Assembly: GCF_003634935.1 (NCBI RefSeq)
Contig: NZ_RBXO01000001.1
Coordinates: forward strand, 3,001,501 to 3,065,500
DNA: 64,000 nt
Reading direction: 5' to 3'
From: Saccharothrix australiensis
Lineage (GTDB): Bacteria; Actinomycetota; Actinomycetes; Mycobacteriales; Pseudonocardiaceae
Shown here: positions 1 through 64,000 of the stretch, piece by piece
Numbering within the stretch: the stretch's first letter is position 1
How the letters are laid out: each line of letters starts with the position of its first letter
Program-made: the position numbers and the translations under genes
Notes under the pieces: model-generated
Databases searched by the model: none
The model's input: only the letters and a program-made list of their open reading frames with translations
Told to the model about the DNA's origin: nothing

Positions 1-2
1 AC

Positions 3-446
3 AACGTGCGTGCGCTGAAGTCGGCCGAGAACGCGGGCCTGCTGCTCAAGGTCGGCTTCGTCGTCGGCCACCTCGGCATGGACGAGCGGCTGCTGCGGGA
101 GAACGTGGACTCGATGAAGGCGATGCTGGACTCCGGCGTGGGCAGCATCGCGTCGCTGGACGTCGAGGTGCTGTCACCGGAACCGGGTTCGCTCGACTTC
201 AAGATGCTGCTCGACCCGGCCGGCGCGCTGGCGCGGGCGCGGGAACTCGGTGTCACGCTGCCGGACCGGAACCGGCACGAGGAGCTGGCGCGGCGGTGGC
301 GCGACACCGACCTGATCGACCGGGAGTCGGCGATGGCGGACTACGTCGAGGCGGTGATGCCCGGCCTGACCCTCGACGACCTCGCGGCGGCGCGCGCCGA
401 AGTGCGCCGGTACGGCAAGGGCCTCGGCGTCACGATCGGCGGGTGA
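3..446 (+). CDS. C-terminal end of a probable radical SAM (B12-type) protein, 5' truncated by window
   Basis: The reading frame is already open at the first base and runs to TGA at 444-446, so only the last ~148 residues are visible. The segment LLKVGFVVGHLGMDERLLRE resembles the part of radical SAM barrels where a glycine-rich strand is followed by an 'ETEETLRET'-like helix. The rest is a helical C-terminal domain rich in Arg, Ala and Glu. The CxxxCxxC cluster motif would lie upstream, outside the window, so the family call rests on this one region. The stop is 4 bases before the ATG of the LysE-type exporter, so the two are probably co-transcribed. It could instead be another TIM-barrel enzyme. 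Confidence 0.45.
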   Translation, partial: NVRALKSAENAGLLLKVGFVVGHLGMDERLLRENVDSMKAMLDSGVGSIASLDVEVLSPEPGSLDFKMLLDPAGALARARELGVTLPDRNRHEELARRWRDTDLIDRESAMADYVEAVMPGLTLDDLAAARAEVRRYGKGLGVTIGG

Positions 447-450
447 GCGC

Positions 451-1071
451 ATGACCGGCACGGCGCTGCTCGGGTTCGCGGGCCTGTGCCTGCTGCTGGC
501 CATCGCTCCGGGACCGGACACCTTCCTCGTGCTGCGGTACGGCTTGGCCGGCCCTCGTTTCGGCGTGCTGGCGGCGGCGGGGTCGGCGATCGGCTCGCTG
601 TTCTGGGCGGCGGCCGTGGCGCTGGGGCTGGCGGACCTGCTGCGCTCCTCGCCCACCGCGTTCCTCGTGGTGAAGGTCGTCGGCGGCCTCTACCTGCTGT
701 ACCTGGGGGTGGTCGGGTTCCTCCGCCGCGACGAGGTGGTCGACCCGGGCGGTGGGGGACCGGTGCGGTCGCGGTGGGGCCCGTCGTTCCGGTCGGGTGT
801 GCTCTCGTGCCTGCTCAACCCGAAGGTCGGCTTGTTCTTCCTGGCGGTGGTGCCGCAGTTCCTGCCCGCCGAGGCCATCGCCGTGGGCACGATCATGGTG
901 CTCGGCCTGGTCGACGCGGTGGTGGCGTTCGGTTGGCTGGCGGCGCTGGTGGCCGGCGCGGCCAGGGCGGTCGGGTGGCTGCGCCGGCCCCGGGTGTCGC
1001 GCGGGCTGGCGGGCCTGAGTTCCGTCGCGTTGTGCGCACTGGGCGTCGGCACCATCGCCGCGGTCATCTGA
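451..1071 (+). CDS. LysE/RhtB-family amino-acid or metabolite exporter
   Basis: A 206-residue integral membrane protein, the usual length for the LysE/RhtB family. The N-terminal segment around residues 4-25 carries the family signature APGPDTFLVLRYGL. Further hydrophobic stretches follow near residues 38-60, 68-88, 112-135, 140-165 and 185-206. The conserved GxxxG-type helix and 'LLNPKVGLFFLAVVPQF' stretch in the middle are typical of the family. Such proteins export small amino acids, homoserine lactones or related metabolites by proton exchange, but the substrate cannot be read from sequence. ATG at 451 follows the stop of the preceding gene by four bases, suggesting translational coupling. 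Confidence 0.85.
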   Translation: MTGTALLGFAGLCLLLAIAPGPDTFLVLRYGLAGPRFGVLAAAGSAIGSLFWAAAVALGLADLLRSSPTAFLVVKVVGGLYLLYLGVVGFLRRDEVVDPGGGGPVRSRWGPSFRSGVLSCLLNPKVGLFFLAVVPQFLPAEAIAVGTIMVLGLVDAVVAFGWLAALVAGAARAVGWLRRPRVSRGLAGLSSVALCALGVGTIAAVI

Positions 1072-1086
1072 CGCGCGTGCGGTGGC

Positions 1087-1251
1087 GTCCACCGGTTCGA
1101 CCTCGCCGAGGGCCTGCAACGCGTCACAGCGCGGGCGGTCACCGCGAACCGCCTCACCGAGCGCGATGCCGAGCGGTGGCCGCACCACCTCGCCACCGAA
1201 CCGGTCTTCGCCTCCGTGACGCTGTTCATCGTGGCGGCGACGGTGGACCCG
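1087..1251 (+). pseudogene. C-terminal relic of a SAM-dependent methyltransferase
   Basis: In this frame the translation reads as the last ~55 residues of a class I methyltransferase: a 'R-TERDAERWPHHLATEPVF' helix followed by the closing beta strand ASVTLFIVAATVDP, a very common ending in actinobacterial methyltransferases. No glycine-rich SAM motif or start codon exists upstream because the LysE gene occupies that sequence. After this segment the frame runs on without a natural stop. I therefore read it as a fragment left by deletion. The assignment is from pattern recognition only. Confidence 0.4.
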
Positions 1252-1445
1252 GCGGCCCCCGGCGCGCGCTCGGCGGCCTGGAAGTCGCGCAGCGCCCACT
1301 CGTCCTGCGGCGCGGGGCGCACCCCGGTCGAGGCGGGCGGCACGCCGTCGTCCACCCGTGGGCCGGTCCACGCGCCCGGTTCCGCCCGCACCGCCGCCCC
1401 GCACGCCAGCCGCAGCTCCGGGTCCTCCGGGTCGGTGGCCGGCAG
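1252..1445 (-). pseudogene. Coding-like fragment of unknown protein
   Basis: On the minus strand a ~64-codon stretch has strong G/C third-position bias and natural-looking protein composition (DPEDPELRLACGAAVRAEPG, then DEWALRDFQAAERAPG). It has no credible start, and downstream it runs into sequence antisense to the methyltransferase relic, so it cannot be a complete gene. I do not recognise the family. Together with the neighbouring fragments it indicates that the 1072-1744 gap is made of decayed genes. Confidence 0.25.
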
Positions 1446-1560
1446 CCGGCGCGCGGGACGCGGCAGTGCCAGCGGATCTCCGTGCCGGAGGTGGCGGGTC
1501 GGTGGCGGCGGTGGTGGACGCGGCGGCCGACGGTCGGGCCGATCCGGACTGGGGTGGGCG

Positions 1561-1701
1561 CTAGCCGGCCCCCGGGTCGGGGTCGAGGTCGAGGGCGCAC
1601 GCGGTCGTGGCCATGCGCAGCACCGCCTCGGCGTCACCGCCGTCGACCACCTTCGCCGTGATCTCGCTCGACACGGCGGCGATCCGGTCGGGAGCGGCCA
1701 C
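1561..1701 (-). pseudogene. Short relic resembling the N-terminus of a GAF-domain protein
   Basis: A 46-codon minus-strand stretch beginning at GTG 1701 reads DRIAAVSSEITAKVVDGGDA and then AVLRMATTACA before a TAG stop. This looks like the opening helices of a GAF domain, as found in GAF-ANTAR regulators, cut off just where the first beta strand should begin. It lies downstream of, and in the same direction as, the intact GAF-ANTAR gene, so it may be a truncated tandem copy. It could also be a genuine tiny ORF. Confidence 0.3.
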
Positions 1702-1744
1702 CTCGGCAGCACACGAACCGCTCCCGGCGCGGCGCGGTGGCGGG

Positions 1745-2524
1745 TCAGTCCGCGAGCTGGTCGAGGGGGAGGCGACGTGCCAGCACGTCGCGTGCGACGT
1801 CGAGCACCGACCTCCGGCTCGCGAAGGCGTGCGCCCGCAGCCTGGCGAAGGCGTCCTCCAGGCTGATCCGCAGCTGTGCCGCGAGCATCCCGGTGGCGAT
1901 GTTGACGTCCTGGTAGGAGACCTCGACGCGCACACCGCCACCCGTGGTGTCGCTGTGGTCGAGCAGCCACAGGACCGTCAGGTCGGCCAGCACGGCGGCG
2001 TCGCCGAGCACGGTGGGCGACAGGCCGCCCGGTCGGCGGCGGTAGAGGTCCAGCGTCCCGAGCGTGGTGCCACCGAGCCGCAACGGGAAGGCGAACACCG
2101 CTGCCAGCCCCTCCTCCTCGGCCAGGTCCGCGAACCCCGGCCACCTCGACCGGGCCGCGCTGAGGTCCGCCACCAGCACGGGCCCGCCCGTGCCGAACGC
2201 CTCGACCCCCGGACCTTCGCCGACGGTGTACTGGGCTTCCTCCAGCGCACCGGCCCAGCGGTCGCTCGAAGCGAGCAGCTCCTGCGCCCGGTGACCGCTG
2301 CGCAACGTCACCGCGGTGGCGTCGACCCCGGCCAGGGCGTGGACGCAGACCTCGCACAGCGCCCGCGCCCACTCCGTGCGGCCGGGCGAGGCCACGTGCT
2401 CCGCGACCACCCGTGCCAACCGGTCCCGACGCTGCCCGTCCAACACCCGTCCTCGCTGCCGCAGGGAAGCCGACGCACCGGACCGCCCAGGAGCCTCGAC
2501 CACCGCCTCGGTGACCTCGCGCAC
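1745..2524 (-). CDS. GAF-ANTAR domain transcription antitermination regulator
   Basis: A 259-residue protein with a GAF sensor domain (about residues 45-175) and a C-terminal ANTAR RNA-binding domain (about 195-255). ANTAR is recognised from the three-helix pattern: a helix with 'DVNIATGMLAAQLRIS', then 'LEDAFARLRAHAF' and 'SRRSVLDVARDVLARRL', where the conserved Ala and Arg positions are present. ANTAR proteins bind paired hexaloop stem-loops in nascent RNA and prevent termination. The GAF domain probably senses a small molecule or redox state. The GTG start at 2524 is the most distal one; starts near residues 25-35 are possible because the first ~35 residues look unstructured. The gene is monocistronic, facing the LysE gene across a gap of relics. 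Confidence 0.8.
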   Translation of the reverse strand: MREVTEAVVEAPGRSGASASLRQRGRVLDGQRRDRLARVVAEHVASPGRTEWARALCEVCVHALAGVDATAVTLRSGHRAQELLASSDRWAGALEEAQYTVGEGPGVEAFGTGGPVLVADLSAARSRWPGFADLAEEEGLAAVFAFPLRLGGTTLGTLDLYRRRPGGLSPTVLGDAAVLADLTVLWLLDHSDTTGGGVRVEVSYQDVNIATGMLAAQLRISLEDAFARLRAHAFASRRSVLDVARDVLARRLPLDQLAD

Positions 2525-2746
2525 GAACGCGGTACTTCGCGGACGCGCCCCGGCCCCGTCCGGAGGCGCCAGGGCATCCGATTATCCCCGTTCGACGCGC
2601 GACCGCACACCTGACCTCACGCCCGTGGCCGTACCGCGGATGATCCGCCCCGGTCGTTCGTGGACGTGGCGGACCCACGCGCACACGATGGCCGAGGTCG
2701 CACGGCTCGTGCGTTCAAGTGGCCCCGTTGTGGTTACTCCACCGGC

Positions 2747-4216
2747 ATGGACCACAGCGAAGCACCCGTGCTGGAAGCGTTGCAGGCGTTCCACGACCAG
2801 GGCTACACGCCGTTCAACCCGCCCGGTCACCGCCAGGGGCGCGGAGCGGACCCGCGCGTGCTGGAGGTCGTCGGCGAGGCGGTGTTCGCCTCGGACGTGA
2901 TCCCGGTCAACGGCCTGGACGACCGGGCGAACCGGCAGGGCGTCGTCGAGCGGGCCCAGCGGCTGATGGCCGACGCCGTGGGCGCGGAGCACGCGTTCTT
3001 CTCCACCTGCGGCAGCTCGCTGTCGGTCAAGAGCGCCATGCTCTCGGTCGCCGGTCCGCACGAGAAGATCATCGTGCCGCGGCACGCGCACAAGTCCGTC
3101 GTGTCCGCGCTGATCCTCAGCGGCGTGAGCCCGGTGTGGCTGTCGCCGCACTGGGACGCCGAGCGGCACCTGTCCCACCCGCCCGGCCCCGACGAGGTGC
3201 GGGAGCTGTTGCGGGCCGAGCCCGACGCCAAGGGCGTGCTCCTGGTCACCCCGAACGACTACGGGACCTGCGGTGACATCCGGGCCGTCGCCGAGGTGTG
3301 CCACGAGTTCGGCAAGCCGCTGATCGTGGACGAGGCGTGGGGCGCGCACCTGCCGTTCCACCCCGACCTGCCGCAGTGGGGCATGGACGCGGGCGCGGAC
3401 GTCGTCGTGACCAGCGTGCACAAGTCCGGTGCGGCGGTCGAGCAGAGCTCCGTGTTCCACCTCCAGGGCGACCTGGTCGACCCCAACGTGCTCAAGGCCC
3501 GCGAGGACCTGCTCGCCACCACCAGCCCCACCTCGCTGGTCTACGCGACCCTGGACGGCTGGCGGCGGCACATGGTCCAGCACGGCGAGGAACTGCTCAC
3601 CGCCACCCTCGCGCTCGCGCGCGCCACCCGCGCCGCGATGGGTGACCTGCCCGGCCTGCGCGTCATGGGCGAGGCCGAGTTCGTCGGAGCGCGCCTCGCG
3701 CACGCCCTCGACCCCCTGAAGATGGTCATCGACCTGGACGAGCTGGGCATCAGCGGCTACCAGGCCGCCGACTGGCTGCGCGAGCACCGGCGCGTCACCG
3801 TCGGGCTGTCCGACCACCGGCGCGTCGTCGCGCAGTTCACCCACGCCGACGACCACCGCACCGCCGGCGTGCTGCTCGACGCCCTGGGCGCGCTGGTCGA
3901 GGCGGCCGACGGGATGCCCGCGCCGAAACCGGTAGACCTGCCCACGCCGGACGAACTCCAGCTGGAGACCGCGATGCTGCCGCGCGACGCGTTCTTCGCC
4001 GCCGTCGAGCAGGTGCCCGCGGACCGGGCGGTCGGCCGGATCAGCGCCGAGATGGTCACGCCCTACCCGCCCGGCGCGCCCGCCGTGCTGCCGGGCGAGG
4101 TGATCAACCAGGCGGTCGTGGACTACGTGCGCTCCGGTTTCCACGCGGGGATGCAGCTGCCCGACCCCGCCGACCCCGAGCTGACCACGTTCCGGGTGGT
4201 GGCCCACGAGCGCTGA
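2747..4216 (+). CDS. PLP-dependent Orn/Lys/Arg decarboxylase-family enzyme
   Basis: A 489-residue fold-type I PLP enzyme of the Orn/Lys/Arg decarboxylase group (short, SpeA/YaaO-like form without the N-terminal wing domain). The opening 'PFNPPGHRQGRG' motif and 'DVIPVNGLDD' are family hallmarks. Residues 86-96 (STCGSSLSVKS) bind the PLP phosphate. D195-E196-A-W-G-A-H is the acidic/stacking motif, and K226 in VTSVHKS is the Schiff-base lysine. The C-terminal ~120 residues match the family's small domain. It probably decarboxylates a basic amino acid to a polyamine precursor, but the substrate is not decidable. ATG 2747 was chosen because homologous sequence begins there; upstream in-frame residues look non-coding. 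No clear ribosome binding site is seen. Confidence 0.88.
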   Translation: MDHSEAPVLEALQAFHDQGYTPFNPPGHRQGRGADPRVLEVVGEAVFASDVIPVNGLDDRANRQGVVERAQRLMADAVGAEHAFFSTCGSSLSVKSAMLSVAGPHEKIIVPRHAHKSVVSALILSGVSPVWLSPHWDAERHLSHPPGPDEVRELLRAEPDAKGVLLVTPNDYGTCGDIRAVAEVCHEFGKPLIVDEAWGAHLPFHPDLPQWGMDAGADVVVTSVHKSGAAVEQSSVFHLQGDLVDPNVLKAREDLLATTSPTSLVYATLDGWRRHMVQHGEELLTATLALARATRAAMGDLPGLRVMGEAEFVGARLAHALDPLKMVIDLDELGISGYQAADWLREHRRVTVGLSDHRRVVAQFTHADDHRTAGVLLDALGALVEAADGMPAPKPVDLPTPDELQLETAMLPRDAFFAAVEQVPADRAVGRISAEMVTPYPPGAPAVLPGEVINQAVVDYVRSGFHAGMQLPDPADPELTTFRVVAHER

Positions 4217-4245
4217 CGCGTCGGGTCGGCCGGGTGGCCGCCCCG

Positions 4246-5463
4246 TCAGATCACGGGGAACAGGGCGAGCTGCCCGGTGGTCGTCCACTCCAGCAGCAGG
4301 AGGGTGGCGTCGTCCTGGAGGCGTCCGCGCTGGTGTTCGAGCACGGCGTGGACGATGCGGCGCAGGGTTTCCGGGGCGGGCAGCCCGGCGGCTTCGTGGT
4401 GCTCGGTGAGCCCGACGAGGCGGTCCAGGCCGAACAGGGCTCCGTCGGGGCTGCGTGCCTCGGTGACGCCGTCGGTGTGGAACAGCACCCGGTCGCCGGG
4501 CCGCAGCTGCTCGGTGGCGGGCCGCGCACCGGTCCCGCCGAGGGCTCCCAGGCCCAGCGGCACGCGCACGGGCGCGTCCAGCAGCTTGACCATCCGGCCG
4601 TCGCGCAGCAGGACCGGGGGCGGGTGCCCGGCGTTGAGGTAGTGCAACCGGCCGCTGTCCAGGTCGAGCCTGGCCAGGACGGCGGTCGCGAAGGTCATCC
4701 GGTCCTGCCCGTTGCGCACGGAGATGGCCTGGTCGGCGAGCCGGGCCGCCTCGACCAGGCCCAGACCGCCGCGGCGGGCGTTGCGGGTGGCGGCCAGCGC
4801 CACCGCCGTCGTCAGTCCCGCGTGCAGGTCGTGCCCGGTGGCGTCGAACAGGGCCACGTGCGCGTGGCCGGCGTCCACGGCGTAGTCGTAGCCGTCGCCG
4901 CCCACCCGGTCGTAGGGCTCCAGCGCGGCGGTGACGACCATGCGGTCGCAGGCGAAGGTCTGCGGCGGCAGCAGCTGCCACAGCAGCTCGGACGCCACCG
5001 ACAGCGGCTTGGTGCGGCGCACCAGGTGGAAGAGGTCGCCGTAGTTCTGCTTGCTCGTCACCAGGTGGGCGATCAAGCCGACCAGCACCCAGCACTGCTC
5101 CCGCAGCCACGGGTCGCCAGGGTCGGCGTCGGCGGCCAGCTCGATGCGCGCCATGCCCAGCCGTTCCGTGCCGTTGAGCACCGGCATCCACAGGCACGGC
5201 GGCGCGCCGTCCTCGACGACGACCTCCAACCGCCGGAAACCCCGCCCGGCCGGAGATCCGTCCACCGCCGGCGACGGTCCGTCCCCGGCCCGCACCGGGT
5301 GCAGCCGCTGCTGCGCCAGGTCGACCAGGTACAGCCGCACCGACACGCCGACCGCGGCCGTCGCGCCGTTCACGATGCCGTCCAGCTCGTCGCCGCCGGC
5401 CATGTGCGCTTCGTCGACGATCCGGCTGAACACCGCGTGCCAGGCCAGCGCCCGCTCCGTCAT
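4246..5463 (-). CDS. SpoIIE/PP2C-type serine phosphatase (RsbU-like)
   Basis: A 405-residue protein with an N-terminal sensor-like region (residues 1-150, GAF-like in pattern) and a C-terminal PP2C/SpoIIE phosphatase domain (about 170-393). Metal-binding aspartates are visible in VGGDGYD (D190), FDATGHD (D207), the TDGVTEA motif (D331) and the terminal QDDATLL (D384/D385). Proteins of this type dephosphorylate anti-anti-sigma factors to switch on alternative sigma factors. No anti-sigma or STAS gene is adjacent, so the partner is unknown. It converges on the decarboxylase gene with a 29-base gap. Confidence 0.85.
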   Translation of the reverse strand: MTERALAWHAVFSRIVDEAHMAGGDELDGIVNGATAAVGVSVRLYLVDLAQQRLHPVRAGDGPSPAVDGSPAGRGFRRLEVVVEDGAPPCLWMPVLNGTERLGMARIELAADADPGDPWLREQCWVLVGLIAHLVTSKQNYGDLFHLVRRTKPLSVASELLWQLLPPQTFACDRMVVTAALEPYDRVGGDGYDYAVDAGHAHVALFDATGHDLHAGLTTAVALAATRNARRGGLGLVEAARLADQAISVRNGQDRMTFATAVLARLDLDSGRLHYLNAGHPPPVLLRDGRMVKLLDAPVRVPLGLGALGGTGARPATEQLRPGDRVLFHTDGVTEARSPDGALFGLDRLVGLTEHHEAAGLPAPETLRRIVHAVLEHQRGRLQDDATLLLLEWTTTGQLALFPVI

Positions 5464-5572
5464 CGAAACAGGGTAACCACGTGGCCACCACTCGGCGCGA
5501 CCCGGTGAACCGGCCGCCCGGCCGGACCTCCTCCGGCGTCGCGCGGTCGCCGCACCCCGGCCGCCGGTGGCG

Positions 5573-6397
5573 TCACGCCGGTGGCGCTGCCTCGCGCAGG
5601 TGCCGGGTGACCTCGGCGACGTAGTCGGCGGTGCGGGTGAGGAGCAGGGAGTGGCCGCCGTCGGGGAAGACGCGGAGTTCGTGGTCGGGGTGCAGGTCGA
5701 GCAGGCGCTGCCGCTGGGTCGGGGTGATCAGCGGGTCGTCGTCGGCGGCGAGCACGAGGGTGGGGCAGTGCCGGGCGGGGCGCAGTTCGCCGGAGTGCCG
5801 GGCGATGTCGAGCAGCACGGCGTAGGAGTTCGCGAGGCCGTCCCGGCCGGCTCTCCGGTAGGCGGTGTCGACCCGCGCGATCCAGAAGTCGGCCTCGGGT
5901 GACTGCCGCCAAGCGGTGCGCAAGGCCGCCCGCGCGGTGTCGAGGGTGTGTTCCCACGGGGTGTTCCGGATGGCCGCGACCTTGCCCGCGAGCCGGTCGA
6001 CGTCCTCCGGGCCGTAGAGCCCGGTCCCGGTGAACACGAGCGAGGCGACCCGGTCGGGCGCTCGCTGCGCGAGCACCTCGGCGACCATGCCGCCGGCGGA
6101 CTGGCCGACCACGTGCACCCGGTCGATGCCCTCGGCGTCGAGGACGTCCAGGACGCCGTCGACGAGTTCGCCCGGCGTGGTGGCGGAGGGCGGGTAGTCC
6201 ACCGTGGTCGTCCGGTAGGCGGGGTGCAGCGCGAGGGCCAGGTCCACCCAGCTGATGCCGATGCCCGCGCCGCCGGGCAGGAGCAGCACCGCCTCCCCGC
6301 TCTCCCCGCCGCCGCTGGTGTAGTACCGCCAGTCGCCCAGTTCCCGTGCGGCGTGGACGCGGTCGAACTCCGCCGCTCGCTGCTCGATCGTCCGCAC
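5573..6397 (-). CDS. Alpha/beta hydrolase
   Basis: A 274-residue alpha/beta-hydrolase fold protein. The nucleophile elbow GQSAGGM carries the catalytic serine, the oxyanion region is LLLPGGAGI near the N-terminus, and a catalytic Asp (ADDDPLI) and His (GGHSLLL) sit at the expected places near the C-terminus. The GTG at 6397 is preceded by GAGGAG about ten bases upstream, so it was preferred to an upstream ATG whose extra 61 residues are low-complexity Arg/Pro. The substrate is unknown. It has its own promoter region, shared with the divergent large ATPase gene. Confidence 0.82.
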   Translation of the reverse strand: MRTIEQRAAEFDRVHAARELGDWRYYTSGGGESGEAVLLLPGGAGIGISWVDLALALHPAYRTTTVDYPPSATTPGELVDGVLDVLDAEGIDRVHVVGQSAGGMVAEVLAQRAPDRVASLVFTGTGLYGPEDVDRLAGKVAAIRNTPWEHTLDTARAALRTAWRQSPEADFWIARVDTAYRRAGRDGLANSYAVLLDIARHSGELRPARHCPTLVLAADDDPLITPTQRQRLLDLHPDHELRVFPDGGHSLLLTRTADYVAEVTRHLREAAPPA

Positions 6398-6778
6398 CCG
6401 CTGGTCCTCTCCTCGCCGCCGCGTGGGGATGCCGGGTGGTCGCGCGCACGCCCGCAGCCGCCCGATCGCGGGCACGGCCGGCACCCCGCGCACCGACGAC
6501 GGAGGTCGACGCCTCGGCACCGGCACAGCGCCATGCCCACCATCGGATCCACGCTCATCAACACATTGCAATGTCTGCATGTATAGTCGATTCGGCGATC
6601 ATGGTCAACAGGGCGAGCACGGAAGCGACTCCCCGACCGTGCGGGTCCGCCGGGCCGGACTCGGCAGTGAGCGCCATGGGCGGCCCCGGTGCACGAGCAG
6701 CGGTCCGGTCACTGCTGGTCCGTGAGGCTCATCCGGCCGACCCTGTCGGGGGACGCCGCACAGCGGGACCATGAGCAC
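6398..6778. other. Divergent intergenic region
   Basis: A 381-base gap between the alpha/beta hydrolase and the large ATPase gene, which point away from each other. It is less GC-rich around 6555-6600, where a perfect palindrome and a TATAGT hexamer (6583-6588) suggest promoter and operator sequences. I see no protein-like reading frame here. Confidence 0.5.
6563..6574. promoter_or_regulatory. 12-bp perfect palindrome, candidate operator
   Basis: ACATTGCAATGT is its own reverse complement and sits in the divergent gap, ten bases before a TATAGT -10-like hexamer. The core CATTGCAAT recurs near 47.3 kb upstream of a regulator gene. Which protein binds is unknown. Confidence 0.4.
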
Positions 6779-9700
6779 GTGGTGTGGGGCAACGAAGTGT
6801 CCGGCCCGGTGAGCGGACCGGTGGTGCAGGCGGGCGTCGTGGTGGGCGGCGTCCACGTGGGCTCCGCACGGCCTGTCCGGTCCGCCTATCTGTTCCAGGT
6901 GCGGGCACTGGCGCCGGAAAGCCTCGTGGGCAGGGAGGAGGAGTTGTCGCTCCTGGAGGCGTTCTGCACTTCGGAATCGACCGCCGAGGGCTATTTGTGG
7001 TGGCGAGCGGACGCGTGGTCGGGCAAGTCCGCGTTGTTGTCGTGGTTCGTCCTGCACCCGCCGGAAGGTGTGCGTCCGGTGTCGTTCTTCGTCACCTCCC
7101 GGCTGCCCGGGCAGAACGACCGGCGCGGTTTCGTGGACAACGTCCTGGACCAACTGCACGACCTCGCGGGACTCCCTCCCCGCACCGACCTCACCGACGG
7201 CACGCGCGAACCGCACCTGCGGCGGCTGCTCGCCGACGTGGCGAACCGGGTCCACCGGCGGGGCGAGCACTTCGTGCTGGTGGTCGACGGGTTGGACGAG
7301 GACCGCGGGCTCGACGGGTCGCCCGACGCGCACAGCATCGCCGCGCTCCTCCCGCGCCACGGCGTCCGGGTGGTCGTGGCCGGGCGCCCGGACCCCGGAC
7401 TGCCGGACGACGTCCCGGTGGACCACCCGCTGCGCACCCGCGCCCGGGTCGAACGACTGTCCCCCTCACCGGAGGCGATCGCCGTGCGTGACGCGATGAC
7501 GCGAGACCTCAAACGGCTGCTGCGCGGCACGCAGCTCCAGCAGGACCTGCTCGGCTTCGTGACCGCGGCAGGTGGCGGCCTGTCCGCGCACGACCTGGTG
7601 GAGCTCACGGGAGCTTCGTCATGGCAGGTCGAGGACGAGCTCCGCTCCACCGTCGGGCGCAGCTTCACCCACCGTCCCGGCGATCCTCCGGTCCACCTCC
7701 TCGCACACGAGCAACTGCACGTCCTGGCCGTCGAAATGCTCGGTTCTCGGCTGCGCCCCTACCACGAGCGACTTCACGACTGGGCGAGCACCTACCGCCT
7801 GCGCGGGTGGCCGCCCGACACACCGAGGTACCTGTTGCAAGGCCATGCGGCCACGCTGGCCGCGACCGGTGACAGGCAACGTCTCCTGGAGCACGTCACC
7901 GACCCTCGCAGGCATGAGGTCGCCTACACGGTCCTCGGCCACCACCAGGGCTCGCTGGGCGAGATCGAGGTCGCACAGGCGGTCTTCCTCGACGGTGAGG
8001 ACCCGGATCTCCCCGCGCTCGCCCGTCTTGCGGTGCACCGCAACAGCCTTCAGGAAAGCGGAGCCTGGATACCGGAACGGCTCCCGGAGGCGCAGGCGGT
8101 GGTCGGCAGGCGGGAGCGCTCCGAGGAGCTGATCATGCTGATCAGCGACCCCGTGGTGCGCACGCGTGCGCTCGTGGGGACGGCAACGGCGCTGCATCGC
8201 GCGGGTGATGCCGGCCATGCGGCCGGGCTGCTCGACAAGGCCGAGGCGTTGATCTCCGCGTTCAACCAGTACTGGGGCGAATGGCTGCACCGTGAGCTGG
8301 CCGATGCGGCGGCGAAGATCCAGGACCACGACCGCGTCCGACGGGTGGTCGGAAACCTCTCCAACGCCGTCGACAAGGCCCACGTGTACGCCTCCGTGAC
8401 CCAAGTGGCGTTGTCCGTCTCCGACCGCGAACACGCCGAGCAGTGGTACCACGAGGCCGAGCGGGCCTTCGCGTCGAGACCGGAACGCCCAACGTTCTTC
8501 GGCAAGGCCGACGCCAAGGAAAACGCCCTCGTGTACGCCACGATGGCTGCCGCCGCGGCGTCCTTGGGCCACCGGCAACGAGCGGCGGAACTCGCCGACA
8601 TGGCCACCGACCCCGACAAGACCTACGAACTGCGGACCCGCGAAGCCGTGGCGGCGGTCGTGACGAAACTCGGCCAGGGTGGCTTCATCGACACGGCGCT
8701 GGCGTTCGCCGCCGCACGCGCGGACGACGAGGAGCGTGAAGACGCGCTGTCGCACATCACCTGGGCGCTGGCGGGCGACGGCAAGCTGGACGAAGCGGAA
8801 GCACTCGCCCGAACCGCCGAGGGAGCGCGGTACCGGTGCGCGCGGCTCGCGGCCGTCGCGATCGCGGCGGGCAGGCACGGCGAGACCGGTCGAGCGAGGC
8901 GCCTCATCGCCGAAACCGAAGCCGCGCTCCCGGATGTCCCGGCGGGAGCACTCCGGAGGTCCGTCGTCAGGATGACCGCGGTGGCCACCGCGGAAGCGGG
9001 ACAGCACGACAAGGCCGAAGCGCTCGCCTTTTCCCGGATCCTCCCCGAGAAGGACTTCTCCGGGGTACTCGCAGTCGCGATGGCGCTCTGTCGTCGCGCC
9101 GAGACCGACCGAGCCGAACGCCTCGTCGACGCGATCGAGGAAGCCGCGCGATCGACGTCGACGGACATCGACGAACGCGTGCTGCTGCGCTGGATCGACG
9201 TCCTCACCGACTTCGGCGACCTGGACCGCGCCGAACCGCTGGCGCACTCGCTCAAGGACAGCGACCTTCGCGCAGCGGCCTGGCAGCGGCTCGCCGAAGG
9301 CTTCGCCTGCGTAGGCGACCTCCACCGCTTCGAGGACGCGCTGGGCCGGGTCACCAGGCCGGCGTGGCAGCGCCGACCGCGCATGGAGATGATCCGGGTC
9401 CTCCTCGCCCGCGGCGACGAGGCCGATGCCGTCCGCCTCGCGCGCGCGGCCACGGTCACCACCCAGCGCGCGACGGCGCTCGACTTCATCGCGGGGGCGA
9501 CACGCGACAAGGAATTGCTCGACGAGGCGATAGCACTGGCGACCGGGTCGGACGACCTCGAAGAGCGAGCGGCGATGCTGCGCCCCATGCTCCGCACCGC
9601 CGCCGACATGGGGGATCGGCCCACCGCGGAGCAACTCCTCCGAACGCTGCACACCACCCAGGACCACATGAACACCCGAGCGCGGCGCGCCGGCGAACGG

Positions 9701-9988
9701 GCCACGAGCCTGGCGCTGCCCGAGCGCGTGAGGACCCTGACCGAGGTGGCGGAACGGATCGGGAACCCGTCCGGGCTGGAGCCGAGGGACGAGCGGACAC
9801 CGGTGGTCCGCAGCGGAGCGCCGCCGCTGTGGGCGGGGTCGTCACCTCTCCCGTTCCGGGTGCAATACGCTCGGGCCCTCACCATCGGCAGGTGGATCGA
9901 CGTCGTCCACCGCGTCGTCGAACTCGCGCCGGACACCTACCGCGCCATCGTCGAGGAACTGGACCGGCTCGGTCGCGACGGCACCTGA
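6779..9988 (+). CDS. Large P-loop ATPase with helical-repeat C-terminus (actinobacterial NACHT-like protein)
   Basis: About 1069 residues. The N-terminus has the short motif GPVVQAGVVVGGVHVG that often precedes the ATPase core in actinobacterial conflict or signalling ATPases. Next come GREEEL and an ATPase core with P-loop AWSGKSALLSWF (first Gly of the Walker motif replaced by Ala, as usual in this group) and a Walker B-like VLVVDGLDED about 85 residues later. The remaining ~650 residues are Ala/Arg/Glu-rich antiparallel helices typical of TPR or HEAT-like repeats. It probably senses a ligand through the repeats and switches by ATP hydrolysis, but no effector domain is recognisable. GTG 6779 is chosen because family similarity begins at about GNEVSG; GTG 6782 or the far ATG 6689 are alternatives. 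Closest relation to NACHT or NB-ARC is uncertain. Confidence 0.7.
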   Translation: MVWGNEVSGPVSGPVVQAGVVVGGVHVGSARPVRSAYLFQVRALAPESLVGREEELSLLEAFCTSESTAEGYLWWRADAWSGKSALLSWFVLHPPEGVRPVSFFVTSRLPGQNDRRGFVDNVLDQLHDLAGLPPRTDLTDGTREPHLRRLLADVANRVHRRGEHFVLVVDGLDEDRGLDGSPDAHSIAALLPRHGVRVVVAGRPDPGLPDDVPVDHPLRTRARVERLSPSPEAIAVRDAMTRDLKRLLRGTQLQQDLLGFVTAAGGGLSAHDLVELTGASSWQVEDELRSTVGRSFTHRPGDPPVHLLAHEQLHVLAVEMLGSRLRPYHERLHDWASTYRLRGWPPDTPRYLLQGHAATLAATGDRQRLLEHVTDPRRHEVAYTVLGHHQGSLGEIEVAQAVFLDGEDPDLPALARLAVHRNSLQESGAWIPERLPEAQAVVGRRERSEELIMLISDPVVRTRALVGTATALHRAGDAGHAAGLLDKAEALISAFNQYWGEWLHRELADAAAKIQDHDRVRRVVGNLSNAVDKAHVYASVTQVALSVSDREHAEQWYHEAERAFASRPERPTFFGKADAKENALVYATMAAAAASLGHRQRAAELADMATDPDKTYELRTREAVAAVVTKLGQGGFIDTALAFAAARADDEEREDALSHITWALAGDGKLDEAEALARTAEGARYRCARLAAVAIAAGRHGETGRARRLIAETEAALPDVPAGALRRSVVRMTAVATAEAGQHDKAEALAFSRILPEKDFSGVLAVAMALCRRAETDRAERLVDAIEEAARSTSTDIDERVLLRWIDVLTDFGDLDRAEPLAHSLKDSDLRAAAWQRLAEGFACVGDLHRFEDALGRVTRPAWQRRPRMEMIRVLLARGDEADAVRLARAATVTTQRATALDFIAGATRDKELLDEAIALATGSDDLEERAAMLRPMLRTAADMGDRPTAEQLLRTLHTTQDHMNTRARRAGERATSLALPERVRTLTEVAERIGNPSGLEPRDERTPVVRSGAPPLWAGSSPLPFRVQYARALTIGRWIDVVHRVVELAPDTYRAIVEELDRLGRDGT

Positions 9989-10074
9989 AGCCGCCGGACC
10001 GGCACGACCGTCCTGCCCGTTGCCCGGAGCCTGCCGATCGGCCTGGTGCCGCGATTCGTGAACGTCGCACGACG

Positions 10075-10106
10075 GGCGGCTGCGACGTGTGGGCGTCGCA
10101 GCCGCC
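10075..10106. terminator. Strong hairpin between convergent genes
   Basis: Two perfectly complementary 12-base arms (10075-10086 and 10095-10106) around an 8-base loop lie between the stop of the ATPase gene and the stop of the convergent aldehyde dehydrogenase gene. There is no U-tract, as is usual for GC-rich actinobacteria. It could serve both directions. Confidence 0.65.
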
Positions 10107-10130
10107 ACGGCCGGGTGGATTCGTGGGTGG

Positions 10131-11747
10131 TCAGGGCGCGGGCGTGCCGAGCACCGCGTCGCGGGGGTGCACCCGCGACGTGGCGATCGCGACCGCCTGC
10201 AACCGGCTCGCCCGCAGGATCGGGTACGCCGCCTCGCCGTGCGTGCCACCGCTGGCGCCCGTGCCGCCGAGCCCCGGCAGGTACGGGGTGTTGGCCATGT
10301 GCGAGTCGTTGACCTTCAGCAGACCGCCGTTCGACAGCTCGGTCGTGAACCGCTCCACCACGGTGGCGTCCTCGGCCCACAACGAGTTGCGCAGGCCGAA
10401 CCGGTTGCGGTCGAGGAAGCCGAGGCAGTCGTCCAGCAGCCGGGGGCCGTTCGCCGGCACCACGACCGACAGCATCGGGAAGAACTTCTCGTCGCGGACC
10501 GCGGGCATGGTCTCCGCCTGCTCGAACCCGTCGACGCGCAGCACGGTCGGCTCGATGAACAGCCCGTTCGGGTCCGGCTCGCCGTCCAGCCCGATCCGGG
10601 CGCCGCCGCACACCTTCACCGCGCCCGCGTGCAGCGCCTCGTCCAGAGCGCGTCGGAACGCGGTCGCCCGCAGCACCGGGCTGAGCACCGTGTCGGAGGT
10701 CTCCGGGTCACCCGGTCGCAACGCCGAAGCCTCGGCGGCCAGCCGGGTCAGCAGCTCCTCGGCGATGTCCGGGTGCGCGATGACGTACTTCGGGCCTATG
10801 CACGCCTGCCCCGAGGCGTAGAAGCACTCCAGCAGCGCCGCGGTGGCGTGCTCCAGGTCCGCGTCCCGCCAGACCAGCACGCCGTCGTTGCCGGACAGTT
10901 CGAGGATCGCCTTCTTGCCGCGCTCGACGCACCTGCGCTCCAGGGCGAGCCCGTAGTCGCTGGAACCGAAGTAGTAGATGGTGTCCACCGACGGGCTGTC
11001 CAGCCACTGCCGCATGGTCGTCTCGAAGTCGGCGCAGAGCACGTTGATCGCCCCGGGTGGCGCGCCGTGCGCCTCGAACACCGGGATGATCACCTCGTGC
11101 AGGGCGTAGCTCAAGGAAGTCGCGCAGCTGCGCGGCACGCGGATCACGACGGCGTTGCCCGCGACCAGCACCAGGGTGGCGATCAGGCCGTACAGCGGCG
11201 CGTTGGCGGGCGGGTCGACGCACACCACGCCGTCCGGTCGGCGCTGCAACACGATCCGGTGCCGGGGCGCGGCGACCTCCTGGCGGAGCATGGTCGCGGC
11301 CAGGTCGAGGTACTCGGGGAGCATCAGGTCGAGCACGGTTTTGAGCTGCGCCTCGACGAGCACCCTCGGGCAGCCCTCCATCCGCAGGATGCGCGCGATC
11401 TCCTCGCGGTGCGCGAAGAACCCGGCGTGCAGGTCCCGCACGCACCGCAGCCGGTCGCCCGGCGGCATGGCGCGCAACAGCGGCGCGGCGGCGGAGGCCG
11501 CCGCCAGCGCCGCTTCACCGTGCTCCACTGTGGACAGCGAGACCGAGCACAGGACGTGCGGGTGCGCGTGCACCTCCTCCTCGGTGCCCTCGCGCAACAA
11601 CCGGAGCAGCGCGGCCGTGTCGTGGCCGTTCGGCTCCAGCACCGAGCGCACGCTCATGCCGTACGCCCGCTCGTCGGTGTCGATCCGCTCGCCGGCGATG
11701 TAGAGCGGGAAGGACCGGGCGTCCGCGCGCGGCTGCGTCTGTGTCAT
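10131..11747 (-). CDS. Aldehyde dehydrogenase superfamily protein
   Basis: A 538-residue ALDH-superfamily NAD(P)-dependent enzyme. The catalytic cysteine is C316 in ASGQACIGP, and the general-base glutamate is E283 in ILELSGNDG. The Rossmann region lies at 170-270, and the C-terminal 'FGLRNSLWAED' and 'GTGASGG' segments match family positions. The usual Lys of the cofactor site appears as Arg in VVIRVPRS. It oxidises an aldehyde or, less likely, reduces an acyl thioester. It lies close to a PKS that has no release domain, so a role in processing the chain end is conceivable but unproven. ATG 11747 is shared-promoter distance (94 bases) from the divergent exported-protein gene. Confidence 0.82.
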   Translation of the reverse strand: MTQTQPRADARSFPLYIAGERIDTDERAYGMSVRSVLEPNGHDTAALLRLLREGTEEEVHAHPHVLCSVSLSTVEHGEAALAAASAAAPLLRAMPPGDRLRCVRDLHAGFFAHREEIARILRMEGCPRVLVEAQLKTVLDLMLPEYLDLAATMLRQEVAAPRHRIVLQRRPDGVVCVDPPANAPLYGLIATLVLVAGNAVVIRVPRSCATSLSYALHEVIIPVFEAHGAPPGAINVLCADFETTMRQWLDSPSVDTIYYFGSSDYGLALERRCVERGKKAILELSGNDGVLVWRDADLEHATAALLECFYASGQACIGPKYVIAHPDIAEELLTRLAAEASALRPGDPETSDTVLSPVLRATAFRRALDEALHAGAVKVCGGARIGLDGEPDPNGLFIEPTVLRVDGFEQAETMPAVRDEKFFPMLSVVVPANGPRLLDDCLGFLDRNRFGLRNSLWAEDATVVERFTTELSNGGLLKVNDSHMANTPYLPGLGGTGASGGTHGEAAYPILRASRLQAVAIATSRVHPRDAVLGTPAP

Positions 11748-11841
11748 GTGGACTGTCCTACTTTCGGGTGTAGCGGGGCGGGAATGGGCAGGATGTGCGC
11801 GATCATCGGGACTCTCGCGACCACGAACGAGGAAGGGCCCG

Positions 11842-12489
11842 ATGACCATCAAGCGACGTGTTTTCCTGGCCGGTGCGCTGGCCGCACCGCTCTTCGGCCA
11901 GCTCCAAGCCCAGGCGAGCGCCCTGGGCCGCTCGGTCGTCACACTGGAGGAGGGTTGGGTCCGGATCGACTGGACCGACGCGGCGCTCGCGCGCCTGGAG
12001 CAGTTCGGCGGCACGCCGTTCGCCGTCGCACCCGCGAGGATGGTCGGGGACCCGGCCCGCCACAGCGTGCGGCTCCCCCTGCGCTCGGCCCTGGTGGACG
12101 GCGCGTTCACCGACGGCCAGGGCGAGGTCGACGGCGGTTTCGGTGTGCGGACCGACGAGCACCGCGTCGTCCTGGAGGCGATCACCCGCGAGAGCGGCGA
12201 TCCCCGCGCGCACGGTGAGCGCACCGTCGACGGCCGGGCGTACCCGAAGGCCCCGGTCTCCACCGGGGACGTCGGCGAGGGCCGCGTCGTGGTGCAGCCC
12301 GGCCTGCCCGCCGCGCCGTCCCTGCCCGGCAGGCCCACCGTCGTCCGGGTGTCCGACATCCCGGTGCGGCCGACGCGGGAGACCTTGGAGGTGTTCGAGG
12401 ACGTGCTGGGCGATCCGGTCTTCACCCTGGGCACGGTCATCGCGCACGTGTCCGGGGAAGGCAGTTACCGGCCCGAGCCGGTGGGCTGA
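11842..12489 (+). CDS. Tat-exported protein of unknown function
   Basis: A 215-residue protein whose N-terminus has a twin-arginine signal (KRRVFLAG) followed by a hydrophobic stretch and an AQA-type cleavage site near residue 25, so export through the Tat system in folded form is likely. The mature part is soluble and has no cysteine pair or motif I recognise. ATG 11842 is preceded by GAGGAAG with a seven-base gap. It is divergent from the aldehyde dehydrogenase and converges on the PKS with five bases between stops. Co-regulation with the aldehyde dehydrogenase is possible through the 94-base shared gap. Confidence 0.75.
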   Translation: MTIKRRVFLAGALAAPLFGQLQAQASALGRSVVTLEEGWVRIDWTDAALARLEQFGGTPFAVAPARMVGDPARHSVRLPLRSALVDGAFTDGQGEVDGGFGVRTDEHRVVLEAITRESGDPRAHGERTVDGRAYPKAPVSTGDVGEGRVVVQPGLPAAPSLPGRPTVVRVSDIPVRPTRETLEVFEDVLGDPVFTLGTVIAHVSGEGSYRPEPVG

Positions 12490-12494
12490 GCGGG

Positions 12495-15400
12495 TCACTT
12501 CTCGTCCTCGCTCTTGAAGTGGGTGACCAGCGAGCGGGCCAGGTCGTCGAGGCCGCCGCTCGCGATCACCCGCATGATCGGGATCTCGCGGCCCAGCCTG
12601 CGCCGCATCTTGCCGACCAGCTCGGCGCCCATCAGCGAGTCGACGCCGAGCTGGTCGAGCGGCTTGCTCCGGTCGATCCGCTCGGGGGCCACGTGCAGGA
12701 TCTCCGACAGCGTCTTGACCATCGCGTCGGCGGTGAGCGCGATCGCCTCCTCCAGCGGCGCCGTCCGCAGCTTCTCGACCAGCTCGTCGTGCTCGTCGTC
12801 CGCGTCGAGGTCGCCGCCGGTCAGCTCACCCAGGCGCGGTGTGGTGAGGTGCGGGTAGAGCCTGCGCAGGAACTGACCGTCGTGGCTCCACACGAGCACA
12901 ACCTCGGGACCCCCGACCAGGTCGTCGAGGGCCTCGCGGACCCGGCGCAGCGGGAGCAGCGCCAGGCCCGCCCTGGTGACCGTCTTGGCCGCGCCCTCGG
13001 TGCGGGCCACGTAACCCACCTCGTCCAGCGCGCCCCAGGCGATCGCCTGCCCCGCCAGCCCGCGGGCCCGGCGGGCGCGGGCCAGCGCCTCCAGGAACAG
13101 GTTGCCCGCGGTGTAGGCGGCCTGCCCGGCGTTGCCGAACACCGCGCCCGCCGAGGAGAACATCAGGAACAGGTCGAGTTCCCGGCCGTCCGTCACGCGG
13201 TCCAGCACCGCCGCGCCGGCCGCCTTCGGCGCGAGCACGGCCTGGAACCGATCGGGCGTCAGGTCGACGGCCATCGCGTCGTCGAGCACCATCGCCGCGT
13301 GCACCACACCGCGCAGCGGGGCCCCGCTCGCGTCGATCGAGGCCACGACCGCCCGCATCGCCGCCTCGTCGGTGACGTCGGCGGCGTGCACGGACACCTC
13401 GACGCCCCGCGCGGTCAGGTCGGCCACCGTCGCCGCGGCCTCGGGCGCCGCGCCGCCACGCCGGTTCACCAGCGCGAGGCGCCGGGCTCCCCGGTCGGCG
13501 AGCCACCGCGCGGTCTCCGCGCCGAACCCGCCCGCGCCGCCGGTGACGAGGTAGGTGCCCGCCGGGTCCGGCCGGAACGCGCCCGGCCTCGCGCGCTCCA
13601 CCGGCGGTCGCCGGTCGAAGGTGACGAGGAGCTTGCCGATGTGCCGGGAGTGCTGGATCGACCGGAACGCCTCCGCGATCCGCGCGGCCGGGAACACCCG
13701 GTGCGGCAGCGCGTGGTAGGTGCCCGCGCGAGCCTGCTCCATCAGCTCGTCGTAGGCGTCCGCGATCGCCGCTCGGCGGTGCTTGCCCAACTGGTCGATG
13801 TCGACGACGAAATAGCTGATGTTGTTGCGGAACGGCCGCAACGAGACGTTGCGGTCGCCGTACAGGTCGCGCTTGCCCAGCTCGACGAACCTGCCGCCGA
13901 ACCGCAGCAGCTCCAGGCTGCGGGTGATGAACTCGCCGCCCAGCGAGTTGAGCACGACGTCGACGCCCTCGCCGCCGGTGGCGGCCAGCACGTCCGCGGC
14001 GAAGCTCAGGCTGCGGGAGTCGAACACGTGCGGCACACCCAGCAGCCGCAGGAAGTCCCGCTTCTCCTCGGTGCCCGCGGTGGCGATCACCGTCGCGCCG
14101 ACGGCGCGGGCGCACTGTAGCGCGGCCAGCCCGACGCCGCCCGCGGCCCCGTGCACCAGCACCACCTCGCCCGGCGCGAGCCGCGCCAGGTGGCACAGCC
14201 CGTAGTAGGCGCTGACCGGCGCGACCGACATGGTCACCGCCGTGACGAGGTCGAACCCGTTCGTGATGGTGGCGATGAAGTTCTCGTCGGCCACGACGTG
14301 CGAGGCGAACGACCCCGCGACGAAGCCGGCCACCAGGTCACCGGCCCGGAACCGCGTCACGCCCGGCCCGACGGCGCGCACGACACCCGCGCACTCCCCG
14401 CCCAGCCGGGTGCCGGCCATGCCGGAACCCACCACCCAGGCGGGCAGCAGGCCGACCGCGAGCAGCGCGTCGCGGTAGTTGATGCCCGCGCCGCGCACCT
14501 CGATCAGCACCTCGCCCGGCCCCGGCACCGGCAGCTCGGTCTCCACCCAGGACAACCGGTAGGACGGCCCGGCGTTCCGGGCGACCAGCCGGAACGGCGT
14601 GCCCGCGTCGGTGAGCGCGGGCGGCAGGTCGCGGAGCCTCGGCACGAACCGGCCCGACGCGGTGAGCACGACCTCGTCCTCGCCGCCGGGGTCGAGCACC
14701 TCGCGGGCCAACCGGTGCGCGGCGACGCCCCTCGGGGCGGAGATCCGCCGCACCTCCAGCGTGCCGAACTCGGCGGCGATCGTGCGGCTCACGCCCCAGG
14801 CCGCGGCGGCGGCCGGGTCGACGGCGGCATCCGGGGCCGGGTTGACCCCGGCCGGGCGGCTGACCAGCCACAGCCCCGCCCGTGCCGCGCCGGGCAGCTC
14901 ACCGGAGGCCACGCCGAGCGCCCGGATCAGCTCGAACCGCCCGGTCGTCGCCGCGACCACGTCGGGACCGGTGTCGGCGAGCACCAGCACGACGTCGGTC
15001 GACGTGCCGCCCAGCCACTCCGCCGGGGCGCCCGTCCCGCGGGCCGCGTCGACGCCGAACCCGGTCAGCGCCGCCACGAGGTCCGCGGCGAACCCGGCTT
15101 CGGTCTCGTCCTCGGCGACGACCACGACCCGGCCCGCCGGGGCGTCCGGCGCGGGCTCGGACAGCGGCACCGGGCGCGGCGCCCTCGTCGCGGTGGTCAG
15201 CGAGCACATGCCGTGCTCCAGCACGGTGCGCGCGGCCGTGAAGCCCTGCTCGGCGACGACCTCCCGCCACCGCCCGGTGGGCAGCAGCGGCGAGTCGGGC
15301 CGCAGCTCGACGTCCGTCATCGACCAGAACCCCGGCAGCAGGCCGAACGGCAGGGCGAGCACCCGCGGGTCGTGCGCCTCGACGAACACCAGGTGCCCGT

Positions 15401-18400
15401 GGTCGTCGAGCGCACCGGCCAGCCCGGCGAGCGCGGCGCGCACGTCCTTGGCGGTGTGCAGCGCGTTCCCGGCGACGACGACGTCGAACGAGCCGGGCTC
15501 GACGTCGGGCGCGTTCAGGTCGAGCACGCGGTACTCGACGAAGTCGTACGCGGCGAACCTGGCCGCGGCGGGCGCGAGGAAGAACTCGCCGACGTCGCTG
15601 AACACGTACCGCGTGCGGTCCGGCGGCAGCACCGGCAGCAACGCCGCGGTGAGCGCGCCGGTGCCGCCACCGACCTCCAGGACCCGCAGCGGGCGGTCGG
15701 CCGGCCACGCCTCGGCGATCGCCCGCACCACCCGCGCGGCGGCCTCGTTGAACGGGCGCAGCGACGGCAGCAGGTCGTAGTAGTGGGCGAGTGTGTCGCT
15801 CGCGTGGGTGGGGAAGAGGACGTCCAGCGCGTCCCGCTCGCCGCGCAGCAGCTCGGCCAGGTGCAGCCCGCACCGGCCGAACAGGGTCAGGTCGAGGGTG
15901 TGCTCGGGGAAGTCCGCGACCAGCTCCCCGAACGGCTCCTCGGCGGCCGGCCTCAGCCGCCACCGCGGCCGGCCCTGGAACTCGCCGAGCCACTCCAGCG
16001 CGCCGTGCTCGACGAGGACGTCGACCAGCACGTCGAGCAGGCGGGTGAACTCCGGCCGCACCCCGGCGGCCGAGAGGTCGTCGGTGAAGAACACCTCGGC
16101 CCCGCCGAGGATGTCGCTGAAGGCCCGCGCGGTGAACGCGGCGGTCGCCGCCAACCGCCGCCGCCTGATCTCCGGGTACTTCTCGTCCAGGCGCACGTCG
16201 ACGGCGTCCGGCGGGTCGGCGGCCACCGGCAGGCCGGCGGTGACCGGCGCGCGGCCACGCGGCGCGGCCCGCAGCTCGGTGACCTGCCGCCGGACGGTCC
16301 GCTGGCCCGGCGCGGGCACCCGGACGAACCGGCAGTCCAGCAGCTCCAGCAGCACCACGCCGTCGGTGTCGGTGAGCACGATGTCCGCGCGGGCCCAGGT
16401 GTCCGACAGCGACCGGCACCGGAAGTGCACCGAGCCGGTGGTGGCGGGCGCGCCCCACAGCCGGGCGGCGCCGATCGCGACCGGCAGGTAGGAGTCCTCG
16501 CCGGTGGACCGCTCGGCCAGCACGCGCCCCAGCAGGATCGCGGCCTGCGGCGCGGCGTCGGTCCAGGCCGGGTGCGCGTGGAAGCCGGTGAAGTCCAGGT
16601 GCGCGCAGTCGTAGTCGGCCAGCACCGCCATGCCGTCCACCCACGCCTGCGTGACGACCAGGAAGTCGGGGCCGTAGTCGAGGCCGATCCGCTTGCTCTC
16701 GGCGTAGAAGGCCGAGCGGTCGACGTGCTCGCCGCGGGCGCGGAACCCGGCCCGCAGCGCCGCCAGGTCCAGCGGCGGCGGCGCGGCGCCCACCCGGCGG
16801 CGCACCCGGCCCCTGGCGTGGGTCCGCCACGCCGCGTTCCCGCCGGTGGAGGTGGCCACGCGGAACACACCGTCCTCTTCGGACAGCGAGACCTGCATCC
16901 GGGGCAGCACCGCCTCGTCGTCCGGTGCGGCCAGGGGTTTGGTGATGTGCAGCTCGCACACCTCGACCGGGCCGTCCAGCGCGAGCCGCCCGGCCGCCCA
17001 CCCCATCTCCAGGTACCCCGCGGCGGGCATGATCGGCGTGCCGCCCGCCCGGTGCCCGGCCAACCACGGCAGCCGCGCGGGGTCCACGGTGGACTGCCAG
17101 GTCGGGTCGGACACGGCGGCGCGGTCGCCGAGCAGGACGTGGTCGGCGGGCCCGGTCTGGCCGCCCCAGGCGTGCTTGTCGCCCAACCAGAACCGCTCGC
17201 GCTGCCACGGGTACGCGGGCAGCCCCACGACCCGGCCGGGCCGGGTGAAGTACCGCTCGGCGTGCGGTGGCGCGCCGGCGGCCAGCGCGGACTCGACGGC
17301 CGTGCGCAACGCCCGCGGACCGGGCTCGTGCCGGGTGAGGGTGGCCAGCACCGCGAGCACGCCCTCGCCCGCCGCCCGCTTGAGGTAGGTCTGGAGCACC
17401 GGGCGCGGCCCGATCTCGACGATCGTGTCGTACCCGGCGGCGACGAGGTGGTCGGTGGCGGCGGCGAACCGCACGGGCTCGCGCACGTTGCGCCACCAGT
17501 AGCGGGCGTCGAGCTGCTCGCCGGCGATCGGCGCGCCGGTGACCGCGGAGACGAACCCGACCGACGCCGCGCGGGGCGCGAGCCCCGCCAGCGACTCGAC
17601 CAACGGCTCGCGCAGCGGGTCCATCGCGGCGCTGTGGAAGGCGTAGTCCAGGTCGAGCAGGCGGGCGAAGACGTCCCGCTCGGCGAGCAGCGCGACCAGC
17701 TCCCGCAGGTCCTCGCGGGGACCGGCGAGCGTCACGTCGCGCGCGCTGTTGATCCCCGCGACCTCGACGCGCCCGGCGAAGCGATCCAGCAGCTGCCCGA
17801 CCGCCTCCGGGTCGAGGTTGACCACCGCCATCGTGCCGGCCCCGGCGGTGCGCCCCTGGGCGCGGCTGCGGGCCACCACCAGCGCCACGGCCTGGTCCAC
17901 GTCGTACACGCCGGCGACGAACGCGGCGGCGATCTCGCCCACGCTGTGCCCGTAGACCGCGGCCGGCCGCAGACCGCGGTCGGCGAGGACGGCCGCGATG
18001 CCCGCCTGCACCGCGAACAGCACGGGCTGCACCACCTCGGTGTCGTGCAGGCGGGACCGCTCCGCCCGCAGCTCGTCGGCGACGCGCCAGCCGACCCGCG
18101 GTTGCAGCGCCGCGTCGACCTCAGCCACCGCCTTCGCGAACACCGGCTCGGCGTCGAGCAGGTCGACCGCCATGCCGTGCCACTGCGCGCCGTGCCCGGA
18201 GAAGGCGAACGCGACCCGGCCCCGCGCGGTGCCGCGCTGCGGCGGCACCGGCAGGGCGAGGCGTTCCCGCGCCTGCTCCGCGCTCGCGGCGAGCACCACC
18301 CGCCGGTGGTCGTGCCAGGCGCGGCGGCGGCAGGACGTGTACGCGACGTCGTGGAAGTCCGGGCAGTCCACGAGGCGCTCGCGCATCCGCGACACCGCCT

Positions 18401-19751
18401 CGGCGAGCGCGGCCTCGGTCCGCGCGGACACCACCAGCGGCACCTCGGCGGCCGGTGGCGGGCTCGGCTCGCCTTCCGGCGGCGGCGCGGCCAGCACCAC
18501 GTGCACGTTGGCGCCGCCGAACCCGAAGGAGTTCACCCCGACCAGCCCGCCGTCCAGCGGCCGGGCCTCCTCGACCGGCGCGAGGCGCAGGCCGTCGAAG
18601 TCGATCCCGGTGCTGCGCGGGCTCGCGTGCGGCGTCGGCGGGACGAGGCGGTGCCGCAGCACCAGGATCGCCTTGCACAGCCCCGCCATGCCGGACGCGG
18701 GTTCGAGGTGCCCGAGGTTGCCCTTGACCGAGCCGATGGGCAGCGGCGCGCCGGTGCGGCGGACGCCGAGCGCGGCCCCGATCGCCCTGGCCTCGATCGG
18801 GTCGCCGACCGGCGTGCCGGTGCCGTGCGCCTCCAGGTAGGCCAGGTCGTCCGGGTCGAGCCCGAAGCGGGCGTACACCTCGCGCAGCAGCGCCTCCTGG
18901 GTGTCGCCGCCGGGCAGCACCAGCCCGGCGGTGCGCCCGTCGCTGTTCGTCCCCGATCCCACGACCACGGCGTGCACCCGGTCGCCGTCGGCCACCGCGT
19001 CGGCCAGGCGCTTGAGCACCAGCACGCCGCCGCCCTCCGCCCGCGCGTAGCCGTCGGCCTCGGCGGAGAACGGGCGGCAGCGCCCGGTCGCCGACAGGAA
19101 GCCCGCCTTGGCGAAGCCGACGAAGGTCAGCGGGCTGAGCAGGACGTTGACCCCGGCCGCCAGCGCGACCCGGCCGCCGCCGTGCCGGAGGTGCTCGCAC
19201 GCCAGGTGCACCGCGTTCAGCGACGACGCGCACGCGGTGTCGACCTTCAGGCTGGGCCCGTGCACGTCGAGGTGGTAGGACAGGCGGTTCGCCGTGTTGC
19301 ACAACGCCGCGCCGGAGTTGGTGTACGGGCCGATGTCCGTCGGGGTCGGGATGTTCTGCCCGACGTAGTCCATGGCCGACACGCCGACGAACACGGCGGT
19401 GTCGGTGCCCGCCAACGCCCGCGGGTCGACGCCCGCGTCGTCGAGCGCCTCGACGCCCAGCTCCAGCAGCAGCCGCTGCTGGGGGTCGATGCCGGCCGCC
19501 TCGCGCGGGCTGATCCCGAAGTGCTCGGCGTCGAACCCGCTCAGGTCGTCGAGGTAGCCGCCCGCGAAGGTGTAGGACTTGCCCGGCCGCACCTGGTTGG
19601 CGTCCCAGTACCGCTGCGTGTCGAACCGGTCCTCGGGAGGGTCGCCCACCACGTCCCGGCCCTCGACCAGGAGTGGCCACAGGTCGTCCAGGCCGGTCAC
19701 CCCACCGGGCAACCGGCACGCCACACCCACGATCGCGATCTCGTTCGACAT
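12495..19751 (-). CDS. Single-module highly reducing type I polyketide synthase, KS-AT-DH-MT-ER-KR-ACP
   Basis: A 2418-residue multidomain synthase. KS: residues 3-420 with C174 in DTACASS and H309/H348. AT: 510-810, GHSVGE with S603 and a YAFHSAAM motif at 703-710. DH: 890-1150, HxxxGxxxxP at H900 and DxxxQ at D1065/Q1069. C-methyltransferase: 1310-1530, VLEVGGGTG at 1357-1365. ER: 1730-2045, GAAGGVG at 1868-1874. KR: 2065-2245 with S2200, Y2213 and N2217. ACP: 2335-2410, S2372 in GVDSL. All active sites look intact. There is no loading module and no thioesterase. One fully reducing module with an intact methyltransferase implies iterative use to make a methyl-branched saturated or partly unsaturated chain. 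The order is that of fungal highly reducing synthases. AT specificity is unsettled. ATG 19751 starts the KS directly. Confidence 0.93.
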   Translation of the reverse strand: MSNEIAIVGVACRLPGGVTGLDDLWPLLVEGRDVVGDPPEDRFDTQRYWDANQVRPGKSYTFAGGYLDDLSGFDAEHFGISPREAAGIDPQQRLLLELGVEALDDAGVDPRALAGTDTAVFVGVSAMDYVGQNIPTPTDIGPYTNSGAALCNTANRLSYHLDVHGPSLKVDTACASSLNAVHLACEHLRHGGGRVALAAGVNVLLSPLTFVGFAKAGFLSATGRCRPFSAEADGYARAEGGGVLVLKRLADAVADGDRVHAVVVGSGTNSDGRTAGLVLPGGDTQEALLREVYARFGLDPDDLAYLEAHGTGTPVGDPIEARAIGAALGVRRTGAPLPIGSVKGNLGHLEPASGMAGLCKAILVLRHRLVPPTPHASPRSTGIDFDGLRLAPVEEARPLDGGLVGVNSFGFGGANVHVVLAAPPPEGEPSPPPAAEVPLVVSARTEAALAEAVSRMRERLVDCPDFHDVAYTSCRRRAWHDHRRVVLAASAEQARERLALPVPPQRGTARGRVAFAFSGHGAQWHGMAVDLLDAEPVFAKAVAEVDAALQPRVGWRVADELRAERSRLHDTEVVQPVLFAVQAGIAAVLADRGLRPAAVYGHSVGEIAAAFVAGVYDVDQAVALVVARSRAQGRTAGAGTMAVVNLDPEAVGQLLDRFAGRVEVAGINSARDVTLAGPREDLRELVALLAERDVFARLLDLDYAFHSAAMDPLREPLVESLAGLAPRAASVGFVSAVTGAPIAGEQLDARYWWRNVREPVRFAAATDHLVAAGYDTIVEIGPRPVLQTYLKRAAGEGVLAVLATLTRHEPGPRALRTAVESALAAGAPPHAERYFTRPGRVVGLPAYPWQRERFWLGDKHAWGGQTGPADHVLLGDRAAVSDPTWQSTVDPARLPWLAGHRAGGTPIMPAAGYLEMGWAAGRLALDGPVEVCELHITKPLAAPDDEAVLPRMQVSLSEEDGVFRVATSTGGNAAWRTHARGRVRRRVGAAPPPLDLAALRAGFRARGEHVDRSAFYAESKRIGLDYGPDFLVVTQAWVDGMAVLADYDCAHLDFTGFHAHPAWTDAAPQAAILLGRVLAERSTGEDSYLPVAIGAARLWGAPATTGSVHFRCRSLSDTWARADIVLTDTDGVVLLELLDCRFVRVPAPGQRTVRRQVTELRAAPRGRAPVTAGLPVAADPPDAVDVRLDEKYPEIRRRRLAATAAFTARAFSDILGGAEVFFTDDLSAAGVRPEFTRLLDVLVDVLVEHGALEWLGEFQGRPRWRLRPAAEEPFGELVADFPEHTLDLTLFGRCGLHLAELLRGERDALDVLFPTHASDTLAHYYDLLPSLRPFNEAAARVVRAIAEAWPADRPLRVLEVGGGTGALTAALLPVLPPDRTRYVFSDVGEFFLAPAAARFAAYDFVEYRVLDLNAPDVEPGSFDVVVAGNALHTAKDVRAALAGLAGALDDHGHLVFVEAHDPRVLALPFGLLPGFWSMTDVELRPDSPLLPTGRWREVVAEQGFTAARTVLEHGMCSLTTATRAPRPVPLSEPAPDAPAGRVVVVAEDETEAGFAADLVAALTGFGVDAARGTGAPAEWLGGTSTDVVLVLADTGPDVVAATTGRFELIRALGVASGELPGAARAGLWLVSRPAGVNPAPDAAVDPAAAAAWGVSRTIAAEFGTLEVRRISAPRGVAAHRLAREVLDPGGEDEVVLTASGRFVPRLRDLPPALTDAGTPFRLVARNAGPSYRLSWVETELPVPGPGEVLIEVRGAGINYRDALLAVGLLPAWVVGSGMAGTRLGGECAGVVRAVGPGVTRFRAGDLVAGFVAGSFASHVVADENFIATITNGFDLVTAVTMSVAPVSAYYGLCHLARLAPGEVVLVHGAAGGVGLAALQCARAVGATVIATAGTEEKRDFLRLLGVPHVFDSRSLSFAADVLAATGGEGVDVVLNSLGGEFITRSLELLRFGGRFVELGKRDLYGDRNVSLRPFRNNISYFVVDIDQLGKHRRAAIADAYDELMEQARAGTYHALPHRVFPAARIAEAFRSIQHSRHIGKLLVTFDRRPPVERARPGAFRPDPAGTYLVTGGAGGFGAETARWLADRGARRLALVNRRGGAAPEAAATVADLTARGVEVSVHAADVTDEAAMRAVVASIDASGAPLRGVVHAAMVLDDAMAVDLTPDRFQAVLAPKAAGAAVLDRVTDGRELDLFLMFSSAGAVFGNAGQAAYTAGNLFLEALARARRARGLAGQAIAWGALDEVGYVARTEGAAKTVTRAGLALLPLRRVREALDDLVGGPEVVLVWSHDGQFLRRLYPHLTTPRLGELTGGDLDADDEHDELVEKLRTAPLEEAIALTADAMVKTLSEILHVAPERIDRSKPLDQLGVDSLMGAELVGKMRRRLGREIPIMRVIASGGLDDLARSLVTHFKSEDEK

Positions 19752-20215
19752 GACCGGTGATCGTTCAACACGGGACGACCCCGGTCGGCGCAGACACGGT
19801 GGCGCCTGCCGGACATCAACCCATCGGGTGATTTGGTGGTGTGCCGGCGTGATTCTCGGGCAACGGGGATCCAGACGCGTGCCGAGCGGTCGTGACGTCG
19901 GGCCGAGGAACAAGGGGAGGTCACGCTCCGTCGAGCCGGGCCGTCATCACGTCCACGTCGCGGAGGGCGATCCGGATACCGGGGATCGGTGTGGATGTCG
20001 TCCACCGTTCGAGCGACTCGGTGATCCTCCGGGTGGCGTCGGTGCAGCGGTCGCGCGCGATGGTGACAGGTCGACGACCGTGCCGCGGAAGGCGGGGTGA
20101 GGGAGGAGCCCGCCGCGCGGGAGTTCGGCTTTCGGCCCAACGTGATGTGCTCCATCGGAGCGCCACGACGTCGAACCGATCTCCGAGCGCCCCGGTGATC
20201 GGTAGCGTCCCGGCC
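19752..20215. other. Intergenic region with possible gene relic
   Basis: A 464-base gap between the PKS and a divergent lipoprotein gene; the PKS promoter must lie here. The part nearest the PKS start (19752-19920) shows no gene. From about 19921 to 20145 the minus strand has protein-like sequence in two frames, listed separately. Confidence 0.5.
19921..20145 (-). pseudogene. Possible frameshifted coding relic, unknown protein
   Basis: On the minus strand one frame reads VGPKAELPRGGLLPHPAFRG and TVVDLSP. After a frame change, an adjacent frame reads ARDRCTDATRRITESLERW and ends IRIALRDVDVMTARLDGA before TGA at 19921. Both parts have natural composition and G/C-ending codons. This suggests the C-terminal end of a gene with one frameshift. 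I do not recognise the family, and chance reading frames in GC-rich DNA remain possible. Confidence 0.22.
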
Positions 20216-20887
20216 GTGAGGCAGCGAATCCGCAGCGTTTTGTGGTCGGCGACGATGTGCGTGCTGGCGACGGCCGCCTGCACGGCGTCACCGCCGGCCC
20301 CGGTCACCGTCACGGTCACGCAACCGGCGACCACCACGTCCACCACGCCCACGACCACCTCGGCGACGCCGTCGATCGTGGCCAGCGGGTACGCCGCCGT
20401 GTGCGACGGCCACGGCTTCCCCGACGCCTCGGCCTACGCCGGCCAGGGCCCGCACCCGATCGGGATCGCGGTCCGCTCCGCGAAGGGGCCGGGCACCGGG
20501 GCCGACGCCGACCTGACCTCGGACGTCGCCGAGTTGCCCGCCGAGTGGCGGGCACGCGTGAACACCGCGCTCCAGCTGGTCGCGTGCGTGACCGTGCTCG
20601 ACGTCGTGGAAGTGCGGAGGTGCGAGTACCGGGTGATCGGCAGCACCACGGGGAACTCCCTGTTCGAGACCCGCTTGTCCAACCGCGTCCTGCGGGTCGA
20701 GGTGCGCTCCGCCCGCACCGGCAAGCCGGTCTCCGACGCCGTCGAGGCGACTACCCGGACGACCACGTGCGCGGCCACCGCCAAGCAGGCGGCGTTCGGC
20801 TCGGACGTGAACCTGAACCAGTTCGGCACGTTGACCGAGGCGGAGCGCGACGACCTGCTCCGCGGCCTGGTCACCGCGACGGTCTGA
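20216..20887 (+). CDS. Putative secreted lipoprotein
   Basis: A 223-residue protein with a short basic N-terminus, a hydrophobic core and LATAAC, a relaxed lipobox, at about residue 21. A Thr/Pro-rich linker (VTQPATTTSTTPTTTSATP) follows and then a ~160-residue globular domain with four cysteines. This layout is common in actinobacterial surface lipoproteins with a flexible tether. No family is recognised. GTG 20216 was chosen because it starts the signal peptide; the reading frame is open further upstream but encodes Arg-rich nonsense. Confidence 0.65.
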   Translation: MRQRIRSVLWSATMCVLATAACTASPPAPVTVTVTQPATTTSTTPTTTSATPSIVASGYAAVCDGHGFPDASAYAGQGPHPIGIAVRSAKGPGTGADADLTSDVAELPAEWRARVNTALQLVACVTVLDVVEVRRCEYRVIGSTTGNSLFETRLSNRVLRVEVRSARTGKPVSDAVEATTRTTTCAATAKQAAFGSDVNLNQFGTLTEAERDDLLRGLVTATV

Positions 20888-21032
20888 CCCGGCCGTGCAC
20901 GCATCCCGCGCGGGACCGCCGGCGACCGCTCGGGAAGGCCCCACGTCAGAGCGGCTGTCCTTTGTGGACCGAAAGCTTGCTTCTTCGCTCTTGGGGCAAC
21001 GAGACCACCGCAAGCTGCCCTTCACGCAGGGC

Positions 21033-21048
21033 GTGTGATAGGTCACAC
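21033..21048. promoter_or_regulatory. Inverted repeat upstream of a secreted-protein gene
   Basis: GTGTGA (21033-21038) and TCACAC (21043-21048) are perfect inverse complements separated by four bases. The half-sites equal those of CRP-type regulators (TGTGA/TCACA), but the spacer is 4 rather than the usual 6, so this is only a candidate. It lies about 80 bases before the next start codon. Confidence 0.3.
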
Positions 21049-21128
21049 TGAGCGATTGTAAGCACCCTTTCGGTGACGGTGATCGTCTCCCGGATCGTAA
21101 GGAACACAACGTTTTCCGGGAGATGATT

Positions 21129-21629
21129 ATGAAGATGTCAGGCAGCGGGCGGGCACTCGCGGCAGTGGCGTTGGCCGGCGCGGCGGTGCTGGCTGCCGCC
21201 GGTCCGGCCGGCGCCGACGAACGGCCGACGCGCACCTGCGCCCCCGGTGAGCTGACCGTCCGGATCGGGGAGCGGCCCTCACCGTCCGCCGCCGACCGGC
21301 TGTTCGTCATCGGGTTCCGGGGCAACGAAGGCGTCAGCTGCCTGCTCAGCGGTGCGCTCGACTACATCCGGTTCTACGACACGTCCGGGCGGCCGCTGGA
21401 CGTGCGGTTCAGCGACAAGTCCGCGGTGCCGCCGTTCGAGCAGGTGCCGGTGAACGACTTCCGCGAGGCCGTCGTCTACGTCGCGGCCCCGAAGCGCGGC
21501 GGCAGCCTGCCCATCGGCGGCATGGCCTTCAGCGTGCCCACCGCGCCCGAGAGCGAGATGAAGGCGGCCTGGCCCGCGCCGGTCGCCGGACCGCTGCGGA
21601 TCACCGGGATCATGTCGCCGGCCAGCTGA
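21129..21629 (+). CDS. Secreted protein, DUF4232-like
   Basis: A 166-residue protein with a clear Sec signal peptide (MKMSGSGRALAAVALAGAAV, cleavage after AGA near residue 29). The mature domain has the pattern C-x-P-G-E-L-V ... NEGVSCLLSG ... LP, which resembles the DUF4232 beta-sandwich of actinobacterial secreted proteins, with two cysteines probably forming a disulfide. ATG 21129 was preferred over ATG 21123 because GGGAG lies six bases before it. An extracellular role is likely; the function is unknown. Confidence 0.65.
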   Translation: MKMSGSGRALAAVALAGAAVLAAAGPAGADERPTRTCAPGELTVRIGERPSPSAADRLFVIGFRGNEGVSCLLSGALDYIRFYDTSGRPLDVRFSDKSAVPPFEQVPVNDFREAVVYVAAPKRGGSLPIGGMAFSVPTAPESEMKAAWPAPVAGPLRITGIMSPAS

Positions 21630-21647
21630 CCCGACCGGCACGCTGTG

Positions 21648-21693
21648 CCAGGGGTTCCGGTCGTCGTCGCCGCACACCGATCGGGACCCCTGG
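21648..21693. terminator. Hairpin terminator after the secreted-protein gene
   Basis: CCAGGGGT (21648-21655) pairs with ACCCCTGG (21686-21693), and the stem continues imperfectly through CCGGTCG/CGATCGG. It starts 19 bases after the stop codon, a typical terminator position. Confidence 0.6.
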
Positions 21694-21789
21694 CCCTCCC
21701 GTCGGCGCGCAAGCAGCGGGACCGCCCCACCGTTGTGGGTCCGGTGTCACCGGGCCGCCGGACCCGGTGCGGTGAGGACGCGGGCACCT

Positions 21790-22319
21790 CCTAGGCCCCG
21801 CGCCAGGACCGGGACCTCGTGCTGGCCAAGCTTGCCACGCCGGTCACCGACCGCGCGCCGGTCGCGCTGGGCAGGGCGCGCCGACCCCCGGCGCGGCGCT
21901 GCGGGTGGTCGGCTACGGGCGCACCTACGACACGTGGGTGCACGACAAGGCCCGCGCAGCGATGTTCACGGTGGACGCCGTCACCGGCGGCCCCCGGCCA
22001 GTCCGTCATCGGGCAGGGCGGCCGGGCGGGCTTCGCGCGCCTGCTGGCCGGACCCGACGGGCGGCTGTTCGCCATCCGCGCCAACGGTGATGTCCTGCGC
22101 TACCAGTGGACCGGCAACCGGTGGTCCGACGACTCCCGGAAGGTCACCGCGACCGGGTTGGTGGGGCTGGGACAACCCGGCGACCCGCCCCAGGATGACC
22201 GTCGACGCACGCGGCGACTTCTACTGCACCGGCCGCGACGGCGTCCTATCGGCAACGGCGGCTGGCAGCAGTTCACCGACGTGGTGGCCCAGTCCGACGC
22301 CTGCGTCCTGCCCCGCTGA
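21790..22319 (+). pseudogene. Multiply frameshifted tachylectin/beta-propeller-like secreted protein relic
   Basis: Protein-like segments switch among all three forward frames. LAKLATPVTDRAPVALG is in frame 3. VVGYGRTYDTWVHDKARAAM is in frame 2. AGPDGRLFAIRANGDVLRY with YQWTGNRW is in frame 3 again, then VDARGDFYCTGRDGVL in frame 1, and GGWQQFTDVVAQ back in frame 3, ending CVLPR and TGA at 22317-22319. The repeated 'DGRLFAIRANGDVLRYQW' pattern is the blade unit of tachylectin-like beta-propellers. At least four frameshifts are needed to read it through, so the gene is dead unless the sequence itself is wrong at several places. Confidence 0.6.
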
Positions 22320-22325
22320 CGCGGA

Positions 22326-22360
22326 CGGACCCCGGTCGCGCCCGACGTGACCGGGGTCCG
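22326..22360. terminator. Perfect 12-bp hairpin terminator
   Basis: CGGACCCCGGTC (22326-22337) and its exact inverse complement (22349-22360) flank an 11-base loop, seven bases after the stop of the propeller relic. Its survival next to a dead gene suggests it also serves the convergent MocR-type gene. The rest of the gap, 22361-22533, shows nothing else. Confidence 0.65.
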
Positions 22361-22533
22361 CACGGCGTCGAGCCCGCCGACCGGTCGACCCGGCCCCGAT
22401 CGCGGCCGTCCGCGCTTCGTCCGCCGCCGTCCGGACGACGGTGTCCACCGGCTTGTGCGACGAACGTCGTCGGACCGTGCGGGTCGGAGTCGTCGGTCAT
22501 CCCGGTGCCCCTCCCGCCGGAAGGGCGGCGGTG

Positions 22534-23928
22534 TCACGTGGCCGGGCGCGCGTCGACGATCTTCGCCAGCTTGCGGACGGCCGCGCGGAGGACTTCCGGG
22601 GGTTGCACGAACGGCAGGCGGAGGTGCCGGTTGTCCCGCCCCTCCACGTCGAACGCCTTGCCGCTCAGCACGGCGAGCCCGCGCCGCCGCCCGGCCGCCA
22701 CGACCTCGTCGGCCACCGGCTCCGGCAGCCCCGCCCACAGCGACACGCCGCCGTCCGGCACGTCGAACGTCCAGTCGGGCAGCTCCCGGCGCAGCTCCTC
22801 GACCAGCACGTCCCGCCGCTCGCGCAGGGTGCGCACCCGGTCGGCGGCGATCACGTCGCGCCGCTCCAGCAGCCAGGCGGCCTGGAGCTGGACGTCCACG
22901 GAGGTGCCCAGGTCGAGCATGCCCTTCAGCTCCGCGAGCGCCTCGACCAGCGAGTGCGGCGCGCGGACCCAGCCGAGCCGCATGCCCGCCCAGCACAGCT
23001 TGCTCATCGAGCCGATCGACAGCACGTTGCCCTCCGGCGCCCGCGCGGCGACGGTGGCCGGCGGCGGGCCGTCCAGCCGCAGGTCGATCAGCGCCAGGTC
23101 CTCGACCACGAGCGTGGCCGCCCGCTTGGCCGCGCGGGCCAGCTCCCCGGCGCGCGCTTCCGGCAGGCACCAGCCGGACGGATTCCGGTAGGCGGGTGTC
23201 ACGAAACCCGCCGAACATTGTTCGACCTGCTCCCACGATTGTTCGGTGGAGGGTAGCGCCCGCAGCCGGAGACGGTGCCAGCGTTGCGTCGAAAGCAGCA
23301 TCGGACAGGTCGGGTTCTCCACCGCGACCATTGCGCGCGGGGGTAGCGAAGCGCACGCCAGGAGCAGTCCCTGGGTGGCTCCGGAAGTGACGATGATCTG
23401 GTCGGGGGAGGTGGGCACGTGATGTTCGGCGAACCATTCGGCGATGCGCGAGCGCAGCTGATCTATGCCTGTCCGGGTGTATCCGTGATTGTCCAGGTGT
23501 GGCTTGATGAAACGACACGTTGCCGTTTTGGACCGCGCCACGAGCGGATGCGCGGGCAGGCTCGCGACCTGGAGGTCGAGCGCCGGTTCGGAAAGCGCCG
23601 GGTAATGTCGCGGGAAAGTGCGCGTCGGCGTCCGGCGCGGTGGTCGCGCGGACGTGCACCAGGTGCCGCTGCCCTGCTGGCTGGCCACCAGCCCGGCGGC
23701 CCGCAGCGCGTCGTAGGTGGCCTCGACGGTGTGCCTGCTCAGCGCGAGCGCGCTGGCCAGGGACCTGGCCGGGGGCAGGTAGTCGCTGTGCTGGATGGTG
23801 CCGTTGTCGATGATCCGGCTGATCCGGTCCGCGAGTTGCCCGTACAGCGGCAAGTCCGGTGTCGACCAGTCGCCCAATTCGGCGACGAGTGCGCGGGCGG
23901 ACCAGCGGCGGGCTCCTGAACCGCTCAT
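22534..23928 (-). CDS. MocR-type regulator: GntR HTH fused to a fold-type I aminotransferase-like domain
   Basis: A 464-residue chimera. Residues 22-92 form a GntR-type winged helix (LYGQLADRISRIID, then LPPARSLASALALSRHTVEA with the recognition helix). Residues about 115-460 form an aminotransferase-like domain with NPTCPML, TPAYRNPSG and SMSKLCWAGMRLGW, in which the lysine is the PLP-binding residue. MocR proteins bind PLP or its amino-acid adduct and control adjacent, usually divergent, genes. Here the divergent gene is the ABC exporter at the left edge of the peptide cluster, so it is the best candidate for the cluster's pathway regulator. ATG 23928 has GGAGAG upstream. Confidence 0.85.
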   Translation of the reverse strand: MSGSGARRWSARALVAELGDWSTPDLPLYGQLADRISRIIDNGTIQHSDYLPPARSLASALALSRHTVEATYDALRAAGLVASQQGSGTWCTSARPPRRTPTRTFPRHYPALSEPALDLQVASLPAHPLVARSKTATCRFIKPHLDNHGYTRTGIDQLRSRIAEWFAEHHVPTSPDQIIVTSGATQGLLLACASLPPRAMVAVENPTCPMLLSTQRWHRLRLRALPSTEQSWEQVEQCSAGFVTPAYRNPSGWCLPEARAGELARAAKRAATLVVEDLALIDLRLDGPPPATVAARAPEGNVLSIGSMSKLCWAGMRLGWVRAPHSLVEALAELKGMLDLGTSVDVQLQAAWLLERRDVIAADRVRTLRERRDVLVEELRRELPDWTFDVPDGGVSLWAGLPEPVADEVVAAGRRRGLAVLSGKAFDVEGRDNRHLRLPFVQPPEVLRAAVRKLAKIVDARPAT

Positions 23929-24222
23929 GTCCAGCTCTCCGGGGAGCCGGATGAATCGATCCCTTCACGGTTCCGGGGAGAGTGGGCTGATTTTTCCCGA
24001 GAACGCGGGTGAGTGGCGTGTCGCCGCACTGCCCCCCGTGGGCGCGGCACCCGGTTTGAGCACACTGGTGATCCTCCCCTGAACCCCCTGGTGTGTTACC
24101 TGGAGGCGACTGTAGCATGGGCGGGTGATATGTCAACGCTGCTTTCGAGTCGAAGCGGGCGAAAAGATCGTCTTTAGCGGGCGTGATTTGTGCGGGGAAA
24201 ATATCGCGGTGGTGCCGGTCCC
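23929..24222. promoter_or_regulatory. Divergent promoter region between MocR regulator and ABC exporter
   Basis: A 294-base AT-enriched gap. TGTAGCAT around 24111-24118 contains a TANNNT -10 hexamer (TAGCAT) for rightward transcription. The block ACTGGTGATC ... CCTGGTGTGT at 24064-24103 contains two direct CTGGTG repeats, the kind of direct repeat that MocR proteins bind. A 15-codon ORF at 24130-24177 is probably chance. Both the -10 and the operator are inferred by eye. Confidence 0.4.
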
Positions 24223-26076
24223 ATGATCGGATCAACATTTACGAGTGTCGTCAACGCGTTCCGGTTGACCTGGTCGGCCGCTCCCGGCCGGGTGTTGTCG
24301 TCCGGTCTCCTCACGGCCGTCGGCTCCGCGTTGCCCGCGCTCACGCTGTGGTTCACCCGCGACCTGGTGGACGCGATCACCGGCCACTCCGGCGCACCGG
24401 CCGTGGTGCCCGCCGCGGCGCTGGCGCTGGCCCTGGCGGCGGGTTTCGCGGTGAACGGGTTGAGCGCGGCGTTGCGCGAGTCGCTGGGCGTGCGAGTCGT
24501 GGTGGAGGCCGAGCAGCGGTTCATCCGGGCCGTCGGCGCCGCGCCGCTGACCCGGTTCGAGGAGTCGGCCTGGCACGACCGCCTGGCCAGGGCCAAGGAC
24601 GACCTGGACTGGCGTCCCGTGCAGATCGCCGAGAGCGGCATCCAGGTGGTGGGCGGGCTCGCCGGGCTGGCGAGCGTCTTCGCGCTGGTGGTCGGCACGG
24701 ACTCGCTGCTGGTGCTGCTGATCTGTCTCGCCGTGCTGCCGCTCGTGGTGGCGCGCCGCCTGACCAGCGCGCGGCTGATCTCCAACTGGCGCGAGACGAC
24801 CGGGCTCTCCCGCCGCGGCGAGTACTTCCGCGATGCGCTGACCAGCCGGGACCTGGCCGCGGAGGTGCGCGCGTACGACCTGGCCGGCCGCTTCGCCGAC
24901 GAGCACCGCGCGGTCGGCGTCGAACTGGTCCGGCGCACCGACCGCATCGCCCGCGGCGCCGCCCTGCGCATCCTGCTGACCGTGCCGCTCGCCGCCGTCC
25001 CCCTGGTGCTGGGGTTCGTGCTGATCGCCGATCGCGGCGCGGCCGGGCGGATCACGCCCGGCGAGATCGCCGTGCTGGCCGGCGCGGTGACGGCGCTGAC
25101 CCTGGAGCTGTCGACGTTCGTGGACAGCCTGCTGGAACTCGTCGAGCACGGCATGTTCATGGAGGACTACTTCGCCCTGGTCGGCCGCGCACGGCCGGCG
25201 GACGCGGGCAAGGGCAAGGGCAAGGGCACGGTCGCGGGCAAGGGCAAGGTCGCGGTCGCGGTCGCGGGCAAGGCGGTCGGCAAGGTCGCGGTGGGCCCGC
25301 GGGCGCCCGGACTCGCGCCCGGTCCGCCGGCCGTCCGGTTCGAGGACGTCTGGTTCACCTACCCCGGCTCGCGGCGACCCGCGCTGCGCGGGGTGGACCT
25401 GACCGTGCCCGCCGGCCGGGTGCTCGGCCTGGTCGGCGACAACGGCGCGGGCAAGAGCACGCTGGTCAAGCTGCTGCTGGGCCTGTACACCCCGACCAGG
25501 GGCCGGGTGCTGGTCAACGGCGTCGACCTCAGGGAGCTGGACCCCGCCGAGGTGCGGGCCCGGATGGGCGTGGTGTTCCAGCAGTACCCCCGCTACGCGC
25601 TGACCGTGCGCGAGGCCGTCGCCGTCGGCCGCTGCCACCGGCCCGCCACCGACGACGCGATCCTGGCCGCGCTGCGCGCCGGGCAGGCCCACGAGCTGGT
25701 CGAGCGGTTGCCGGACGGGCTGGACACGGTGCTGGGCAAGGAGTTCCAGGGTGGCGTCGACCTCTCCGGCGGGCAGTGGCAGCGCCTGACCCTCGCGCGC
25801 CTGATGTACCGGGAGCCGGACCTGTGGATACTGGACGAGCCCACCGCGGCGCTGGACCCGCTCGCCGAGGCGGCGGTGTTCGCCGAGTGGCGGCGCAAGC
25901 TGGCCGGCCGGACCGGCGTGCTGATCTCGCACCGGTTCTCCAACACCCGCACGGCGGACCTGATCGCCGTGGTGGAGGAGGGGCGGGTGGTCGAGCTGGG
26001 CACGCACGACGAGCTGGTGGCGGCGGGCGACCGCTACGCGCGCTTCTTCCGCACCCAGGCCGAGGAGTACCGCTGA
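24223..26076 (+). CDS. ABC exporter half-transporter (permease fused to ATPase)
   Basis: A 617-residue protein with six predicted membrane segments in residues 10-320 and a C-terminal ATPase at 366-617. Walker A is GDNGAGKST (405-413), the Q-loop is FQQYPRYAL, the signature is LSGGQ (514-518), Walker B is [11 protein letters not shown], and the switch histidine is ISHRF. Half-transporters of this type act as homodimers and export peptides or lipids. Residues 327-365 form an unusual low-complexity Gly/Lys/Ala/Val linker encoded by short tandem repeats. There is no peptidase-C39 domain, so leader removal must be done elsewhere. Its position beside YcaO, TfuA and a peptide gene suggests it exports the mature peptide. 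ATG 24223 is preferred; GTG 24190 is possible. Confidence 0.88.
25207..25293 (+). repeat. Low-complexity tandem repeat within the ABC exporter gene
   Basis: Units of GGCAAG and GTCGCG are repeated many times, encoding [19 protein letters not shown] and more between membrane and ATPase domains. Such hexamer arrays can vary in copy number by slippage without changing frame. Confidence 0.8.
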
Positions 26077-26096
26077 CGCCGCCGGCGGGCGTCGGG

Positions 26097-27041
26097 TCAC
26101 CACGCGTCGGCCTGCCCGCCGGTCGGACCGGACCCGCGAGCGGTGGCCCGCGCGGCCCGCGGGCGCGACCAGGCGGTGAGGGCCGTGCCGAGCGCGGGGA
26201 GCAGCGCCGGGCGCGACAGCGGGGACAGCAGCAGTTCCGGCGCGCAGCACAGCACCGCCGCGTAACGCAGGGCGGCCCGCCCCGCGCGCTCGCCGGCCAG
26301 CGCCTGACCGGCCGCGGTGACGTGCTCCCAGGCCCGCAGCAACCGGTGGGCCCGGCCGCCCGCGCCCGCCGCGAACCGACGCCGGAAGTCGCGCTCGGCC
26401 GCCAGCGCCGCCGAGGAGGGGCGGCGGTCGGTGTGGTCGCGGTAGAGCAGGACGTCGTCCGGCAGCACCAGGACCCGGCCGTGCGGCACGAGCCGCAGCC
26501 ACAGCTCGTCGTCCTCGCCGAGCCGCACGCCCTCGTCCCAGCCGCCCACCCGGCGCAGGGCGCCCACGCGGAACAGCGTCCGGCCCGCGCCGGTGATCCA
26601 CAGCCCGGCGAGCACGTCCGGCCACACCGCGCGCAGCAGCCGGCGGCGTGGCCGCACGCAGTTCAGCCAGCGCTCCGCGCCGTCGAAGGCCAGCTCCACC
26701 TCGGTGGCGGCGACCGCCGCCGGTTGCCCGGCCAGCGCCGTGGCCAGCCGTCGGAGCGCCTGCGGCAGCAGCAGGTCGTCGTCGTCCAGGAACAGCACGA
26801 ACTCGCCGCGCGCCAGCGCCAACCCGGCGTTGCGCGCCACGCCGAACCCGCCGCGCTCCGGCAGCCGGACCACGCGGACCCGGTCGTCGGCCCGCGCACC
26901 GAGCCACTCCGGGGTGTCGTCGGAGCCGGCGTCGTCGACGACCACGACCTCCAGCTCGGGCCAGTCCTGGGCCAGCACGCTCGCCAGCGACTCCGCCAGC
27001 AGCTCGCGCCGGTCGCGGGTGGTGATCACCACGCTGGTCAT
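26097..27041 (-). CDS. Family 2 glycosyltransferase
   Basis: A 314-residue GT-A fold enzyme. The N-terminus SVVITTRDRRELLAESLAS and VVVVDDAGSDDT are the nucleotide-sugar binding opening of family 2. The DDDD at residues 86-89 supplies the metal-binding DxD, and LGEDDELWLRL matches the ED catalytic-base region. There is no membrane segment until weak hydrophobic stretches near 260-285. Its ATG overlaps the TGA of the TfuA-like gene in the sequence ATGA, so translation is coupled to that operon. It may glycosylate the cluster's peptide. Acting on cell-surface polymers is the alternative. Confidence 0.82.
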   Translation of the reverse strand: MTSVVITTRDRRELLAESLASVLAQDWPELEVVVVDDAGSDDTPEWLGARADDRVRVVRLPERGGFGVARNAGLALARGEFVLFLDDDDLLLPQALRRLATALAGQPAAVAATEVELAFDGAERWLNCVRPRRRLLRAVWPDVLAGLWITGAGRTLFRVGALRRVGGWDEGVRLGEDDELWLRLVPHGRVLVLPDDVLLYRDHTDRRPSSAALAAERDFRRRFAAGAGGRAHRLLRAWEHVTAAGQALAGERAGRAALRYAAVLCCAPELLLSPLSRPALLPALGTALTAWSRPRAARATARGSGPTGGQADAW

Positions 27042-27802
27042 CCGGTGGCGCACGGCGCCGTCCCCTCGGTGTCGACCAGCAGCTGCCACTGGTGGGTGTG
27101 GGCGAACCGGAACGGCGCGGCGGCACGGGTTCCCCGCCGCCGCCCGGAGGCCAGCAGCCGCAGCGCGAGCACCGCGTCGTCCCTCTTGCGCTCGACCCGC
27201 CCGCCGGGCAGCCAGGCCCGCAACGACTCCCGCTCGGCGGGGTCCGGCATCCCGGCCAGCAGCGCCGGGTAGTCCCGCTCGGCGTAGAAGGTCCGGGCCG
27301 CGCGCGCCAGCAGCTCGCCGGCGGCGGCCTCCCGGATCACGCCGGCGGTCACCGCGGCCCGCGCGGTCGCCCTGATGTCCACCAGCGCGACCGAGAGCGG
27401 CCGGTAGCCGCCGAGCGCGGGCTGGTGCAGGACGGCCACCTCGTCATCGGCCACCAGGCGTCCGGCGCGGAAGTCGGCGAAGATCGTCCCGATGCCGACC
27501 ATGCCGAACGCCGCGGTCTCCGCGGCGCGCAACGCGCCCATGCTCGCCGCGCCGAACACCGCGACACCGTTCGCCAACGCCCAGAGGATCTCCTTGTGCC
27601 ACACCGAGGGCACCCGCTCGTAGCAGCCGTCCACGAGCAGGATCACACGTGCCCCGCCGGACACCGCGCGGTAGACGTCCCCGATCACCGCGGGACCGCG
27701 CAGGTCCGCTCCGGGCAGGAGCCCGGCCGCGCGCCGGTGGGGCAGCGTCGGTCCGAGGAAGACCACCGGCGCGCGGCCGTCGGCCCGGTCAGTAGAGGTC
27801 AT
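27038..27802 (-). CDS. tfuA: TfuA-like protein, partner of YcaO in thioamide/azoline formation
   Basis: A 254-residue protein with the full TfuA signature: GPTLPHRRA near the N-terminus, DGCYERVPSVWHKEILWAL at 58-76, then GVAVFGAASMGALRAAE at 79-95, and the DDEVAVLH motif near 120. TfuA proteins work with YcaO enzymes; in thioviridamide-like clusters and in methanogen McrA modification the pair installs thioamides, with TfuA thought to help deliver sulfur. The start overlaps the end of the YcaO gene by 14 bases and its stop overlaps the glycosyltransferase start, so it is in the middle of an operon. Confidence 0.92.
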   Translation of the reverse strand: MTSTDRADGRAPVVFLGPTLPHRRAAGLLPGADLRGPAVIGDVYRAVSGGARVILLVDGCYERVPSVWHKEILWALANGVAVFGAASMGALRAAETAAFGMVGIGTIFADFRAGRLVADDEVAVLHQPALGGYRPLSVALVDIRATARAAVTAGVIREAAAGELLARAARTFYAERDYPALLAGMPDPAERESLRAWLPGGRVERKRDDAVLALRLLASGRRRGTRAAAPFRFAHTHQWQLLVDTEGTAPCATG

Positions 27803-28955
27803 GCGCCCACCTCAGCCCTTCCGCGACCACCTTGACCACCGGGATGCCGATGGACGGCTTGCCGAGGTCCACCACCGCCACCCGGCCGCCACCGGCGCGT
27901 CGAGCCGCCGCCAGCAGGAACCGGACCTCCTCGGCCTTGGTCGCCTCGGCGGGCACGGGGGAGACCGGCAAGCCCGGCGACGCGGGCTCGGCCAGCTCCT
28001 CCGCCACGGCGGAGCGCTGCGCCGGGTCGTAGTACCACTCGTAGCGGGAGCGCGGGATCGAGTCCCGCGCGCCGGCGATCACGGTGGCCCGCACCTGCGC
28101 GGCCTCGGTCAGCGCGCGGGTCACCGCCTGTTCCGGCCGGGGGTGGCACGCCGTGCCCAGCACCTGGGGCAGCGGGTGCAGCGAGCCCTGGTCCTCCTCG
28201 ACCAGCAGGCAGTCGACCACCGGCAGCCCGACGGCGGCGCTGAGGTCCCGCAGCACCGGGACGACCCCCGCCGCGGCGAAGCGGTCCAGCAGCCCGCGGT
28301 TGACCGGGTCGGTGACCGCCGCGAGGTCGATGCGGTGGCTCGCCTCGGACTCGTCGCGCTCCCAGCAGGCGACCGCGTGGCGCTCCAGCAGTTCGCACAG
28401 CGCGTGGTGGGTGGCCCAGGTCAGGTCCGGCCCGGCGGCCAACCCGTTCGTGCCGCCCTGGCAGGCCGCCGGCGGCAGGCCCGGCTGGACGCGGTCGTCG
28501 CACTCCACCGCGTCCCTGGGCACCCAGCACGGCTCGCCGTCGGCGAGGTCCGTGCCCAGCACCCACGGGATCCGCCGGTCGTGCGCGGCGGGGTCGGGGT
28601 CGGGCAGCCGGTCGACGTCCAGCGCGCGGGCACCTTCGGCCACAGTGGACGGTCGGGCCCAGCGGGTGGGCAGCGCGACCCGCTCGGCGTGCCACAGCTC
28701 GACCGCCTCCATGATCGCCGAGATCCGCGCCTGCTCCGGGGTCGCTCCCTTGCCCTGCGAGACGGCGAGGCTCCAGGAGTTCGGCCGGATCGCGCACCAC
28801 ACCGGGATGCCGATGCGGTCGAGCCCGGTGACGTCGGCGACCCTGGTGATGCCGCAACGGCCCAGGACCGGGTCGAGCCGGGCGAGGGTCCCGGCGGGGT
28901 CGGCGTCGTACGGCCCGCGAGGCGGCTGCCACGGTCGCGTCGCGGTGGTGCTCAC
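27789..28955 (-). CDS. YcaO-domain enzyme (TfuA-associated)
   Basis: A 388-residue YcaO protein. The ATP-binding glutamates are seen in QARISAIMEAVELWHAE (E83, E86), HALCELLERHAVACWERD, and ALTEAAQVRATVIAGARD, which is the RxxTExxQxR motif. WSLAVSQGKGATPEQA is typical of the TfuA-partnered group. YcaO enzymes activate a backbone amide oxygen with ATP. With TfuA the usual outcome is a thioamide; with a cyclodehydratase E1-like partner it is an azoline. No E1-like or dehydrogenase gene is present here, which favours thioamidation. The GTG start at 28955 follows the serine hydrolase-GNAT gene by 105 bases. Confidence 0.93.
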   Translation of the reverse strand: MSTTATRPWQPPRGPYDADPAGTLARLDPVLGRCGITRVADVTGLDRIGIPVWCAIRPNSWSLAVSQGKGATPEQARISAIMEAVELWHAERVALPTRWARPSTVAEGARALDVDRLPDPDPAAHDRRIPWVLGTDLADGEPCWVPRDAVECDDRVQPGLPPAACQGGTNGLAAGPDLTWATHHALCELLERHAVACWERDESEASHRIDLAAVTDPVNRGLLDRFAAAGVVPVLRDLSAAVGLPVVDCLLVEEDQGSLHPLPQVLGTACHPRPEQAVTRALTEAAQVRATVIAGARDSIPRSRYEWYYDPAQRSAVAEELAEPASPGLPVSPVPAEATKAEEVRFLLAAARRAGGGRVAVVDLGKPSIGIPVVKVVAEGLRWAHDLY

Positions 28956-29060
28956 GGCGGCACCGCCCGTCCACCGCCCGGACGGCCTCCGCCGGCGGAG
29001 GCCGCCGGCACGACGGCCAACCGGCACGCGTCCGCGGCGGCGCGGGCGGCACCGGGCGGC

Positions 29061-31001
29061 TCACGCATCGTCGTACCGCGAGTAGATCATCAGGCTCGGC
29101 TCCCACCCGAGTTCCTTGAACAGCGCCGCCGCCTCCGCGTCGTCGGGGGAGACCTCGATGCGGTAGTGGTCGGCGCCACCGGCCCGGAGGTGCTCCAGCG
29201 CCGCGGACACCAGTGCCCGGCCGATGCCGCGCCGCCGCCGGTCGGGCCGGACGAACAGCTCTTCGACCACACCCACGTAGCCGGGGTAGGTGGAGTGCCC
29301 GAGCAGGTGCGCGGTGACGAAGCCGTCGGGCGGGCGGTCCGGACCGGTCCCGCTGATCAGGCAGGTGGACAACGGGTCCTCGACGGCCGCCCTCAGGTGC
29401 TCGGTGACCGCGGCGCGCTCCTCGTCGCCCAGCCGCTCGCCGGCGGCGCGCAGCACGTTGAGGTCCCACAGTTCGAGCACCGCGGGCAGGTCGTCCTCGC
29501 CCGCCGGGTGGATCGTCCGAGTGGCGGTCATGCTTCCCCCTTTCTCCAGGAGCGCGCGGGCGATCCCGCGCAACGCGCGGTGCGCGTGCCACGGCAGTGC
29601 GGTCGGCAGCCGCCTGCGCGGCAACAGCACCATGCCGTCGATGCCCAGGCCGGTCACCCGACCGGCCTCGTCCGTGACGAACGCCGTGCGGCGGACCCGC
29701 GCGCCGGTTCCCTCCAGCGCGTAGACCAAGGGTCCGTCCGGCAGCAGCCGGACCCGTTGCCCGGTCAGCGGTGTGCTCAGCCACAACGAGTCGTCGGCGA
29801 GCGACACCACGGCGTCCGGTGGCCTGGGCTCCAGCGGGTGGCCCGCTGGGTGGCGGTAGTGCCCGCACAGCCGCCGCGGGTCCGAGGGCCGGGGCCCGTG
29901 CCGCCGTGCCGCGCCGGGCCGTGCTCCATCGGGCTGTGCTCCAACGAACCGTTCTCCAGTGGGCCGTGCTTCAGCAGGCCGTGCTGCGGTGGGCCGTGCG
30001 TCTTCGAGCGGGGCGTCTTCGAGCAGGGCGGTCAGCACGCGGGGACCGAGGTCTTCCCCGAGCCGCCACGTGGGACCGTTGGCCAGCAACACGAACGCCA
30101 GCCCGGCGGCCGGCACCAGGAACATGGCGGCCGAGAAGCCGCCGTCGAAACCGTCGTGCCAGAACACCTCGTGCCCGGCGATGTCGAGCCGGACGAGGAA
30201 CGGGCACTGCCGGGGCAGCGAGTCGTGCACCGCGAACGTGGCGGCGTCGAGGTGTTGGACCAGCGGGCGGTCCAGCAGCCGCCGGGGCTCCAGCAGCGCG
30301 CCGGCCAGCCGCGCCGCGTCGCCCGCCGTCGACACCAGGCCGAGCACGTCCGGCAGGTCGGGTTCGCTCGGCGGCACCGGCCGCCAGCGGCCGTCCTCCC
30401 GCTCCAGGGGGGTGGCCAGGTCGGCCGCGGCCGCGCCGAACGTCGTGGCGCGCAGTTCCAGCGGCCCCGTGATCGTGCGCGCGACGTGCTGCTGGAAGGG
30501 CTCGCCGACGCGGTCGGCGACCACGCGCGCCAGCAGCGCGAAACCGATGTTGCTGTACTCCCAGCGCTCACCCGGCTCGCGGCGGGGCGTCAGCGTGGCG
30601 GGCAGCCGCGCGGGGAGCGGCACGGCGTCGGCCAGCGCCTGCCGCCACGTGAGCACGTCGCCCAGCCCCGAGGTGTTGCACAGCAGGTCGGCGACCGTGA
30701 CGGGCCGGCGGCCGGCGCCGCGGCGCACACGCAGGGTCACCGGTTCGCCCAGCGCCAGCTCGCCCCGTTCCACCAGGCGCAGCACCGCGACCATGACGAC
30801 CTGCTTGGTCAGTGACGCGAGCCGGAACCGGGTCGTCCGGGTCACCGGCCGGTCGGGCGCGCGAGCGGAGCCCGCGCAGAGCACCTCCGGCCGCCTGCCG
30901 GGCCCGGCGATCCCCAGCGCGACGCCGGGCGCCTCCCGCGCGGCCAGGAAGTCCGCCAGGAGCGCCGCCAGGGCCGTGCTCCCGACCGGGCTAGGTGGCA
31001 T
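29061..31001 (-). CDS. Fusion of a beta-lactamase-fold serine hydrolase with a GNAT acetyltransferase
   Basis: One uninterrupted frame of 646 codons. Residues 10-340 are a serine beta-lactamase/penicillin-binding-protein fold: SLTK at 63-66 supplies the nucleophile and lysine, YSN at 149-151 is the second motif, and WHDGFDGGF may provide the third. Residues about 330-375 form a Pro/Ala/Arg-rich linker made of five-residue repeats. Residues 491-646 form a GNAT domain with the acetyl-CoA motif RPDRRRRGIGRAL. An internal ATG at 29531 is preceded by GGAG and a GGGGG run, so a free acetyltransferase may also be made. The start overlaps the asparagine-synthetase-like gene by 11 bases. The hydrolase could remove a leader or close an amide; the GNAT could acetylate the product. 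Confidence 0.85.
   Translation of the reverse strand: MPPSPVGSTALAALLADFLAAREAPGVALGIAGPGRRPEVLCAGSARAPDRPVTRTTRFRLASLTKQVVMVAVLRLVERGELALGEPVTLRVRRGAGRRPVTVADLLCNTSGLGDVLTWRQALADAVPLPARLPATLTPRREPGERWEYSNIGFALLARVVADRVGEPFQQHVARTITGPLELRATTFGAAAADLATPLEREDGRWRPVPPSEPDLPDVLGLVSTAGDAARLAGALLEPRRLLDRPLVQHLDAATFAVHDSLPRQCPFLVRLDIAGHEVFWHDGFDGGFSAAMFLVPAAGLAFVLLANGPTWRLGEDLGPRVLTALLEDAPLEDARPTAARPAEARPTGERFVGAQPDGARPGAARRHGPRPSDPRRLCGHYRHPAGHPLEPRPPDAVVSLADDSLWLSTPLTGQRVRLLPDGPLVYALEGTGARVRRTAFVTDEAGRVTGLGIDGMVLLPRRRLPTALPWHAHRALRGIARALLEKGGSMTATRTIHPAGEDDLPAVLELWDLNVLRAAGERLGDEERAAVTEHLRAAVEDPLSTCLISGTGPDRPPDGFVTAHLLGHSTYPGYVGVVEELFVRPDRRRRGIGRALVSAALEHLRAGGADHYRIEVSPDDAEAAALFKELGWEPSLMIYSRYDDA
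29916..30020. repeat. Seven degenerate 15-bp tandem repeats inside the hydrolase-GNAT gene
   Basis: Seven successive 15-base units resembling GGGCCGTGCTCCATC can be aligned without gaps. They encode the repeated 'ARPxx'-like five-residue linker on the minus strand. The unit is a multiple of three, so changes in copy number keep the frame. Confidence 0.8.
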
Positions 31002-32403
31002 GCGCGCCCCGTTCCTCGGCGCCCCTGATCCAGTCCTCCACCGCCTGCAACCGGCCGAGCACGGCGACGTCGCGCACCTCGGGCACCCGGTCCGGGTCGA
31101 CGAGGCCCAGTTCGACGCAGCGGTCCAGGCCGCCCAGCCGGGCGTCCTCGTGCCGGGCCAGCGCCTTGCCGTAGAGCTGCTTCACCTTGGGCAGCGCGGC
31201 ACGCGCGGACGGCGGGTACAGCGAGACCACCGGGCCCTTGCGGCGGTGGTACTCGGTCCCCAGCCCCGCGTGGTACCGGCCGCCGCAGTCCAGGCCCAGG
31301 CCGTAGCGGACGAAGGCCGGGTCCAGGAACGGGGCCCGCTCGGGCACGCCGCCGCTGCTGAAGTTCCCCATGTCGTCGTCGATCGGGAAGCAGGCGTCCC
31401 AGGCGTCGGCCCGGTACCAGGCGCGGTGGTGCGCGGTGTGGTTGGCGAGCTGCTCCCGCAACCAGTTCGCGGACCAGCTCTCCACCGCCCGCCGGTGGCC
31501 CTCGGCGAGCGCGGGGGTCGGTGTCACCTCGCACAGCTCCGGCCACAGGCACGCCCAGTACAGCCGGCTGGACACCGCGCGGGGCAGCAGCCCGGCCACC
31601 GCGGACAGCGCTTCCACGCCCAGCGCGGACCACCGCCCGGCGTCGTAGGCGTCGCGCAGGTAGCGCAGCAGCGCCCGCGGTCGGCGGACCAGCCTCGTCC
31701 CGAGGAACCGCGGCGCGCCGAACAGCTCGTCGCTGCCGTCACCGGTGAGCACGACGTCGCAGCCCAGTTCACCGGCGAGGGCGTTGATCCGGCCGAGGAT
31801 GTGCGGTATGCCCCCGATCCGGGGACCGGTCGGGCTCCACGGCAGCGGTCCGGGCCGCGCCCAGCCCTCCATCTCCTCGCCGTCCAGCGAGTAGACCTCG
31901 CAGTCCACGCCGAGGTCGTCCAGCAGCCGCAGCGCCACCGTCGAGCTGCGCACGCCCGCGTCGTCGACCATGTCGATCACCAGCGCCACCGGCGTCGCGC
32001 CGGCGCCCGCGCACCGGCGCGCGGTGTAGTGGAGGACGGCGGTCGAGTCGAGCCCACCGGAGAACAGCACGGCGGGCCGCCGTGCGGGGCCGAGGCACCG
32101 GCCGACCGCCGCGTCGAACTCCTCGCGCAGCCGGTCCTCGTCCCAGGGCTGGTCCCCGATCGGCACGAACGGCCGCCGCAGGGACACGTCCGGCCACGGT
32201 GACACCGGGTGGAACTCGAACGAGATCGACGGCGTGGACAGGTACCGCGCCAACCGGTCGAGTGAGAACGCCCGGCCGACCACGGAATCGCCGGAGACCG
32301 GCGGGGAGTAGGTCGGGTACAGCGCCGACGATCCCGCACCCGGAGCCGCACCGGCATCGCTGCGGCTCCGGGTGGGGGAAGGCACCTGGCCAGATGCGGT
32401 CAT
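30991..32403 (-). CDS. Asparagine-synthetase-like ATP-dependent amide-forming enzyme lacking the glutaminase domain
   Basis: A 470-residue protein holding only the synthetase half of the asparagine synthetase family. The PP-loop is VLFSGGLDSTAV (S115-S120), and the second ATP motif is LTGDGSDELFGAPRF (221-229). The conserved PFLDPAFVRYGL and YGKALA segments near the C-terminus are present. The N-terminal class II glutaminase domain with its Cys2 nucleophile is absent, so ammonia from glutamine is not the substrate. Relatives built this way activate a carboxylate as the adenylate for an internal amine, as in beta-lactam synthetase and lasso-peptide macrocyclases. The ATG is one base after the stop of the 52-residue peptide gene, which points to the peptide as substrate. 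Confidence 0.88.
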   Translation of the reverse strand: MTASGQVPSPTRSRSDAGAAPGAGSSALYPTYSPPVSGDSVVGRAFSLDRLARYLSTPSISFEFHPVSPWPDVSLRRPFVPIGDQPWDEDRLREEFDAAVGRCLGPARRPAVLFSGGLDSTAVLHYTARRCAGAGATPVALVIDMVDDAGVRSSTVALRLLDDLGVDCEVYSLDGEEMEGWARPGPLPWSPTGPRIGGIPHILGRINALAGELGCDVVLTGDGSDELFGAPRFLGTRLVRRPRALLRYLRDAYDAGRWSALGVEALSAVAGLLPRAVSSRLYWACLWPELCEVTPTPALAEGHRRAVESWSANWLREQLANHTAHHRAWYRADAWDACFPIDDDMGNFSSGGVPERAPFLDPAFVRYGLGLDCGGRYHAGLGTEYHRRKGPVVSLYPPSARAALPKVKQLYGKALARHEDARLGGLDRCVELGLVDPDRVPEVRDVAVLGRLQAVEDWIRGAEERGAHAT

Positions 32404-32404
32404 G

Positions 32405-32563
32405 TCAGCGGCTGAGCGAGGTCAGCAGCGCGCGAACCCGGACGAACAGGGACTTGCCCTTCTCCTGCGCCGCCGGCGTCTCGAAGACGGCGGTGTAGCC
32501 GCCGCCGCCGCGAACGCCCCTGCGGTGGCCGCAGCCGTCGCGCGGCGTCGATTTCTTAGCCAT
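32405..32563 (-). CDS. Putative RiPP precursor peptide, 52 residues
   Basis: ATG at 32563 is preceded by AGGGAGG (32570-32576 on the complement) with a six-base spacer, among the best ribosome binding sites in the window. The ORF ends TGA, C, then ATG of the asparagine-synthetase-like gene. The peptide begins MAKKSTPRDGCGHRRG, has a GGGG tract at 19-22, one Cys (C11), acidic residues D9, E28 and E34, and a basic amphipathic end KSLFVRVRALLTSLSR. It matches no precursor I know. If the synthetase makes a lasso-type ring, cutting after T24-A25 gives a core from V26 with Glu at position 9, and cutting before G20 gives Glu at position 9 as well; both are speculation. It could instead be a small unrelated protein. 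Confidence 0.7.
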   Translation of the reverse strand: MAKKSTPRDGCGHRRGVRGGGGYTAVFETPAAQEKGKSLFVRVRALLTSLSR

Positions 32564-32565
32564 GA

Positions 32566-32832
32566 ACGCCCTCCCTGGTGATCAATGTCGTCGCTTGCGT
32601 CGGATAGCGACAGACCAGATATATCAGCGGGTCGAGGCGCTGCCACGGGCCAATCAGCGGGCCAATCGCGGAATGGTGGGGTCGGCCGGGACGGCGGCCG
32701 GCCGGTGCGTTCACGTTTTCGTGGTCCGGACCGGTGACGTGATCGCGCCTGCGGGCCACCGGTTTCCGGTGCCGTGGGCGTGTTGGCGCGTGGCGGGGGT
32801 TTCGCGGGCGGTGCACGGGGTAGGGCATTGGC
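32566..32832. promoter_or_regulatory. Divergent promoter region of the peptide operon
   Basis: A 267-base gap between the precursor gene (leftward) and a methyltransferase gene (rightward). The only AT-rich island is at 32605-32630 and contains the palindrome GATATATC (32618-32625). The leftward operon promoter probably lies there, about 45 bases before the precursor start. No confident -35/-10 pair is seen for either direction. Confidence 0.4.
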
Positions 32833-33705
32833 ATGTGCTCATCGGACGGACGGCACGGCCTGGCGCGTGGTAGCACGATCGCCGGGTTGGCCGGGCGGTT
32901 CGCCGAGCGCATGGCGGCGGTGCGGCCCCTGGTGGACGCGTCGTTCGTGCGGTCGGACTGGGCGCGGCGCAACGACGAGTTGGCACGCGACCTGCTGCCC
33001 GTGCCACCGGCGGATTTCCTGCGTCACCCGTCGATCGCCTTCCAGATGTTCGTCAACGAACGGCTTGTGCCGCACGAACTGCCGTACGTGCGGTCGCGGT
33101 TGACCGACGACCGCCTGCTCGCCGAACCGCCGGTCGGTGGGCCGCCGACGGTCCCGTTGCCGGACAGCGACGTCCGAACCTCGTCGAACACCGTGCACCA
33201 GCTGTTCCACCTGCTGCGCTACCAGGAGGCGACCGGGCGCCGGATCGACGCCGCCGCCACGGTCGTGGAATGGGGCGGTGGGTTCGGCGCGCTGATGCGC
33301 GTGCTCGTCGCACTGCACCGGGGCGAGCCGACCTGCGTCGTCTTCGACACCCCGGTGTTCAGCGCCGTGCAGTGGCTCTACCTGTCCGCGGTGCTCGGCG
33401 AGCAGCGCGTCGTGCTGCACGACACCGCGCCGGTGCGGCCGGTCGCGGGACGGGTGAACCTGGTGCCGATCGGACTGGTCGACGCGACGGACGTGGCGGC
33501 CGACCTGTTCATCTCGAACTGGGCGCTCAACGAGAGCACCCCGACGGCGAGGCAACACGTCGTGGACCGCCACTGGTTCGGCGCCGATTCGCTGTTGCTG
33601 GCGATGCACGCCGGTGACCCGTTCGCCGAAGTGGTGCTGGCGGCGGGGGCCCGAGCGGTGCCACTCGGTGATTTCCTGCCAGGGCAGCATTACCTGGTCG
33701 TCTGA
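32833..33705 (+). CDS. Putative sugar O-methyltransferase (NanM-like family)
   Basis: A 290-residue class I methyltransferase. The SAM-binding motif is VVEWGGGFGALMRVL (145-159), preceded by the characteristic SSNTVHQLFHLLRYQEATG segment found in the putative sugar O-methyltransferase family. SNWALNES near 233-240 is the region following the adenine-binding acidic loop. Together with the glycosyltransferase in the adjacent operon, this suggests a methylated sugar on the peptide product. That link is inference from proximity. ATG 32833 has a weak GGGG-TAGGG Shine-Dalgarno. Confidence 0.65.
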   Translation: MCSSDGRHGLARGSTIAGLAGRFAERMAAVRPLVDASFVRSDWARRNDELARDLLPVPPADFLRHPSIAFQMFVNERLVPHELPYVRSRLTDDRLLAEPPVGGPPTVPLPDSDVRTSSNTVHQLFHLLRYQEATGRRIDAAATVVEWGGGFGALMRVLVALHRGEPTCVVFDTPVFSAVQWLYLSAVLGEQRVVLHDTAPVRPVAGRVNLVPIGLVDATDVAADLFISNWALNESTPTARQHVVDRHWFGADSLLLAMHAGDPFAEVVLAAGARAVPLGDFLPGQHYLVV

Positions 33706-33832
33706 CGCTTTCCGGTTGTCCCGCTGAATGCGTTCAATTCGCCTCGAGCGGTTTGTGGCCGAGCGATCCGAGCGTGCGCGTCGGACCGGAAAACCGGTCG
33801 CCGACGCGTCGAGACGCGGTTATGGTCGTCGG

Positions 33833-34561
33833 GTGCCCGACGCGATCTTCGCCCACCCGCGCCTTGCCGCCATTTACGACGCCTTCGACGGGGAACGCGG
33901 TGATCTGACGGCTTACCTGGACATCGCCGACGAGTTGGGCGCGGATCGCGTGCTCGACGTCGGCTGCGGGACGGGGTCCTTGGCGATCCTGCTCGCCGAC
34001 AGCGGGCGCGAGGTCGTGGCGGTCGACCCGGCCGGTGCTTCGCTGGCGGTCGCGAGGTCGAAGGACCGGGCCGGCCGGATCACCTGGGTGCACGGCGAGG
34101 TCGCCGCGGTGCCGAGCCGCGATGTCGATCTGGCGGTGATGACCGGGAACGTGGCGCAGGTCTTCCTGACCGACCACGACTGGGCGCAAGCCCTGCGGGG
34201 CATCCGCGCCGCACTCCGCCCCGGCGGGCACCTCGTGTTCGAGACCAGGCGTCCGGAGCGCCGGGCGTGGGAGGAGTGGGCCGCCGATGAGGCTCGGCTC
34301 ACCCTCGACGTGCCGGGGACCGGACCGGTGGAGCAGCGTCGCGAGGTCACCGCCGTGGACCTCCCGTTCGTCTCCTTCCGACACACCTACCGGTTCCTGG
34401 CCGACGGCGCGGTCGTGACCTCGGACTCGACCCTCCGCTTCCGCGGACGCGCCGAGGTCGAAGCAAGCCTGACCGCGGCCGGCTACCGGGTGCGGGACGT
34501 GCGCGACGCACCGGACCGCCCCGGGCGGGAGTTCGTCTTCATCGCCCAGCGCACGACCTGA
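33833..34561 (+). CDS. Class I SAM-dependent methyltransferase
   Basis: A 242-residue methyltransferase with motif I RVLDVGCGTGSLAILLADSG (residues ~38-57), the acidic VVAVDPAGASLAVARSK strand, LRPGGHLVFETRRP as motif III, and the C-terminal beta hairpin. The first residues 'PDAIFAHPRLAAIYDAFDGE' are typical of small-molecule methyltransferases. GTG 33833 was chosen because the family starts there; the frame is open to 33728, but those 35 residues are Arg-rich. It may be a further tailoring enzyme of the peptide cluster or unrelated. Confidence 0.82.
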   Translation: MPDAIFAHPRLAAIYDAFDGERGDLTAYLDIADELGADRVLDVGCGTGSLAILLADSGREVVAVDPAGASLAVARSKDRAGRITWVHGEVAAVPSRDVDLAVMTGNVAQVFLTDHDWAQALRGIRAALRPGGHLVFETRRPERRAWEEWAADEARLTLDVPGTGPVEQRREVTAVDLPFVSFRHTYRFLADGAVVTSDSTLRFRGRAEVEASLTAAGYRVRDVRDAPDRPGREFVFIAQRTT

Positions 34562-34563
34562 AC

Positions 34564-34578
34564 CGTCCGAAAAGGACG
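34564..34578. terminator. Small hairpin between convergent genes
   Basis: CGTCC-GAAAA-GGACG forms a five-base stem directly after the methyltransferase stop and before the convergent MFS gene. The stem is short and has no U-tract, so termination is only a possibility. Confidence 0.3.
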
Positions 34579-34654
34579 ATCACGCGACGGACCCGGAACA
34601 CGGCTGGGCGCAGTCCTCGTCCGCGATCACCCTGGCGGCAGGTCGTCGTGGCCC

Positions 34655-35833
34655 TCATCGGACCGGCGACCGCTGTTCCCCGACCACCGTCAGCACCGCG
34701 GCGGTCGTCAGCGCCGCCCCGACGACGACCGCGCCGGTGGGTGCCAGCGCGGCGACGCCGAAAGTGGAGTTGACGGCGGCCCCGAGGAGTCCTCCGCCGG
34801 CGACGCCGAGTTGGACGGCGGAGGCGTTGAGGGTGATCAGCATGGCGCCGTTGTCGGGGTGGGTGTCCAGGAGGCGGTTGGTCTGCGCGGGCGTGAAGGT
34901 CCAGCCGAACAGGCCCCACACCAGCAGGCACAGGCCGAGCAGGAGCGGCGTGGTGGCGAAGGGCAGCAGCAGCAAAGCGGTCGCGATGACCGTCATGCTG
35001 GTCCACAGCACGCGCCGCCAGCCGAACCGGTCGACCAGGAAGCCGCCCAGCAGCGTTCCGCTGGTGGAGCCGATCCCGAAGACCAGGATCGCGGTGGCGG
35101 TCTGGGCCGCGGTCGCGCCGACGTTGTGCCGGACGAGCAACGAGATGTAGGCGTAGACCACGAATTCGCCGAGCACCACGGCGAAGGTCAGCACCAGGAC
35201 GGCGAGCAGTCGGCGGCGGGTCAGGAACGCCAGGCGCTCGCGCATGCCCGTCCCGCTGACGGGGTGGTCGCCGAGCCTGCTGGACCACTGCGCGCCGGCG
35301 ACGGCGACGGCGCCCGCGGCGACCAGGACCAGCACGAGCCGCCAGCTCAGCACCGAGGCCAGGTAGATGCCCAGCGGTGCGCCCAGGAGGGTCGCGGCGG
35401 TGAATCCACTGGAGACGATCGACAGCACCCGGCCCCGCCGGTCGGCGCCCAGCGCGAGCCCGCGGGCCGCGGCGTTGGGGATGTACGCGCACGCACCCAG
35501 CGACGCGATCAGCCGCCCCGCGACGAGCGCCGGCAGCGTACCGGCGGAGGCGGAGACGAGGTTGCCGACCGCGAACGCGCCGAGCCCGAGCGTGCACACG
35601 AGCCGCTGGGACCGCCCGCCGGCGAGCACCGCCAACGTCGGCGCGCCGAAGACGTACACCAGTGGGTACAGCGCGAGGGCCGCGCCCACCGCGCCCGGCT
35701 CGGCGCGCAGGTCGTGGCCGAGCTGCGGCAGCACGCCAGTGAGGATCGTGCCCTCACTGGCGACCACGAACGCCCCGAACACCAGCGGGGTCAGGCTCCA
35801 CCACGTCGGAGTTCGCTTCTGGACAGCCGTCAC
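34655..35833 (-). CDS. Major facilitator superfamily exporter
   Basis: A 392-residue MFS protein with about twelve hydrophobic segments. The loop after the second segment has the shape of the family motif A (LAGGRSQRLVC), and the second half begins near residue 200. The sequence resembles the arabinose-efflux/chloramphenicol-resistance type of drug:H+ antiporter. GTG 35833 is preceded by AAGGACGAG. It diverges from the second Rho gene, so it may belong to the same resistance or response unit. The substrate is unknown. Confidence 0.85.
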   Translation of the reverse strand: MTAVQKRTPTWWSLTPLVFGAFVVASEGTILTGVLPQLGHDLRAEPGAVGAALALYPLVYVFGAPTLAVLAGGRSQRLVCTLGLGAFAVGNLVSASAGTLPALVAGRLIASLGACAYIPNAAARGLALGADRRGRVLSIVSSGFTAATLLGAPLGIYLASVLSWRLVLVLVAAGAVAVAGAQWSSRLGDHPVSGTGMRERLAFLTRRRLLAVLVLTFAVVLGEFVVYAYISLLVRHNVGATAAQTATAILVFGIGSTSGTLLGGFLVDRFGWRRVLWTSMTVIATALLLLPFATTPLLLGLCLLVWGLFGWTFTPAQTNRLLDTHPDNGAMLITLNASAVQLGVAGGGLLGAAVNSTFGVAALAPTGAVVVGAALTTAAVLTVVGEQRSPVR

Positions 35834-35962
35834 GTTCGCTCGTCCTTGCCCGGTTCTCGTAGGAGCTGTGCGGTAGCGCTTCGGTGATCGTCTCGCGATG
35901 AGCTTGCCATGCCGCCGGCGTCGGCCCGTGGGGGAGCGGGTCGCACACCGGTGTCCCGGCGC

Positions 35963-35992
35963 TTGCGCGTCGGTCGGACCGACGGTTATGCT
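35963..35992 (+). promoter_or_regulatory. Promoter of the Rho paralogue with an operator in the spacer
   Basis: TTGCGC (35963-35968) and TATGCT (35987-35992) are separated by 18 bases and fit actinobacterial sigma-70-type promoters. The spacer holds an inverted repeat with eight-base arms, CGTCGGTC and GACCGACG (35968-35984), one base apart. An operator lying exactly between the two hexamers suggests tight repressor control. The transcript would have a ~160-base leader. The rest of the 324-base gap (35834-36157) has no gene. Confidence 0.55.
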
Positions 35993-36157
35993 GTCGCCAT
36001 CTCGTTCTCGTGGACGTAGGCGGCTCAGCCCCACCCACGAACCTCTCGGAAGTCCCGGCTCGGACGTGGCTCGACGCAGCCTTTCCCGACCTGTCGCCGA
36101 GGGCGCCGCCGCGGCGTGGCCGCGTTGTCCACCATTCCCTCGATCAGGGAGAAACCC

Positions 36158-37285
36158 TTGAAGCACAACGATTTCACCACCACCCGGCTCGCCTCCGGCG
36201 TACTCGACGTCGGGGACCGCCGGGCCGTGCTGCGCACCGACGGCTACCTGCCGGGCCCGCACGACGTCACCGTGCCCTCGCGGCTGGTGGCCGAGCACGG
36301 GCTGCGGCGCGGCGACGAGGTCCACGGCCGGGTCGCGCCCCCGCCCCACGACGGCAAACCGCCGTCGCTGGTCACCGTCGAAGCCGTCAACGGCGCGCAC
36401 CCGCGCCACTCCCGCGCCCGGCCCGCCTTCACCGACCTCGTGCCGACCCACCCGAGCCGTCGGCTGCGGCTGGAGACCGAGGCGCACGAGTTGACCACGC
36501 GGGTGGTCGACCTGCTGGTGCCGATCGGCAAGGGGCAGCGCGCCCTGGTCGTCGCGCCGCCCAAGGCGGGCAAGACCACCGTGCTGCGGTCCATCGCCCA
36601 CGGCCTGGCCAAGAACCACCCCGAGTGCCACCTGATGCTCGTCCTGGTCGGTGAACGCCCGGAAGAGGTCACCGACCTGGCGCGCGCCGTGCCGGCCGAG
36701 GTCGTCGCGGCCACGTTCGACCACCCGCCGCGCGACCACACCGCGCTCGCCGAGCTGGCCGTCGAACGCGCCAAGCGCCTGGTCGAACTGGGCCGGGACG
36801 TGGTGGTGCTGCTGGACTCCGCGACCCGCCTCGGCCGCGCCTACAACCTCGCCGCACCGGCGTCCGGCCGAATCCTGTCCGGCGGTGTGGACGCCGGCTC
36901 GCTCACCGCGCCCAAGCGGTTCCTCGGCGCGGCGCGCGACGTCGAGGGCGGTGGTTCGCTGACGATCATCGCCACCGCGCTGGTCGACACCGGCTCGGCG
37001 GGCGACGCGCTGCTGTTCGAGGAGTACAAGGGTACCGGCAACGCCGAACTGCGCCTGGACCGCAAGACCGCCGCGCGACGGGTGTTCCCGGCCGTGGACG
37101 TCCACCAGTCCGGCACCCGCCGCGAAGACCTCCTGCTCACACCCGCCGAGGCCGCCTCCACCCGGCTGCTGCGCCGAGCCCTGGCGGGCAAGGAGGACGC
37201 GGTGGACGTGCTGCTCGACGGCCTCCGCAAGACCGGCGACAACGCCGAGTTCCTGACCCGCCTCACGGCCACCACACCCCGCTGA
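36158..37285 (+). CDS. rho: Second, short transcription termination factor Rho
   Basis: A 375-residue Rho paralogue. Residues 10-35 and 50-80 form the RNA-binding cold-shock-like domain (ASGVLDVGDRRAVLRTDGYL). The ATPase has P-loop VAPPKAGKTTVLRSIA (~131-146), VLVGERPEEVTDL, LLDSATRLGRAYN, and the R-loop region EYKGTGNAEL. The N-terminal helix bundle and the long basic insertion of actinobacterial housekeeping Rho are missing, so this is a specialised copy. TTG 36158 was chosen because AGGGAGAAA lies four bases upstream; GTG 36116 is the alternative. At the position of E. coli D210 it has Gly, and at M219 it has Leu, both next to the bicyclomycin pocket. A role as an inhibitor-resistant substitute is possible but untested. 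Confidence 0.88.
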   Translation: MKHNDFTTTRLASGVLDVGDRRAVLRTDGYLPGPHDVTVPSRLVAEHGLRRGDEVHGRVAPPPHDGKPPSLVTVEAVNGAHPRHSRARPAFTDLVPTHPSRRLRLETEAHELTTRVVDLLVPIGKGQRALVVAPPKAGKTTVLRSIAHGLAKNHPECHLMLVLVGERPEEVTDLARAVPAEVVAATFDHPPRDHTALAELAVERAKRLVELGRDVVVLLDSATRLGRAYNLAAPASGRILSGGVDAGSLTAPKRFLGAARDVEGGGSLTIIATALVDTGSAGDALLFEEYKGTGNAELRLDRKTAARRVFPAVDVHQSGTRREDLLLTPAEAASTRLLRRALAGKEDAVDVLLDGLRKTGDNAEFLTRLTATTPR

Positions 37286-37483
37286 GGGCGCGTCCGCGGC
37301 AAGCGGGCGACCGCCGACCACCGCACCGGTGCGACGGTCAACCTGCCCGCGGGGACCCGCGACCGCGTGAGGACGGCTCGGACGGCCTGGCCGATCCGGT
37401 GCGCGGCCGGTCGCCCCGCACGGTCGGCCGTTCCACGGGACACCCGAAGGCCGCGCTGAGCGCCGTGGCGCGACACTACGCGG

Positions 37484-38314
37484 GTGCTTCCCCACGACGC
37501 CGCACGGAACGCCGCCCACTACCTCGCCGTCGCCGACCGGTTGCTGCCGGGGAAGATCACCGGCTTCTACGTCGTCGGCTCGGCCGCCCTGGGCGCTTGG
37601 CGGCCGAACCGCAGCGACATCGACTTCGTCGCCGTGGTGGACGGCGGGCTCGACGACCGGCGGTTGCGCCGGTTGCGCGTCCTGCACGTGGTCGGCAACC
37701 TGCCGGCCGCCGCGCGGTCCGCCGCCAGGGCGGACCCGACCCTGCCCGGCACGATGAACGGCGTCTTCGTCCCGGCGGCGGACCTGGGCGAGCCGGTGAC
37801 CGGGATCCGACCCCTGGCGTCGCACAGCGGCTGGTCCTTCGCCAAGGGCCGCGGCTTCGACGTGAACCCGGTCGGGTGGAAGGTGCTGCGGGAGGGCGGG
37901 ATCGCCCTGCGCGGGCCGGAACCGCACCGGCTCGCGCTCGACCCGGAGCCGCACCGGCTGCGCGACTGGAACCTCGACCAGCTCCGCGGCCACTGGCGGA
38001 CCTGGGCCGAGCGGCTCCTGGCCGGGAATGCGCGCGGCAAGCCGCTGGTGCCGGCCCATGCGACGGCTGTCTCACGCGTCCTCGGCCCGCCGCGCCTGCA
38101 CCACACGGCCGTCACCGGTGAGGTGATCTCGAAGGAGAGCGCGGCCCAGCACGCGCTCGACACCTTCGGCGACCGCTGGCGACCCCTCATCCGGGCCGCC
38201 CTCGCCCAGCGCGCCAACGCGCCGGTGCCGGGTTCGCCGGCTCCCGGCGAGCTGATCCGGATGGCGGGCGAGTTCACCCTGGAGGTGGTGGCCGACGCCG
38301 AGCAGCGGGCGTGA
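37484..38314 (+). CDS. Nucleotidyltransferase (aminoglycoside adenylyltransferase-like)
   Basis: A 276-residue protein with the polymerase-beta nucleotidyltransferase motif GSAALGAWRPNRSDIDFVAV (G-S followed by D-x-D), here near residues 31-50. The C-terminal helical domain is of the kind found in AadA/ANT enzymes. Such enzymes transfer AMP to a hydroxyl of an aminoglycoside or other small molecule. The family also includes many uncharacterised members, so antibiotic resistance is not established. GTG 37484 begins the first helix; a ribosome binding site is not obvious. It follows the short Rho gene by 198 bases. Confidence 0.75.
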   Translation: MLPHDAARNAAHYLAVADRLLPGKITGFYVVGSAALGAWRPNRSDIDFVAVVDGGLDDRRLRRLRVLHVVGNLPAAARSAARADPTLPGTMNGVFVPAADLGEPVTGIRPLASHSGWSFAKGRGFDVNPVGWKVLREGGIALRGPEPHRLALDPEPHRLRDWNLDQLRGHWRTWAERLLAGNARGKPLVPAHATAVSRVLGPPRLHHTAVTGEVISKESAAQHALDTFGDRWRPLIRAALAQRANAPVPGSPAPGELIRMAGEFTLEVVADAEQRA

Positions 38315-38320
38315 ACCGGT

Positions 38321-38347
38321 CGGATCGCCTTGAGAGGTGGCGATCCG
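38321..38347. terminator. Hairpin terminator after the nucleotidyltransferase gene
   Basis: CGGATCGCC (38321-38329) and GGCGATCCG (38339-38347) form a perfect nine-base stem with a nine-base loop, starting six bases after the stop codon. Confidence 0.65.
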
Positions 38348-38507
38348 GGGGTCGGGACGTCGGATGGGAGTGCGAGGGCTGCCGCCGCACGGGGACCGTG
38401 AGGGCAGCCGTTCGTGTGAACCGCCGGCGAGGTCGGCGCGTCGGCCCGACCCGCGCGCTATCCCTGCTGCGCAAGGCGCACAGCGGCGCGAGGGAAGGCG
38501 ACGGGGT

Positions 38508-41414
38508 ATGGCGGTGGAGTTCGGTCTGCTGGGCGAGGTGACCGCGCACGTCGACGGTCGGGCGGTGGACCTGGGACCGGCCAGGCAGCGGTGCGTGCTG
38601 GCGGCGTTGGCGGTGGACGTCGGCCGTGCGGTGCCGGTGGAGCGGCTGGTGGAGCGGGTGTGGGGTCCGGACGCGCCGGTGCGGGCGCGGACGACGTTGC
38701 ACAGCTACCTCTCCCGGCTGCGCCAAGCCCTGGCGGACTCGGGCGAGGTGGACGTCGTCCGGCGGTCGGGCGGGTACGCCCTGGTGGTGGGCGGGTCCGA
38801 GCCCGCCGTGGACCTGCACCGGTTCCACGAGCTGCGCGGCCGGGCACGCGGCGACGACGTGGCGCTGCTGACCGAGGCGCTGGCGCTGTGGCGAGGGGAG
38901 GCGCTGACCGGCCTGAGCGGGCAGTGGGCGGAGGCGGAGCGCGAGCGCCTGCGGCACGAGCGGCTGGCCGTCCAGCACGACCTGGTCGACGCCAGGCTCC
39001 GCGCGGGCCAGGGCGGGGAACTGGTGGCGGAGCTGTCCGCGCGGGCCGCGGAGCACCCGTTGGACGAACGCGTCGCCGGCCAGTACCTGCTGGCCCTGTA
39101 CCGCGGCGGTCGCCAGGCCGACGCCCTGGAGCACTATCGGCAGGTGCGGGAGCGGTTGGTGGACGAACTGGGCACCGAACCCGGTGCCGCGTTGCAGGAC
39201 CTCCACCGCCGTGTCCTCACCGCCGACCCGTCCCTGGCCGCGGACGAAGCCGCGGCACGGCGTGTCAGGTCGCCGGCGGTGCCCCTCCAACTGCCGGCCT
39301 CGCCCGGGTCGTTCACGGGCCGCGTCCCCGAGTTGGCCGAGCTGGATCGCATCCTCATCGACGCGGCCGGCGCGGATCCCACCGCGACGCCGGAGGGCTC
39401 GCCCGCGGCGGGGTCCACGGTGCTGATCTCGACGATCGGTGGTGCGGGTGGGCTCGGCAAGACCTGGCTCGCGCTGGCGTGGGCGCATCGGGTGGTGGGG
39501 CGGTTCCCGGACGGGCAGTTGTTCGTGGACCTGCGGGGGTTCAGCCCGGCGGGGGAGCCGATGACGGCGGACGAGGCGGTGCGCGGCTTCCTGGACGCGC
39601 TCGGCGTGGCGGCCGAGAGCGTGCCCGTCGACCCGGACGCGCGGGTCGCCCGGTACCGCAGCCTGGTGGCGGGTCGGCGGATGCTCATCGTGTTGGACAA
39701 CGCCGCCACCGCGGACCAGGTCGTGCCGCTGCTGCCGGGCAGTGCCTCGTGCACGGTGCTGGTCACCAGCCGCAACCGGCTACCGGGGCTGGTGGTCCGC
39801 CACGGCGCCCATCCCCTGAACCTGGACGTCCTCACCGACGCGGAGTCCCGGCAGTTGCTGGTGGCGCGGCTGGGCGCGGCCCGCGTGGCGGCCGAGGAGG
39901 CGGCGGTGGCCGACCTGGTCGGGCTGTGCGGCGGGTTCCCGCTGGCGCTGGGCGTCATCGCCGCCCGCGCCGCCGCCGAACCCCACCTGCCGCTGGCCGA
40001 CACCGTCGCCGAACTGCGCGAGCACGGCCTGGACGCCTTCGACGACACCGACCCGGCCGCGAGCCTGCCCACGGTGCTGTCCTGGTCCCTGCACCGGCTC
40101 ACCGAGCCGCAGCGCACCGCCTTCGCGCTGCTGGGCATCGCACCCGGACCCGACACCGGCCTGCCCGCCGCCGCCAACCTCACCGGCCTGCCCGAGCGCG
40201 AGACGCGCGCCACCCTGCGCGCCCTGGCCGACGCCTCCCTGCTCGACCGCGCACCCGGCGGCCGCTACGCCATGCACGACCTGGTCCGCGCCTACGCCAC
40301 CACCGTCGCCCACGACCACCTGCCCGAACCGGTGCGGCGGACGGCGCTGGAACGGGTGCTCGACTTCTACCTCCACACCGCCCACACTGCCGGCCGCCTC
40401 ATGGCCCCCCACGCCAAGTCGCCGACCCCGGAGCCACCCGCGCCAGGGGTGCGGCCGCACCCGCTGCCCGACGACCTCGCCGCGATGGCGTGGATGAGCG
40501 CTGAACACGCCCACCTGCTCGCCGCGCAGCACACCGCCGCCGCGCACCACCACTACCACACCGTCTGGCACCTCGCCCGGAACCTGGCCCTCTTCCACTG
40601 GCGGCGGGGACACCGCCACGACGAGCTGGCCGTGTGGCAGGCCGCCCTGGACGCGGCCGCCCACCTGCCGGACCCCGCCGCCCGCATCCACGCCCATCGA
40701 CGCCTGGGCCGCGCCCACGCCCAGCTGGGCAGGCACGAGGAGGCCATCGAGCACCTGCGCCGGGCACTCACCCTCGCGGGACTGCACCACGACACCAGCC
40801 AACACGCCGACATCCACAACGACCTCGCAGGGGCCTGGGGACAGCGGGGGGACGACCACAAGGCCCTGCACCACGCCCGGCAGTCCCTGGAGCTGCACCG
40901 CACCCTGGACAACCCCGTGATGGAGGCATACGCGCGCAACAACGTGGGCTGGTGCGCCGCCCGCGTGGGCGACTACGACACCGCCCGCGAACACTGCCTG
41001 GCCGCGCTCGCCCTGCACCGACGCCACCACCACGCCGACGGCGAGGCGACCGCCCTGGACAGCCTGGGCTACATCGACCACCACACCGGGCACTACGAGC
41101 AGGCCCTCGACCACTACGAGCAGGCGCTCGCGATCTACCGCACCCTCGGCCACGTCCACTACACCGCCAACTCGCTCGACCGCCTCGGCCACTCCCACAC
41201 CGCACTCGGGCGGCACGACCGGGCCCGCGCGGAATGGCGGGAAGCGATGGAGCTGTACCGGCAACAGGGCCGCGACACCGACGCCGAGCGCGTCCGGCGG
41301 CAGCTCGACGACCTCGACAGCGGCGCCGGGGACAGCGGAACCGGGGACAGCGGCACCGGAGACAACGGAACCGGGGACAGCGGCACCGCGGACGAGCCCG
41401 ACGCGGTCGGCTGA
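38508..41414 (+). CDS. SARP-family regulator with NB-ARC and TPR domains (first of a tandem pair)
   Basis: A 968-residue AfsR-like regulator. Residues 1-95 form an OmpR-type winged helix, 100-245 the bacterial transcription activation (BTAD) domain with DLHRFHELRG and AEHPLDERVAGQYLLALY, 270-560 an NB-ARC ATPase with P-loop GGAGGLGKTW (311-320), and 640-940 TPR repeats. The last ~25 residues are a GDSGT repeat tail. Such proteins sense a signal through the TPR region and activate secondary-metabolite or developmental genes. ATG 38508 is preceded by GAGGGAAGG. The target could be the peptide cluster or the next SARP copy; neither is shown. Confidence 0.9.
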   Translation: MAVEFGLLGEVTAHVDGRAVDLGPARQRCVLAALAVDVGRAVPVERLVERVWGPDAPVRARTTLHSYLSRLRQALADSGEVDVVRRSGGYALVVGGSEPAVDLHRFHELRGRARGDDVALLTEALALWRGEALTGLSGQWAEAERERLRHERLAVQHDLVDARLRAGQGGELVAELSARAAEHPLDERVAGQYLLALYRGGRQADALEHYRQVRERLVDELGTEPGAALQDLHRRVLTADPSLAADEAAARRVRSPAVPLQLPASPGSFTGRVPELAELDRILIDAAGADPTATPEGSPAAGSTVLISTIGGAGGLGKTWLALAWAHRVVGRFPDGQLFVDLRGFSPAGEPMTADEAVRGFLDALGVAAESVPVDPDARVARYRSLVAGRRMLIVLDNAATADQVVPLLPGSASCTVLVTSRNRLPGLVVRHGAHPLNLDVLTDAESRQLLVARLGAARVAAEEAAVADLVGLCGGFPLALGVIAARAAAEPHLPLADTVAELREHGLDAFDDTDPAASLPTVLSWSLHRLTEPQRTAFALLGIAPGPDTGLPAAANLTGLPERETRATLRALADASLLDRAPGGRYAMHDLVRAYATTVAHDHLPEPVRRTALERVLDFYLHTAHTAGRLMAPHAKSPTPEPPAPGVRPHPLPDDLAAMAWMSAEHAHLLAAQHTAAAHHHYHTVWHLARNLALFHWRRGHRHDELAVWQAALDAAAHLPDPAARIHAHRRLGRAHAQLGRHEEAIEHLRRALTLAGLHHDTSQHADIHNDLAGAWGQRGDDHKALHHARQSLELHRTLDNPVMEAYARNNVGWCAARVGDYDTAREHCLAALALHRRHHHADGEATALDSLGYIDHHTGHYEQALDHYEQALAIYRTLGHVHYTANSLDRLGHSHTALGRHDRARAEWREAMELYRQQGRDTDAERVRRQLDDLDSGAGDSGTGDSGTGDNGTGDSGTADEPDAVG
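41328..41387 (+). repeat. Four 15-bp tandem repeats at the 3' end of the first SARP gene
   Basis: Four units close to GGGGACAGCGGAACC encode GDSGT-GDSGT-GDNGT-GDSGT just before the stop codon. The second SARP gene has no such tail. Confidence 0.85.
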
Positions 41415-41537
41415 TCCTCGACCGGTTCGCCGCGGTGCTCGGCTGATCGACTGAAAACCCGACGTAACCCGGAGATCGCCCGACGCTCCTGATAGACCAC
41501 GTTCCGGGAGCCAGGGGCGAGCCAGGGGGGTTTCCTG

Positions 41538-44483
41538 ATGGCGGTGGAATTCCGCGTACTGGGGCCGGTGGAGGCGCACGTCGACGGCCGGTGGGTCGAG
41601 TTGGGCCCGGCCCGGCAGCGGTGGGTGCTGGCGGTGCTGCTGGTCGAGGCCAACCGGTTGCTGCCGGCCGATCGGCTGCTCGACCACGTGTGGGGCGATC
41701 GGGTCCCGAGCAGGGGTCGGGATGTGCTGTACGGCTACCTGTCGCGGTTGCGGCGGGTCCTGCGGGCCACCGGCGAAGCCGACATCGTCCGTCGCACCGG
41801 TGGTTACGAGCTGGTCGTGGACGAGGGCGTGGTCGACGTGCACCGGTTCCGCCGGTTGCTGGCCGACGCCCGTGCGACCGACGACGCCCGCGCGGTGGCG
41901 ATGTTGGAGCAGGCGTTGGGTTTGTGGCGGGGTGAGGTGTGCGCCGGCCTGGACACCTCGTGGGTCGACGCCCTGCGCGCCGAGTTGGACCGGCAGCGGT
42001 TCACCGCCGAACTCGACCGCGCCGAGTTCCGGGTGCGCACCGGCCGCCACGCGGAGGCCCTGGCCGACCTGTCCGCGCTGAGCGCAGCCCACCCGCTGGA
42101 CGAGCGGGTGGCCGCGCAGTTCATGCTCGCGCTGTGCCGCAGTGGTCGCCAGGCCGACGCCCTGGCGCACTACCAGCGGATGCGCGTCCGGCTCGCCGAC
42201 GACCTCGGCGCCGATCCCGGACCATCCCTGCGGGAACTCCACCAGCGCATCCTGACCTCCGACCCGGCCCTCACCCACGCCGTCCCGGACGCGGGCACGA
42301 GCAGGTCACCGGTGGTGCCCCGGCAACTGCCGGCCGCGCCCGCCCTGTTCACCGGCCGCCGCGCGGAGCTGGCCCGGCTGGACCACACCCTCGCCACCGC
42401 CCCCGACGACCCGGCCGCGCCGGGACCGGCGGCCGCGGGGACGGCGGTGATGATCTCGGCGATCGGCGGTGCCGGCGGGATCGGCAAGACCTGGCTCGCC
42501 CTGACCTGGGCCCACCGCAACCTGCACCGCTTCCCCGACGGGCAGCTCTTCGCCGACCTGCGGGGGTTCAGCCCCACCGGGGAGCCGACGGGCCCGGCGG
42601 TGGCGGTGCGCGGGTTCCTCGACGCACTGGGCGTCGACCCCCGCCGCGTCCCGCCCGACCTGGACGCCAGGGTGGCGCTGTACCGCAGCCTGGTGGCGGG
42701 GCGGCGGATGCTGGTCGTCCTGGACAACGCCGCCACCAGCGAGCAGGTCGTGCCGCTGCTGCCCGGCAGCCCGACCTGCACCGTGCTGGTCACCGGCCGC
42801 CACCGGCTGGCCTCCCTGATCGACCGGCACGGCACCCGCCACCTGGCCCTGGACGTCCTGGACCGCGACGAGGGCCGCGCCCTGCTGGCCGCGCGCATCG
42901 GCGCCGACCGCGTCGCAGGCGAGCCCGACGCCGTGGACGAACTCGTCGAGCTGTGCGGCGGCTACCCGCTGGCCCTGTCGATCACCGCCCGCAACGCCGC
43001 CACCCGCGCCGCCATCGCCCTGCGCGAGGTCGCCGCCGAACTGCGCGAACTGGGCCTGGAGGTGCTCGACCACGACACCGACCACACCGCCAGCCTGCCC
43101 GCGGTGCTGTCCTGGTCCCTGCGCCGGCTCACCGACGAGCAGCGCACCGTCTTCGCGCTGCTCGGGATCGCGCCCGGACCCGACACCACCCCGGCCGCCG
43201 CGATCGCCCTCACCGGCCTGTCTTCGGCCCGCACGCGCAAGGCGCTGTCCGCCCTGGAGGAGGCGTCGCTGCTCGACCGGCGGCCGGGCGGCCGGTACGC
43301 GATGCACGACCTGGTCCGGGACTACGCCGGCACCACGGCCCGCGCCACCCTGCCCGAGGACGTGCGGGAGGCGGCCCTGGTCCGGGTGATGGGCTTCCAC
43401 CTGCACACCGCGCACACCGCCGACCACCTCCTGGACCCGCACCACTCGTTCCTGCGCCCCGACCCGCCCGCGTCCGACGTCCACCCGCTCCCGCTGCCCG
43501 ACGCCGCGGCCGCGACCGCCTGGCTGGCCGCCGAGCACGCCACCCTCCTGGCCACGCAGCACGCCGCCGCCGCACTCGGCCGCCACCACGTCGTCTGGCA
43601 CCTCGCCTGGACGCTGCACACCTTCCACCTCCGCCGGGGGCACCTCCGCGACGCGCTCGTCGTGTGGCGGACCGCGCTGGACGCCGCCGACCACCTGCCC
43701 GACCCCGCCGCGCGCAGCTGCGCCCACCGCAACCTCGGCCAGGCGTACTCCCTGCTGGGCCTGCACGAGGAGGCCGCGCGGCACCTGGACCGGGCCCTCG
43801 ACCTGGCGGTGCGCCACCACGACACCGCCGAGCAGGCGCACACCCACCACAAGCTCGCGCTCGCCCGCGAACGGCGGGGGGACGACCGAGGGGCCCTGGA
43901 GCACGCCCGACACGCCCTGGCCCTGCACCGCACCCTCGGCCAGCCGGTGATGGAAGCCGCCGCGCTCAACCTGGTGGGCTGGTTCGCGGCGCGCCTGGGC
44001 GACTACGACACGGCCCGCGACCACTGCGAGGCCGCCCTCGCCCTGGCCGGCCGCCACCACGACGCGGAGGGTAAGGCGGACACCCTGGACAGCCTCGGGC
44101 TCATCGCCCACCGCACCGGCGACCACCGGCGGGCCGTCGACCGCTACCGCCAGGCCCTGGGCCTGTACCGCACCCTGGGGCACACCTACGAGATCGCGAA
44201 CACCCTCGACAACGCCGGCCACCCCCACGCCGCCCTCGGAGAACGCGACCAGGCCCGCGCGGTGTGGCGGGAAGCCCTGGAGCTGTACCGGGAACAGGGC
44301 CGCGACACCGACGTCGAACGCGTCCGACGACAGCTCGACGACCTCGACCCGACGCCGGAGCCGGACGGGCAGCCGAGCGCGGCCGACAGCGCGGGAGAAC
44401 GGGCGCGGCAGCGGGCGGCAACCGGGACACCCGGCAGCGCACGCCGACCGGGCCCGGCGTCGCGCTCGGAGGACGCCTCCTGA
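41538..44483 (+). CDS. SARP-family regulator with NB-ARC and TPR domains (second of a tandem pair)
   Basis: A 981-residue paralogue of the preceding gene with the same order of domains: winged helix (1-95), BTAD (98-245), NB-ARC with P-loop GGAGGIGKTW (310-319), and TPR repeats (640-930). Long stretches are nearly identical between the two copies, for example LFADLRGFSPTGEPT here against LFVDLRGFSPAGEPM. This marks a tandem duplication followed by divergence, strongest in the DNA-binding half. The C-terminal tail differs. ATG 41538 is preceded by GGGGGG about eight bases upstream. The 123-base gap could hold its own promoter. Confidence 0.9.
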   Translation: MAVEFRVLGPVEAHVDGRWVELGPARQRWVLAVLLVEANRLLPADRLLDHVWGDRVPSRGRDVLYGYLSRLRRVLRATGEADIVRRTGGYELVVDEGVVDVHRFRRLLADARATDDARAVAMLEQALGLWRGEVCAGLDTSWVDALRAELDRQRFTAELDRAEFRVRTGRHAEALADLSALSAAHPLDERVAAQFMLALCRSGRQADALAHYQRMRVRLADDLGADPGPSLRELHQRILTSDPALTHAVPDAGTSRSPVVPRQLPAAPALFTGRRAELARLDHTLATAPDDPAAPGPAAAGTAVMISAIGGAGGIGKTWLALTWAHRNLHRFPDGQLFADLRGFSPTGEPTGPAVAVRGFLDALGVDPRRVPPDLDARVALYRSLVAGRRMLVVLDNAATSEQVVPLLPGSPTCTVLVTGRHRLASLIDRHGTRHLALDVLDRDEGRALLAARIGADRVAGEPDAVDELVELCGGYPLALSITARNAATRAAIALREVAAELRELGLEVLDHDTDHTASLPAVLSWSLRRLTDEQRTVFALLGIAPGPDTTPAAAIALTGLSSARTRKALSALEEASLLDRRPGGRYAMHDLVRDYAGTTARATLPEDVREAALVRVMGFHLHTAHTADHLLDPHHSFLRPDPPASDVHPLPLPDAAAATAWLAAEHATLLATQHAAAALGRHHVVWHLAWTLHTFHLRRGHLRDALVVWRTALDAADHLPDPAARSCAHRNLGQAYSLLGLHEEAARHLDRALDLAVRHHDTAEQAHTHHKLALARERRGDDRGALEHARHALALHRTLGQPVMEAAALNLVGWFAARLGDYDTARDHCEAALALAGRHHDAEGKADTLDSLGLIAHRTGDHRRAVDRYRQALGLYRTLGHTYEIANTLDNAGHPHAALGERDQARAVWREALELYREQGRDTDVERVRRQLDDLDPTPEPDGQPSAADSAGERARQRAATGTPGSARRPGPASRSEDAS

Positions 44484-44485
44484 CC

Positions 44486-44716
44486 TCAGGAGCACCCACG
44501 CCGCTTGAGGAAGTCCACCACGGTCACGCGCAGCACCACGTCGTCGTTCGGCTATCAGGCCCCCGAACGGTCCATGCCGCGCAGCCGCCGGGTCGGTGTG
44601 CATGGCCTGCGGGTCGAACCGGCCGGCGAAGGCGATCATCCCCCGCTCGCTCACCGCCGCGCTGCCGCAGTCGACCACCACGCCGGCCACGTAGTGCTCC
44701 AGGTCGGGTCACGGTG
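44486..44716 (-). pseudogene. MaoC-like dehydratase with internal deletion
   Basis: On the minus strand the sequence starts with a MaoC hot-dog N-terminus (HYVAGVVVDCGSAAVSERGM, then AFAGRFDPQAMHTDP and GPFGGLIA, which carries the family's catalytic-region pattern FDPQ-x-H-x-DP). It then jumps directly, in a new frame, to NDDVVLRVTVVDFLKRRGCS and a TGA at 44486-44488, which looks like the C-terminus of the same family. About 70-80 residues are missing between the two. The gene is therefore an internal-deletion pseudogene. Confidence 0.55.
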
Positions 44717-44734
44717 TTGTCCGCGGGCAGGGGG

Positions 44735-44912
44735 CCCGCGGTCCGCGCGTGCCTGGACTGGTCCCACCGCACCACGCACCTCGGGGGCGCTCGGCGCGAG
44801 CGTGCCGGCGGCGATGCTCGACGCGCGATGGGTGCGCCGACGGGCCGGGCGCTGCGGATCACCACCGCGGGCCGCGCGCAGCTCGACGGGCTCGCATCGC
44901 CTGGTCAAGTCC
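44735..44912 (+). pseudogene. C-terminal relic of an ArsR-like winged-helix regulator
   Basis: Forward-strand segments VRACLDWSHRTTHLGG, ALGASVPAAMLDARWVRRR and RALRITTAGRAQLDGLAS together form the familiar C-terminus of actinobacterial ArsR-type regulators ('CLDWSERRHHLAG...W..R.GRAL.LTPAG'). The middle segment is in a different frame from the other two, so at least two frameshifts are present, and the N-terminal HTH is missing. Confidence 0.45.
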
Positions 44913-45077
44913 TTTGTAGACGGTTGCCGACCACGGGCAGGGGTCAAGCGATTTTCCGGTGGGCGGACACATTGGCCTGTTCGTGAGCCTGACCGACGGC
45001 GAGGTCGTCGCTCGGACCGCGTGGTAAGCGGTTTCCGCGCACTATCGGTAGGTCCGCGCACGGCGTTGTCGCCGTGC

Positions 45078-45120
45078 CCCGGCCACGCGCATCGACGACC
45101 GCTCAAGGCGCGTGGCCGGG
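45078..45120. promoter_or_regulatory. 13-bp hairpin upstream of the BMP-family lipoprotein
   Basis: Two perfect 13-base arms (45078-45090 and 45108-45120) flank a 17-base loop, 140 bases before the lipoprotein start. It may end read-through from the SARP genes or act as a leader hairpin of the lipoprotein mRNA. Confidence 0.45.
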
Positions 45121-45260
45121 AGTGTCCCAGAGGTCGAGTGGCGTTCCCAGCAGATGAGCGTTCATCCGGCCGATCGCGCGAACGGGTACGGTCCGTCGCG
45201 CCGCGACTGATGCGGCCATCGGGGGAGTGTCTGCTCGACGAGCAGGGAGGGAGACGAGCC

Positions 45261-46418
45261 GTGCGCCGTCGTAAGCGTGGCACCGCTGTTGCCGCGATCA
45301 CGTTGACCAGCCTCATGGTGCTGAGCGCCTGCGCGAAGGACTCCGGTGGTGTCGTCGCCGGGGCGACCGGCGTCGCGGGTGCCGCGTGCGAGTTCGCGAC
45401 ACCGCCCAGCCCGCCCGCCACGCCGAGCGCCGGCGCGGGGGAGCAGGCCGCCGACGGCGACCGGGTCGACGGGAGCGCGTTGAAGATCGGCCTGGCCTTC
45501 GACATCGGCGGTCGCGGTGACGCGTCGTTCAACGACCTCGCCGCCGCCGGGTTCGACCGGGCGATCGCCGACCTGGGCATCAAGGAGGAGAACACCCGCG
45601 AGGTCTCCGCCGCGCCGAACGAGGACGAGTCGGTGAAGCGGTCCCGCCTGCGCCAACTCGCGCGGGAGGGCTTCAACCCGATCATCGGCGTCGGCTTCGC
45701 GTACACCGAGTCGCTGAAGGTCGTCGCGCCGGAGTTCCCGGACGTCCGGTTCGGCCTGGTGGACTCGGCCGTGGAGGGCGCGGCCAACGTCACGCCACTG
45801 GTCTTCGCCGAGCAGGAGGGCGCGTTCCTGGCCGGCGTGGTGGCCGCGTACCAGAGCCGGAAGTGCCACGTCGGCTTCGTGGGCGGCGTCGACATCCCGC
45901 TGATCCGGAAGTTCGAGGCCGGGTACGCGCAGGGCGCGCGGGCCGCCGCGCCGAAGGTCGTGGTCGAGCGCAAGTACCTCACGCCGGCCACCGACTTCAC
46001 CGGGTTCCAGGACCCGGCGAAGGGCCTGGAGACCGCGAAGGGCCTCATCGACAAGGGCGCGGACGTCCTCTACCCCGCCGCGGGCGCGTCCGGCATCGGC
46101 GTCTTCTCCGCGGTGAAGCAGGCGGGTGTGCTGGCGATCGGGTGTGACGCCGACCAGTACCACCAGCCGGCGCTCGCGGACACCAGGGACGTGATCGTCG
46201 CGTCGAGCCTCAAGCGCGTCGACGTGGCGGTGTACGACTTCGTCCGGGCCGCCGCGCGGAACGACCTGGCCTCGCTGCCGAAGGTCTTCGACCTCAAGGC
46301 GAACGGGGTCGGTTACGCCACGTCGGGCGGCAGGGTCGACGCGAAGCTACAGGGGATCGTGGAGGGGTTCAAGGCCGAGATCATCGCGGGCCGGATCGAG
46401 GTCGCGGACAAGCCGTAG
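45261..46418 (+). CDS. BMP-family ABC transporter substrate-binding lipoprotein
   Basis: A 385-residue lipoprotein with signal peptide RRRKRGTAVAAITLTSLMVL and lipobox LSAC, followed by a disordered Pro/Ala-rich tether. The periplasmic-type binding domain begins at KIGLAFDIGGRGDASFNDLA, the BMP/PnrA/Med family opening (IGLVxDxGGxxDxSFN). The middle contains FGLVDSAVEG and EQEGAFLAGVVAA, which are conserved around the nucleoside pocket. The family binds purine nucleosides or related ligands for an ABC importer. No permease or ATPase genes are adjacent, so the partner is elsewhere, or this is an orphan sensor. GTG 45261 has GGGAGGGAG upstream. Confidence 0.9.
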   Translation: MRRRKRGTAVAAITLTSLMVLSACAKDSGGVVAGATGVAGAACEFATPPSPPATPSAGAGEQAADGDRVDGSALKIGLAFDIGGRGDASFNDLAAAGFDRAIADLGIKEENTREVSAAPNEDESVKRSRLRQLAREGFNPIIGVGFAYTESLKVVAPEFPDVRFGLVDSAVEGAANVTPLVFAEQEGAFLAGVVAAYQSRKCHVGFVGGVDIPLIRKFEAGYAQGARAAAPKVVVERKYLTPATDFTGFQDPAKGLETAKGLIDKGADVLYPAAGASGIGVFSAVKQAGVLAIGCDADQYHQPALADTRDVIVASSLKRVDVAVYDFVRAAARNDLASLPKVFDLKANGVGYATSGGRVDAKLQGIVEGFKAEIIAGRIEVADKP

Positions 46419-46442
46419 GCCACCGGCGCACGGCCGGGCGGC

Positions 46443-47192
46443 TCACCGCGCTGTCGTCGCACCGGCCGTCCGCGCGTGCTCGGGGCCGGTGCCCGTGGTG
46501 GCGCGCCGGCGCTCTTCGGCGGCGCGAAGGATGTCGTCGCCGAGCTGCGCGAGGAATCGGCCGGCGGCGACGAGCCGGGTACCGACCGCGGTGCCCGCCC
46601 CGAAGACCTCCGCGCCGCGCAGCGCGGTGGCGGAGAGCCGCTGGTTGGCGCGGGCGCCGACCACGGCGGAGCGCGGACCCGCGTCCTCGTCGAGGAAGTA
46701 CCGGTGGCGCCGGCTCCGGCCGTCGCGGGCGTGGCGGATCAGCCCCTGCCGCCGCAGCAGGCCGACCGCGTGCGAGATGGTCGCCGCGCTGACCCGCAGG
46801 TCCCGCGCCGGCTCGGCGGAGGTGCGGCTGCCGGTCTCGGCGGTGAGCAGGCAGGCCATCACGCCGGCGGCGGTGCGCGGCATGCCGGTGTCGACGATGG
46901 CCGCGGTCAGGTCCGCCGTGAACGCGGCCACCGCGCCGGGGTCGAGGCCGCCGCGGTCGTCGTCCGGCCGCGCGGGCGCCTGCGGGCGTGGGCTGCGCCG
47001 GGCGCGGTGGGTGGTGGCGAACTGGGCCAGGTCGGCGCGGTAGCGGCCGGGTCCGCCGTTGCGCGCGACCTCGCGGCTCACCGTCGAGGTGGGGCGGCCC
47101 AAACGGCGGGCGATCCCGGCGTAGTCCAAGCCCTGCGCCAAGCCCGCGGCGATCCGCCGCCGGTCGGCTCCGGTCAGCCTGCTCCCTGGCAT
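46443..47192 (-). CDS. GbsR/MarR-like transcription regulator with an N-terminal HTH
   Basis: A 249-residue protein with two helix-turn-helix regions. Residues 4-47 (RLTGADRRRIAAGLAQGLDY, GIARRLGRPTSTVSREVARN) form an IS30-like HTH. Residues about 95-180 form a MarR/GbsR winged helix (MPRTAAGVMACLLTAETGS, RVSAATISHAVGLLRRQGLI). The C-terminal helices would dimerise. ATG 47192 is preceded by GGAGGGG. Several CATTG/CAATG motifs in the divergent gap (47251-47300) suggest that it binds there and represses itself and the neighbouring glycosidase-like gene. Confidence 0.78.
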   Translation of the reverse strand: MPGSRLTGADRRRIAAGLAQGLDYAGIARRLGRPTSTVSREVARNGGPGRYRADLAQFATTHRARRSPRPQAPARPDDDRGGLDPGAVAAFTADLTAAIVDTGMPRTAAGVMACLLTAETGSRTSAEPARDLRVSAATISHAVGLLRRQGLIRHARDGRSRRHRYFLDEDAGPRSAVVGARANQRLSATALRGAEVFGAGTAVGTRLVAAGRFLAQLGDDILRAAEERRRATTGTGPEHARTAGATTAR

Positions 47193-47250
47193 TCGGCCGG
47201 CCCCTCCGCTTCGGTCGTCCCGACGCCAGTATGCGAGCCGGTGGTCGGCC

Positions 47251-47300
47251 ATTGCAAAGGACGGCTGCCGGCGTGCATTGGCCGGCAATGTCATTGCAAT
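47251..47300. promoter_or_regulatory. Cluster of CATTG/CAATG half-sites, candidate operators
   Basis: The gap between the regulator and the divergent gene contains ATTGCAAA (47251-47258), CATTG-GCCGG-CAATG (47276-47290) and CATTGCAAT (47292-47300). Three TTG/CAA-centred motifs within 50 bases of very GC-rich DNA are unlikely by chance and fit a multi-site operator. Confidence 0.5.
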
Positions 47301-47389
47301 CGCGATCATCGCTGTGACCAGCTAGGACAGCGCGAATCCGGGGCGGCGTCCGTTGACCGGTGTTTTGCGCTCTGCCCAACGTTCGCGCC

Positions 47390-48391
47390 ATGCGTGCCAA
47401 GGGCATCACCTACGACACCGGCTTCGCCCCCGGCGGGCGGAGCACACGACCCGGCTTCGACACCGACGCCGTGCGCCGGGAGATCCGTGTCATCGCCGAA
47501 GACCTGCACTGCGACGCCGTGCGGGTCATCGGCGGCGACCCGCAGCGGCTGGCGGTCGCCGCCGGGTACGCCGCCGACGCGGGGCTGGAGGTCTGGTTCT
47601 CCCCGTTCCCGTGCGAACTGTCCACAACGGACCTGCCGCCGTACTTCGCCGACTGCGCGGACCGCGCCAGGGAGGTGGGGGCGGACGTCTTCGTCACCGG
47701 CTGCGAACTGAGCCTGTTCGCCGCCGGTTTCGTGCCGGGGGACGACAGCCTCGCCCGGATCAAGGCCGTGGCGAGCAGCAATCCCGACCCCGACGAGGCG
47801 GCGGCTCGGCTCGGCGCGATCGCCGTCCGGTTGAACGCCGTGCTGTCCGACGCCGTGGCGGCGGTGCGCGAACGGTTCCGCGGCAGGGTCACCTACGCCG
47901 CCGGCACGTGGGAGCAGGTCGACTGGACCCCCTTCGACATCGTGGGCGTCGACGCCTACGGGGACGCCGGTGACGCCTTCCGCCAGGGACTGCGGGAGTA
48001 CCTCGGGCACGGCAAGCCGCTCGCGGCGACCGAGTTCGGCTGCTGCACCTACCGGGGCGCGGCCGAGCGCGGCGGCATCGGTTGGGACGTCGTCGACCAC
48101 GACGCCGACCCGCCCCGCGTCCGCGGCGACCACATCCGCGACGAGGAGGAGCAGGCCCGCCACCTGCGCGACATGGTGGCGCTGTTCGACGAGGAAGGCG
48201 TGGACAGCGCCTTCTGGTTCACCTTCGCCAACTACGGGTTCCCGCACCACCCGGACCCGCGCTTCGACCTCGACCTGGCTTCCTACGGGGTGTGCAAGGT
48301 CATGGCCGACGGCAGCCTGGTGCCCAAGCGGTCCTTCCACGCGATGGCCGAGGCGTACCGGGGTCTCCGGGAACGTGGGGGTGATGCCTGA
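47390..48391 (+). CDS. TIM-barrel glycoside hydrolase-like protein
   Basis: A 333-residue protein with a (beta/alpha)8 pattern. MRAKGITYDTGF opens the first strand, and AVRVIGGDPQRL and LEVWFSPFPCEL give the second and third. FVTGCELSLFA carries a Glu in the acid/base position of clan GH-A, and AATEFGCCTYRG carries a Glu in the nucleophile position about 135 residues later. FWFTFANYGFPHH is the last strand. Two conserved glutamates at these places suggest a retaining glycosidase, but no known family is matched with certainty. ATG 47390 was preferred to 47360. Its divergent regulator probably controls it. Confidence 0.55.
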   Translation: MRAKGITYDTGFAPGGRSTRPGFDTDAVRREIRVIAEDLHCDAVRVIGGDPQRLAVAAGYAADAGLEVWFSPFPCELSTTDLPPYFADCADRAREVGADVFVTGCELSLFAAGFVPGDDSLARIKAVASSNPDPDEAAARLGAIAVRLNAVLSDAVAAVRERFRGRVTYAAGTWEQVDWTPFDIVGVDAYGDAGDAFRQGLREYLGHGKPLAATEFGCCTYRGAAERGGIGWDVVDHDADPPRVRGDHIRDEEEQARHLRDMVALFDEEGVDSAFWFTFANYGFPHHPDPRFDLDLASYGVCKVMADGSLVPKRSFHAMAEAYRGLRERGGDA

Positions 48392-48401
48392 GGGTTCGCG
48401 C

Positions 48402-49010
48402 TCATGGCGGTTCCGTCCGCCCGGTCAGGCAGTGCTGCACCAGGGGGCCGAACCGGGCGACCAGCTCGTCCACCGATGACGAGGCGATCGGTTCGATCCG
48501 CACGATGTACCGCGCCACCGCGAGGCCCAGGATCTGCACGTTGACCATGCCCGCCCGCAGCGCGGCGTCCGGTGTGCCGAGCAGCGCGGCGAGCCGTTCG
48601 GTGATCTCCCGGTCGATGAACTCGCGCAGCAGCGCCTCGGACTGCGCGTCGGTGGGCGCGGACCTCGTCAGCATCACGAGCGGGGTGCGGTCGGACTTCT
48701 CCAGGTTCTCCAGCAGCGTGCGGACGATGCGCTCGCCGATGGTGTCCAGGCCGCCGGTGAAGATCGACTCGATGGCCGGCGGGATGTTGTCGGACATCTC
48801 GATCGCCGCGCCGAGCAGGCCCTGCTTGGTGCCGAAGAAGTAGAACACCATCGCCGGGTCGACGCCCGCCGCGGTGGCGATCGCGCGGACGGTCGTGCCG
48901 CCGTAGCCGTGCCTGCCGAACAACTCGCGGGCGGCCTGGAGGATGCGCTGCCTGCTCTCCGCGCCGGATCGCCAGCGTCCGGGGCGTTGGTGGGTCCCTC
49001 GTTCTGCCAT
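48402..49010 (-). CDS. TetR-family repressor
   Basis: A 202-residue TetR protein. The HTH is at 20-66 (RQRILQAARELFGRHGYGGT, then VRAIATAAGVDPAMVFYFFG with the FYFFGTK end of the recognition helix). The C-terminal ligand domain contains ATERLAALLG-like helices and resembles the TetR_C_17 type. It is divergent from an FAD monooxygenase, with a 102-base gap holding two copies of an 18-bp palindromic motif, so it most likely represses itself and the monooxygenase pair, relieved by the monooxygenase's substrate or a related compound. Its own stop is ten bases from that of the convergent glycosidase-like gene. Confidence 0.9.
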   Translation of the reverse strand: MAERGTHQRPGRWRSGAESRQRILQAARELFGRHGYGGTTVRAIATAAGVDPAMVFYFFGTKQGLLGAAIEMSDNIPPAIESIFTGGLDTIGERIVRTLLENLEKSDRTPLVMLTRSAPTDAQSEALLREFIDREITERLAALLGTPDAALRAGMVNVQILGLAVARYIVRIEPIASSSVDELVARFGPLVQHCLTGRTEPP

Positions 49011-49034
49011 GACCGCCCAAGCCTAACACCCCTT

Positions 49035-49097
49035 CTTCATCGCCTGGTGGAGTTTCGCCCGGACCCGACGTAGGGTGTTCTTCATCAGGCGATGAAG
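49035..49097. promoter_or_regulatory. Two TetR-type operators
   Basis: CTTCATC-AGGC-GATGAAG at 49080-49097 is a perfect 7+4+7 palindrome, and CTTCATC-GCCT-GGTGGAG at 49035-49052 is an imperfect copy with the same spacing. An outer pair AACACCC (49025-49031) and GGGTGTT (49073-49079) is also inverted. All lie between the TetR gene and the monooxygenase gene, the first within 30 bases of the repressor start. Confidence 0.65.
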
Positions 49098-49112
49098 ATT
49101 GGGGATGGCGGC

Positions 49113-50246
49113 ATGAGGGTGGTCGTGGTCGGGGCAGGCCCCGGTGGGTTGACGCTGGCTCACGGGTTGCGCCGGGCGGGCGTCGACGTCGTGGTGTACG
49201 AGCGGGACGGCGCATCGGGGCGTCGGCAGGGGATCAGCCTGCACGTCGACGAGCGCGGCGCGTCGGCGCTGCGGTCGTGCCTGCCCCCGGCGCACGTCGC
49301 GATGGTGGAGGCCACCGGTGGCGGGCCGCGCGAGCGGACCCTGACCCTGTCCGAAGTGGACGGGGTGCTCAAGGTGGTGGGTGAGCAGCCGACCGACGGC
49401 AGGGCGGGCCGCGCCTTACCCGGTCGACAGGTCCACCGCCCGCTGTTGCGGGCGGTGCTGCTGACGGGGCTGGAGGACGTGGTCCGGTTCGGCGCGGAGT
49501 TCACGCGTTTCGAGCAACGGGCGGACGGCACGGTCGGGGTGTGGTTCGCCGACGGCGGCCGGGACACCGCGGACGTGCTGGTCGGCGCGGACGGGATCGG
49601 GTCGGCGGTGCGCCGCCAGTACCTGCCGCACGTGCGGGTGGTCGACACGGGACAGCGGATGCTCATGGGCGCGACACCGCTGCGGGCCCTGGTCGGTACG
49701 GGGTTGCCCGAGCTGGTGGGCGACAGCCCGGCCCGCGTGCGGGCGCGCGGCACGATGGTGGTGCTGGGCGTGCTGCGGTTCACCGAGCCGCCGGCGGCGG
49801 CGCGGGAGCGGTGGCTGCCCGCCCTGCGGCGCGGCGCGGTCGCCGGGGTCGAGGACTACGTGATGTGGGCCTTGCCCGTCGCGCGGGAGCGCCTCGGATC
49901 GCCGGACTCGGTGTGGCGTCGGGCGCGGGAGCAGGCCGTCGACCTGCCCCCGGTCCTGCGGCTGGTCGTCGACGAGGCTTGGCCGGACGTCACGGTCGAG
50001 CTGCGGATGGGCGTGATCCCGCCGACGCCCGCGTGGCCCGCCGGTCCGGTGACGGTCGTCGGCGACGCCGTCCACTCGGCTCGGGGTTTCGGCGGCAACC
50101 TCGCCATGCGGGACGCGCACCGCCTCTGCGAGGCGCTGGTCGAGGCGCACCGCGGTCGGCTCGGCTTGCTCGACGCGATCGGCCGCTACGAGGACTCGTT
50201 ACGCCGCACCGGCTTCGCGCCTGGCGCGGCGGAGGTGGACCGGTGA
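49113..50246 (+). CDS. FAD-dependent monooxygenase (aromatic hydroxylase type)
   Basis: A 377-residue flavoprotein monooxygenase of the PHBH fold. The FAD dinucleotide motif is VVVVGAGPGGLTLAHGL (3-19), the DG motif is VLVGADGIGSAVRR (~160), and the second FAD motif is PVTVVGDAVHSARGFGGN (~312-329). Such enzymes hydroxylate aromatic or polyketide substrates, or inactivate antibiotics such as rifamycin or tetracycline. ATG 49113 has GGGGA nine bases upstream, and ATG 49092 lies inside the operator. The stop overlaps the next gene's start (GTGA). Confidence 0.88.
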   Translation: MRVVVVGAGPGGLTLAHGLRRAGVDVVVYERDGASGRRQGISLHVDERGASALRSCLPPAHVAMVEATGGGPRERTLTLSEVDGVLKVVGEQPTDGRAGRALPGRQVHRPLLRAVLLTGLEDVVRFGAEFTRFEQRADGTVGVWFADGGRDTADVLVGADGIGSAVRRQYLPHVRVVDTGQRMLMGATPLRALVGTGLPELVGDSPARVRARGTMVVLGVLRFTEPPAAARERWLPALRRGAVAGVEDYVMWALPVARERLGSPDSVWRRAREQAVDLPPVLRLVVDEAWPDVTVELRMGVIPPTPAWPAGPVTVVGDAVHSARGFGGNLAMRDAHRLCEALVEAHRGRLGLLDAIGRYEDSLRRTGFAPGAAEVDR

Positions 50247-50860
50247 GCCTCAACGTGCTGACGGAGAAGTCCCTGTCGTTGTTCAGCGCGGTGGGCGGTT
50301 GGCGCACGGTGGCCGAGGGCGTCGCGTCCAGGGTGCTGTTCCTCGTCGCGTACCTGCTGACCGGGCAGGTGTCGACCTCCGCGCTGGTCGCGGTCGGCGG
50401 CGTGGTGGCGTTCGCCGCGGTGCGGATGTGCACCGACCGCAAGTTCTGGCAGCCGGCGGCCGGGTTGGCCGTGGTCGGTGCCTCGGCGCTGGTGGCCGGG
50501 AACACCGGGCAGGCGGTCGACTTCTACCTCTCCACCGTGCTCACGCAGGCGGGCGCGGGCGTGCTGTTCGGGGTGTCGATGGTGGTGGGGTGGCCGGTGA
50601 TCGGGTTGGTGGTGGGCACGGTGCGCGGTGAACGCCTCGCCTGGCGGCGCGATCGCCGGCAGCGGCGGCGTTACCAGCTGTGCACGGCGGTGTTCCTGGC
50701 GAAGTTCGCCATCGCCACGGCAGTGTTGGTGCCCCTGCACGCGTCCGGCATCCTGGTCCCGCTCGGCATCGCCGCCACCCTGCTGGGAGGCGCACCCGCC
50801 GCGGGGGCCTGCGTCTACCTGTGCCGGCGCTTGCTGCGCGCGGCCCCACAGCCCGGCTAG
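50243..50860 (+). CDS. DUF3159-like integral membrane protein
   Basis: A 205-residue membrane protein. About five hydrophobic segments occur at roughly 22-42, 45-65, 72-92, 97-120, 140-165 and 170-190. The composition and the 'TGQVSTSALVAVGGVVAFAAVRM' region are reminiscent of DUF3159 proteins of actinobacteria. GTG 50243 overlaps the monooxygenase stop and has GGAGG seven bases upstream, so it is translated with it and under the same TetR control. It could export the hydroxylated product or a toxic substrate; this is inferred only from context. Confidence 0.65.
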   Translation: MSLNVLTEKSLSLFSAVGGWRTVAEGVASRVLFLVAYLLTGQVSTSALVAVGGVVAFAAVRMCTDRKFWQPAAGLAVVGASALVAGNTGQAVDFYLSTVLTQAGAGVLFGVSMVVGWPVIGLVVGTVRGERLAWRRDRRQRRRYQLCTAVFLAKFAIATAVLVPLHASGILVPLGIAATLLGGAPAAGACVYLCRRLLRAAPQPG

Positions 50861-51039
50861 CGATCCACCGCGCCGACCCACCGCTCGACCGCGTTCGCCG
50901 TGTCGACCTCCCGGCGGGGCAGGTCGGTTACAAGGGGTGGATGGGTGGTGAACGGGGAAGGGCAGCGGGGTGGTGGCCGGTGAGGGTGGTTGTGCGGAGT
51001 CGGTGCGGCGGGGTGGTTCCGGTATGCGGTGGCGTTGAC

Positions 51040-51180
51040 GGGTGGGGATCGGCCCCAGTGTCGGCCACCTGCGCGGGGGTGAGCACCTGGAGACCGTGCT
51101 GGGGTGGTGTGCCGACCCCGGCATCCGGTACGTGACCGTGTTCCTCGCGTCGAGCGACAACCTGCGCGAGCGCGGCTCGG
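51040..51180 (+). pseudogene. Fragment of an isoprenyl (undecaprenyl) diphosphate synthase
   Basis: About 45 codons read VGIGPSVGHLRGGEHLETVL and then GWCADPGIRYVTVFLASSDN-L. This is the region right after the catalytic DGN motif of cis-prenyltransferases ('G-H-x-x-G-A-x-x-L-x-x-v-l-x-W-c-x-x-x-G-I-x-x-v-T-v-y-x-x-S-x-d-N'). Upstream and downstream parts of the gene are missing. The remaining 50861-51223 gap shows nothing else; its GC-rich G-runs at 50930-51010 are not coding-like. Confidence 0.55.
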
Positions 51181-51223
51181 CCGCCGGCGGCCGTCGTGGT
51201 CCGAGCTGTGGCACGATCACCGC

Positions 51224-51832
51224 ATGACCGCGCAGGTGTCCGCGTCGTGGGACCGCATCGAGGAGTGGTGCCGGGACAACGGGATCCAGCACGTCCTGCG
51301 GCCACCCGCCGCGCCCGCCGGGATCGCGGCGGCCGAGGCGGAGGTCGGGCACCGCTTCCCCGCGGACCTGGTGGAGTCGTTGCGCTGCCACGACGGCACG
51401 TCCACCCGGCCGATGAACTTCCTGGTGCCGACGCGGTGGACCCTGCTGCCGCTGGCGCGGGTGGTCGAGGACTGGCGGCGGAGGACCGCGCAGCTCGCCG
51501 AGCGCCAGGCGGCGGAGGTCGACGACATGGGCGACGAGGACGACGAGGACTGGTCCGATGTCGAGGAGGGCGAGGAGGACGCGTTTTGGGGCTGGCACCC
51601 GGCCTGGCTGCCGATCGCCCTCGACGACACCGGGTGCAGCCTCGTCGTGGAGCTGAGGGAGGGTGACCGGCTCGGCGCGGTCGGGCAGCTCGACCCGCAG
51701 TCGAATCCGCGGTTCGACGGCGTGAACACGTACCCGTCGGTCGCGGCGCTGTTGGCGTACACGGCGGATGCGCTGCACGGGAGCGGCACTGCGACCGCGA
51801 CCGCCGAGAACGACGGAGTCCACTGGAGGTGA
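51224..51832 (+). CDS. SMI1/KNR4 (SUKH)-family protein
   Basis: A 202-residue protein with the SUKH fold pattern: WDRIEEWCRDNG at the N-terminus, AAEAEVGHRFPADLVESLRC followed by HDGTS, an acidic low-complexity stretch of Asp/Glu at ~100-120, WLPIALDDTGCSLVVEL, and a C-terminal helix SVAALLAYTADAL. SUKH proteins are often immunity proteins against polymorphic toxins in bacteria, but many are of unknown role. No toxin gene is adjacent. The ATG at 51224 begins the first helix. Confidence 0.72.
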   Translation: MTAQVSASWDRIEEWCRDNGIQHVLRPPAAPAGIAAAEAEVGHRFPADLVESLRCHDGTSTRPMNFLVPTRWTLLPLARVVEDWRRRTAQLAERQAAEVDDMGDEDDEDWSDVEEGEEDAFWGWHPAWLPIALDDTGCSLVVELREGDRLGAVGQLDPQSNPRFDGVNTYPSVAALLAYTADALHGSGTATATAENDGVHWR

Positions 51833-51938
51833 ACCGGCGCTCCCGGCGCGGTGGGGCTCGTTCGCCCGCGAGCGAATCGGACGGTTCGGCGAAAGCCCGA
51901 CGGGGTACTCCCACCGCAGACGACTCGGGGAGGCTTCG

Positions 51939-52475
51939 GTGGCTCAGCGGGTTTCACGGGGGAAGGTCGTTCTGTTCGGGCTGCTCGCCGGTGGGCTGTT
52001 CGGCGTCACCCACGGTTTGCAGCGTGACAGCCTGTGGGCCGGCGTGGTGTTCGGAGCGTTGTTCGGTGCGGTGATGGCCGTGTCGATGCGGCGGGTGTGG
52101 GGTTCGACCGCGTTGCGCGGCTTGAACTTCGGCGAGCGCCGTGCCGTCTCCCGCGCGATGAGGCAGGGCGTGCCGGTCGAGGACCCGAGGCTCGCCCGAC
52201 CGCTGGTCGACCAGGCCGATGCGGTGCTGGCCACGCCGTTCCCGCTGAAGACTCTGCGGGTGATGTTCGCGTTGCCGGGGCTGCTCGGCCTGGTGGTCGG
52301 AGTCCTGGGGTTCCTGGACGAGGGTCCGGCGGGACTGGTGGCCGGGGTGCCGCTCCTGGTGATCGCGCTGGTGCTGCTGTTCGTCGTCATCCCCTTCGGC
52401 CTGCGGCAGCGCGAGCGGGTCCGTCGGTCGCGGGACGTCACGCGGGAGCGGTATCAACTGTCCGAAGTGGAGTGA
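51939..52475 (+). CDS. Small integral membrane protein of unknown function
   Basis: A 178-residue protein with two hydrophobic hairpins. KVVLFGLLAGGLFGVTHGLQ with WAGVVFGALFGAVMAVSM forms one, and LRVMFALPGLLGLVVGVLGF with LVAGVPLLVIALVLLFVVIP forms the other. Between them is a soluble, Arg-rich loop (ERRAVSRAMRQGVPVEDPRL). The C-terminus is basic. The family is not recognised. GTG 51939 has GGGGAGG seven bases upstream. Confidence 0.65.
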   Translation: MAQRVSRGKVVLFGLLAGGLFGVTHGLQRDSLWAGVVFGALFGAVMAVSMRRVWGSTALRGLNFGERRAVSRAMRQGVPVEDPRLARPLVDQADAVLATPFPLKTLRVMFALPGLLGLVVGVLGFLDEGPAGLVAGVPLLVIALVLLFVVIPFGLRQRERVRRSRDVTRERYQLSEVE

Positions 52476-52532
52476 TCGGGGACTGGGGCGGTCGCGCACG
52501 CCCATCCGGGCACGGCCGCACCGGCCTCCTGC

Positions 52533-52563
52533 CGCCCCGACCACCCGTCGCCCCGACCACCCG
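52533..52563. repeat. Two tandem copies of a 16-base unit
   Basis: CGCCCCGACCACCCG occurs at 52533-52547 and again at 52549-52563, separated by one T, in the gap before the permease gene. Its role is unknown. Confidence 0.6.
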
Positions 52564-52705
52564 CAGCCCGGCCCGCGCCGTCGCCGCCCGGCCGGCCCGG
52601 TGATCGAGGCGGCGACCTCGGCCGACCGATCCGGGTCGCGCAGGACCAAGATGTGTGCGCCCAGTGGCAAAGCCGGTCCGCCCGGCGGTTGAATACTCGC
52701 GAGCC

Positions 52706-54184
52706 ATGAGCCGAAGCGAGTCGCGGGATCACACGGCGTTGGCCCGGAACGTGCTCGGAGTGCCCGGCATCGTCTTCCTCGTGCTGGCCGCCGTCGCGCC
52801 GCTGACCGGGATGGTGGTGATCGCGGCCATCGGCATCGCGGTCGGCAACGGCGGCGGCATGGTCGTGGCGTTCGTCCTGGCGACGGTCGTGCTGCTGCTG
52901 TTCGCGGTGGGCTACGCGCAGATGTCCAAGGTGCTCACCAGCGCCGGCGGCTTCTACGCGTTCGTGGTGCGGGGGCTGGGCAGGGTCGTCGGCCTCGTCG
53001 CGGGGTTCATCGCCATGCTCGGCTACAACTGCTTCGTCGCCGGCGCGATCGGCACCAGCGGGTTCTTCACCTCCACCGGGATCGCGGAGGTGTTCGGGCT
53101 GGACCTCGACTGGGCCGTGTGGAGCGCGCTGTCGGTGGTGCTGGTGTTCCTGCTCGGCCGCCGGGGCATCGGCGTCAGCGCCAGGGTGCTCGCGGTCTGC
53201 CTGGTGCTGGAGGTGTCCATCCTGCTGCTGCTGGACGTCAGCGTGCTGGTCCGGCACGGGTTCTCGCTGTCGGTGTTCGACCCGTCGGTGGTGCTGCACG
53301 GCGCGAGCGGGTTGGCCCTGCTGTTCGCCGCGAACGCGTTCATCGGCTTCGAGGCGACGGCGCTGTTCGGCGAGGAGGCGAAGCGGCCCCACCGGACGAT
53401 CCCGCGGGCGACCTACATCGCGATCGGGTTCATCGGCGTCTTCGCCGCGTTCACCACCTGGGCCGTGGTCAGCGCGGTCGGCGTCGCGCAGGCCCAGGAC
53501 GTCGCCCGCGCGCACCTGTCGACCGGCGACCTGGTCTTCTCCGTGGCGCGGGAGCACCTGGGTGACGCGCTGACCAAGCTGATGACGCTGCTGCTGGTGG
53601 TCAGCCTGTTCGCCGCGCTGCTGGCGCTGCACAACTCGGCCACCCGCTACCTGTACGCGTTGGGCCGGGTGGGCGTGCTGCCGCGACGGCTGGGGCGCAC
53701 CCGCGCGGGCACGGGCGCGCCGCAGAACGCGGCGATCGCGCAGCTGGCGTTCGCCTCGGTGGTCGCGCTGGTCTTCCGGCTGGCGGGCCTGGACCCGGTC
53801 GCCTCGCTGACCGCGAGCATGACCGGCCTCGGCACGCTCGGCATCCTGCTCCTCCAGTTCCTCGCGGCGGCGGCGATCGTGGTCCACTTCCGCCGGGTCG
53901 GCGACCGGCGGTTCACCCGGACGGCGCTCGCGCCCGGACTGGGCGCGCTCGGCCTGGCCGTGATCGTGGCGCTGGCGGTCGCGAACTTCCCCACGCTGGC
54001 CGGTTCCGACAACCCGGTCATCGCCCGCCTGCCCTGGCTGCTGCCGGTGGTCGCGGTGGCGGGCCTGGCGACGGCGCTGTGGCTGCGCAGGCACCGCCCG
54101 TCGGTCTACCGGGCGTTGAGCACGGACCTGGAACGCGACCCGGCCCCGGCCGACCACCGGGTCGGCCCGGACAGCGGCGCCTGA
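52706..54184 (+). CDS. APC-family amino acid permease
   Basis: A 492-residue transporter with about twelve hydrophobic segments. The first, GVPGIVFLVLAAVAPLTGMV, is followed by SAGGFYAFVVRGLGR, the family's conserved unwound TM1-loop/TM3 sequence. GFEATALFGEEAKRP-HRTIPRA is the characteristic TM6 and loop. It imports an amino acid or polyamine by proton symport. The ATG at 52706 was chosen over 52655 because the first 17 residues of the longer form are not conserved-looking. The gene is single and ends at a hairpin shared with the convergent stress-protein gene. Confidence 0.9.
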   Translation: MSRSESRDHTALARNVLGVPGIVFLVLAAVAPLTGMVVIAAIGIAVGNGGGMVVAFVLATVVLLLFAVGYAQMSKVLTSAGGFYAFVVRGLGRVVGLVAGFIAMLGYNCFVAGAIGTSGFFTSTGIAEVFGLDLDWAVWSALSVVLVFLLGRRGIGVSARVLAVCLVLEVSILLLLDVSVLVRHGFSLSVFDPSVVLHGASGLALLFAANAFIGFEATALFGEEAKRPHRTIPRATYIAIGFIGVFAAFTTWAVVSAVGVAQAQDVARAHLSTGDLVFSVAREHLGDALTKLMTLLLVVSLFAALLALHNSATRYLYALGRVGVLPRRLGRTRAGTGAPQNAAIAQLAFASVVALVFRLAGLDPVASLTASMTGLGTLGILLLQFLAAAAIVVHFRRVGDRRFTRTALAPGLGALGLAVIVALAVANFPTLAGSDNPVIARLPWLLPVVAVAGLATALWLRRHRPSVYRALSTDLERDPAPADHRVGPDSGA

Positions 54185-54185
54185 C

Positions 54186-54225
54186 CCGGCCGGGCGCCGC
54201 TGTCCGGCCGCCGCTGCCCGGCCGG
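54186..54225. terminator. Bidirectional hairpin between convergent genes
   Basis: CCGGCCGGGC (54186-54195) pairs perfectly with GCCCGGCCGG (54216-54225) around a 20-base loop, two bases after the permease stop and eight bases before the end of the stress-protein gene. Confidence 0.6.
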
Positions 54226-54232
54226 ACCGGTG

Positions 54233-54649
54233 TCAGGCCGCGTGCCCTCCGTGCGCAGGCACGACGACGACCGGGCACGTCGCGTGCTCCAGGCAGTGCC
54301 GGATCACCGAACCGAGGACCGTGACGCCGCCCCGGCTGTACCCGTGGCGGCCGAGCACCAGGCTGTCGGCTTCCTCGGCCAGTTCCACCAGGGCGGGACC
54401 GGGTTCGCCGTCGAGCACCGACTCCTCCACCTGCACGCCGCCCTCGGACCCCATGCGCGTGACGGTGTCGTGCATCATGCGCAGGCGGGCGGTGTGGAAC
54501 AGGTCCACGTCCCCGGTGGGCGTTCGGAGTCCGCACACCGACACCGCGACCACGACCCCACCTTCCCGCATGTGTCGCACGGCCCACCGCAGGGCTGCGG
54601 CACTGGCCGCCGTGTTGTCCATGCCGACGACGATCCGACTGGCCTCCAT
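54233..54649 (-). CDS. Universal stress protein (UspA family)
   Basis: A 138-residue single-domain Usp. ASRIVVGMDNTAASAAALRW is the first strand and loop with the ATP-contacting Asp, and LVLGRHGYSRGGVTVLGSVI followed by CPVVVVPAHG is the G-x2-G-x9-G-S/T nucleotide-binding motif. This ATP-binding type is common in stress and dormancy responses of actinobacteria. ATG 54649 is preceded by GAGGAGG five bases upstream, and the longer frame to 54781 has no such support. Confidence 0.9.
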   Translation of the reverse strand: MEASRIVVGMDNTAASAAALRWAVRHMREGGVVVAVSVCGLRTPTGDVDLFHTARLRMMHDTVTRMGSEGGVQVEESVLDGEPGPALVELAEEADSLVLGRHGYSRGGVTVLGSVIRHCLEHATCPVVVVPAHGGHAA

Positions 54650-55185
54650 CACGCCTCCTCGCATAGGGCGCCCCGCAACGGGCTCGCCCGGAATCCGGCC
54701 GTGTCCGCCCCGCGTCGATCCGGACGAGCGCCGCGAGGTGAATGGAAATGCGAGCGCTCGACTCGGCACATCGCCGGACACGCACCTGAAATGGTCGAAC
54801 CGCCGCGTATTCCTGTCGAGTCGCCGCAGTGATCTTTATGCTCTTTTTATAACCTTCGCCGATTGAATCAAAGGATGATTTACCAATCCTTCGCGCTGAT
54901 TTGACCCGGTGGCGCGTGGCGCTCCCGGACCCACCGGCGCCGGTGGGTCCGGGAGCGCCCGGTTCCGCGCGTGGTGGCGGCACGGCGGCGGAACACCACG
55001 ACCGACGACGCCCGCACCACGCCGCCGTCCGCCGAACGGCCCGGTCGCGGACCGGCGGCCGGCGCATTGGTGCCAACAGGGGTACCGGACGCTTTCCCGG
55101 CCACTACGGTCGGGAGTTGAGCGGTACCACACTCCAGAAGTTCGTCCGCTGCCGGGCTTCCTCGTTCCGCAGGAGGTCGGAAAAT
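54650..55185. other. Divergent intergenic region with AT-rich island and giant palindrome
   Basis: A 536-base gap between the stress-protein and trypsin genes. It includes an AT-rich stretch (54825-54905, unusual here) that could hold promoters, and a 42-bp perfect palindrome. A protein gene is not recognisable on either strand. Confidence 0.5.
54918..54959. repeat. 42-bp perfect palindrome
   Basis: Bases 54918-54938 are the exact reverse complement of 54939-54959 with no loop, so the whole 42 bases read the same on both strands. It follows an AT-rich island and lies 227 bases before the trypsin start. In RNA it would form a very stable hairpin; in DNA it could extrude as a cruciform or bind a dimeric protein. 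Confidence 0.9.
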
Positions 55186-55962
55186 ATGATGTGGATTCGA
55201 CGCATCTCCTTGATCGCTGCCGCCGTCATCGCCGGATCGCTCATCGCCGGGCCCGCGTCGGCGACTGGTCCGCAGGAAGGGTCCCAAGTCGAACCCCTCA
55301 TCATCGGTGGCAGGGTCGTCACCACCCCCTACTCGTTCTTCGCGTCGCTGCAACGCGGTGGCCGGCACTTCTGCGGGGCGTCGCTCATCGCCCCCCAGTG
55401 GCTGGTCACCGCCAAGCACTGCGTCCAGGGGCCGACCGGTGGCGGTTTCTCCGCCCGGATCGGCTCGCTCAACACCGGTTCCGGCGGCGAACTCGTCACC
55501 GCGTCCGGCGCGATCCTCGGTGAGAACGACATCGCCGTGGTGAAGCTGTCGAGGCCCGCGTCCTCCCAGCCCGTCAGGATCGCGGCGAGCACCCCGGCCG
55601 TCGGCACCGTCAACAAGCTGATCGGCCACGGTCAGACGTGCGGCACCCCCGGTTGCGGCGGCGCCTCGCCGCAGCTCCGCGAGGTGGACACGACCACCGT
55701 CGCGGACTCCAGGTGCACCGCCTCCTTCAAGCGGGGCAAGGAGATCTGCTTCCAGGGCGCGCGGGGTACCAGCGCCTGCTACGGCGACTCGGGTGGGCCG
55801 TCCATCCTGAACGGCGAGCTGACCGGGGCTACCAGCCGGTCGGGCAACAACAGCCGCAACTGCCTCGACGGCCCCGGCATCTACAACAGCGTGCCCGGCT
55901 ACCGGGGTTGGATCGACCAGGTCACCGGTGGTGCGGTGACCGCGTGGGAAGCGACCTCGTAG
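55186..55962 (+). CDS. Secreted trypsin-like serine protease
   Basis: A 258-residue S1 protease precursor. A Sec signal peptide spans residues 1-26 (ISLIAAAVIAGSLIAGPASA), with a short propeptide to the activation site and mature start IIGG at 39-42. The catalytic triad is H78 (TAKHC), D115 (ENDIAVV) and S202 (GDSGGP). Six or more cysteines are placed for disulfides. The residue six before the active Ser is Ser/Ala-like (TSACYGDSGG) rather than Asp, so classic Lys/Arg specificity is doubtful. AGGAGG at 55171-55176 precedes ATG 55186. It acts outside the cell. Confidence 0.92.
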   Translation: MMWIRRISLIAAAVIAGSLIAGPASATGPQEGSQVEPLIIGGRVVTTPYSFFASLQRGGRHFCGASLIAPQWLVTAKHCVQGPTGGGFSARIGSLNTGSGGELVTASGAILGENDIAVVKLSRPASSQPVRIAASTPAVGTVNKLIGHGQTCGTPGCGGASPQLREVDTTTVADSRCTASFKRGKEICFQGARGTSACYGDSGGPSILNGELTGATSRSGNNSRNCLDGPGIYNSVPGYRGWIDQVTGGAVTAWEATS

Positions 55963-56101
55963 ACGCGTGACGCCGGGACCGCGTGGTCGGCGATCCGCCG
56001 GCGGATCCCGACATCCCGGTGCGCGACTGTGCGTGAACGGGTGTGGTGGGAGCCGGCGTTCCCACCACACCCGGCGTTCCTCCTTCGCCGACGCCCAGGC
56101 G

Positions 56102-56308
56102 ATGGCCTGTCGAGTCCACCACGTCGCGCAGGTCGAGAACGAGGCCAAGACGTCCACCGTCACCGAACCGGGCGCCGCGGACGTGTCGTCGGCGCAGGGC
56201 GTCGGCGTCGTGGTCTGCGCCCGCTCGACCACGCTCGGCCGGGCCCTCTTCGACGGCCTCGCACACTGGGAGTGGCACACCCACCCTTCCGTTCCCGAAC
56301 GGAACTAA
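56102..56308 (+). CDS. Doubtful small hypothetical protein
   Basis: A 68-codon forward frame with mostly G/C third positions and natural composition (VHHVAQVENEAKTSTVTEP, then ADVSSAQGVGVVVCARSTTL). It has no convincing ribosome binding site, no recognised domain, and its 3' end overlaps the palindrome that probably regulates the next gene. It may be a relic of a longer gene, since the frame is open further upstream to 55967. Confidence 0.25.
   Translation: MACRVHHVAQVENEAKTSTVTEPGAADVSSAQGVGVVVCARSTTLGRALFDGLAHWEWHTHPSVPERN
56287..56304. promoter_or_regulatory. 18-bp palindromic operator before the XRE regulator
   Basis: TTCCGTTC-CC-GAACGGAA has perfect eight-base arms and lies 15 bases before the GTG of the regulator. 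This is the expected place for autoregulation, or for control of the downstream dehydrogenase genes. Confidence 0.55.
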
Positions 56309-56318
56309 CCTCGAAAAC

Positions 56319-57128
56319 GTGGACGGCAACGCGATCGGTGAGTTCCTCAAGGCCAGGCGCGCGCGGGTGCGGCCGGAGGACGTCGACCTGGCGCCCGGCA
56401 CCCGCAGGCGGGTGTCCGGCCTGCGTCGGACCGAGGTCGCGCTGCTGGCCGGCGTGAGCGACGACTACTACGTGCGGCTGGAGCAGGGCCGCGAGCGGAA
56501 CCCGTCCCCGCAGGTCGTCGACGCGCTCGCGCGGGCGCTGGACCTCGACGAGGACGCCAGGGCCTACCTGCACGACCTGGCCAGGCCCCGCCCGCGGCCA
56601 CGTGTGCGTGCGCGGAAGGAACAGGTCAGCCCGGCGCTGGCGGCCATGATGGCCGCCTGGACCAGCACTCCCGCGGTCGTGCTCGGGCGGTGCATGAACG
56701 TGCTGGCCCACAACCAGCTCGGCGAGGCCCTGTTCGCCGGCCACACCTACAGCGACGACCTGGTGCGGCTGGTGTTCCTCGACCCGGACGCCCGCGACTT
56801 CTACCCGGACTGGGAACGCGTGGCCATCAACACCGTCGGCGGCCTGCGCTCGCACGCCGACCCCGACGACCAGCGGCTCATCCGGACCGTCGGGGAACTG
56901 TCGCTCAAGAGCGAGGACTTCCGCAGGCTCTGGGCCCGGCACGACATCCGCCAGAAGGGCCGCGAGACCAAGCGTTTCCGGCACCCGCTCGTCGGGGAAC
57001 TGACCCTCACCTACGAGTCGCTCACCGTGAACAGCGCACCAGGCCAGCAACTGGTCGTCTACCAGGCCGAACCCGGCAGCCCGTCCGCCGAGGCGCTGTC
57101 GCTGCTGGGCAGCCTGACCGCGCGCTGA
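56319..57128 (+). CDS. XRE-family regulator with MmyB-like ligand-binding domain
   Basis: A 269-residue protein. Residues 5-75 form an XRE helix-turn-helix (GEFLKARRARVRPEDVDL ... RRVSGLRRTEVALLAGVSDDYYVRLEQG, shown here in parts). Residues 95-265 are the MmyB-like PAS-type domain (WTSTPAVVLGRCMNVLAHNQ, FLDPDARDFYPDWER, then FRRLWARHDIRQKG). This architecture is very common in actinobacteria, usually next to short-chain dehydrogenases as here. The ligand may be a fatty acid or other hydrophobic molecule. The GTG at 56319 has no strong Shine-Dalgarno, so a leaderless mRNA is possible. Confidence 0.88.
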   Translation: MDGNAIGEFLKARRARVRPEDVDLAPGTRRRVSGLRRTEVALLAGVSDDYYVRLEQGRERNPSPQVVDALARALDLDEDARAYLHDLARPRPRPRVRARKEQVSPALAAMMAAWTSTPAVVLGRCMNVLAHNQLGEALFAGHTYSDDLVRLVFLDPDARDFYPDWERVAINTVGGLRSHADPDDQRLIRTVGELSLKSEDFRRLWARHDIRQKGRETKRFRHPLVGELTLTYESLTVNSAPGQQLVVYQAEPGSPSAEALSLLGSLTAR

Positions 57129-57182
57129 GTGCGCATTCCGAATGGACCGGGGCTCGCCCCTGCCTTCGACAAGGAGAACTTC

Positions 57183-58013
57183 ATGACCTCCGTCTGGTTC
57201 GTCACCGGTTGTTCGACCGGTCTCGGTCGCGCGATCGCGACGGCCGTACTCGACCGCGGCCGGCGTGCCGTGGTCACCGCCCGCGACCCGGAGCAGGTCG
57301 CGGACCTCGGCTCGAACGACCGGGCCCTGGTACTCCCGCTCGACGTCACCGACCACGCCCAGGTCACGGCCGCGGTCGCCGCGGCAGAGGACGCGTTCGG
57401 CCGTATCGACGTGCTGGTCAACAACGCCGGCTACGGCTACCTGGCCGCCATCGAGGAGGGCGAGGACGCCGAGGTCCGCGGTTTGTTCGACACCAACGTG
57501 CACGGGCTCGTCGACGTCACGAAGGCCGTGCTGCCCGGCATGCGGGCCCGCCGGTCCGGTCACATCGTCACCATCTCGTCGCTGGGTGGGCTGGCCGCGT
57601 TCGGCGCGACCGGCTACTACCACGCGACGAAGTTCGCGGTCGAGGGCCTGTCCGAGTCGCTCGCCGCCGAGGTCGCGCCGTTGGGGATCCGCGTGACGAT
57701 CGTCGAGCCGGGCGCGTTCCGCACCAACTGGTCGGGCCCGTCGATGCGCCAGTCCGCGACGGTCATCGACGACTACGCCGAGACCGCGGGCGCGCGTCGG
57801 ACCGCAACCCTCGCCACGTACGGACATCAGCCCGGCGATCCGGCACGTGCCGCGCAGGCCGTGCTCACCGCGGTCGAGTCGGACGAGCCGCCGCTGCGGT
57901 TGCTGCTCGGCAAGGCCGCCTACGACATCGCGACCGCCCGCCTCGACACGCTGCGCGCCACGTTCGACGAGTGGCGCTCGCTCACCCTGTCCACCGACTA
58001 CCCGGAGAACTGA
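57183..58013 (+). CDS. Short-chain dehydrogenase/reductase
   Basis: A 276-residue classical SDR. The cofactor motif TGCSTGLG is at 8-15, NNAG at 80-83, the catalytic Ser at 132-133 (ISSLGG), Y146 and K150 in YYHATK. Arg-rich positions after the second strand (TARDPEQV) suggest an NADP preference is possible. AAGGAG six bases before ATG 57183 marks the start. It sits 54 bases after the XRE regulator and one base before the next SDR, forming a regulator-SDR-SDR operon. The substrate is unknown. Confidence 0.9.
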   Translation: MTSVWFVTGCSTGLGRAIATAVLDRGRRAVVTARDPEQVADLGSNDRALVLPLDVTDHAQVTAAVAAAEDAFGRIDVLVNNAGYGYLAAIEEGEDAEVRGLFDTNVHGLVDVTKAVLPGMRARRSGHIVTISSLGGLAAFGATGYYHATKFAVEGLSESLAAEVAPLGIRVTIVEPGAFRTNWSGPSMRQSATVIDDYAETAGARRTATLATYGHQPGDPARAAQAVLTAVESDEPPLRLLLGKAAYDIATARLDTLRATFDEWRSLTLSTDYPEN

Positions 58014-58014
58014 C

Positions 58015-58734
58015 ATGAAGGTCGTGCTCATCACCGGCGCCAGCAGCGGGATCGGCCACGCGACCGCGCTGCGCCTCGCCCGCGAAGGACACCACGTGGT
58101 CGCCGGCGCGCGGCGGGAGGACCGGCTGGCGGAGCTGGCCGGCGAGATCCGTGCCGACGGCGGCAGCGTCGAGACCCGCCGGCTGGACGTGACCGACCGC
58201 GAGGACGTCGCGGAGTTCGTCGACGGCGCGGTCGAGCGGCACGGGCGTGTGGACGTGTTCGTGGGCAACGCCGGCGTGATGCCACTGTCCCGGATGGACT
58301 CACTGCTGGTCGACGAGTGGGACCGGATGATCGACGTGAACGTGCGCGGGTTGCTGCACGGGATCGCCGCGGCACTGCCGCACTTCCAGCGTGCCGGCAG
58401 CGGTCACTTCGTGACGGTGGCGTCGATCGCCGCGCACGCGGTGTCGCCGACGGCAGCCGTCTACGCCGCCACCAAGCACGCCGCCTGGGCGATCACCGAA
58501 GGGCTGCGGCAGGAGCTGGAACCGAGCATCCGCGTCACCACGGTCTCGCCCGGCGTGGTGGAGTCCGAACTCGCCGGCACCATCACGGAGGCCGGCGCCA
58601 GGGAACGGATGCGCACCTACCGCGCGAACGCCATTCCGTCGGACGCCATTGCCGAGGCCATCTCGTACGCGGTCGGCCAACCGTCCGATGTGGACGTGAA
58701 CGAGCTGGTGATCCGGCCGGTGCGTCAGCGGTAG
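58015..58734 (+). CDS. Short-chain dehydrogenase/reductase
   Basis: A 239-residue classical SDR with TGASSGIG at 7-14, GNAG at 84-87 in place of the common NNAG, S137 (ASIAA), Y150 and K154 in YAATK. GARREDR after the second strand suggests NADP use. The ATG lies two bases after the stop of the preceding SDR (TGACATG), so both are translated together. The two SDRs are only distantly alike, so they probably act on different substrates or steps. Confidence 0.9.
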   Translation: MKVVLITGASSGIGHATALRLAREGHHVVAGARREDRLAELAGEIRADGGSVETRRLDVTDREDVAEFVDGAVERHGRVDVFVGNAGVMPLSRMDSLLVDEWDRMIDVNVRGLLHGIAAALPHFQRAGSGHFVTVASIAAHAVSPTAAVYAATKHAAWAITEGLRQELEPSIRVTTVSPGVVESELAGTITEAGARERMRTYRANAIPSDAIAEAISYAVGQPSDVDVNELVIRPVRQR

Positions 58735-59051
58735 CGGCGGTACCACGCCCAGGGGGCCACCGCTGGTTCCTCGCTGCCCTCCGGCTCCACCGTGAGCTGA
58801 ACGCCGTTCTCGGCCGGCGAGTCGACGGCCCCGATCCGGGCGCTCATCCGCTCGCCGCCGTCCTCGACGTGCCGGTTGCACTCGAACGGGCCGATCCTCC
58901 TGCCGCACAAGCGGTCGCCGACGACTGCGGCTGGTCCGGATTGGTGTACCAGTTCGGTGAGGTGTTGTGGAACCCGTTGCGGCCCGACTGCACCGCTGCG
59001 GAACTCGTGCAGTCCCATGTCGAGGTACTGCCGCGGAACGCTGTCGAACAA
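58725..59051 (-). CDS. Hypothetical protein or C-terminal relic
   Basis: A 108-codon minus-strand frame with natural composition and G/C third positions: FDSVPRQYLDMGLHEFRSGA, VPQHLTELVHQSGPAAVVGD, then PEGSEEPAVAPWAWYRRYR. The start is unclear: the frame begins at a TTG and protein-like sequence continues upstream (PAHELRPADWRKRAVL), partly in another frame, so this may be the end of a longer frameshifted gene. Its stop overlaps the convergent SDR stop by ten bases. I do not recognise the family. The rest of the gap, 59052-59227, has only this possible upstream extension. Confidence 0.4.
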   Translation of the reverse strand: MFDSVPRQYLDMGLHEFRSGAVGPQRVPQHLTELVHQSGPAAVVGDRLCGRRIGPFECNRHVEDGGERMSARIGAVDSPAENGVQLTVEPEGSEEPAVAPWAWYRRYR

Positions 59052-59227
59052 GACGGCGCGCTTGCGCCAGTCCGCGGGGCGCAGCTCGTGCGCCGGCCGG
59101 CCTCCGGGTCGTCTTGGGCGGCGATCCGGGCGACCAGCGGGGCGGATCGCCCCCGGAGGACTGGATGTCCACCGGGGGCGATCCGCTCGCGAAGTGCCAC
59201 GTGCCCCGGTTGCCCGGAGCCGCGCCG

Positions 59228-61321
59228 TCAGCCGGTGAAGAAGCTGGTGTCGAGCGGGATCGGGGCGAGTTGGTAGTCCTTCGGCGGCTCGACGCCCAGC
59301 AGGTGGCGGACCAGGAAGTCCCAGCGCCGGCGGGTGGTGTAGTGCCGGTAGCCGAGCAGCAGGTGCTCCGCGCCCGGCACGATGATCAGGTCGAAGTCCT
59401 TGTCGGCCGCGATCAGCTCGTTCACCAGCCGCATGGTGAGGTGCGGTGTGACGTTGTCGTCCAGCTCACCGTGCATGAGCAGCAGCTTGCCCTGCAACCG
59501 GGCGGCGTGGGTCGTGTTCGCCGAGTGCTCGTAGGTCGCCTCGTCGAACGGCCCGACGTAGGCGTCGCCCACGTACGGGTGGTAGAGCCGCAGATCGTGG
59601 CTGCCGGACTCGGCCACGCCGACGGTGAACACCTCGGGGTGGTCGAGCATGGCCCGCACCGCCGCGTAGCCGCCGCCCGAGGAGCCGCAGACGCCCACCC
59701 TGGTCAGGTCGAGCCACGGCCGGGTCTCGGCGAGCTGCCGCAGCGCCGCCACGTGGTCGTCCATGTGGCCGGCGATGGCCTGCGCGCCGTAGGAGGCGTC
59801 GTGGAACGCCTTGCTCCGGTTCGGCGTGCCGCGCCCGTCCAGGGCGAGCACGGCGAAGCCGAGCGCGGCCAGGGCCTCGGCGTCGTAGCCGATCAGCCCC
59901 GGGTCGAACGCCGGCGACACCCGGTTGACCTGGGGACCCGGATACACGTGGTCGACCACCGGGTAGGAGCTCTCCGGGTCGAAGCCGTGCGGTCGGTGCA
60001 GGACGCCGTACAGGTCGGTCTCGCCGTCGGCGGCCTTCACCGTGATGCGCTCGGGCGCGCTCCACCCGCTGGCCTCCAGTTCGGAGACGTCCGCCGCCGC
60101 CACCTCCACCAGGACCGCGCCGTCCCAGTCGCGCACGGTCGTCACCGGCGGTTCGGTGACGGTCGAGGCCGAGTCGAGGAAGCAGGAGCCGTCGTCGGCC
60201 ACGCTGACCTCGTGGTCGAGGTCGTCCTGGGTGATCCGCGCGAACCCACTGCCGTCCAACGCCACCCGGCACACCTGACGGCGGTAGGGGTCGCCCTCGA
60301 CCAGGCCGTTGGCGGTGAAGTGGACGTACCGGTCGTCGGTGTGCAGGACCTCGTGGACGGCCCATTCCCCGGACGTCAGCTGCACGGGCTCACCGGTGGG
60401 GCCGTACAGGTAGAGGTGGCCCCAGCCGTCGCGCTGGGAGTACCACAGCACGCCCTGCGGGAGGACCCTGACGCTCGGCGGGAGCATGGCCACCTGCCTC
60501 GCCTCGACGCGGGTGGGGCCGCTCTCCTCCACCAGCGTGGTGACCTCGCCGCTGACGGGGTCGAGGCGGCGCAGGCTGAGCGTGCGCACGTCGCGGGAGT
60601 GTTCGAGGTAGTACGCGGCCCTGCCGTCCTCGGCCCACCACGCGTCGCCGGTCACGAACGGCGACGTGTAGTGGAGGGGGAACGGCTCGCCCCCGGACGG
60701 CACCGCCTCGCCCGTCACCGCGTCGAAGACGATCATCTCCGCGCGCGGCAGCACATCGTCGCCGGGCACCGCGTAGTGGTAGCTGTGCAGGACGGGACGA
60801 CCGCCGTCGGCCGGTGCGCTCTCGATCAGGTGCATGAGCGGCACGCCGCGGTTGTCCAGGCGGTGCGTCAGCACCTTCGTGGAGTCCGGTGACCACCGGA
60901 CCGCGGGCGGCGGGTGTGGCAACCCCAGGCGGCGCAGCAGCATCCAGTAGCGCGCGGCGTCGGGTGCGACGCCGTAAGGCCGCTCCGCGGTGCCGTCCGT
61001 GGTCAGCAGGATCTCTTCGCCGGTCTCCAGGACGCGGACGCCCAGGTCGTGCCCGTCGCGGAACACCACGCGGCGACCGTCGGGCGAGACCGACTCGACC
61101 GGGTTGTGCTTCGGGAGCCGCGCGCCGAGCGCGGCGACCAGCTCGTCCTCGGTGAGGCCGGTCCTCTTGCCGCCTGCCTTCGGGTCGACGAGGGTGAAGC
61201 CTTCGTCGCCCGCGAACCAGAACCTGCCCTTGTGCCAGTTGGGTCGGATCTGCCAACCCTTCACCAGCCCGCTGCGGTTGCGTCCGAGTTGCAGCTCGGC
61301 CGCGCGGTATCGGTCTTCCAT
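59228..61321 (-). CDS. S9-family (DPP IV-like) serine peptidase
   Basis: A 697-residue prolyl-oligopeptidase-family enzyme. Residues ~20-440 form the beta-propeller that gates access, and ~455-685 the alpha/beta-hydrolase domain. The catalytic serine is S548 in GVCGSSGGGYAA, with D622 (HGELDDNV) and H653 (VPGAEHLLL). The DPP IV-type VLALDGRGTPNR motif precedes the serine. It lacks a signal peptide, so a cytoplasmic role in peptide degradation is likely. It follows the beta-lactamase-fold gene by 69 bases and is probably co-transcribed with it. Confidence 0.92.
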   Translation of the reverse strand: MEDRYRAAELQLGRNRSGLVKGWQIRPNWHKGRFWFAGDEGFTLVDPKAGGKRTGLTEDELVAALGARLPKHNPVESVSPDGRRVVFRDGHDLGVRVLETGEEILLTTDGTAERPYGVAPDAARYWMLLRRLGLPHPPPAVRWSPDSTKVLTHRLDNRGVPLMHLIESAPADGGRPVLHSYHYAVPGDDVLPRAEMIVFDAVTGEAVPSGGEPFPLHYTSPFVTGDAWWAEDGRAAYYLEHSRDVRTLSLRRLDPVSGEVTTLVEESGPTRVEARQVAMLPPSVRVLPQGVLWYSQRDGWGHLYLYGPTGEPVQLTSGEWAVHEVLHTDDRYVHFTANGLVEGDPYRRQVCRVALDGSGFARITQDDLDHEVSVADDGSCFLDSASTVTEPPVTTVRDWDGAVLVEVAAADVSELEASGWSAPERITVKAADGETDLYGVLHRPHGFDPESSYPVVDHVYPGPQVNRVSPAFDPGLIGYDAEALAALGFAVLALDGRGTPNRSKAFHDASYGAQAIAGHMDDHVAALRQLAETRPWLDLTRVGVCGSSGGGYAAVRAMLDHPEVFTVGVAESGSHDLRLYHPYVGDAYVGPFDEATYEHSANTTHAARLQGKLLLMHGELDDNVTPHLTMRLVNELIAADKDFDLIIVPGAEHLLLGYRHYTTRRRWDFLVRHLLGVEPPKDYQLAPIPLDTSFFTG

Positions 61322-61390
61322 GTTCCCCCCTGCCGGGACGTGGCGAACCGGGATGGTCGCCGTGGACTTGGTGCGGGCGCGGCGTTGCGC

Positions 61391-62539
61391 TTACGCGTTG
61401 AGGGACGTGCCGAACACCGCATCGATGACCTTGAAGGCGAGTTCGAAGTCCCTCCAGTCGGTGTTGGTGTGCAAGACGACGGCGCGCTCGCCGTCCGGGG
61501 TGCTCACCCCGAAGGCGCCGGTCCCCCAGAAGGCGCCGGCCATGCCGCGCAGCGTGAGGCCGCCGGTCAGCGCCTTTTCGAGTTCGAACATGCCGAGGCC
61601 GTAACGGGTGTGGGGGATCCAGCCGCTGCCCTCGGTGGAGACGGTGGTCCACAACGCGTGGTGCTGGGCCGGGGGCAGCAGGCTCCCGGACGCCATCGCC
61701 TTGATGAACCGGATCAGCTCGCCGGTGGTGGAGACGACGTTGCCCGCCGACCAGAACAGGGAGGTGTTGAACTCGGTGACGTCCAGGGGCGGGGTGCCGG
61801 GTTCCTCCATCAGCGACGTCCAGTTGTCGGCCGTGAGCGATGCCGGGTCGACGCCGTCCTTGAGGAACATCGCCGTGTAGGCGCGGGGGTGCGGTTCCGG
61901 GTAGCCCGTGTCGTCCGACGCGCGGACGAAGGTGTGGGTCAGGCCGAGCGGCTGGACGACCGCGCGATCGACCTCCTCGGCGTAGCTGTTGCCGGTGACC
62001 TTCTCGATGATCGCGCCGGCGAGGTAGTAGCCGCTGTTGGAGTAGACGAAGCGCTCGCCGGGCTCGCCGATCGGCGGCTGGGACAGCCCGAGCCGGATCA
62101 GGTCGGCGGTGGTCCAGTGGTCGAAGCGGTGCTTCTCCAAGCCCGAGCGGGTGGCGTAGTTGTCCGTCGTCTCCGGCGCGAGACCGGTGGAGAACAGGCC
62201 GCCGGTGTTGCTCAGCAGGTGCCGGATGGTGACCTTCCGGCCGTCGTAGCCGTTGACGTCCATCACGCCGGGCAGCCACTTCTCCACCGTGTCGTCGAGG
62301 CTCAGCCGGCCCTCGACCTCCAGTTGGAGCACGGTGGCGGCGGTGAACGCCTTGCCGCCGCTGCCCGCGTGGACGTGCTCGCCCCGCTGCCGCGGTGCAC
62401 CGGTCCCGAGGTCGGCCACCCCGGCCGTGCCGAACCAGGTCCCGTCGGCGTCGTGCACCTCGGCGATGATGCCGGGCACGCCTGCCTCGGCCACGGCCCA
62501 GTCGAGCACCTGCTGAACATCTTCGTGTGACATGGCCAT
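61391..62539 (-). CDS. Beta-lactamase-fold serine hydrolase
   Basis: A 382-residue serine hydrolase of the class C beta-lactamase/DD-peptidase fold. The nucleophile motif is SGGK (AGSGGKAFTAATVLQLEVEG), the YSN motif is in FVYSNSGYYLAGAI, and a HTN near the C-terminus (VVLHTNTDW) stands where the third motif is expected. There is no signal peptide, so it is probably an intracellular esterase or peptidase and not a true beta-lactamase. ATG 62539 has GGAG six bases upstream; ATG 62533 is a possible alternative. Paired with the S9 peptidase, it may process the same peptides. Confidence 0.85.
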   Translation of the reverse strand: MAMSHEDVQQVLDWAVAEAGVPGIIAEVHDADGTWFGTAGVADLGTGAPRQRGEHVHAGSGGKAFTAATVLQLEVEGRLSLDDTVEKWLPGVMDVNGYDGRKVTIRHLLSNTGGLFSTGLAPETTDNYATRSGLEKHRFDHWTTADLIRLGLSQPPIGEPGERFVYSNSGYYLAGAIIEKVTGNSYAEEVDRAVVQPLGLTHTFVRASDDTGYPEPHPRAYTAMFLKDGVDPASLTADNWTSLMEEPGTPPLDVTEFNTSLFWSAGNVVSTTGELIRFIKAMASGSLLPPAQHHALWTTVSTEGSGWIPHTRYGLGMFELEKALTGGLTLRGMAGAFWGTGAFGVSTPDGERAVVLHTNTDWRDFELAFKVIDAVFGTSLNA

Positions 62540-62562
62540 CCTTTGCTCCGGAGTCTTTCCGA

Positions 62563-62599
62563 CAACGTGAAAGTTACGTTGCATGCATAAACTCGTCAA
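62563..62599 (-). promoter_or_regulatory. Promoter with overlapping inverted repeat for the hydrolase-peptidase operon
   Basis: On the minus strand, TTGACG (62599-62594) and TAACTT (62576-62571) are 17 bases apart, matching -35 and TANNNT -10 elements. CAACGT-GAAAGTT-ACGTTG (62563-62581) overlaps the -10, which would suit a repressor. The start codon at 62539 is about 32 bases downstream of the -10. The rest of the gap, 62600-62985, shows AT-rich leader-like sequence but no convincing gene. Confidence 0.5.
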
Positions 62600-62985
62600 A
62601 CAGCTCTTCCTGGAGCAACGCGCAAAGCCGCAGGTAGCAAGCTTGTGTTCGTTGCGCGAGGTTGTCGCCTAATGCAATGGCTTTGGTTCGTAAGTGCCGC
62701 ACTCGGCAGCGCTGCGGAGCGTTCGGGACGCCGTTGGGCCGCGAAGCGAACCCGCGGCGGCAACGGTCGGGGTCACCCCCGACCCGATCGTGAGGAGTGC
62801 TCGACCGGCGGCTCGTCCATCGGCCCAATGGCCGTCAAGTTCACCCGGTTGTCGGGCGTGACGGCTGCTGCGTCCGCGTGCCAGGGTGATCTCTCGTTCA
62901 CCGCAAGTGAGCGGGGCGGGCACCCGGGCCCTTCGCGCTCGTGAGCGAGATCCATCGGCCTGGTCCGGGTGGAGGGGCAGAGACG

Positions 62986-64000
62986 GTGCCGCACGGAACG
63001 CACCCCGCTCGCGTGTCGGCGGCCGACTTCCCGGACGCGCTGGCCAGGATCGCCGAGGACCGCGACTGGGCCGCGCTCGAAGCCCTGTGCGACCAGCACA
63101 TCCTCGCCGTGGAGGGCGACGTCGCCGGTCGGCTGTTCCTGGTGCTGAACCAGGTGCCCGCCGAGGAGCTGCGCGCCCGCCCGCGCCTGATGCTCTCGTG
63201 GATCGGCGCTTACCACGCGATGATCGCGATGAGCCGGCCGCACTCCGGCGAACTCAGGCCGCACCTGCGCCACTACGCGGAACTGGGCACCCGCCTGGCG
63301 GCCACGATGGACCTCGCGGTGGAGACCTCGGCGGCGACGCTCGTCGCGGTCGGGACCGCGGCCATGATCGGGCTGCGGATGCGGGGCGCGAGCGCCGAGG
63401 CCGAGGAACTGGGCGAGCGGCTCGCGGCCCGCGCGGCGCAACTCGGCGCGCTGCCCGGCGGCGACGCCGAAGCGCGCCCCGGGTGGCTTGCCCTGCAACG
63501 GGGTCTGACGCGGTCGCTGATGGACGACTTCCCGGCCGCGGTGGAGCTGTACCGCCAGGCGTACGAGCGCGCGACGGCCGAGCCGGCGACGGCGGCCACC
63601 GCCCTCAACGCCGCCGCGAACCTCGCCATGATCTTCGCGCACCTCGGCCACGCGGCCCTCGCCCACCAGTGGCTGGACCGGATGCGCGGCTTCGAGCCGC
63701 CCTCCGAGCGGGTCCGCTTGCTGCTCACCGTGGGCGGGACGATCGCGCAGGGCTGGCACGCGCTGGACCGCTACGACGAGGCGGACCTCGCGGAGCGCCT
63801 GGCGGTCACCGGCGACGGCACCAGGCCGCTGGAGGTCTGGCCGTTCGTCGCGGCGCTGGTGTTCGCGCACGGGCTGCACCTCGGCGACCCGGCGACGTCG
63901 CTGGCCCACCTGGGCGCGCTCCCGCTCAGCCACGCGCCCGAGCTGGTCGCGCAGGGCACGGCCTTCCGGGTGCTCCGCCGCGCCCACGTCGAGCTGCTGA
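62986..64000 (+). CDS. N-terminal part of a MalT-like TPR protein, probably a LuxR-family regulator, cut by window
   Basis: A forward frame open to the end of the window (338 codons). The residues WAALEALCDQHILAVEGDVA and VPAEELRARPRLMLSWIGAY, followed by repeated helical pairs (RQAYERATAEPATAATALNA, then GTAFRVLRRAHVEL), match the TPR region of MalT-like ATP-dependent or TPR-type LuxR regulators. A C-terminal LuxR HTH would lie outside the window, and no N-terminal ATPase is seen, so a TPR-only form is likely. GTG 62986 is preceded by GGAGGGG eleven bases upstream; GTG 62941 is in frame. Codon use is strongly G/C-ending throughout. Confidence 0.6.
   Translation, partial: MPHGTHPARVSAADFPDALARIAEDRDWAALEALCDQHILAVEGDVAGRLFLVLNQVPAEELRARPRLMLSWIGAYHAMIAMSRPHSGELRPHLRHYAELGTRLAATMDLAVETSAATLVAVGTAAMIGLRMRGASAEAEELGERLAARAAQLGALPGGDAEARPGWLALQRGLTRSLMDDFPAAVELYRQAYERATAEPATAATALNAAANLAMIFAHLGHAALAHQWLDRMRGFEPPSERVRLLLTVGGTIAQGWHALDRYDEADLAERLAVTGDGTRPLEVWPFVAALVFAHGLHLGDPATSLAHLGALPLSHAPELVAQGTAFRVLRRAHVELL

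Follow-up and report, generated by a model that had tools for sequence, protein, structure and literature searches.

A leftward operon of six genes in Saccharothrix australiensis likely encodes a triculamin/lariocidin-type lasso peptide that is made without a leader, with a putatively threaded eight-residue ring and a predicted backbone thioamide, which would be acetylated for self-protection and exported. The operon lies in what we call the window, the whole 64,000-nucleotide stretch of DNA analysed. An earlier note on this DNA had described the six genes, joined by short gaps and overlaps, together with a MocR regulator and an ABC exporter on the left and two methyltransferases on the right. 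Every gene was recovered in its place and on its strand, and Pfam confirmed the regulator (GntR and aminotransferase) and the exporter (ABC). Of the two methyltransferases, 33728..34561 stood by Pfam; 32833..33705 had no Pfam match, and its sole NCBIfam match, to a putative sugar O-methyltransferase, was weak (34.5 bits against a cut-off of 44). The features are as follows:

22534..23928, minus strand: MocR-type regulator (GntR plus aminotransferase), nearest YczR below cut-off
24190..26076, plus strand: ABC exporter, with 39% identity to its counterpart in the Actinomadura madurae locus
26097..27089, minus strand: GT2 glycosyltransferase in the operon (Pfam 2e-30), possible start at 27041
27038..27802, minus strand: TfuA
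27789..29027, minus strand: YcaO, closest to the McrA-glycine thioamidation type with a score under the model cut-off; possible GTG start at 28955
29061..31001, minus strand: S12 (beta-lactamase-fold) hydrolase-GNAT acetyltransferase fusion, with SxxK, YxN and HxG motifs and GNAT RRRGIG
30991..32403, minus strand: predicted lasso cyclase, triculamin type, with PP-loop SGGLDS and no glutaminase domain
32405..32563, minus strand: precursor peptide, 52 residues, with ribosome-binding site AGGGAGG
32507..32560, minus strand: predicted core peptide AKKSTPRDGCGHRRGVRG, ring Ala1-Asp8, tail 9-18
32537..32539, minus strand: codon of Asp8, ORF residue 9, expected to accept the isopeptide bond
32408..32506, minus strand: predicted C-terminal follower, from alignment with the triculamin precursor; removal expected
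32833..33705, plus strand: protein weakly similar to sugar O-methyltransferases; divergent, membership doubtful
33728..34561, plus strand: class I methyltransferase (Pfam); divergent, membership doubtful

Measured on the longest ORFs, the spacings from the peptide to the GT2 gene are +1, -11, +33, -14 and -52 bases. If YcaO starts at 28955 and GT2 at 27041, the final three change to +105, -14 and -4.

Judged by its sequence, the 52-residue ORF encodes a lasso-peptide precursor of the triculamin/lariocidin family, with a C-terminal follower. The core stands right after Met (M-AKKSTPRD-GCGHRRGVRG; the triculamin counterpart is SKKSKPGD-GIRGKGVRG), so that the leaderless family start M-[SA]-x-K-S-x-P-G-D-G appears as AKKSTPRDG, with Arg replacing Gly at position 7. 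Once Met is removed, the Asp or Glu expected of a lasso peptide at core position 7-9 is Asp8. The C-terminal boundary of the core was set by alignment with triculamin and lariocidin. Because no ATG, GTG or TTG lies upstream in frame, the window precursor can be taken as leaderless; in some relatives, triculamin's precursor among them, the open frame would allow a start further upstream, which makes their leaderlessness less certain than the window's. In one related locus (L053), the core is not immediately preceded by a start codon. We scored the 3,634 window starts followed by 18 open codons with a profile built on the precursors of 17 relatives, counting duplicates once. The 18 residues after the Met of the 52-residue peptide reached 21.0 bits, above all 3,633 others (runner-up -2.2 bits); the best of 15,198 starts in the fetched TfuA loci, some of which overlap, reached 9.4 bits.

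The neighbouring gene points to the same family. As the earlier note had held, the synthetase-like enzyme is glutaminase-free: Pfam finds Asn_synthase at E 3e-15 and no glutaminase domain. Its catalytic motifs are conserved (SGGLDS and others, with an intact PP-loop), and it is homologous to the triculamin cyclase over its full length at 33% identity. Identity to the cyclases of 18 close loci is 32-39%, and 39% is the maximum to any relative. We thus read 30991..32403, by homology, as a glutaminase-free lasso cyclase of the triculamin/lariocidin family. In a fold comparison with VIA-align, the top 12 rows all belonged to the asparagine-synthetase superfamily (asparagine and beta-lactam synthetase folds), with no lasso cyclase among them and with TsnB9, a hydroxyamidotransferase, as the best match. 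The enzyme might accordingly be thought an amidotransferase that amidates Asp8 or the C-terminus and leaves the ring unclosed. A common fold proves no function, and both the absent glutaminase domain and the full-length homology to the triculamin cyclase speak against such activity, which we consider very improbable. That the product belongs to the lasso family is, in our assessment, highly likely. The locus had previously been put forward as an unplaced new class of RiPP; its precursor and cyclase place it in the triculamin/lariocidin family, and an unplaced class is ruled out by that relationship.

Comparison with the known systems sharpens this placement. We recovered triculamin's own locus in Streptomyces triculaminicus, with a core identical to the published one. 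Like the window, it has a precursor able to start at its core, a C-terminal follower, an eight-residue ring with Pro6-x-Asp8, a basic Gly-rich tail, a glutaminase-free cyclase, a GNAT and an ABC exporter. Unlike the window, it has no YcaO or TfuA within the 10 kb fetched on each side, carries Gly7, lacks Cys10-Gly11 and has its GNAT unfused to a hydrolase. Lariocidin, from the lrc cluster of Paenibacillus sp. M2, has the core SKKSKPGDGKFGRGVKRG; it shares with the window an 18-residue core, an Asp8 ring and Lys2, Lys3, Ser4, Pro6 and Gly9. Its GNAT serves self-resistance and its target is the ribosome; the window likewise has a GNAT, and by analogy its product's target is likely the bacterial ribosome. 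The lariocidin cluster differs in having B1B2 and a clostripain-like peptidase, and the word YcaO is absent from the main text of the lariocidin paper (PMC11451635). Both features typical of family clusters are found in the window: a GNAT, here fused to the S12 hydrolase (Pfam Beta-lactamase 1e-51, GNAT 3e-12), and an exporter at 24190-26076. Among the loci without YcaO whose neighbours were scanned, a GNAT adjoins the cyclase in seven, the triculamin locus included; no GNAT was found among the few neighbours scanned in four others (L032, L034, L038, L044).

Lasso B proteins were not found at most of these loci. The earlier observation that the window lacks classical ones was borne out, all Transglut_core3 and PqqD matches of the genome lying elsewhere. 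Neither domain, marking leader peptidase (B2) and RRE (B1), was matched within 100 kb of the cyclase in the eight YcaO-linked genomes. Used as tblastn queries, by which divergent B proteins could be missed, the triculamin producer's B1 and B2 were found in one of 18 close relatives, that producer itself. There, unlike in the window, they lie about 4 kb upstream of the triculamin precursor beside a second, classical lasso cyclase. Absence of B proteins is thus usual among the triculamin-type loci seen here; given the B1B2 of the lariocidin cluster and the B1/B2 near the triculamin precursor, it is no law of the family.

What sets the window apart is its YcaO-TfuA pair (Pfam 7e-68 and 1e-44). 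The best NCBIfam matches of both proteins are McrA-glycine thioamidation models, each below its cut-off (YcaO 199 of 365 bits, TfuA 176 of 235), and the nearest solved structures are MJ1094 and 6xp8, respectively. For YcaO, this type stands ahead of the SagD/TruD cyclodehydratases by 199 to 92 bits in NCBIfam and by 98 to 47 in PDB. The adjacent, thioamidation-type pair expected at a thioamidated-RiPP locus is thus present, though below the NCBIfam cut-offs. The pair also adjoins the precursor in the YcaO-TfuA thioamidated RiPPs listed in the part of PMC13174530 covered here (thioviridamide-like compounds, thiovarsolins, thioamidated thiopeptides, chimeric lanthipeptides and std), a list from which, unlike the window, lasso peptides are absent. 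Simple TOMM cyclodehydration was set aside, as an E1-like partner was absent from the ten window proteins scanned with Pfam, in agreement with the earlier note.

The combination recurs. Seven genomes of the family of A. madurae hold precursor, cyclase, S9 peptidase, YcaO and TfuA together, with TfuA at most about 12 kb from the cyclase. The exporter was seen in six of these loci (not in G911) and a GNAT in three, with none in the stretch fetched for the other four. The hydrolase beside the cyclase belongs to S12 in the window and to S9 in the other seven. No match at E 1e-4 to the GT2, the MocR regulator or either right-hand gene was found in the seven related stretches of 20-21 kb each, beyond which farther genes could be missed. 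All four were rejected as core parts; the glycosylation suggested earlier is therefore unsupported.

As a single-sequence query the window cyclase had no match in the genome contigs scanned; a profile scan of these contigs gave 36 loci, 18 of them close. On plasmids, the precursor found nothing and the cyclase found two Pseudonocardia plasmids. Within the genus, only the window's own genome matched (one of 25), and a phylum sample (n = 396) yielded that genome and two weak matches. The window's family had cyclase matches in 18 of 390 genomes, nine of them, the window's own included, at E 1.8e-15 or better. Among 65 genomes of the A. madurae genus, only A. madurae matched strongly and one more weakly; in its family, 68 of 298 genomes matched the cyclase profile, seven strongly (E 2.7e-126 or better) and 61 weakly (E 8.5e-12 or worse).

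In trees, the YcaO-linked loci hold together. A YcaO tree of 28 rows, leaving out duplicates and matches spanning <330 residues, separated the window and the seven relatives from 20 others (clade support 98/91). In the cyclase tree the same set was split from 15 others at 95/92, with triculamin's cyclase on the far side, and the two trees are congruent, both dividing the window from the other seven alike. An earlier cyclase tree had grouped the window with A. madurae C1-C3 at 95/92, which fell to 75/60 when C2 and C3 were removed and returned to 95/92 when six further genomes were added. With outgroups included, the window and A. madurae cyclases stood, weakly (51/68), beside five outgroup rows. 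Dropped from the cyclase trees were partial sequences (L045, L053), one whose frame stops early (L050), split Pseudonocardia plasmid copies (L006, L034), contig-edge copies (L035, L036) and a fragment (L037/L056). The precursor, cyclase, YcaO and TfuA are thus kept in seven other actinobacterial genomes, a conservation that the earlier note had proposed to look for, and its claim that peptide, synthetase-like enzyme and YcaO-TfuA belong together holds. Given this recurrence and the congruent trees, neither outcome it had named against that claim, YcaO-TfuA without the peptide and synthetase or another conserved peptide, is seen within the clade.

The precursors carry a mark of this association. 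The motif P-[RK]-D-x-C-G occurs in all eight YcaO-linked precursors and in none of 19 taken from loci at which YcaO was not found; the same holds for Arg/Lys7 with Cys10-Gly11 (8/8 with YcaO-TfuA, 0/19 without). The 19, which include two pairs with identical cores, were collected by patterns demanding Asp8-Gly9, so positions 8 and 9 are no evidence: Asp8 is present in 8/8 and in 19/19. Position 7 and positions 10-11 were unconstrained in at least one pattern. Five of the eight YcaO-linked precursors are nearly identical, and the difference between the window and the others counts as a single split. The eight are thus not independent cases, and the motif may simply mark descent.

We weighed whether YcaO-TfuA acts on another substrate and merely shares the operon. 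TfuA matched in 61 of the 390 genomes of the window's family (58 above cut-off), and of these only the window's own genome has a strong cyclase match. TfuA was found in none of the eight family genomes with the strongest cyclase homologues, nine TfuA loci from nine other family genomes (10-20 kb each) contained no window-type cyclase, and in the TfuA-bearing G206 a weak cyclase match lies 0.7 Mb from TfuA. These distributions speak for a separate substrate. Against it stand the tight spacing in the window, the recurrence of the combination in eight loci from two lineages, between which cyclase and YcaO divide in the same way, and the motif common to the co-located precursors and missing from others. 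We regard a separate substrate as improbable; YcaO-TfuA very probably modifies the 52-residue peptide.

The nature of that modification is less settled, as YcaO cyclodehydratases act on Cys and all eight linked precursors have Cys10-Gly11. On the same peptide, YcaO with TfuA could introduce a sulfur modification other than a backbone thioamide, such as a thiazoline at Cys10. The nearer match of YcaO to the thioamidation type than to SagD and TruD, the presence of TfuA and the absence of an E1-like partner among the scanned proteins make this unlikely, and the product is probably a thioamide. A similarly small likelihood attaches to an unthreaded head-to-side-chain macrolactam, which would give a thioamidated macrocycle and no lasso. 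Threading is invisible in a genome, and the window's Gly-rich tail has no bulky plugs; yet triculamin and lariocidin, whose cores are close in sequence and whose tails are just as small, have been described as lassos.

The preferred reading, a thioamidated lasso peptide, suggests the following pathway. After translation, the 52-residue precursor would lose its initiator Met, leaving Ala1 exposed. YcaO would then activate a backbone amide with ATP and TfuA supply sulfide, as homology of the enzymes implies, to give the thioamide. Covariation favours the ring-tail junction, the conserved [RK]7-D8-x9-C10-G11, as the most likely site, and we tentatively place the thioamide there, near Cys10-Gly11. 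The cyclase would adenylate Asp8 and, with the tail already folded, link it around that tail to the amine of Ala1, closing the eight-residue ring, with the C-terminal follower perhaps substituting for leader and RRE in recognition. The serine hydrolase, by its position beside the cyclase, may remove the follower. By analogy with triculamin and lariocidin, the GNAT would acetylate Lys, protecting the producer, and the ABC transporter would export the cationic product. For the acetylation in the earlier note's working idea, self-resistance is the more likely meaning, as described for triculamin and lariocidin (PMC13352647).

The precursor and cyclase class is itself known; for its combination with a thioamide, no description was found in the literature searched, outside which the triculamin mining paper of Merrild 2025 may mention YcaO. 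An albusnodin-like lasso precursor near TfuA was reported earlier from Nonomuraea solani; as given in the part of that report covered here, it differs from the window in its precursor family and in having no acetyltransferase, and no thioamidated lasso is described there (PMC8120280).

We consider it an evenly balanced question whether these loci define a lasso antibiotic class of their own, spanning two or more actinobacterial lineages: a ribosome-targeting, triculamin-type knot with a backbone thioamide at the P-[RK]-D-x-C-G hinge, in whose making leader, RRE and B proteins have no part. The same even balance covers, jointly, the cyclase series of the Actinomadura-type branch, with up to three homologues; the second retains its ATP loop solely in loci whose ring bears a second Asp (Asp4), which hints at a further side-chain bond. 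This series of one to three paralogues lets one ask which bonds each cyclase makes. The set is also of interest as a route that has no leader and is apparently guided by the follower, and in it YcaO-TfuA has to recognise its substrate with no RRE in the cluster. A thioamide in a lasso peptide, if true, would join two strong means of resisting proteolysis and holding shape. Since the triculamin/lariocidin family is antibacterial, and lariocidin has its own site of action on the ribosome, thioamide analogues from nature would reveal the effect of backbone sulfur on a current antibiotic lead.

The locus lies within G000:C1:3001501-3065500 of the 7.86 Mb Saccharothrix australiensis genome. Its description in the earlier note stands with respect to gene positions, the leftward operon and gene types, the last of which agree with both Pfam and NCBIfam. 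Read from right to left, the operon encodes a 52-residue precursor, a lasso cyclase, an S12 hydrolase-GNAT fusion, YcaO, TfuA and a GT2 glycosyltransferase, and adjacent genes, taken as longest ORFs, overlap or are separated by 1 to 33 bases.

Features of the locus (window coordinates)
22534-23928, MocR regulator, left of the operon
24190-26076, + strand, ABC exporter, left of the operon
26097-32563, leftward, six-gene operon
32833-34561, two divergent genes, right of the operon

Farther left lie one type I polyketide synthase of 2472 aa (12495-19913; KS-AT-DH-MT-ER-KR-ACP) and an adjoining aldehyde dehydrogenase (10131-12440), and to the right is a tandem pair of large BTAD/NB-ARC/TPR (SARP-like) regulators (38337-41414 and 41538-44483).

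The precursor ORF begins at an ATG preceded by an AGGGAGG site, with no ATG, GTG or TTG in frame upstream. Minus the initiator Met, the peptide reads AKKSTPRD-GCGHRRGVRG followed by 33 further residues. The published sequences are cyc(SKKSKPGD)GIRGKGVRG for triculamin (PMC13192320) and SKKSKPGDGKFGRGVKRG for lariocidin (PMC12427821), the latter peptide having Ser1 and Asp8 joined by an isopeptide bond (PMC11451635). On a profile built from the precursors of 17 relatives, identical ones counted once, the window peptide scored 21.0 bits, while the second-best of 3,634 scored window starts reached -2.2 and the top of 15,198 background starts reached 9.4. The profile's own members reach 37 to 59, which makes the window peptide divergent within the family.

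The earlier note proposed that YcaO-TfuA and an amide-forming synthetase act on one peptide, an idea that conservation of the gene set supports. YcaO and TfuA occurred together in one of 36 scanned loci, that of Actinomadura madurae (L052), whose ABC exporter is 39% identical to the window exporter. Searching 298 genomes of the A. madurae family with a two-row cyclase profile yielded six more full-length cyclases (loci L142-L147). Throughout these seven related loci, the precursor sits a few bases ahead of the cyclase, an S9 peptidase follows the cyclase (Pfam was run on three), and TfuA lies within about 12 kb with YcaO adjoining, which for genome G911 is in stretch L158. The exporter was present in six, the G911 stretches giving just a weaker ABC match of about 31%; GNAT was detected in three, and the stretches fetched for the other four may stop short.

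Trees of both enzymes bear on whether this association is shared history. The unrooted cyclase tree placed the window and the seven first cyclases (C1) on one side and 15 others opposite (support 95/92; 97/95 with two second-cyclase rows added), and a 28-row YcaO tree separated the window and the seven from 20 other TfuA-linked YcaOs (98/91). Both trees recovered the seven as a supported group excluding the window. Counting against shared history, a smaller cyclase tree that included outgroups joined the enzymes of the window and of A. madurae to five outgroup rows, weakly (51/68). The core peptide varies alongside: all eight YcaO-TfuA-linked precursors carry Arg or Lys at position 7 and Cys-Gly at 10-11, while each of the 19 loci without YcaO in the fetched stretch has Gly7 and none has Cys-Gly, one having Cys10 alone. 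As near-identical sequences make up five of the eight, this covariation represents a few independent events at most.

The Actinomadura-type loci carry two or three cyclase homologues, in the order C1, S9, C2 and usually C3. The six loci with an Asp4 core retain SGGLDS or SGGMDS in C2, and the motif is lost in A. madurae, where the core has Ser4; a tie between the C2 loop and Asp4, a second Asp in the core, is a lead only, resting on one loss. In all five loci with an aligned C3, that homologue has no ATP loop; for L144 and L147 the C3 query hit C2. In the cluster of A. madurae, a phytanoyl-CoA dioxygenase-like gene (Pfam; L121:14487-15887) neighbours the GNAT and exporter genes, and genome G969 has, by eye, a similar protein in the corresponding place (L159:5967-6965); these genes possibly provide extra tailoring in this branch. 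Triculamin-type precursor and cyclase pairs also occur in a Chloroflexota MAG and Sinorhizobium psoraleae (L038 and L048). Two large Pseudonocardia plasmids, NZ_CP012182 and NZ_CP012185 (L006, L034), encode such a precursor followed by a cyclase split into two ORFs; the Pseudonocardia came from the ant Apterostigma dentigerum.

Whole-genome searches also bore out the reported absence of a lasso B protein at the locus. Transglut_core3 matched at 3.70 and 3.85 Mb and PqqD at 1.10, 1.36, 3.69 and 3.85 Mb, none inside the window, and in the seven related genomes neither matched within 100 kb of the cyclase. Elsewhere, the window's genome holds two PqqD and Transglut_core3 pairs of the classical B1/B2 type (G000:C1:3694922-3695551 and 3854624-3855231). 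With B1 and B2 of the Streptomyces triculaminicus triculamin locus (L047) as tblastn queries, both were present in L047 only, among the window, 18 close loci and others compared. There they adjoin a further cyclase, of the classical kind, some 4 kb upstream of the precursor for triculamin, the classical set (618-aa cyclase-like ORF, B1, B2) occupying L047:3210-6045. The lariocidin cluster, unlike the window locus, has B1B2 (PMC11451635). Given these two cases, missing B proteins are usual among the loci examined yet no family law.

In the window, one protein combines the GNAT domain with an S12 hydrolase bearing SxxK, YxN and HxG motifs, and the hydrolase's nearest solved structure is a D-amino acid amidase, then IS11 and a carboxylesterase. 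We infer from its position beside the cyclase, a place held by S9 peptidases in the seven, that this hydrolase may remove the follower. Self-resistance to triculamin and lariocidin proceeds through Lys acetylation (PMC13352647). Among non-YcaO loci with scanned neighbours, GNAT adjoins the cyclase in seven, and in four more it was missing from the small set of neighbours covered.

The window YcaO scored 199 bits on the NCBIfam McrA-glycine thioamidation model (cut-off 365) versus 92 on SagD; its closest solved structure is MJ1094 (6pe3), and that of TfuA is 6xp8. Characterised YcaO-TfuA products comprise thioviridamide-like compounds, thiovarsolins, thioamidated thiopeptides, chimeric lanthipeptides and std (PMC13174530), with no lasso peptide among those enumerated. 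Literature searches on thioamidated and on leaderless lasso peptides, whose reach did not extend to Merrild 2025, turned up no thioamidated lasso peptide among the items listed. An earlier report describes TfuA clustered with an albusnodin-like precursor (PMC8120280), which belongs to another family than the window's. Pending mass spectrometry, the best description of the predicted product is a leaderless lasso peptide of the triculamin type that carries a thioamide.
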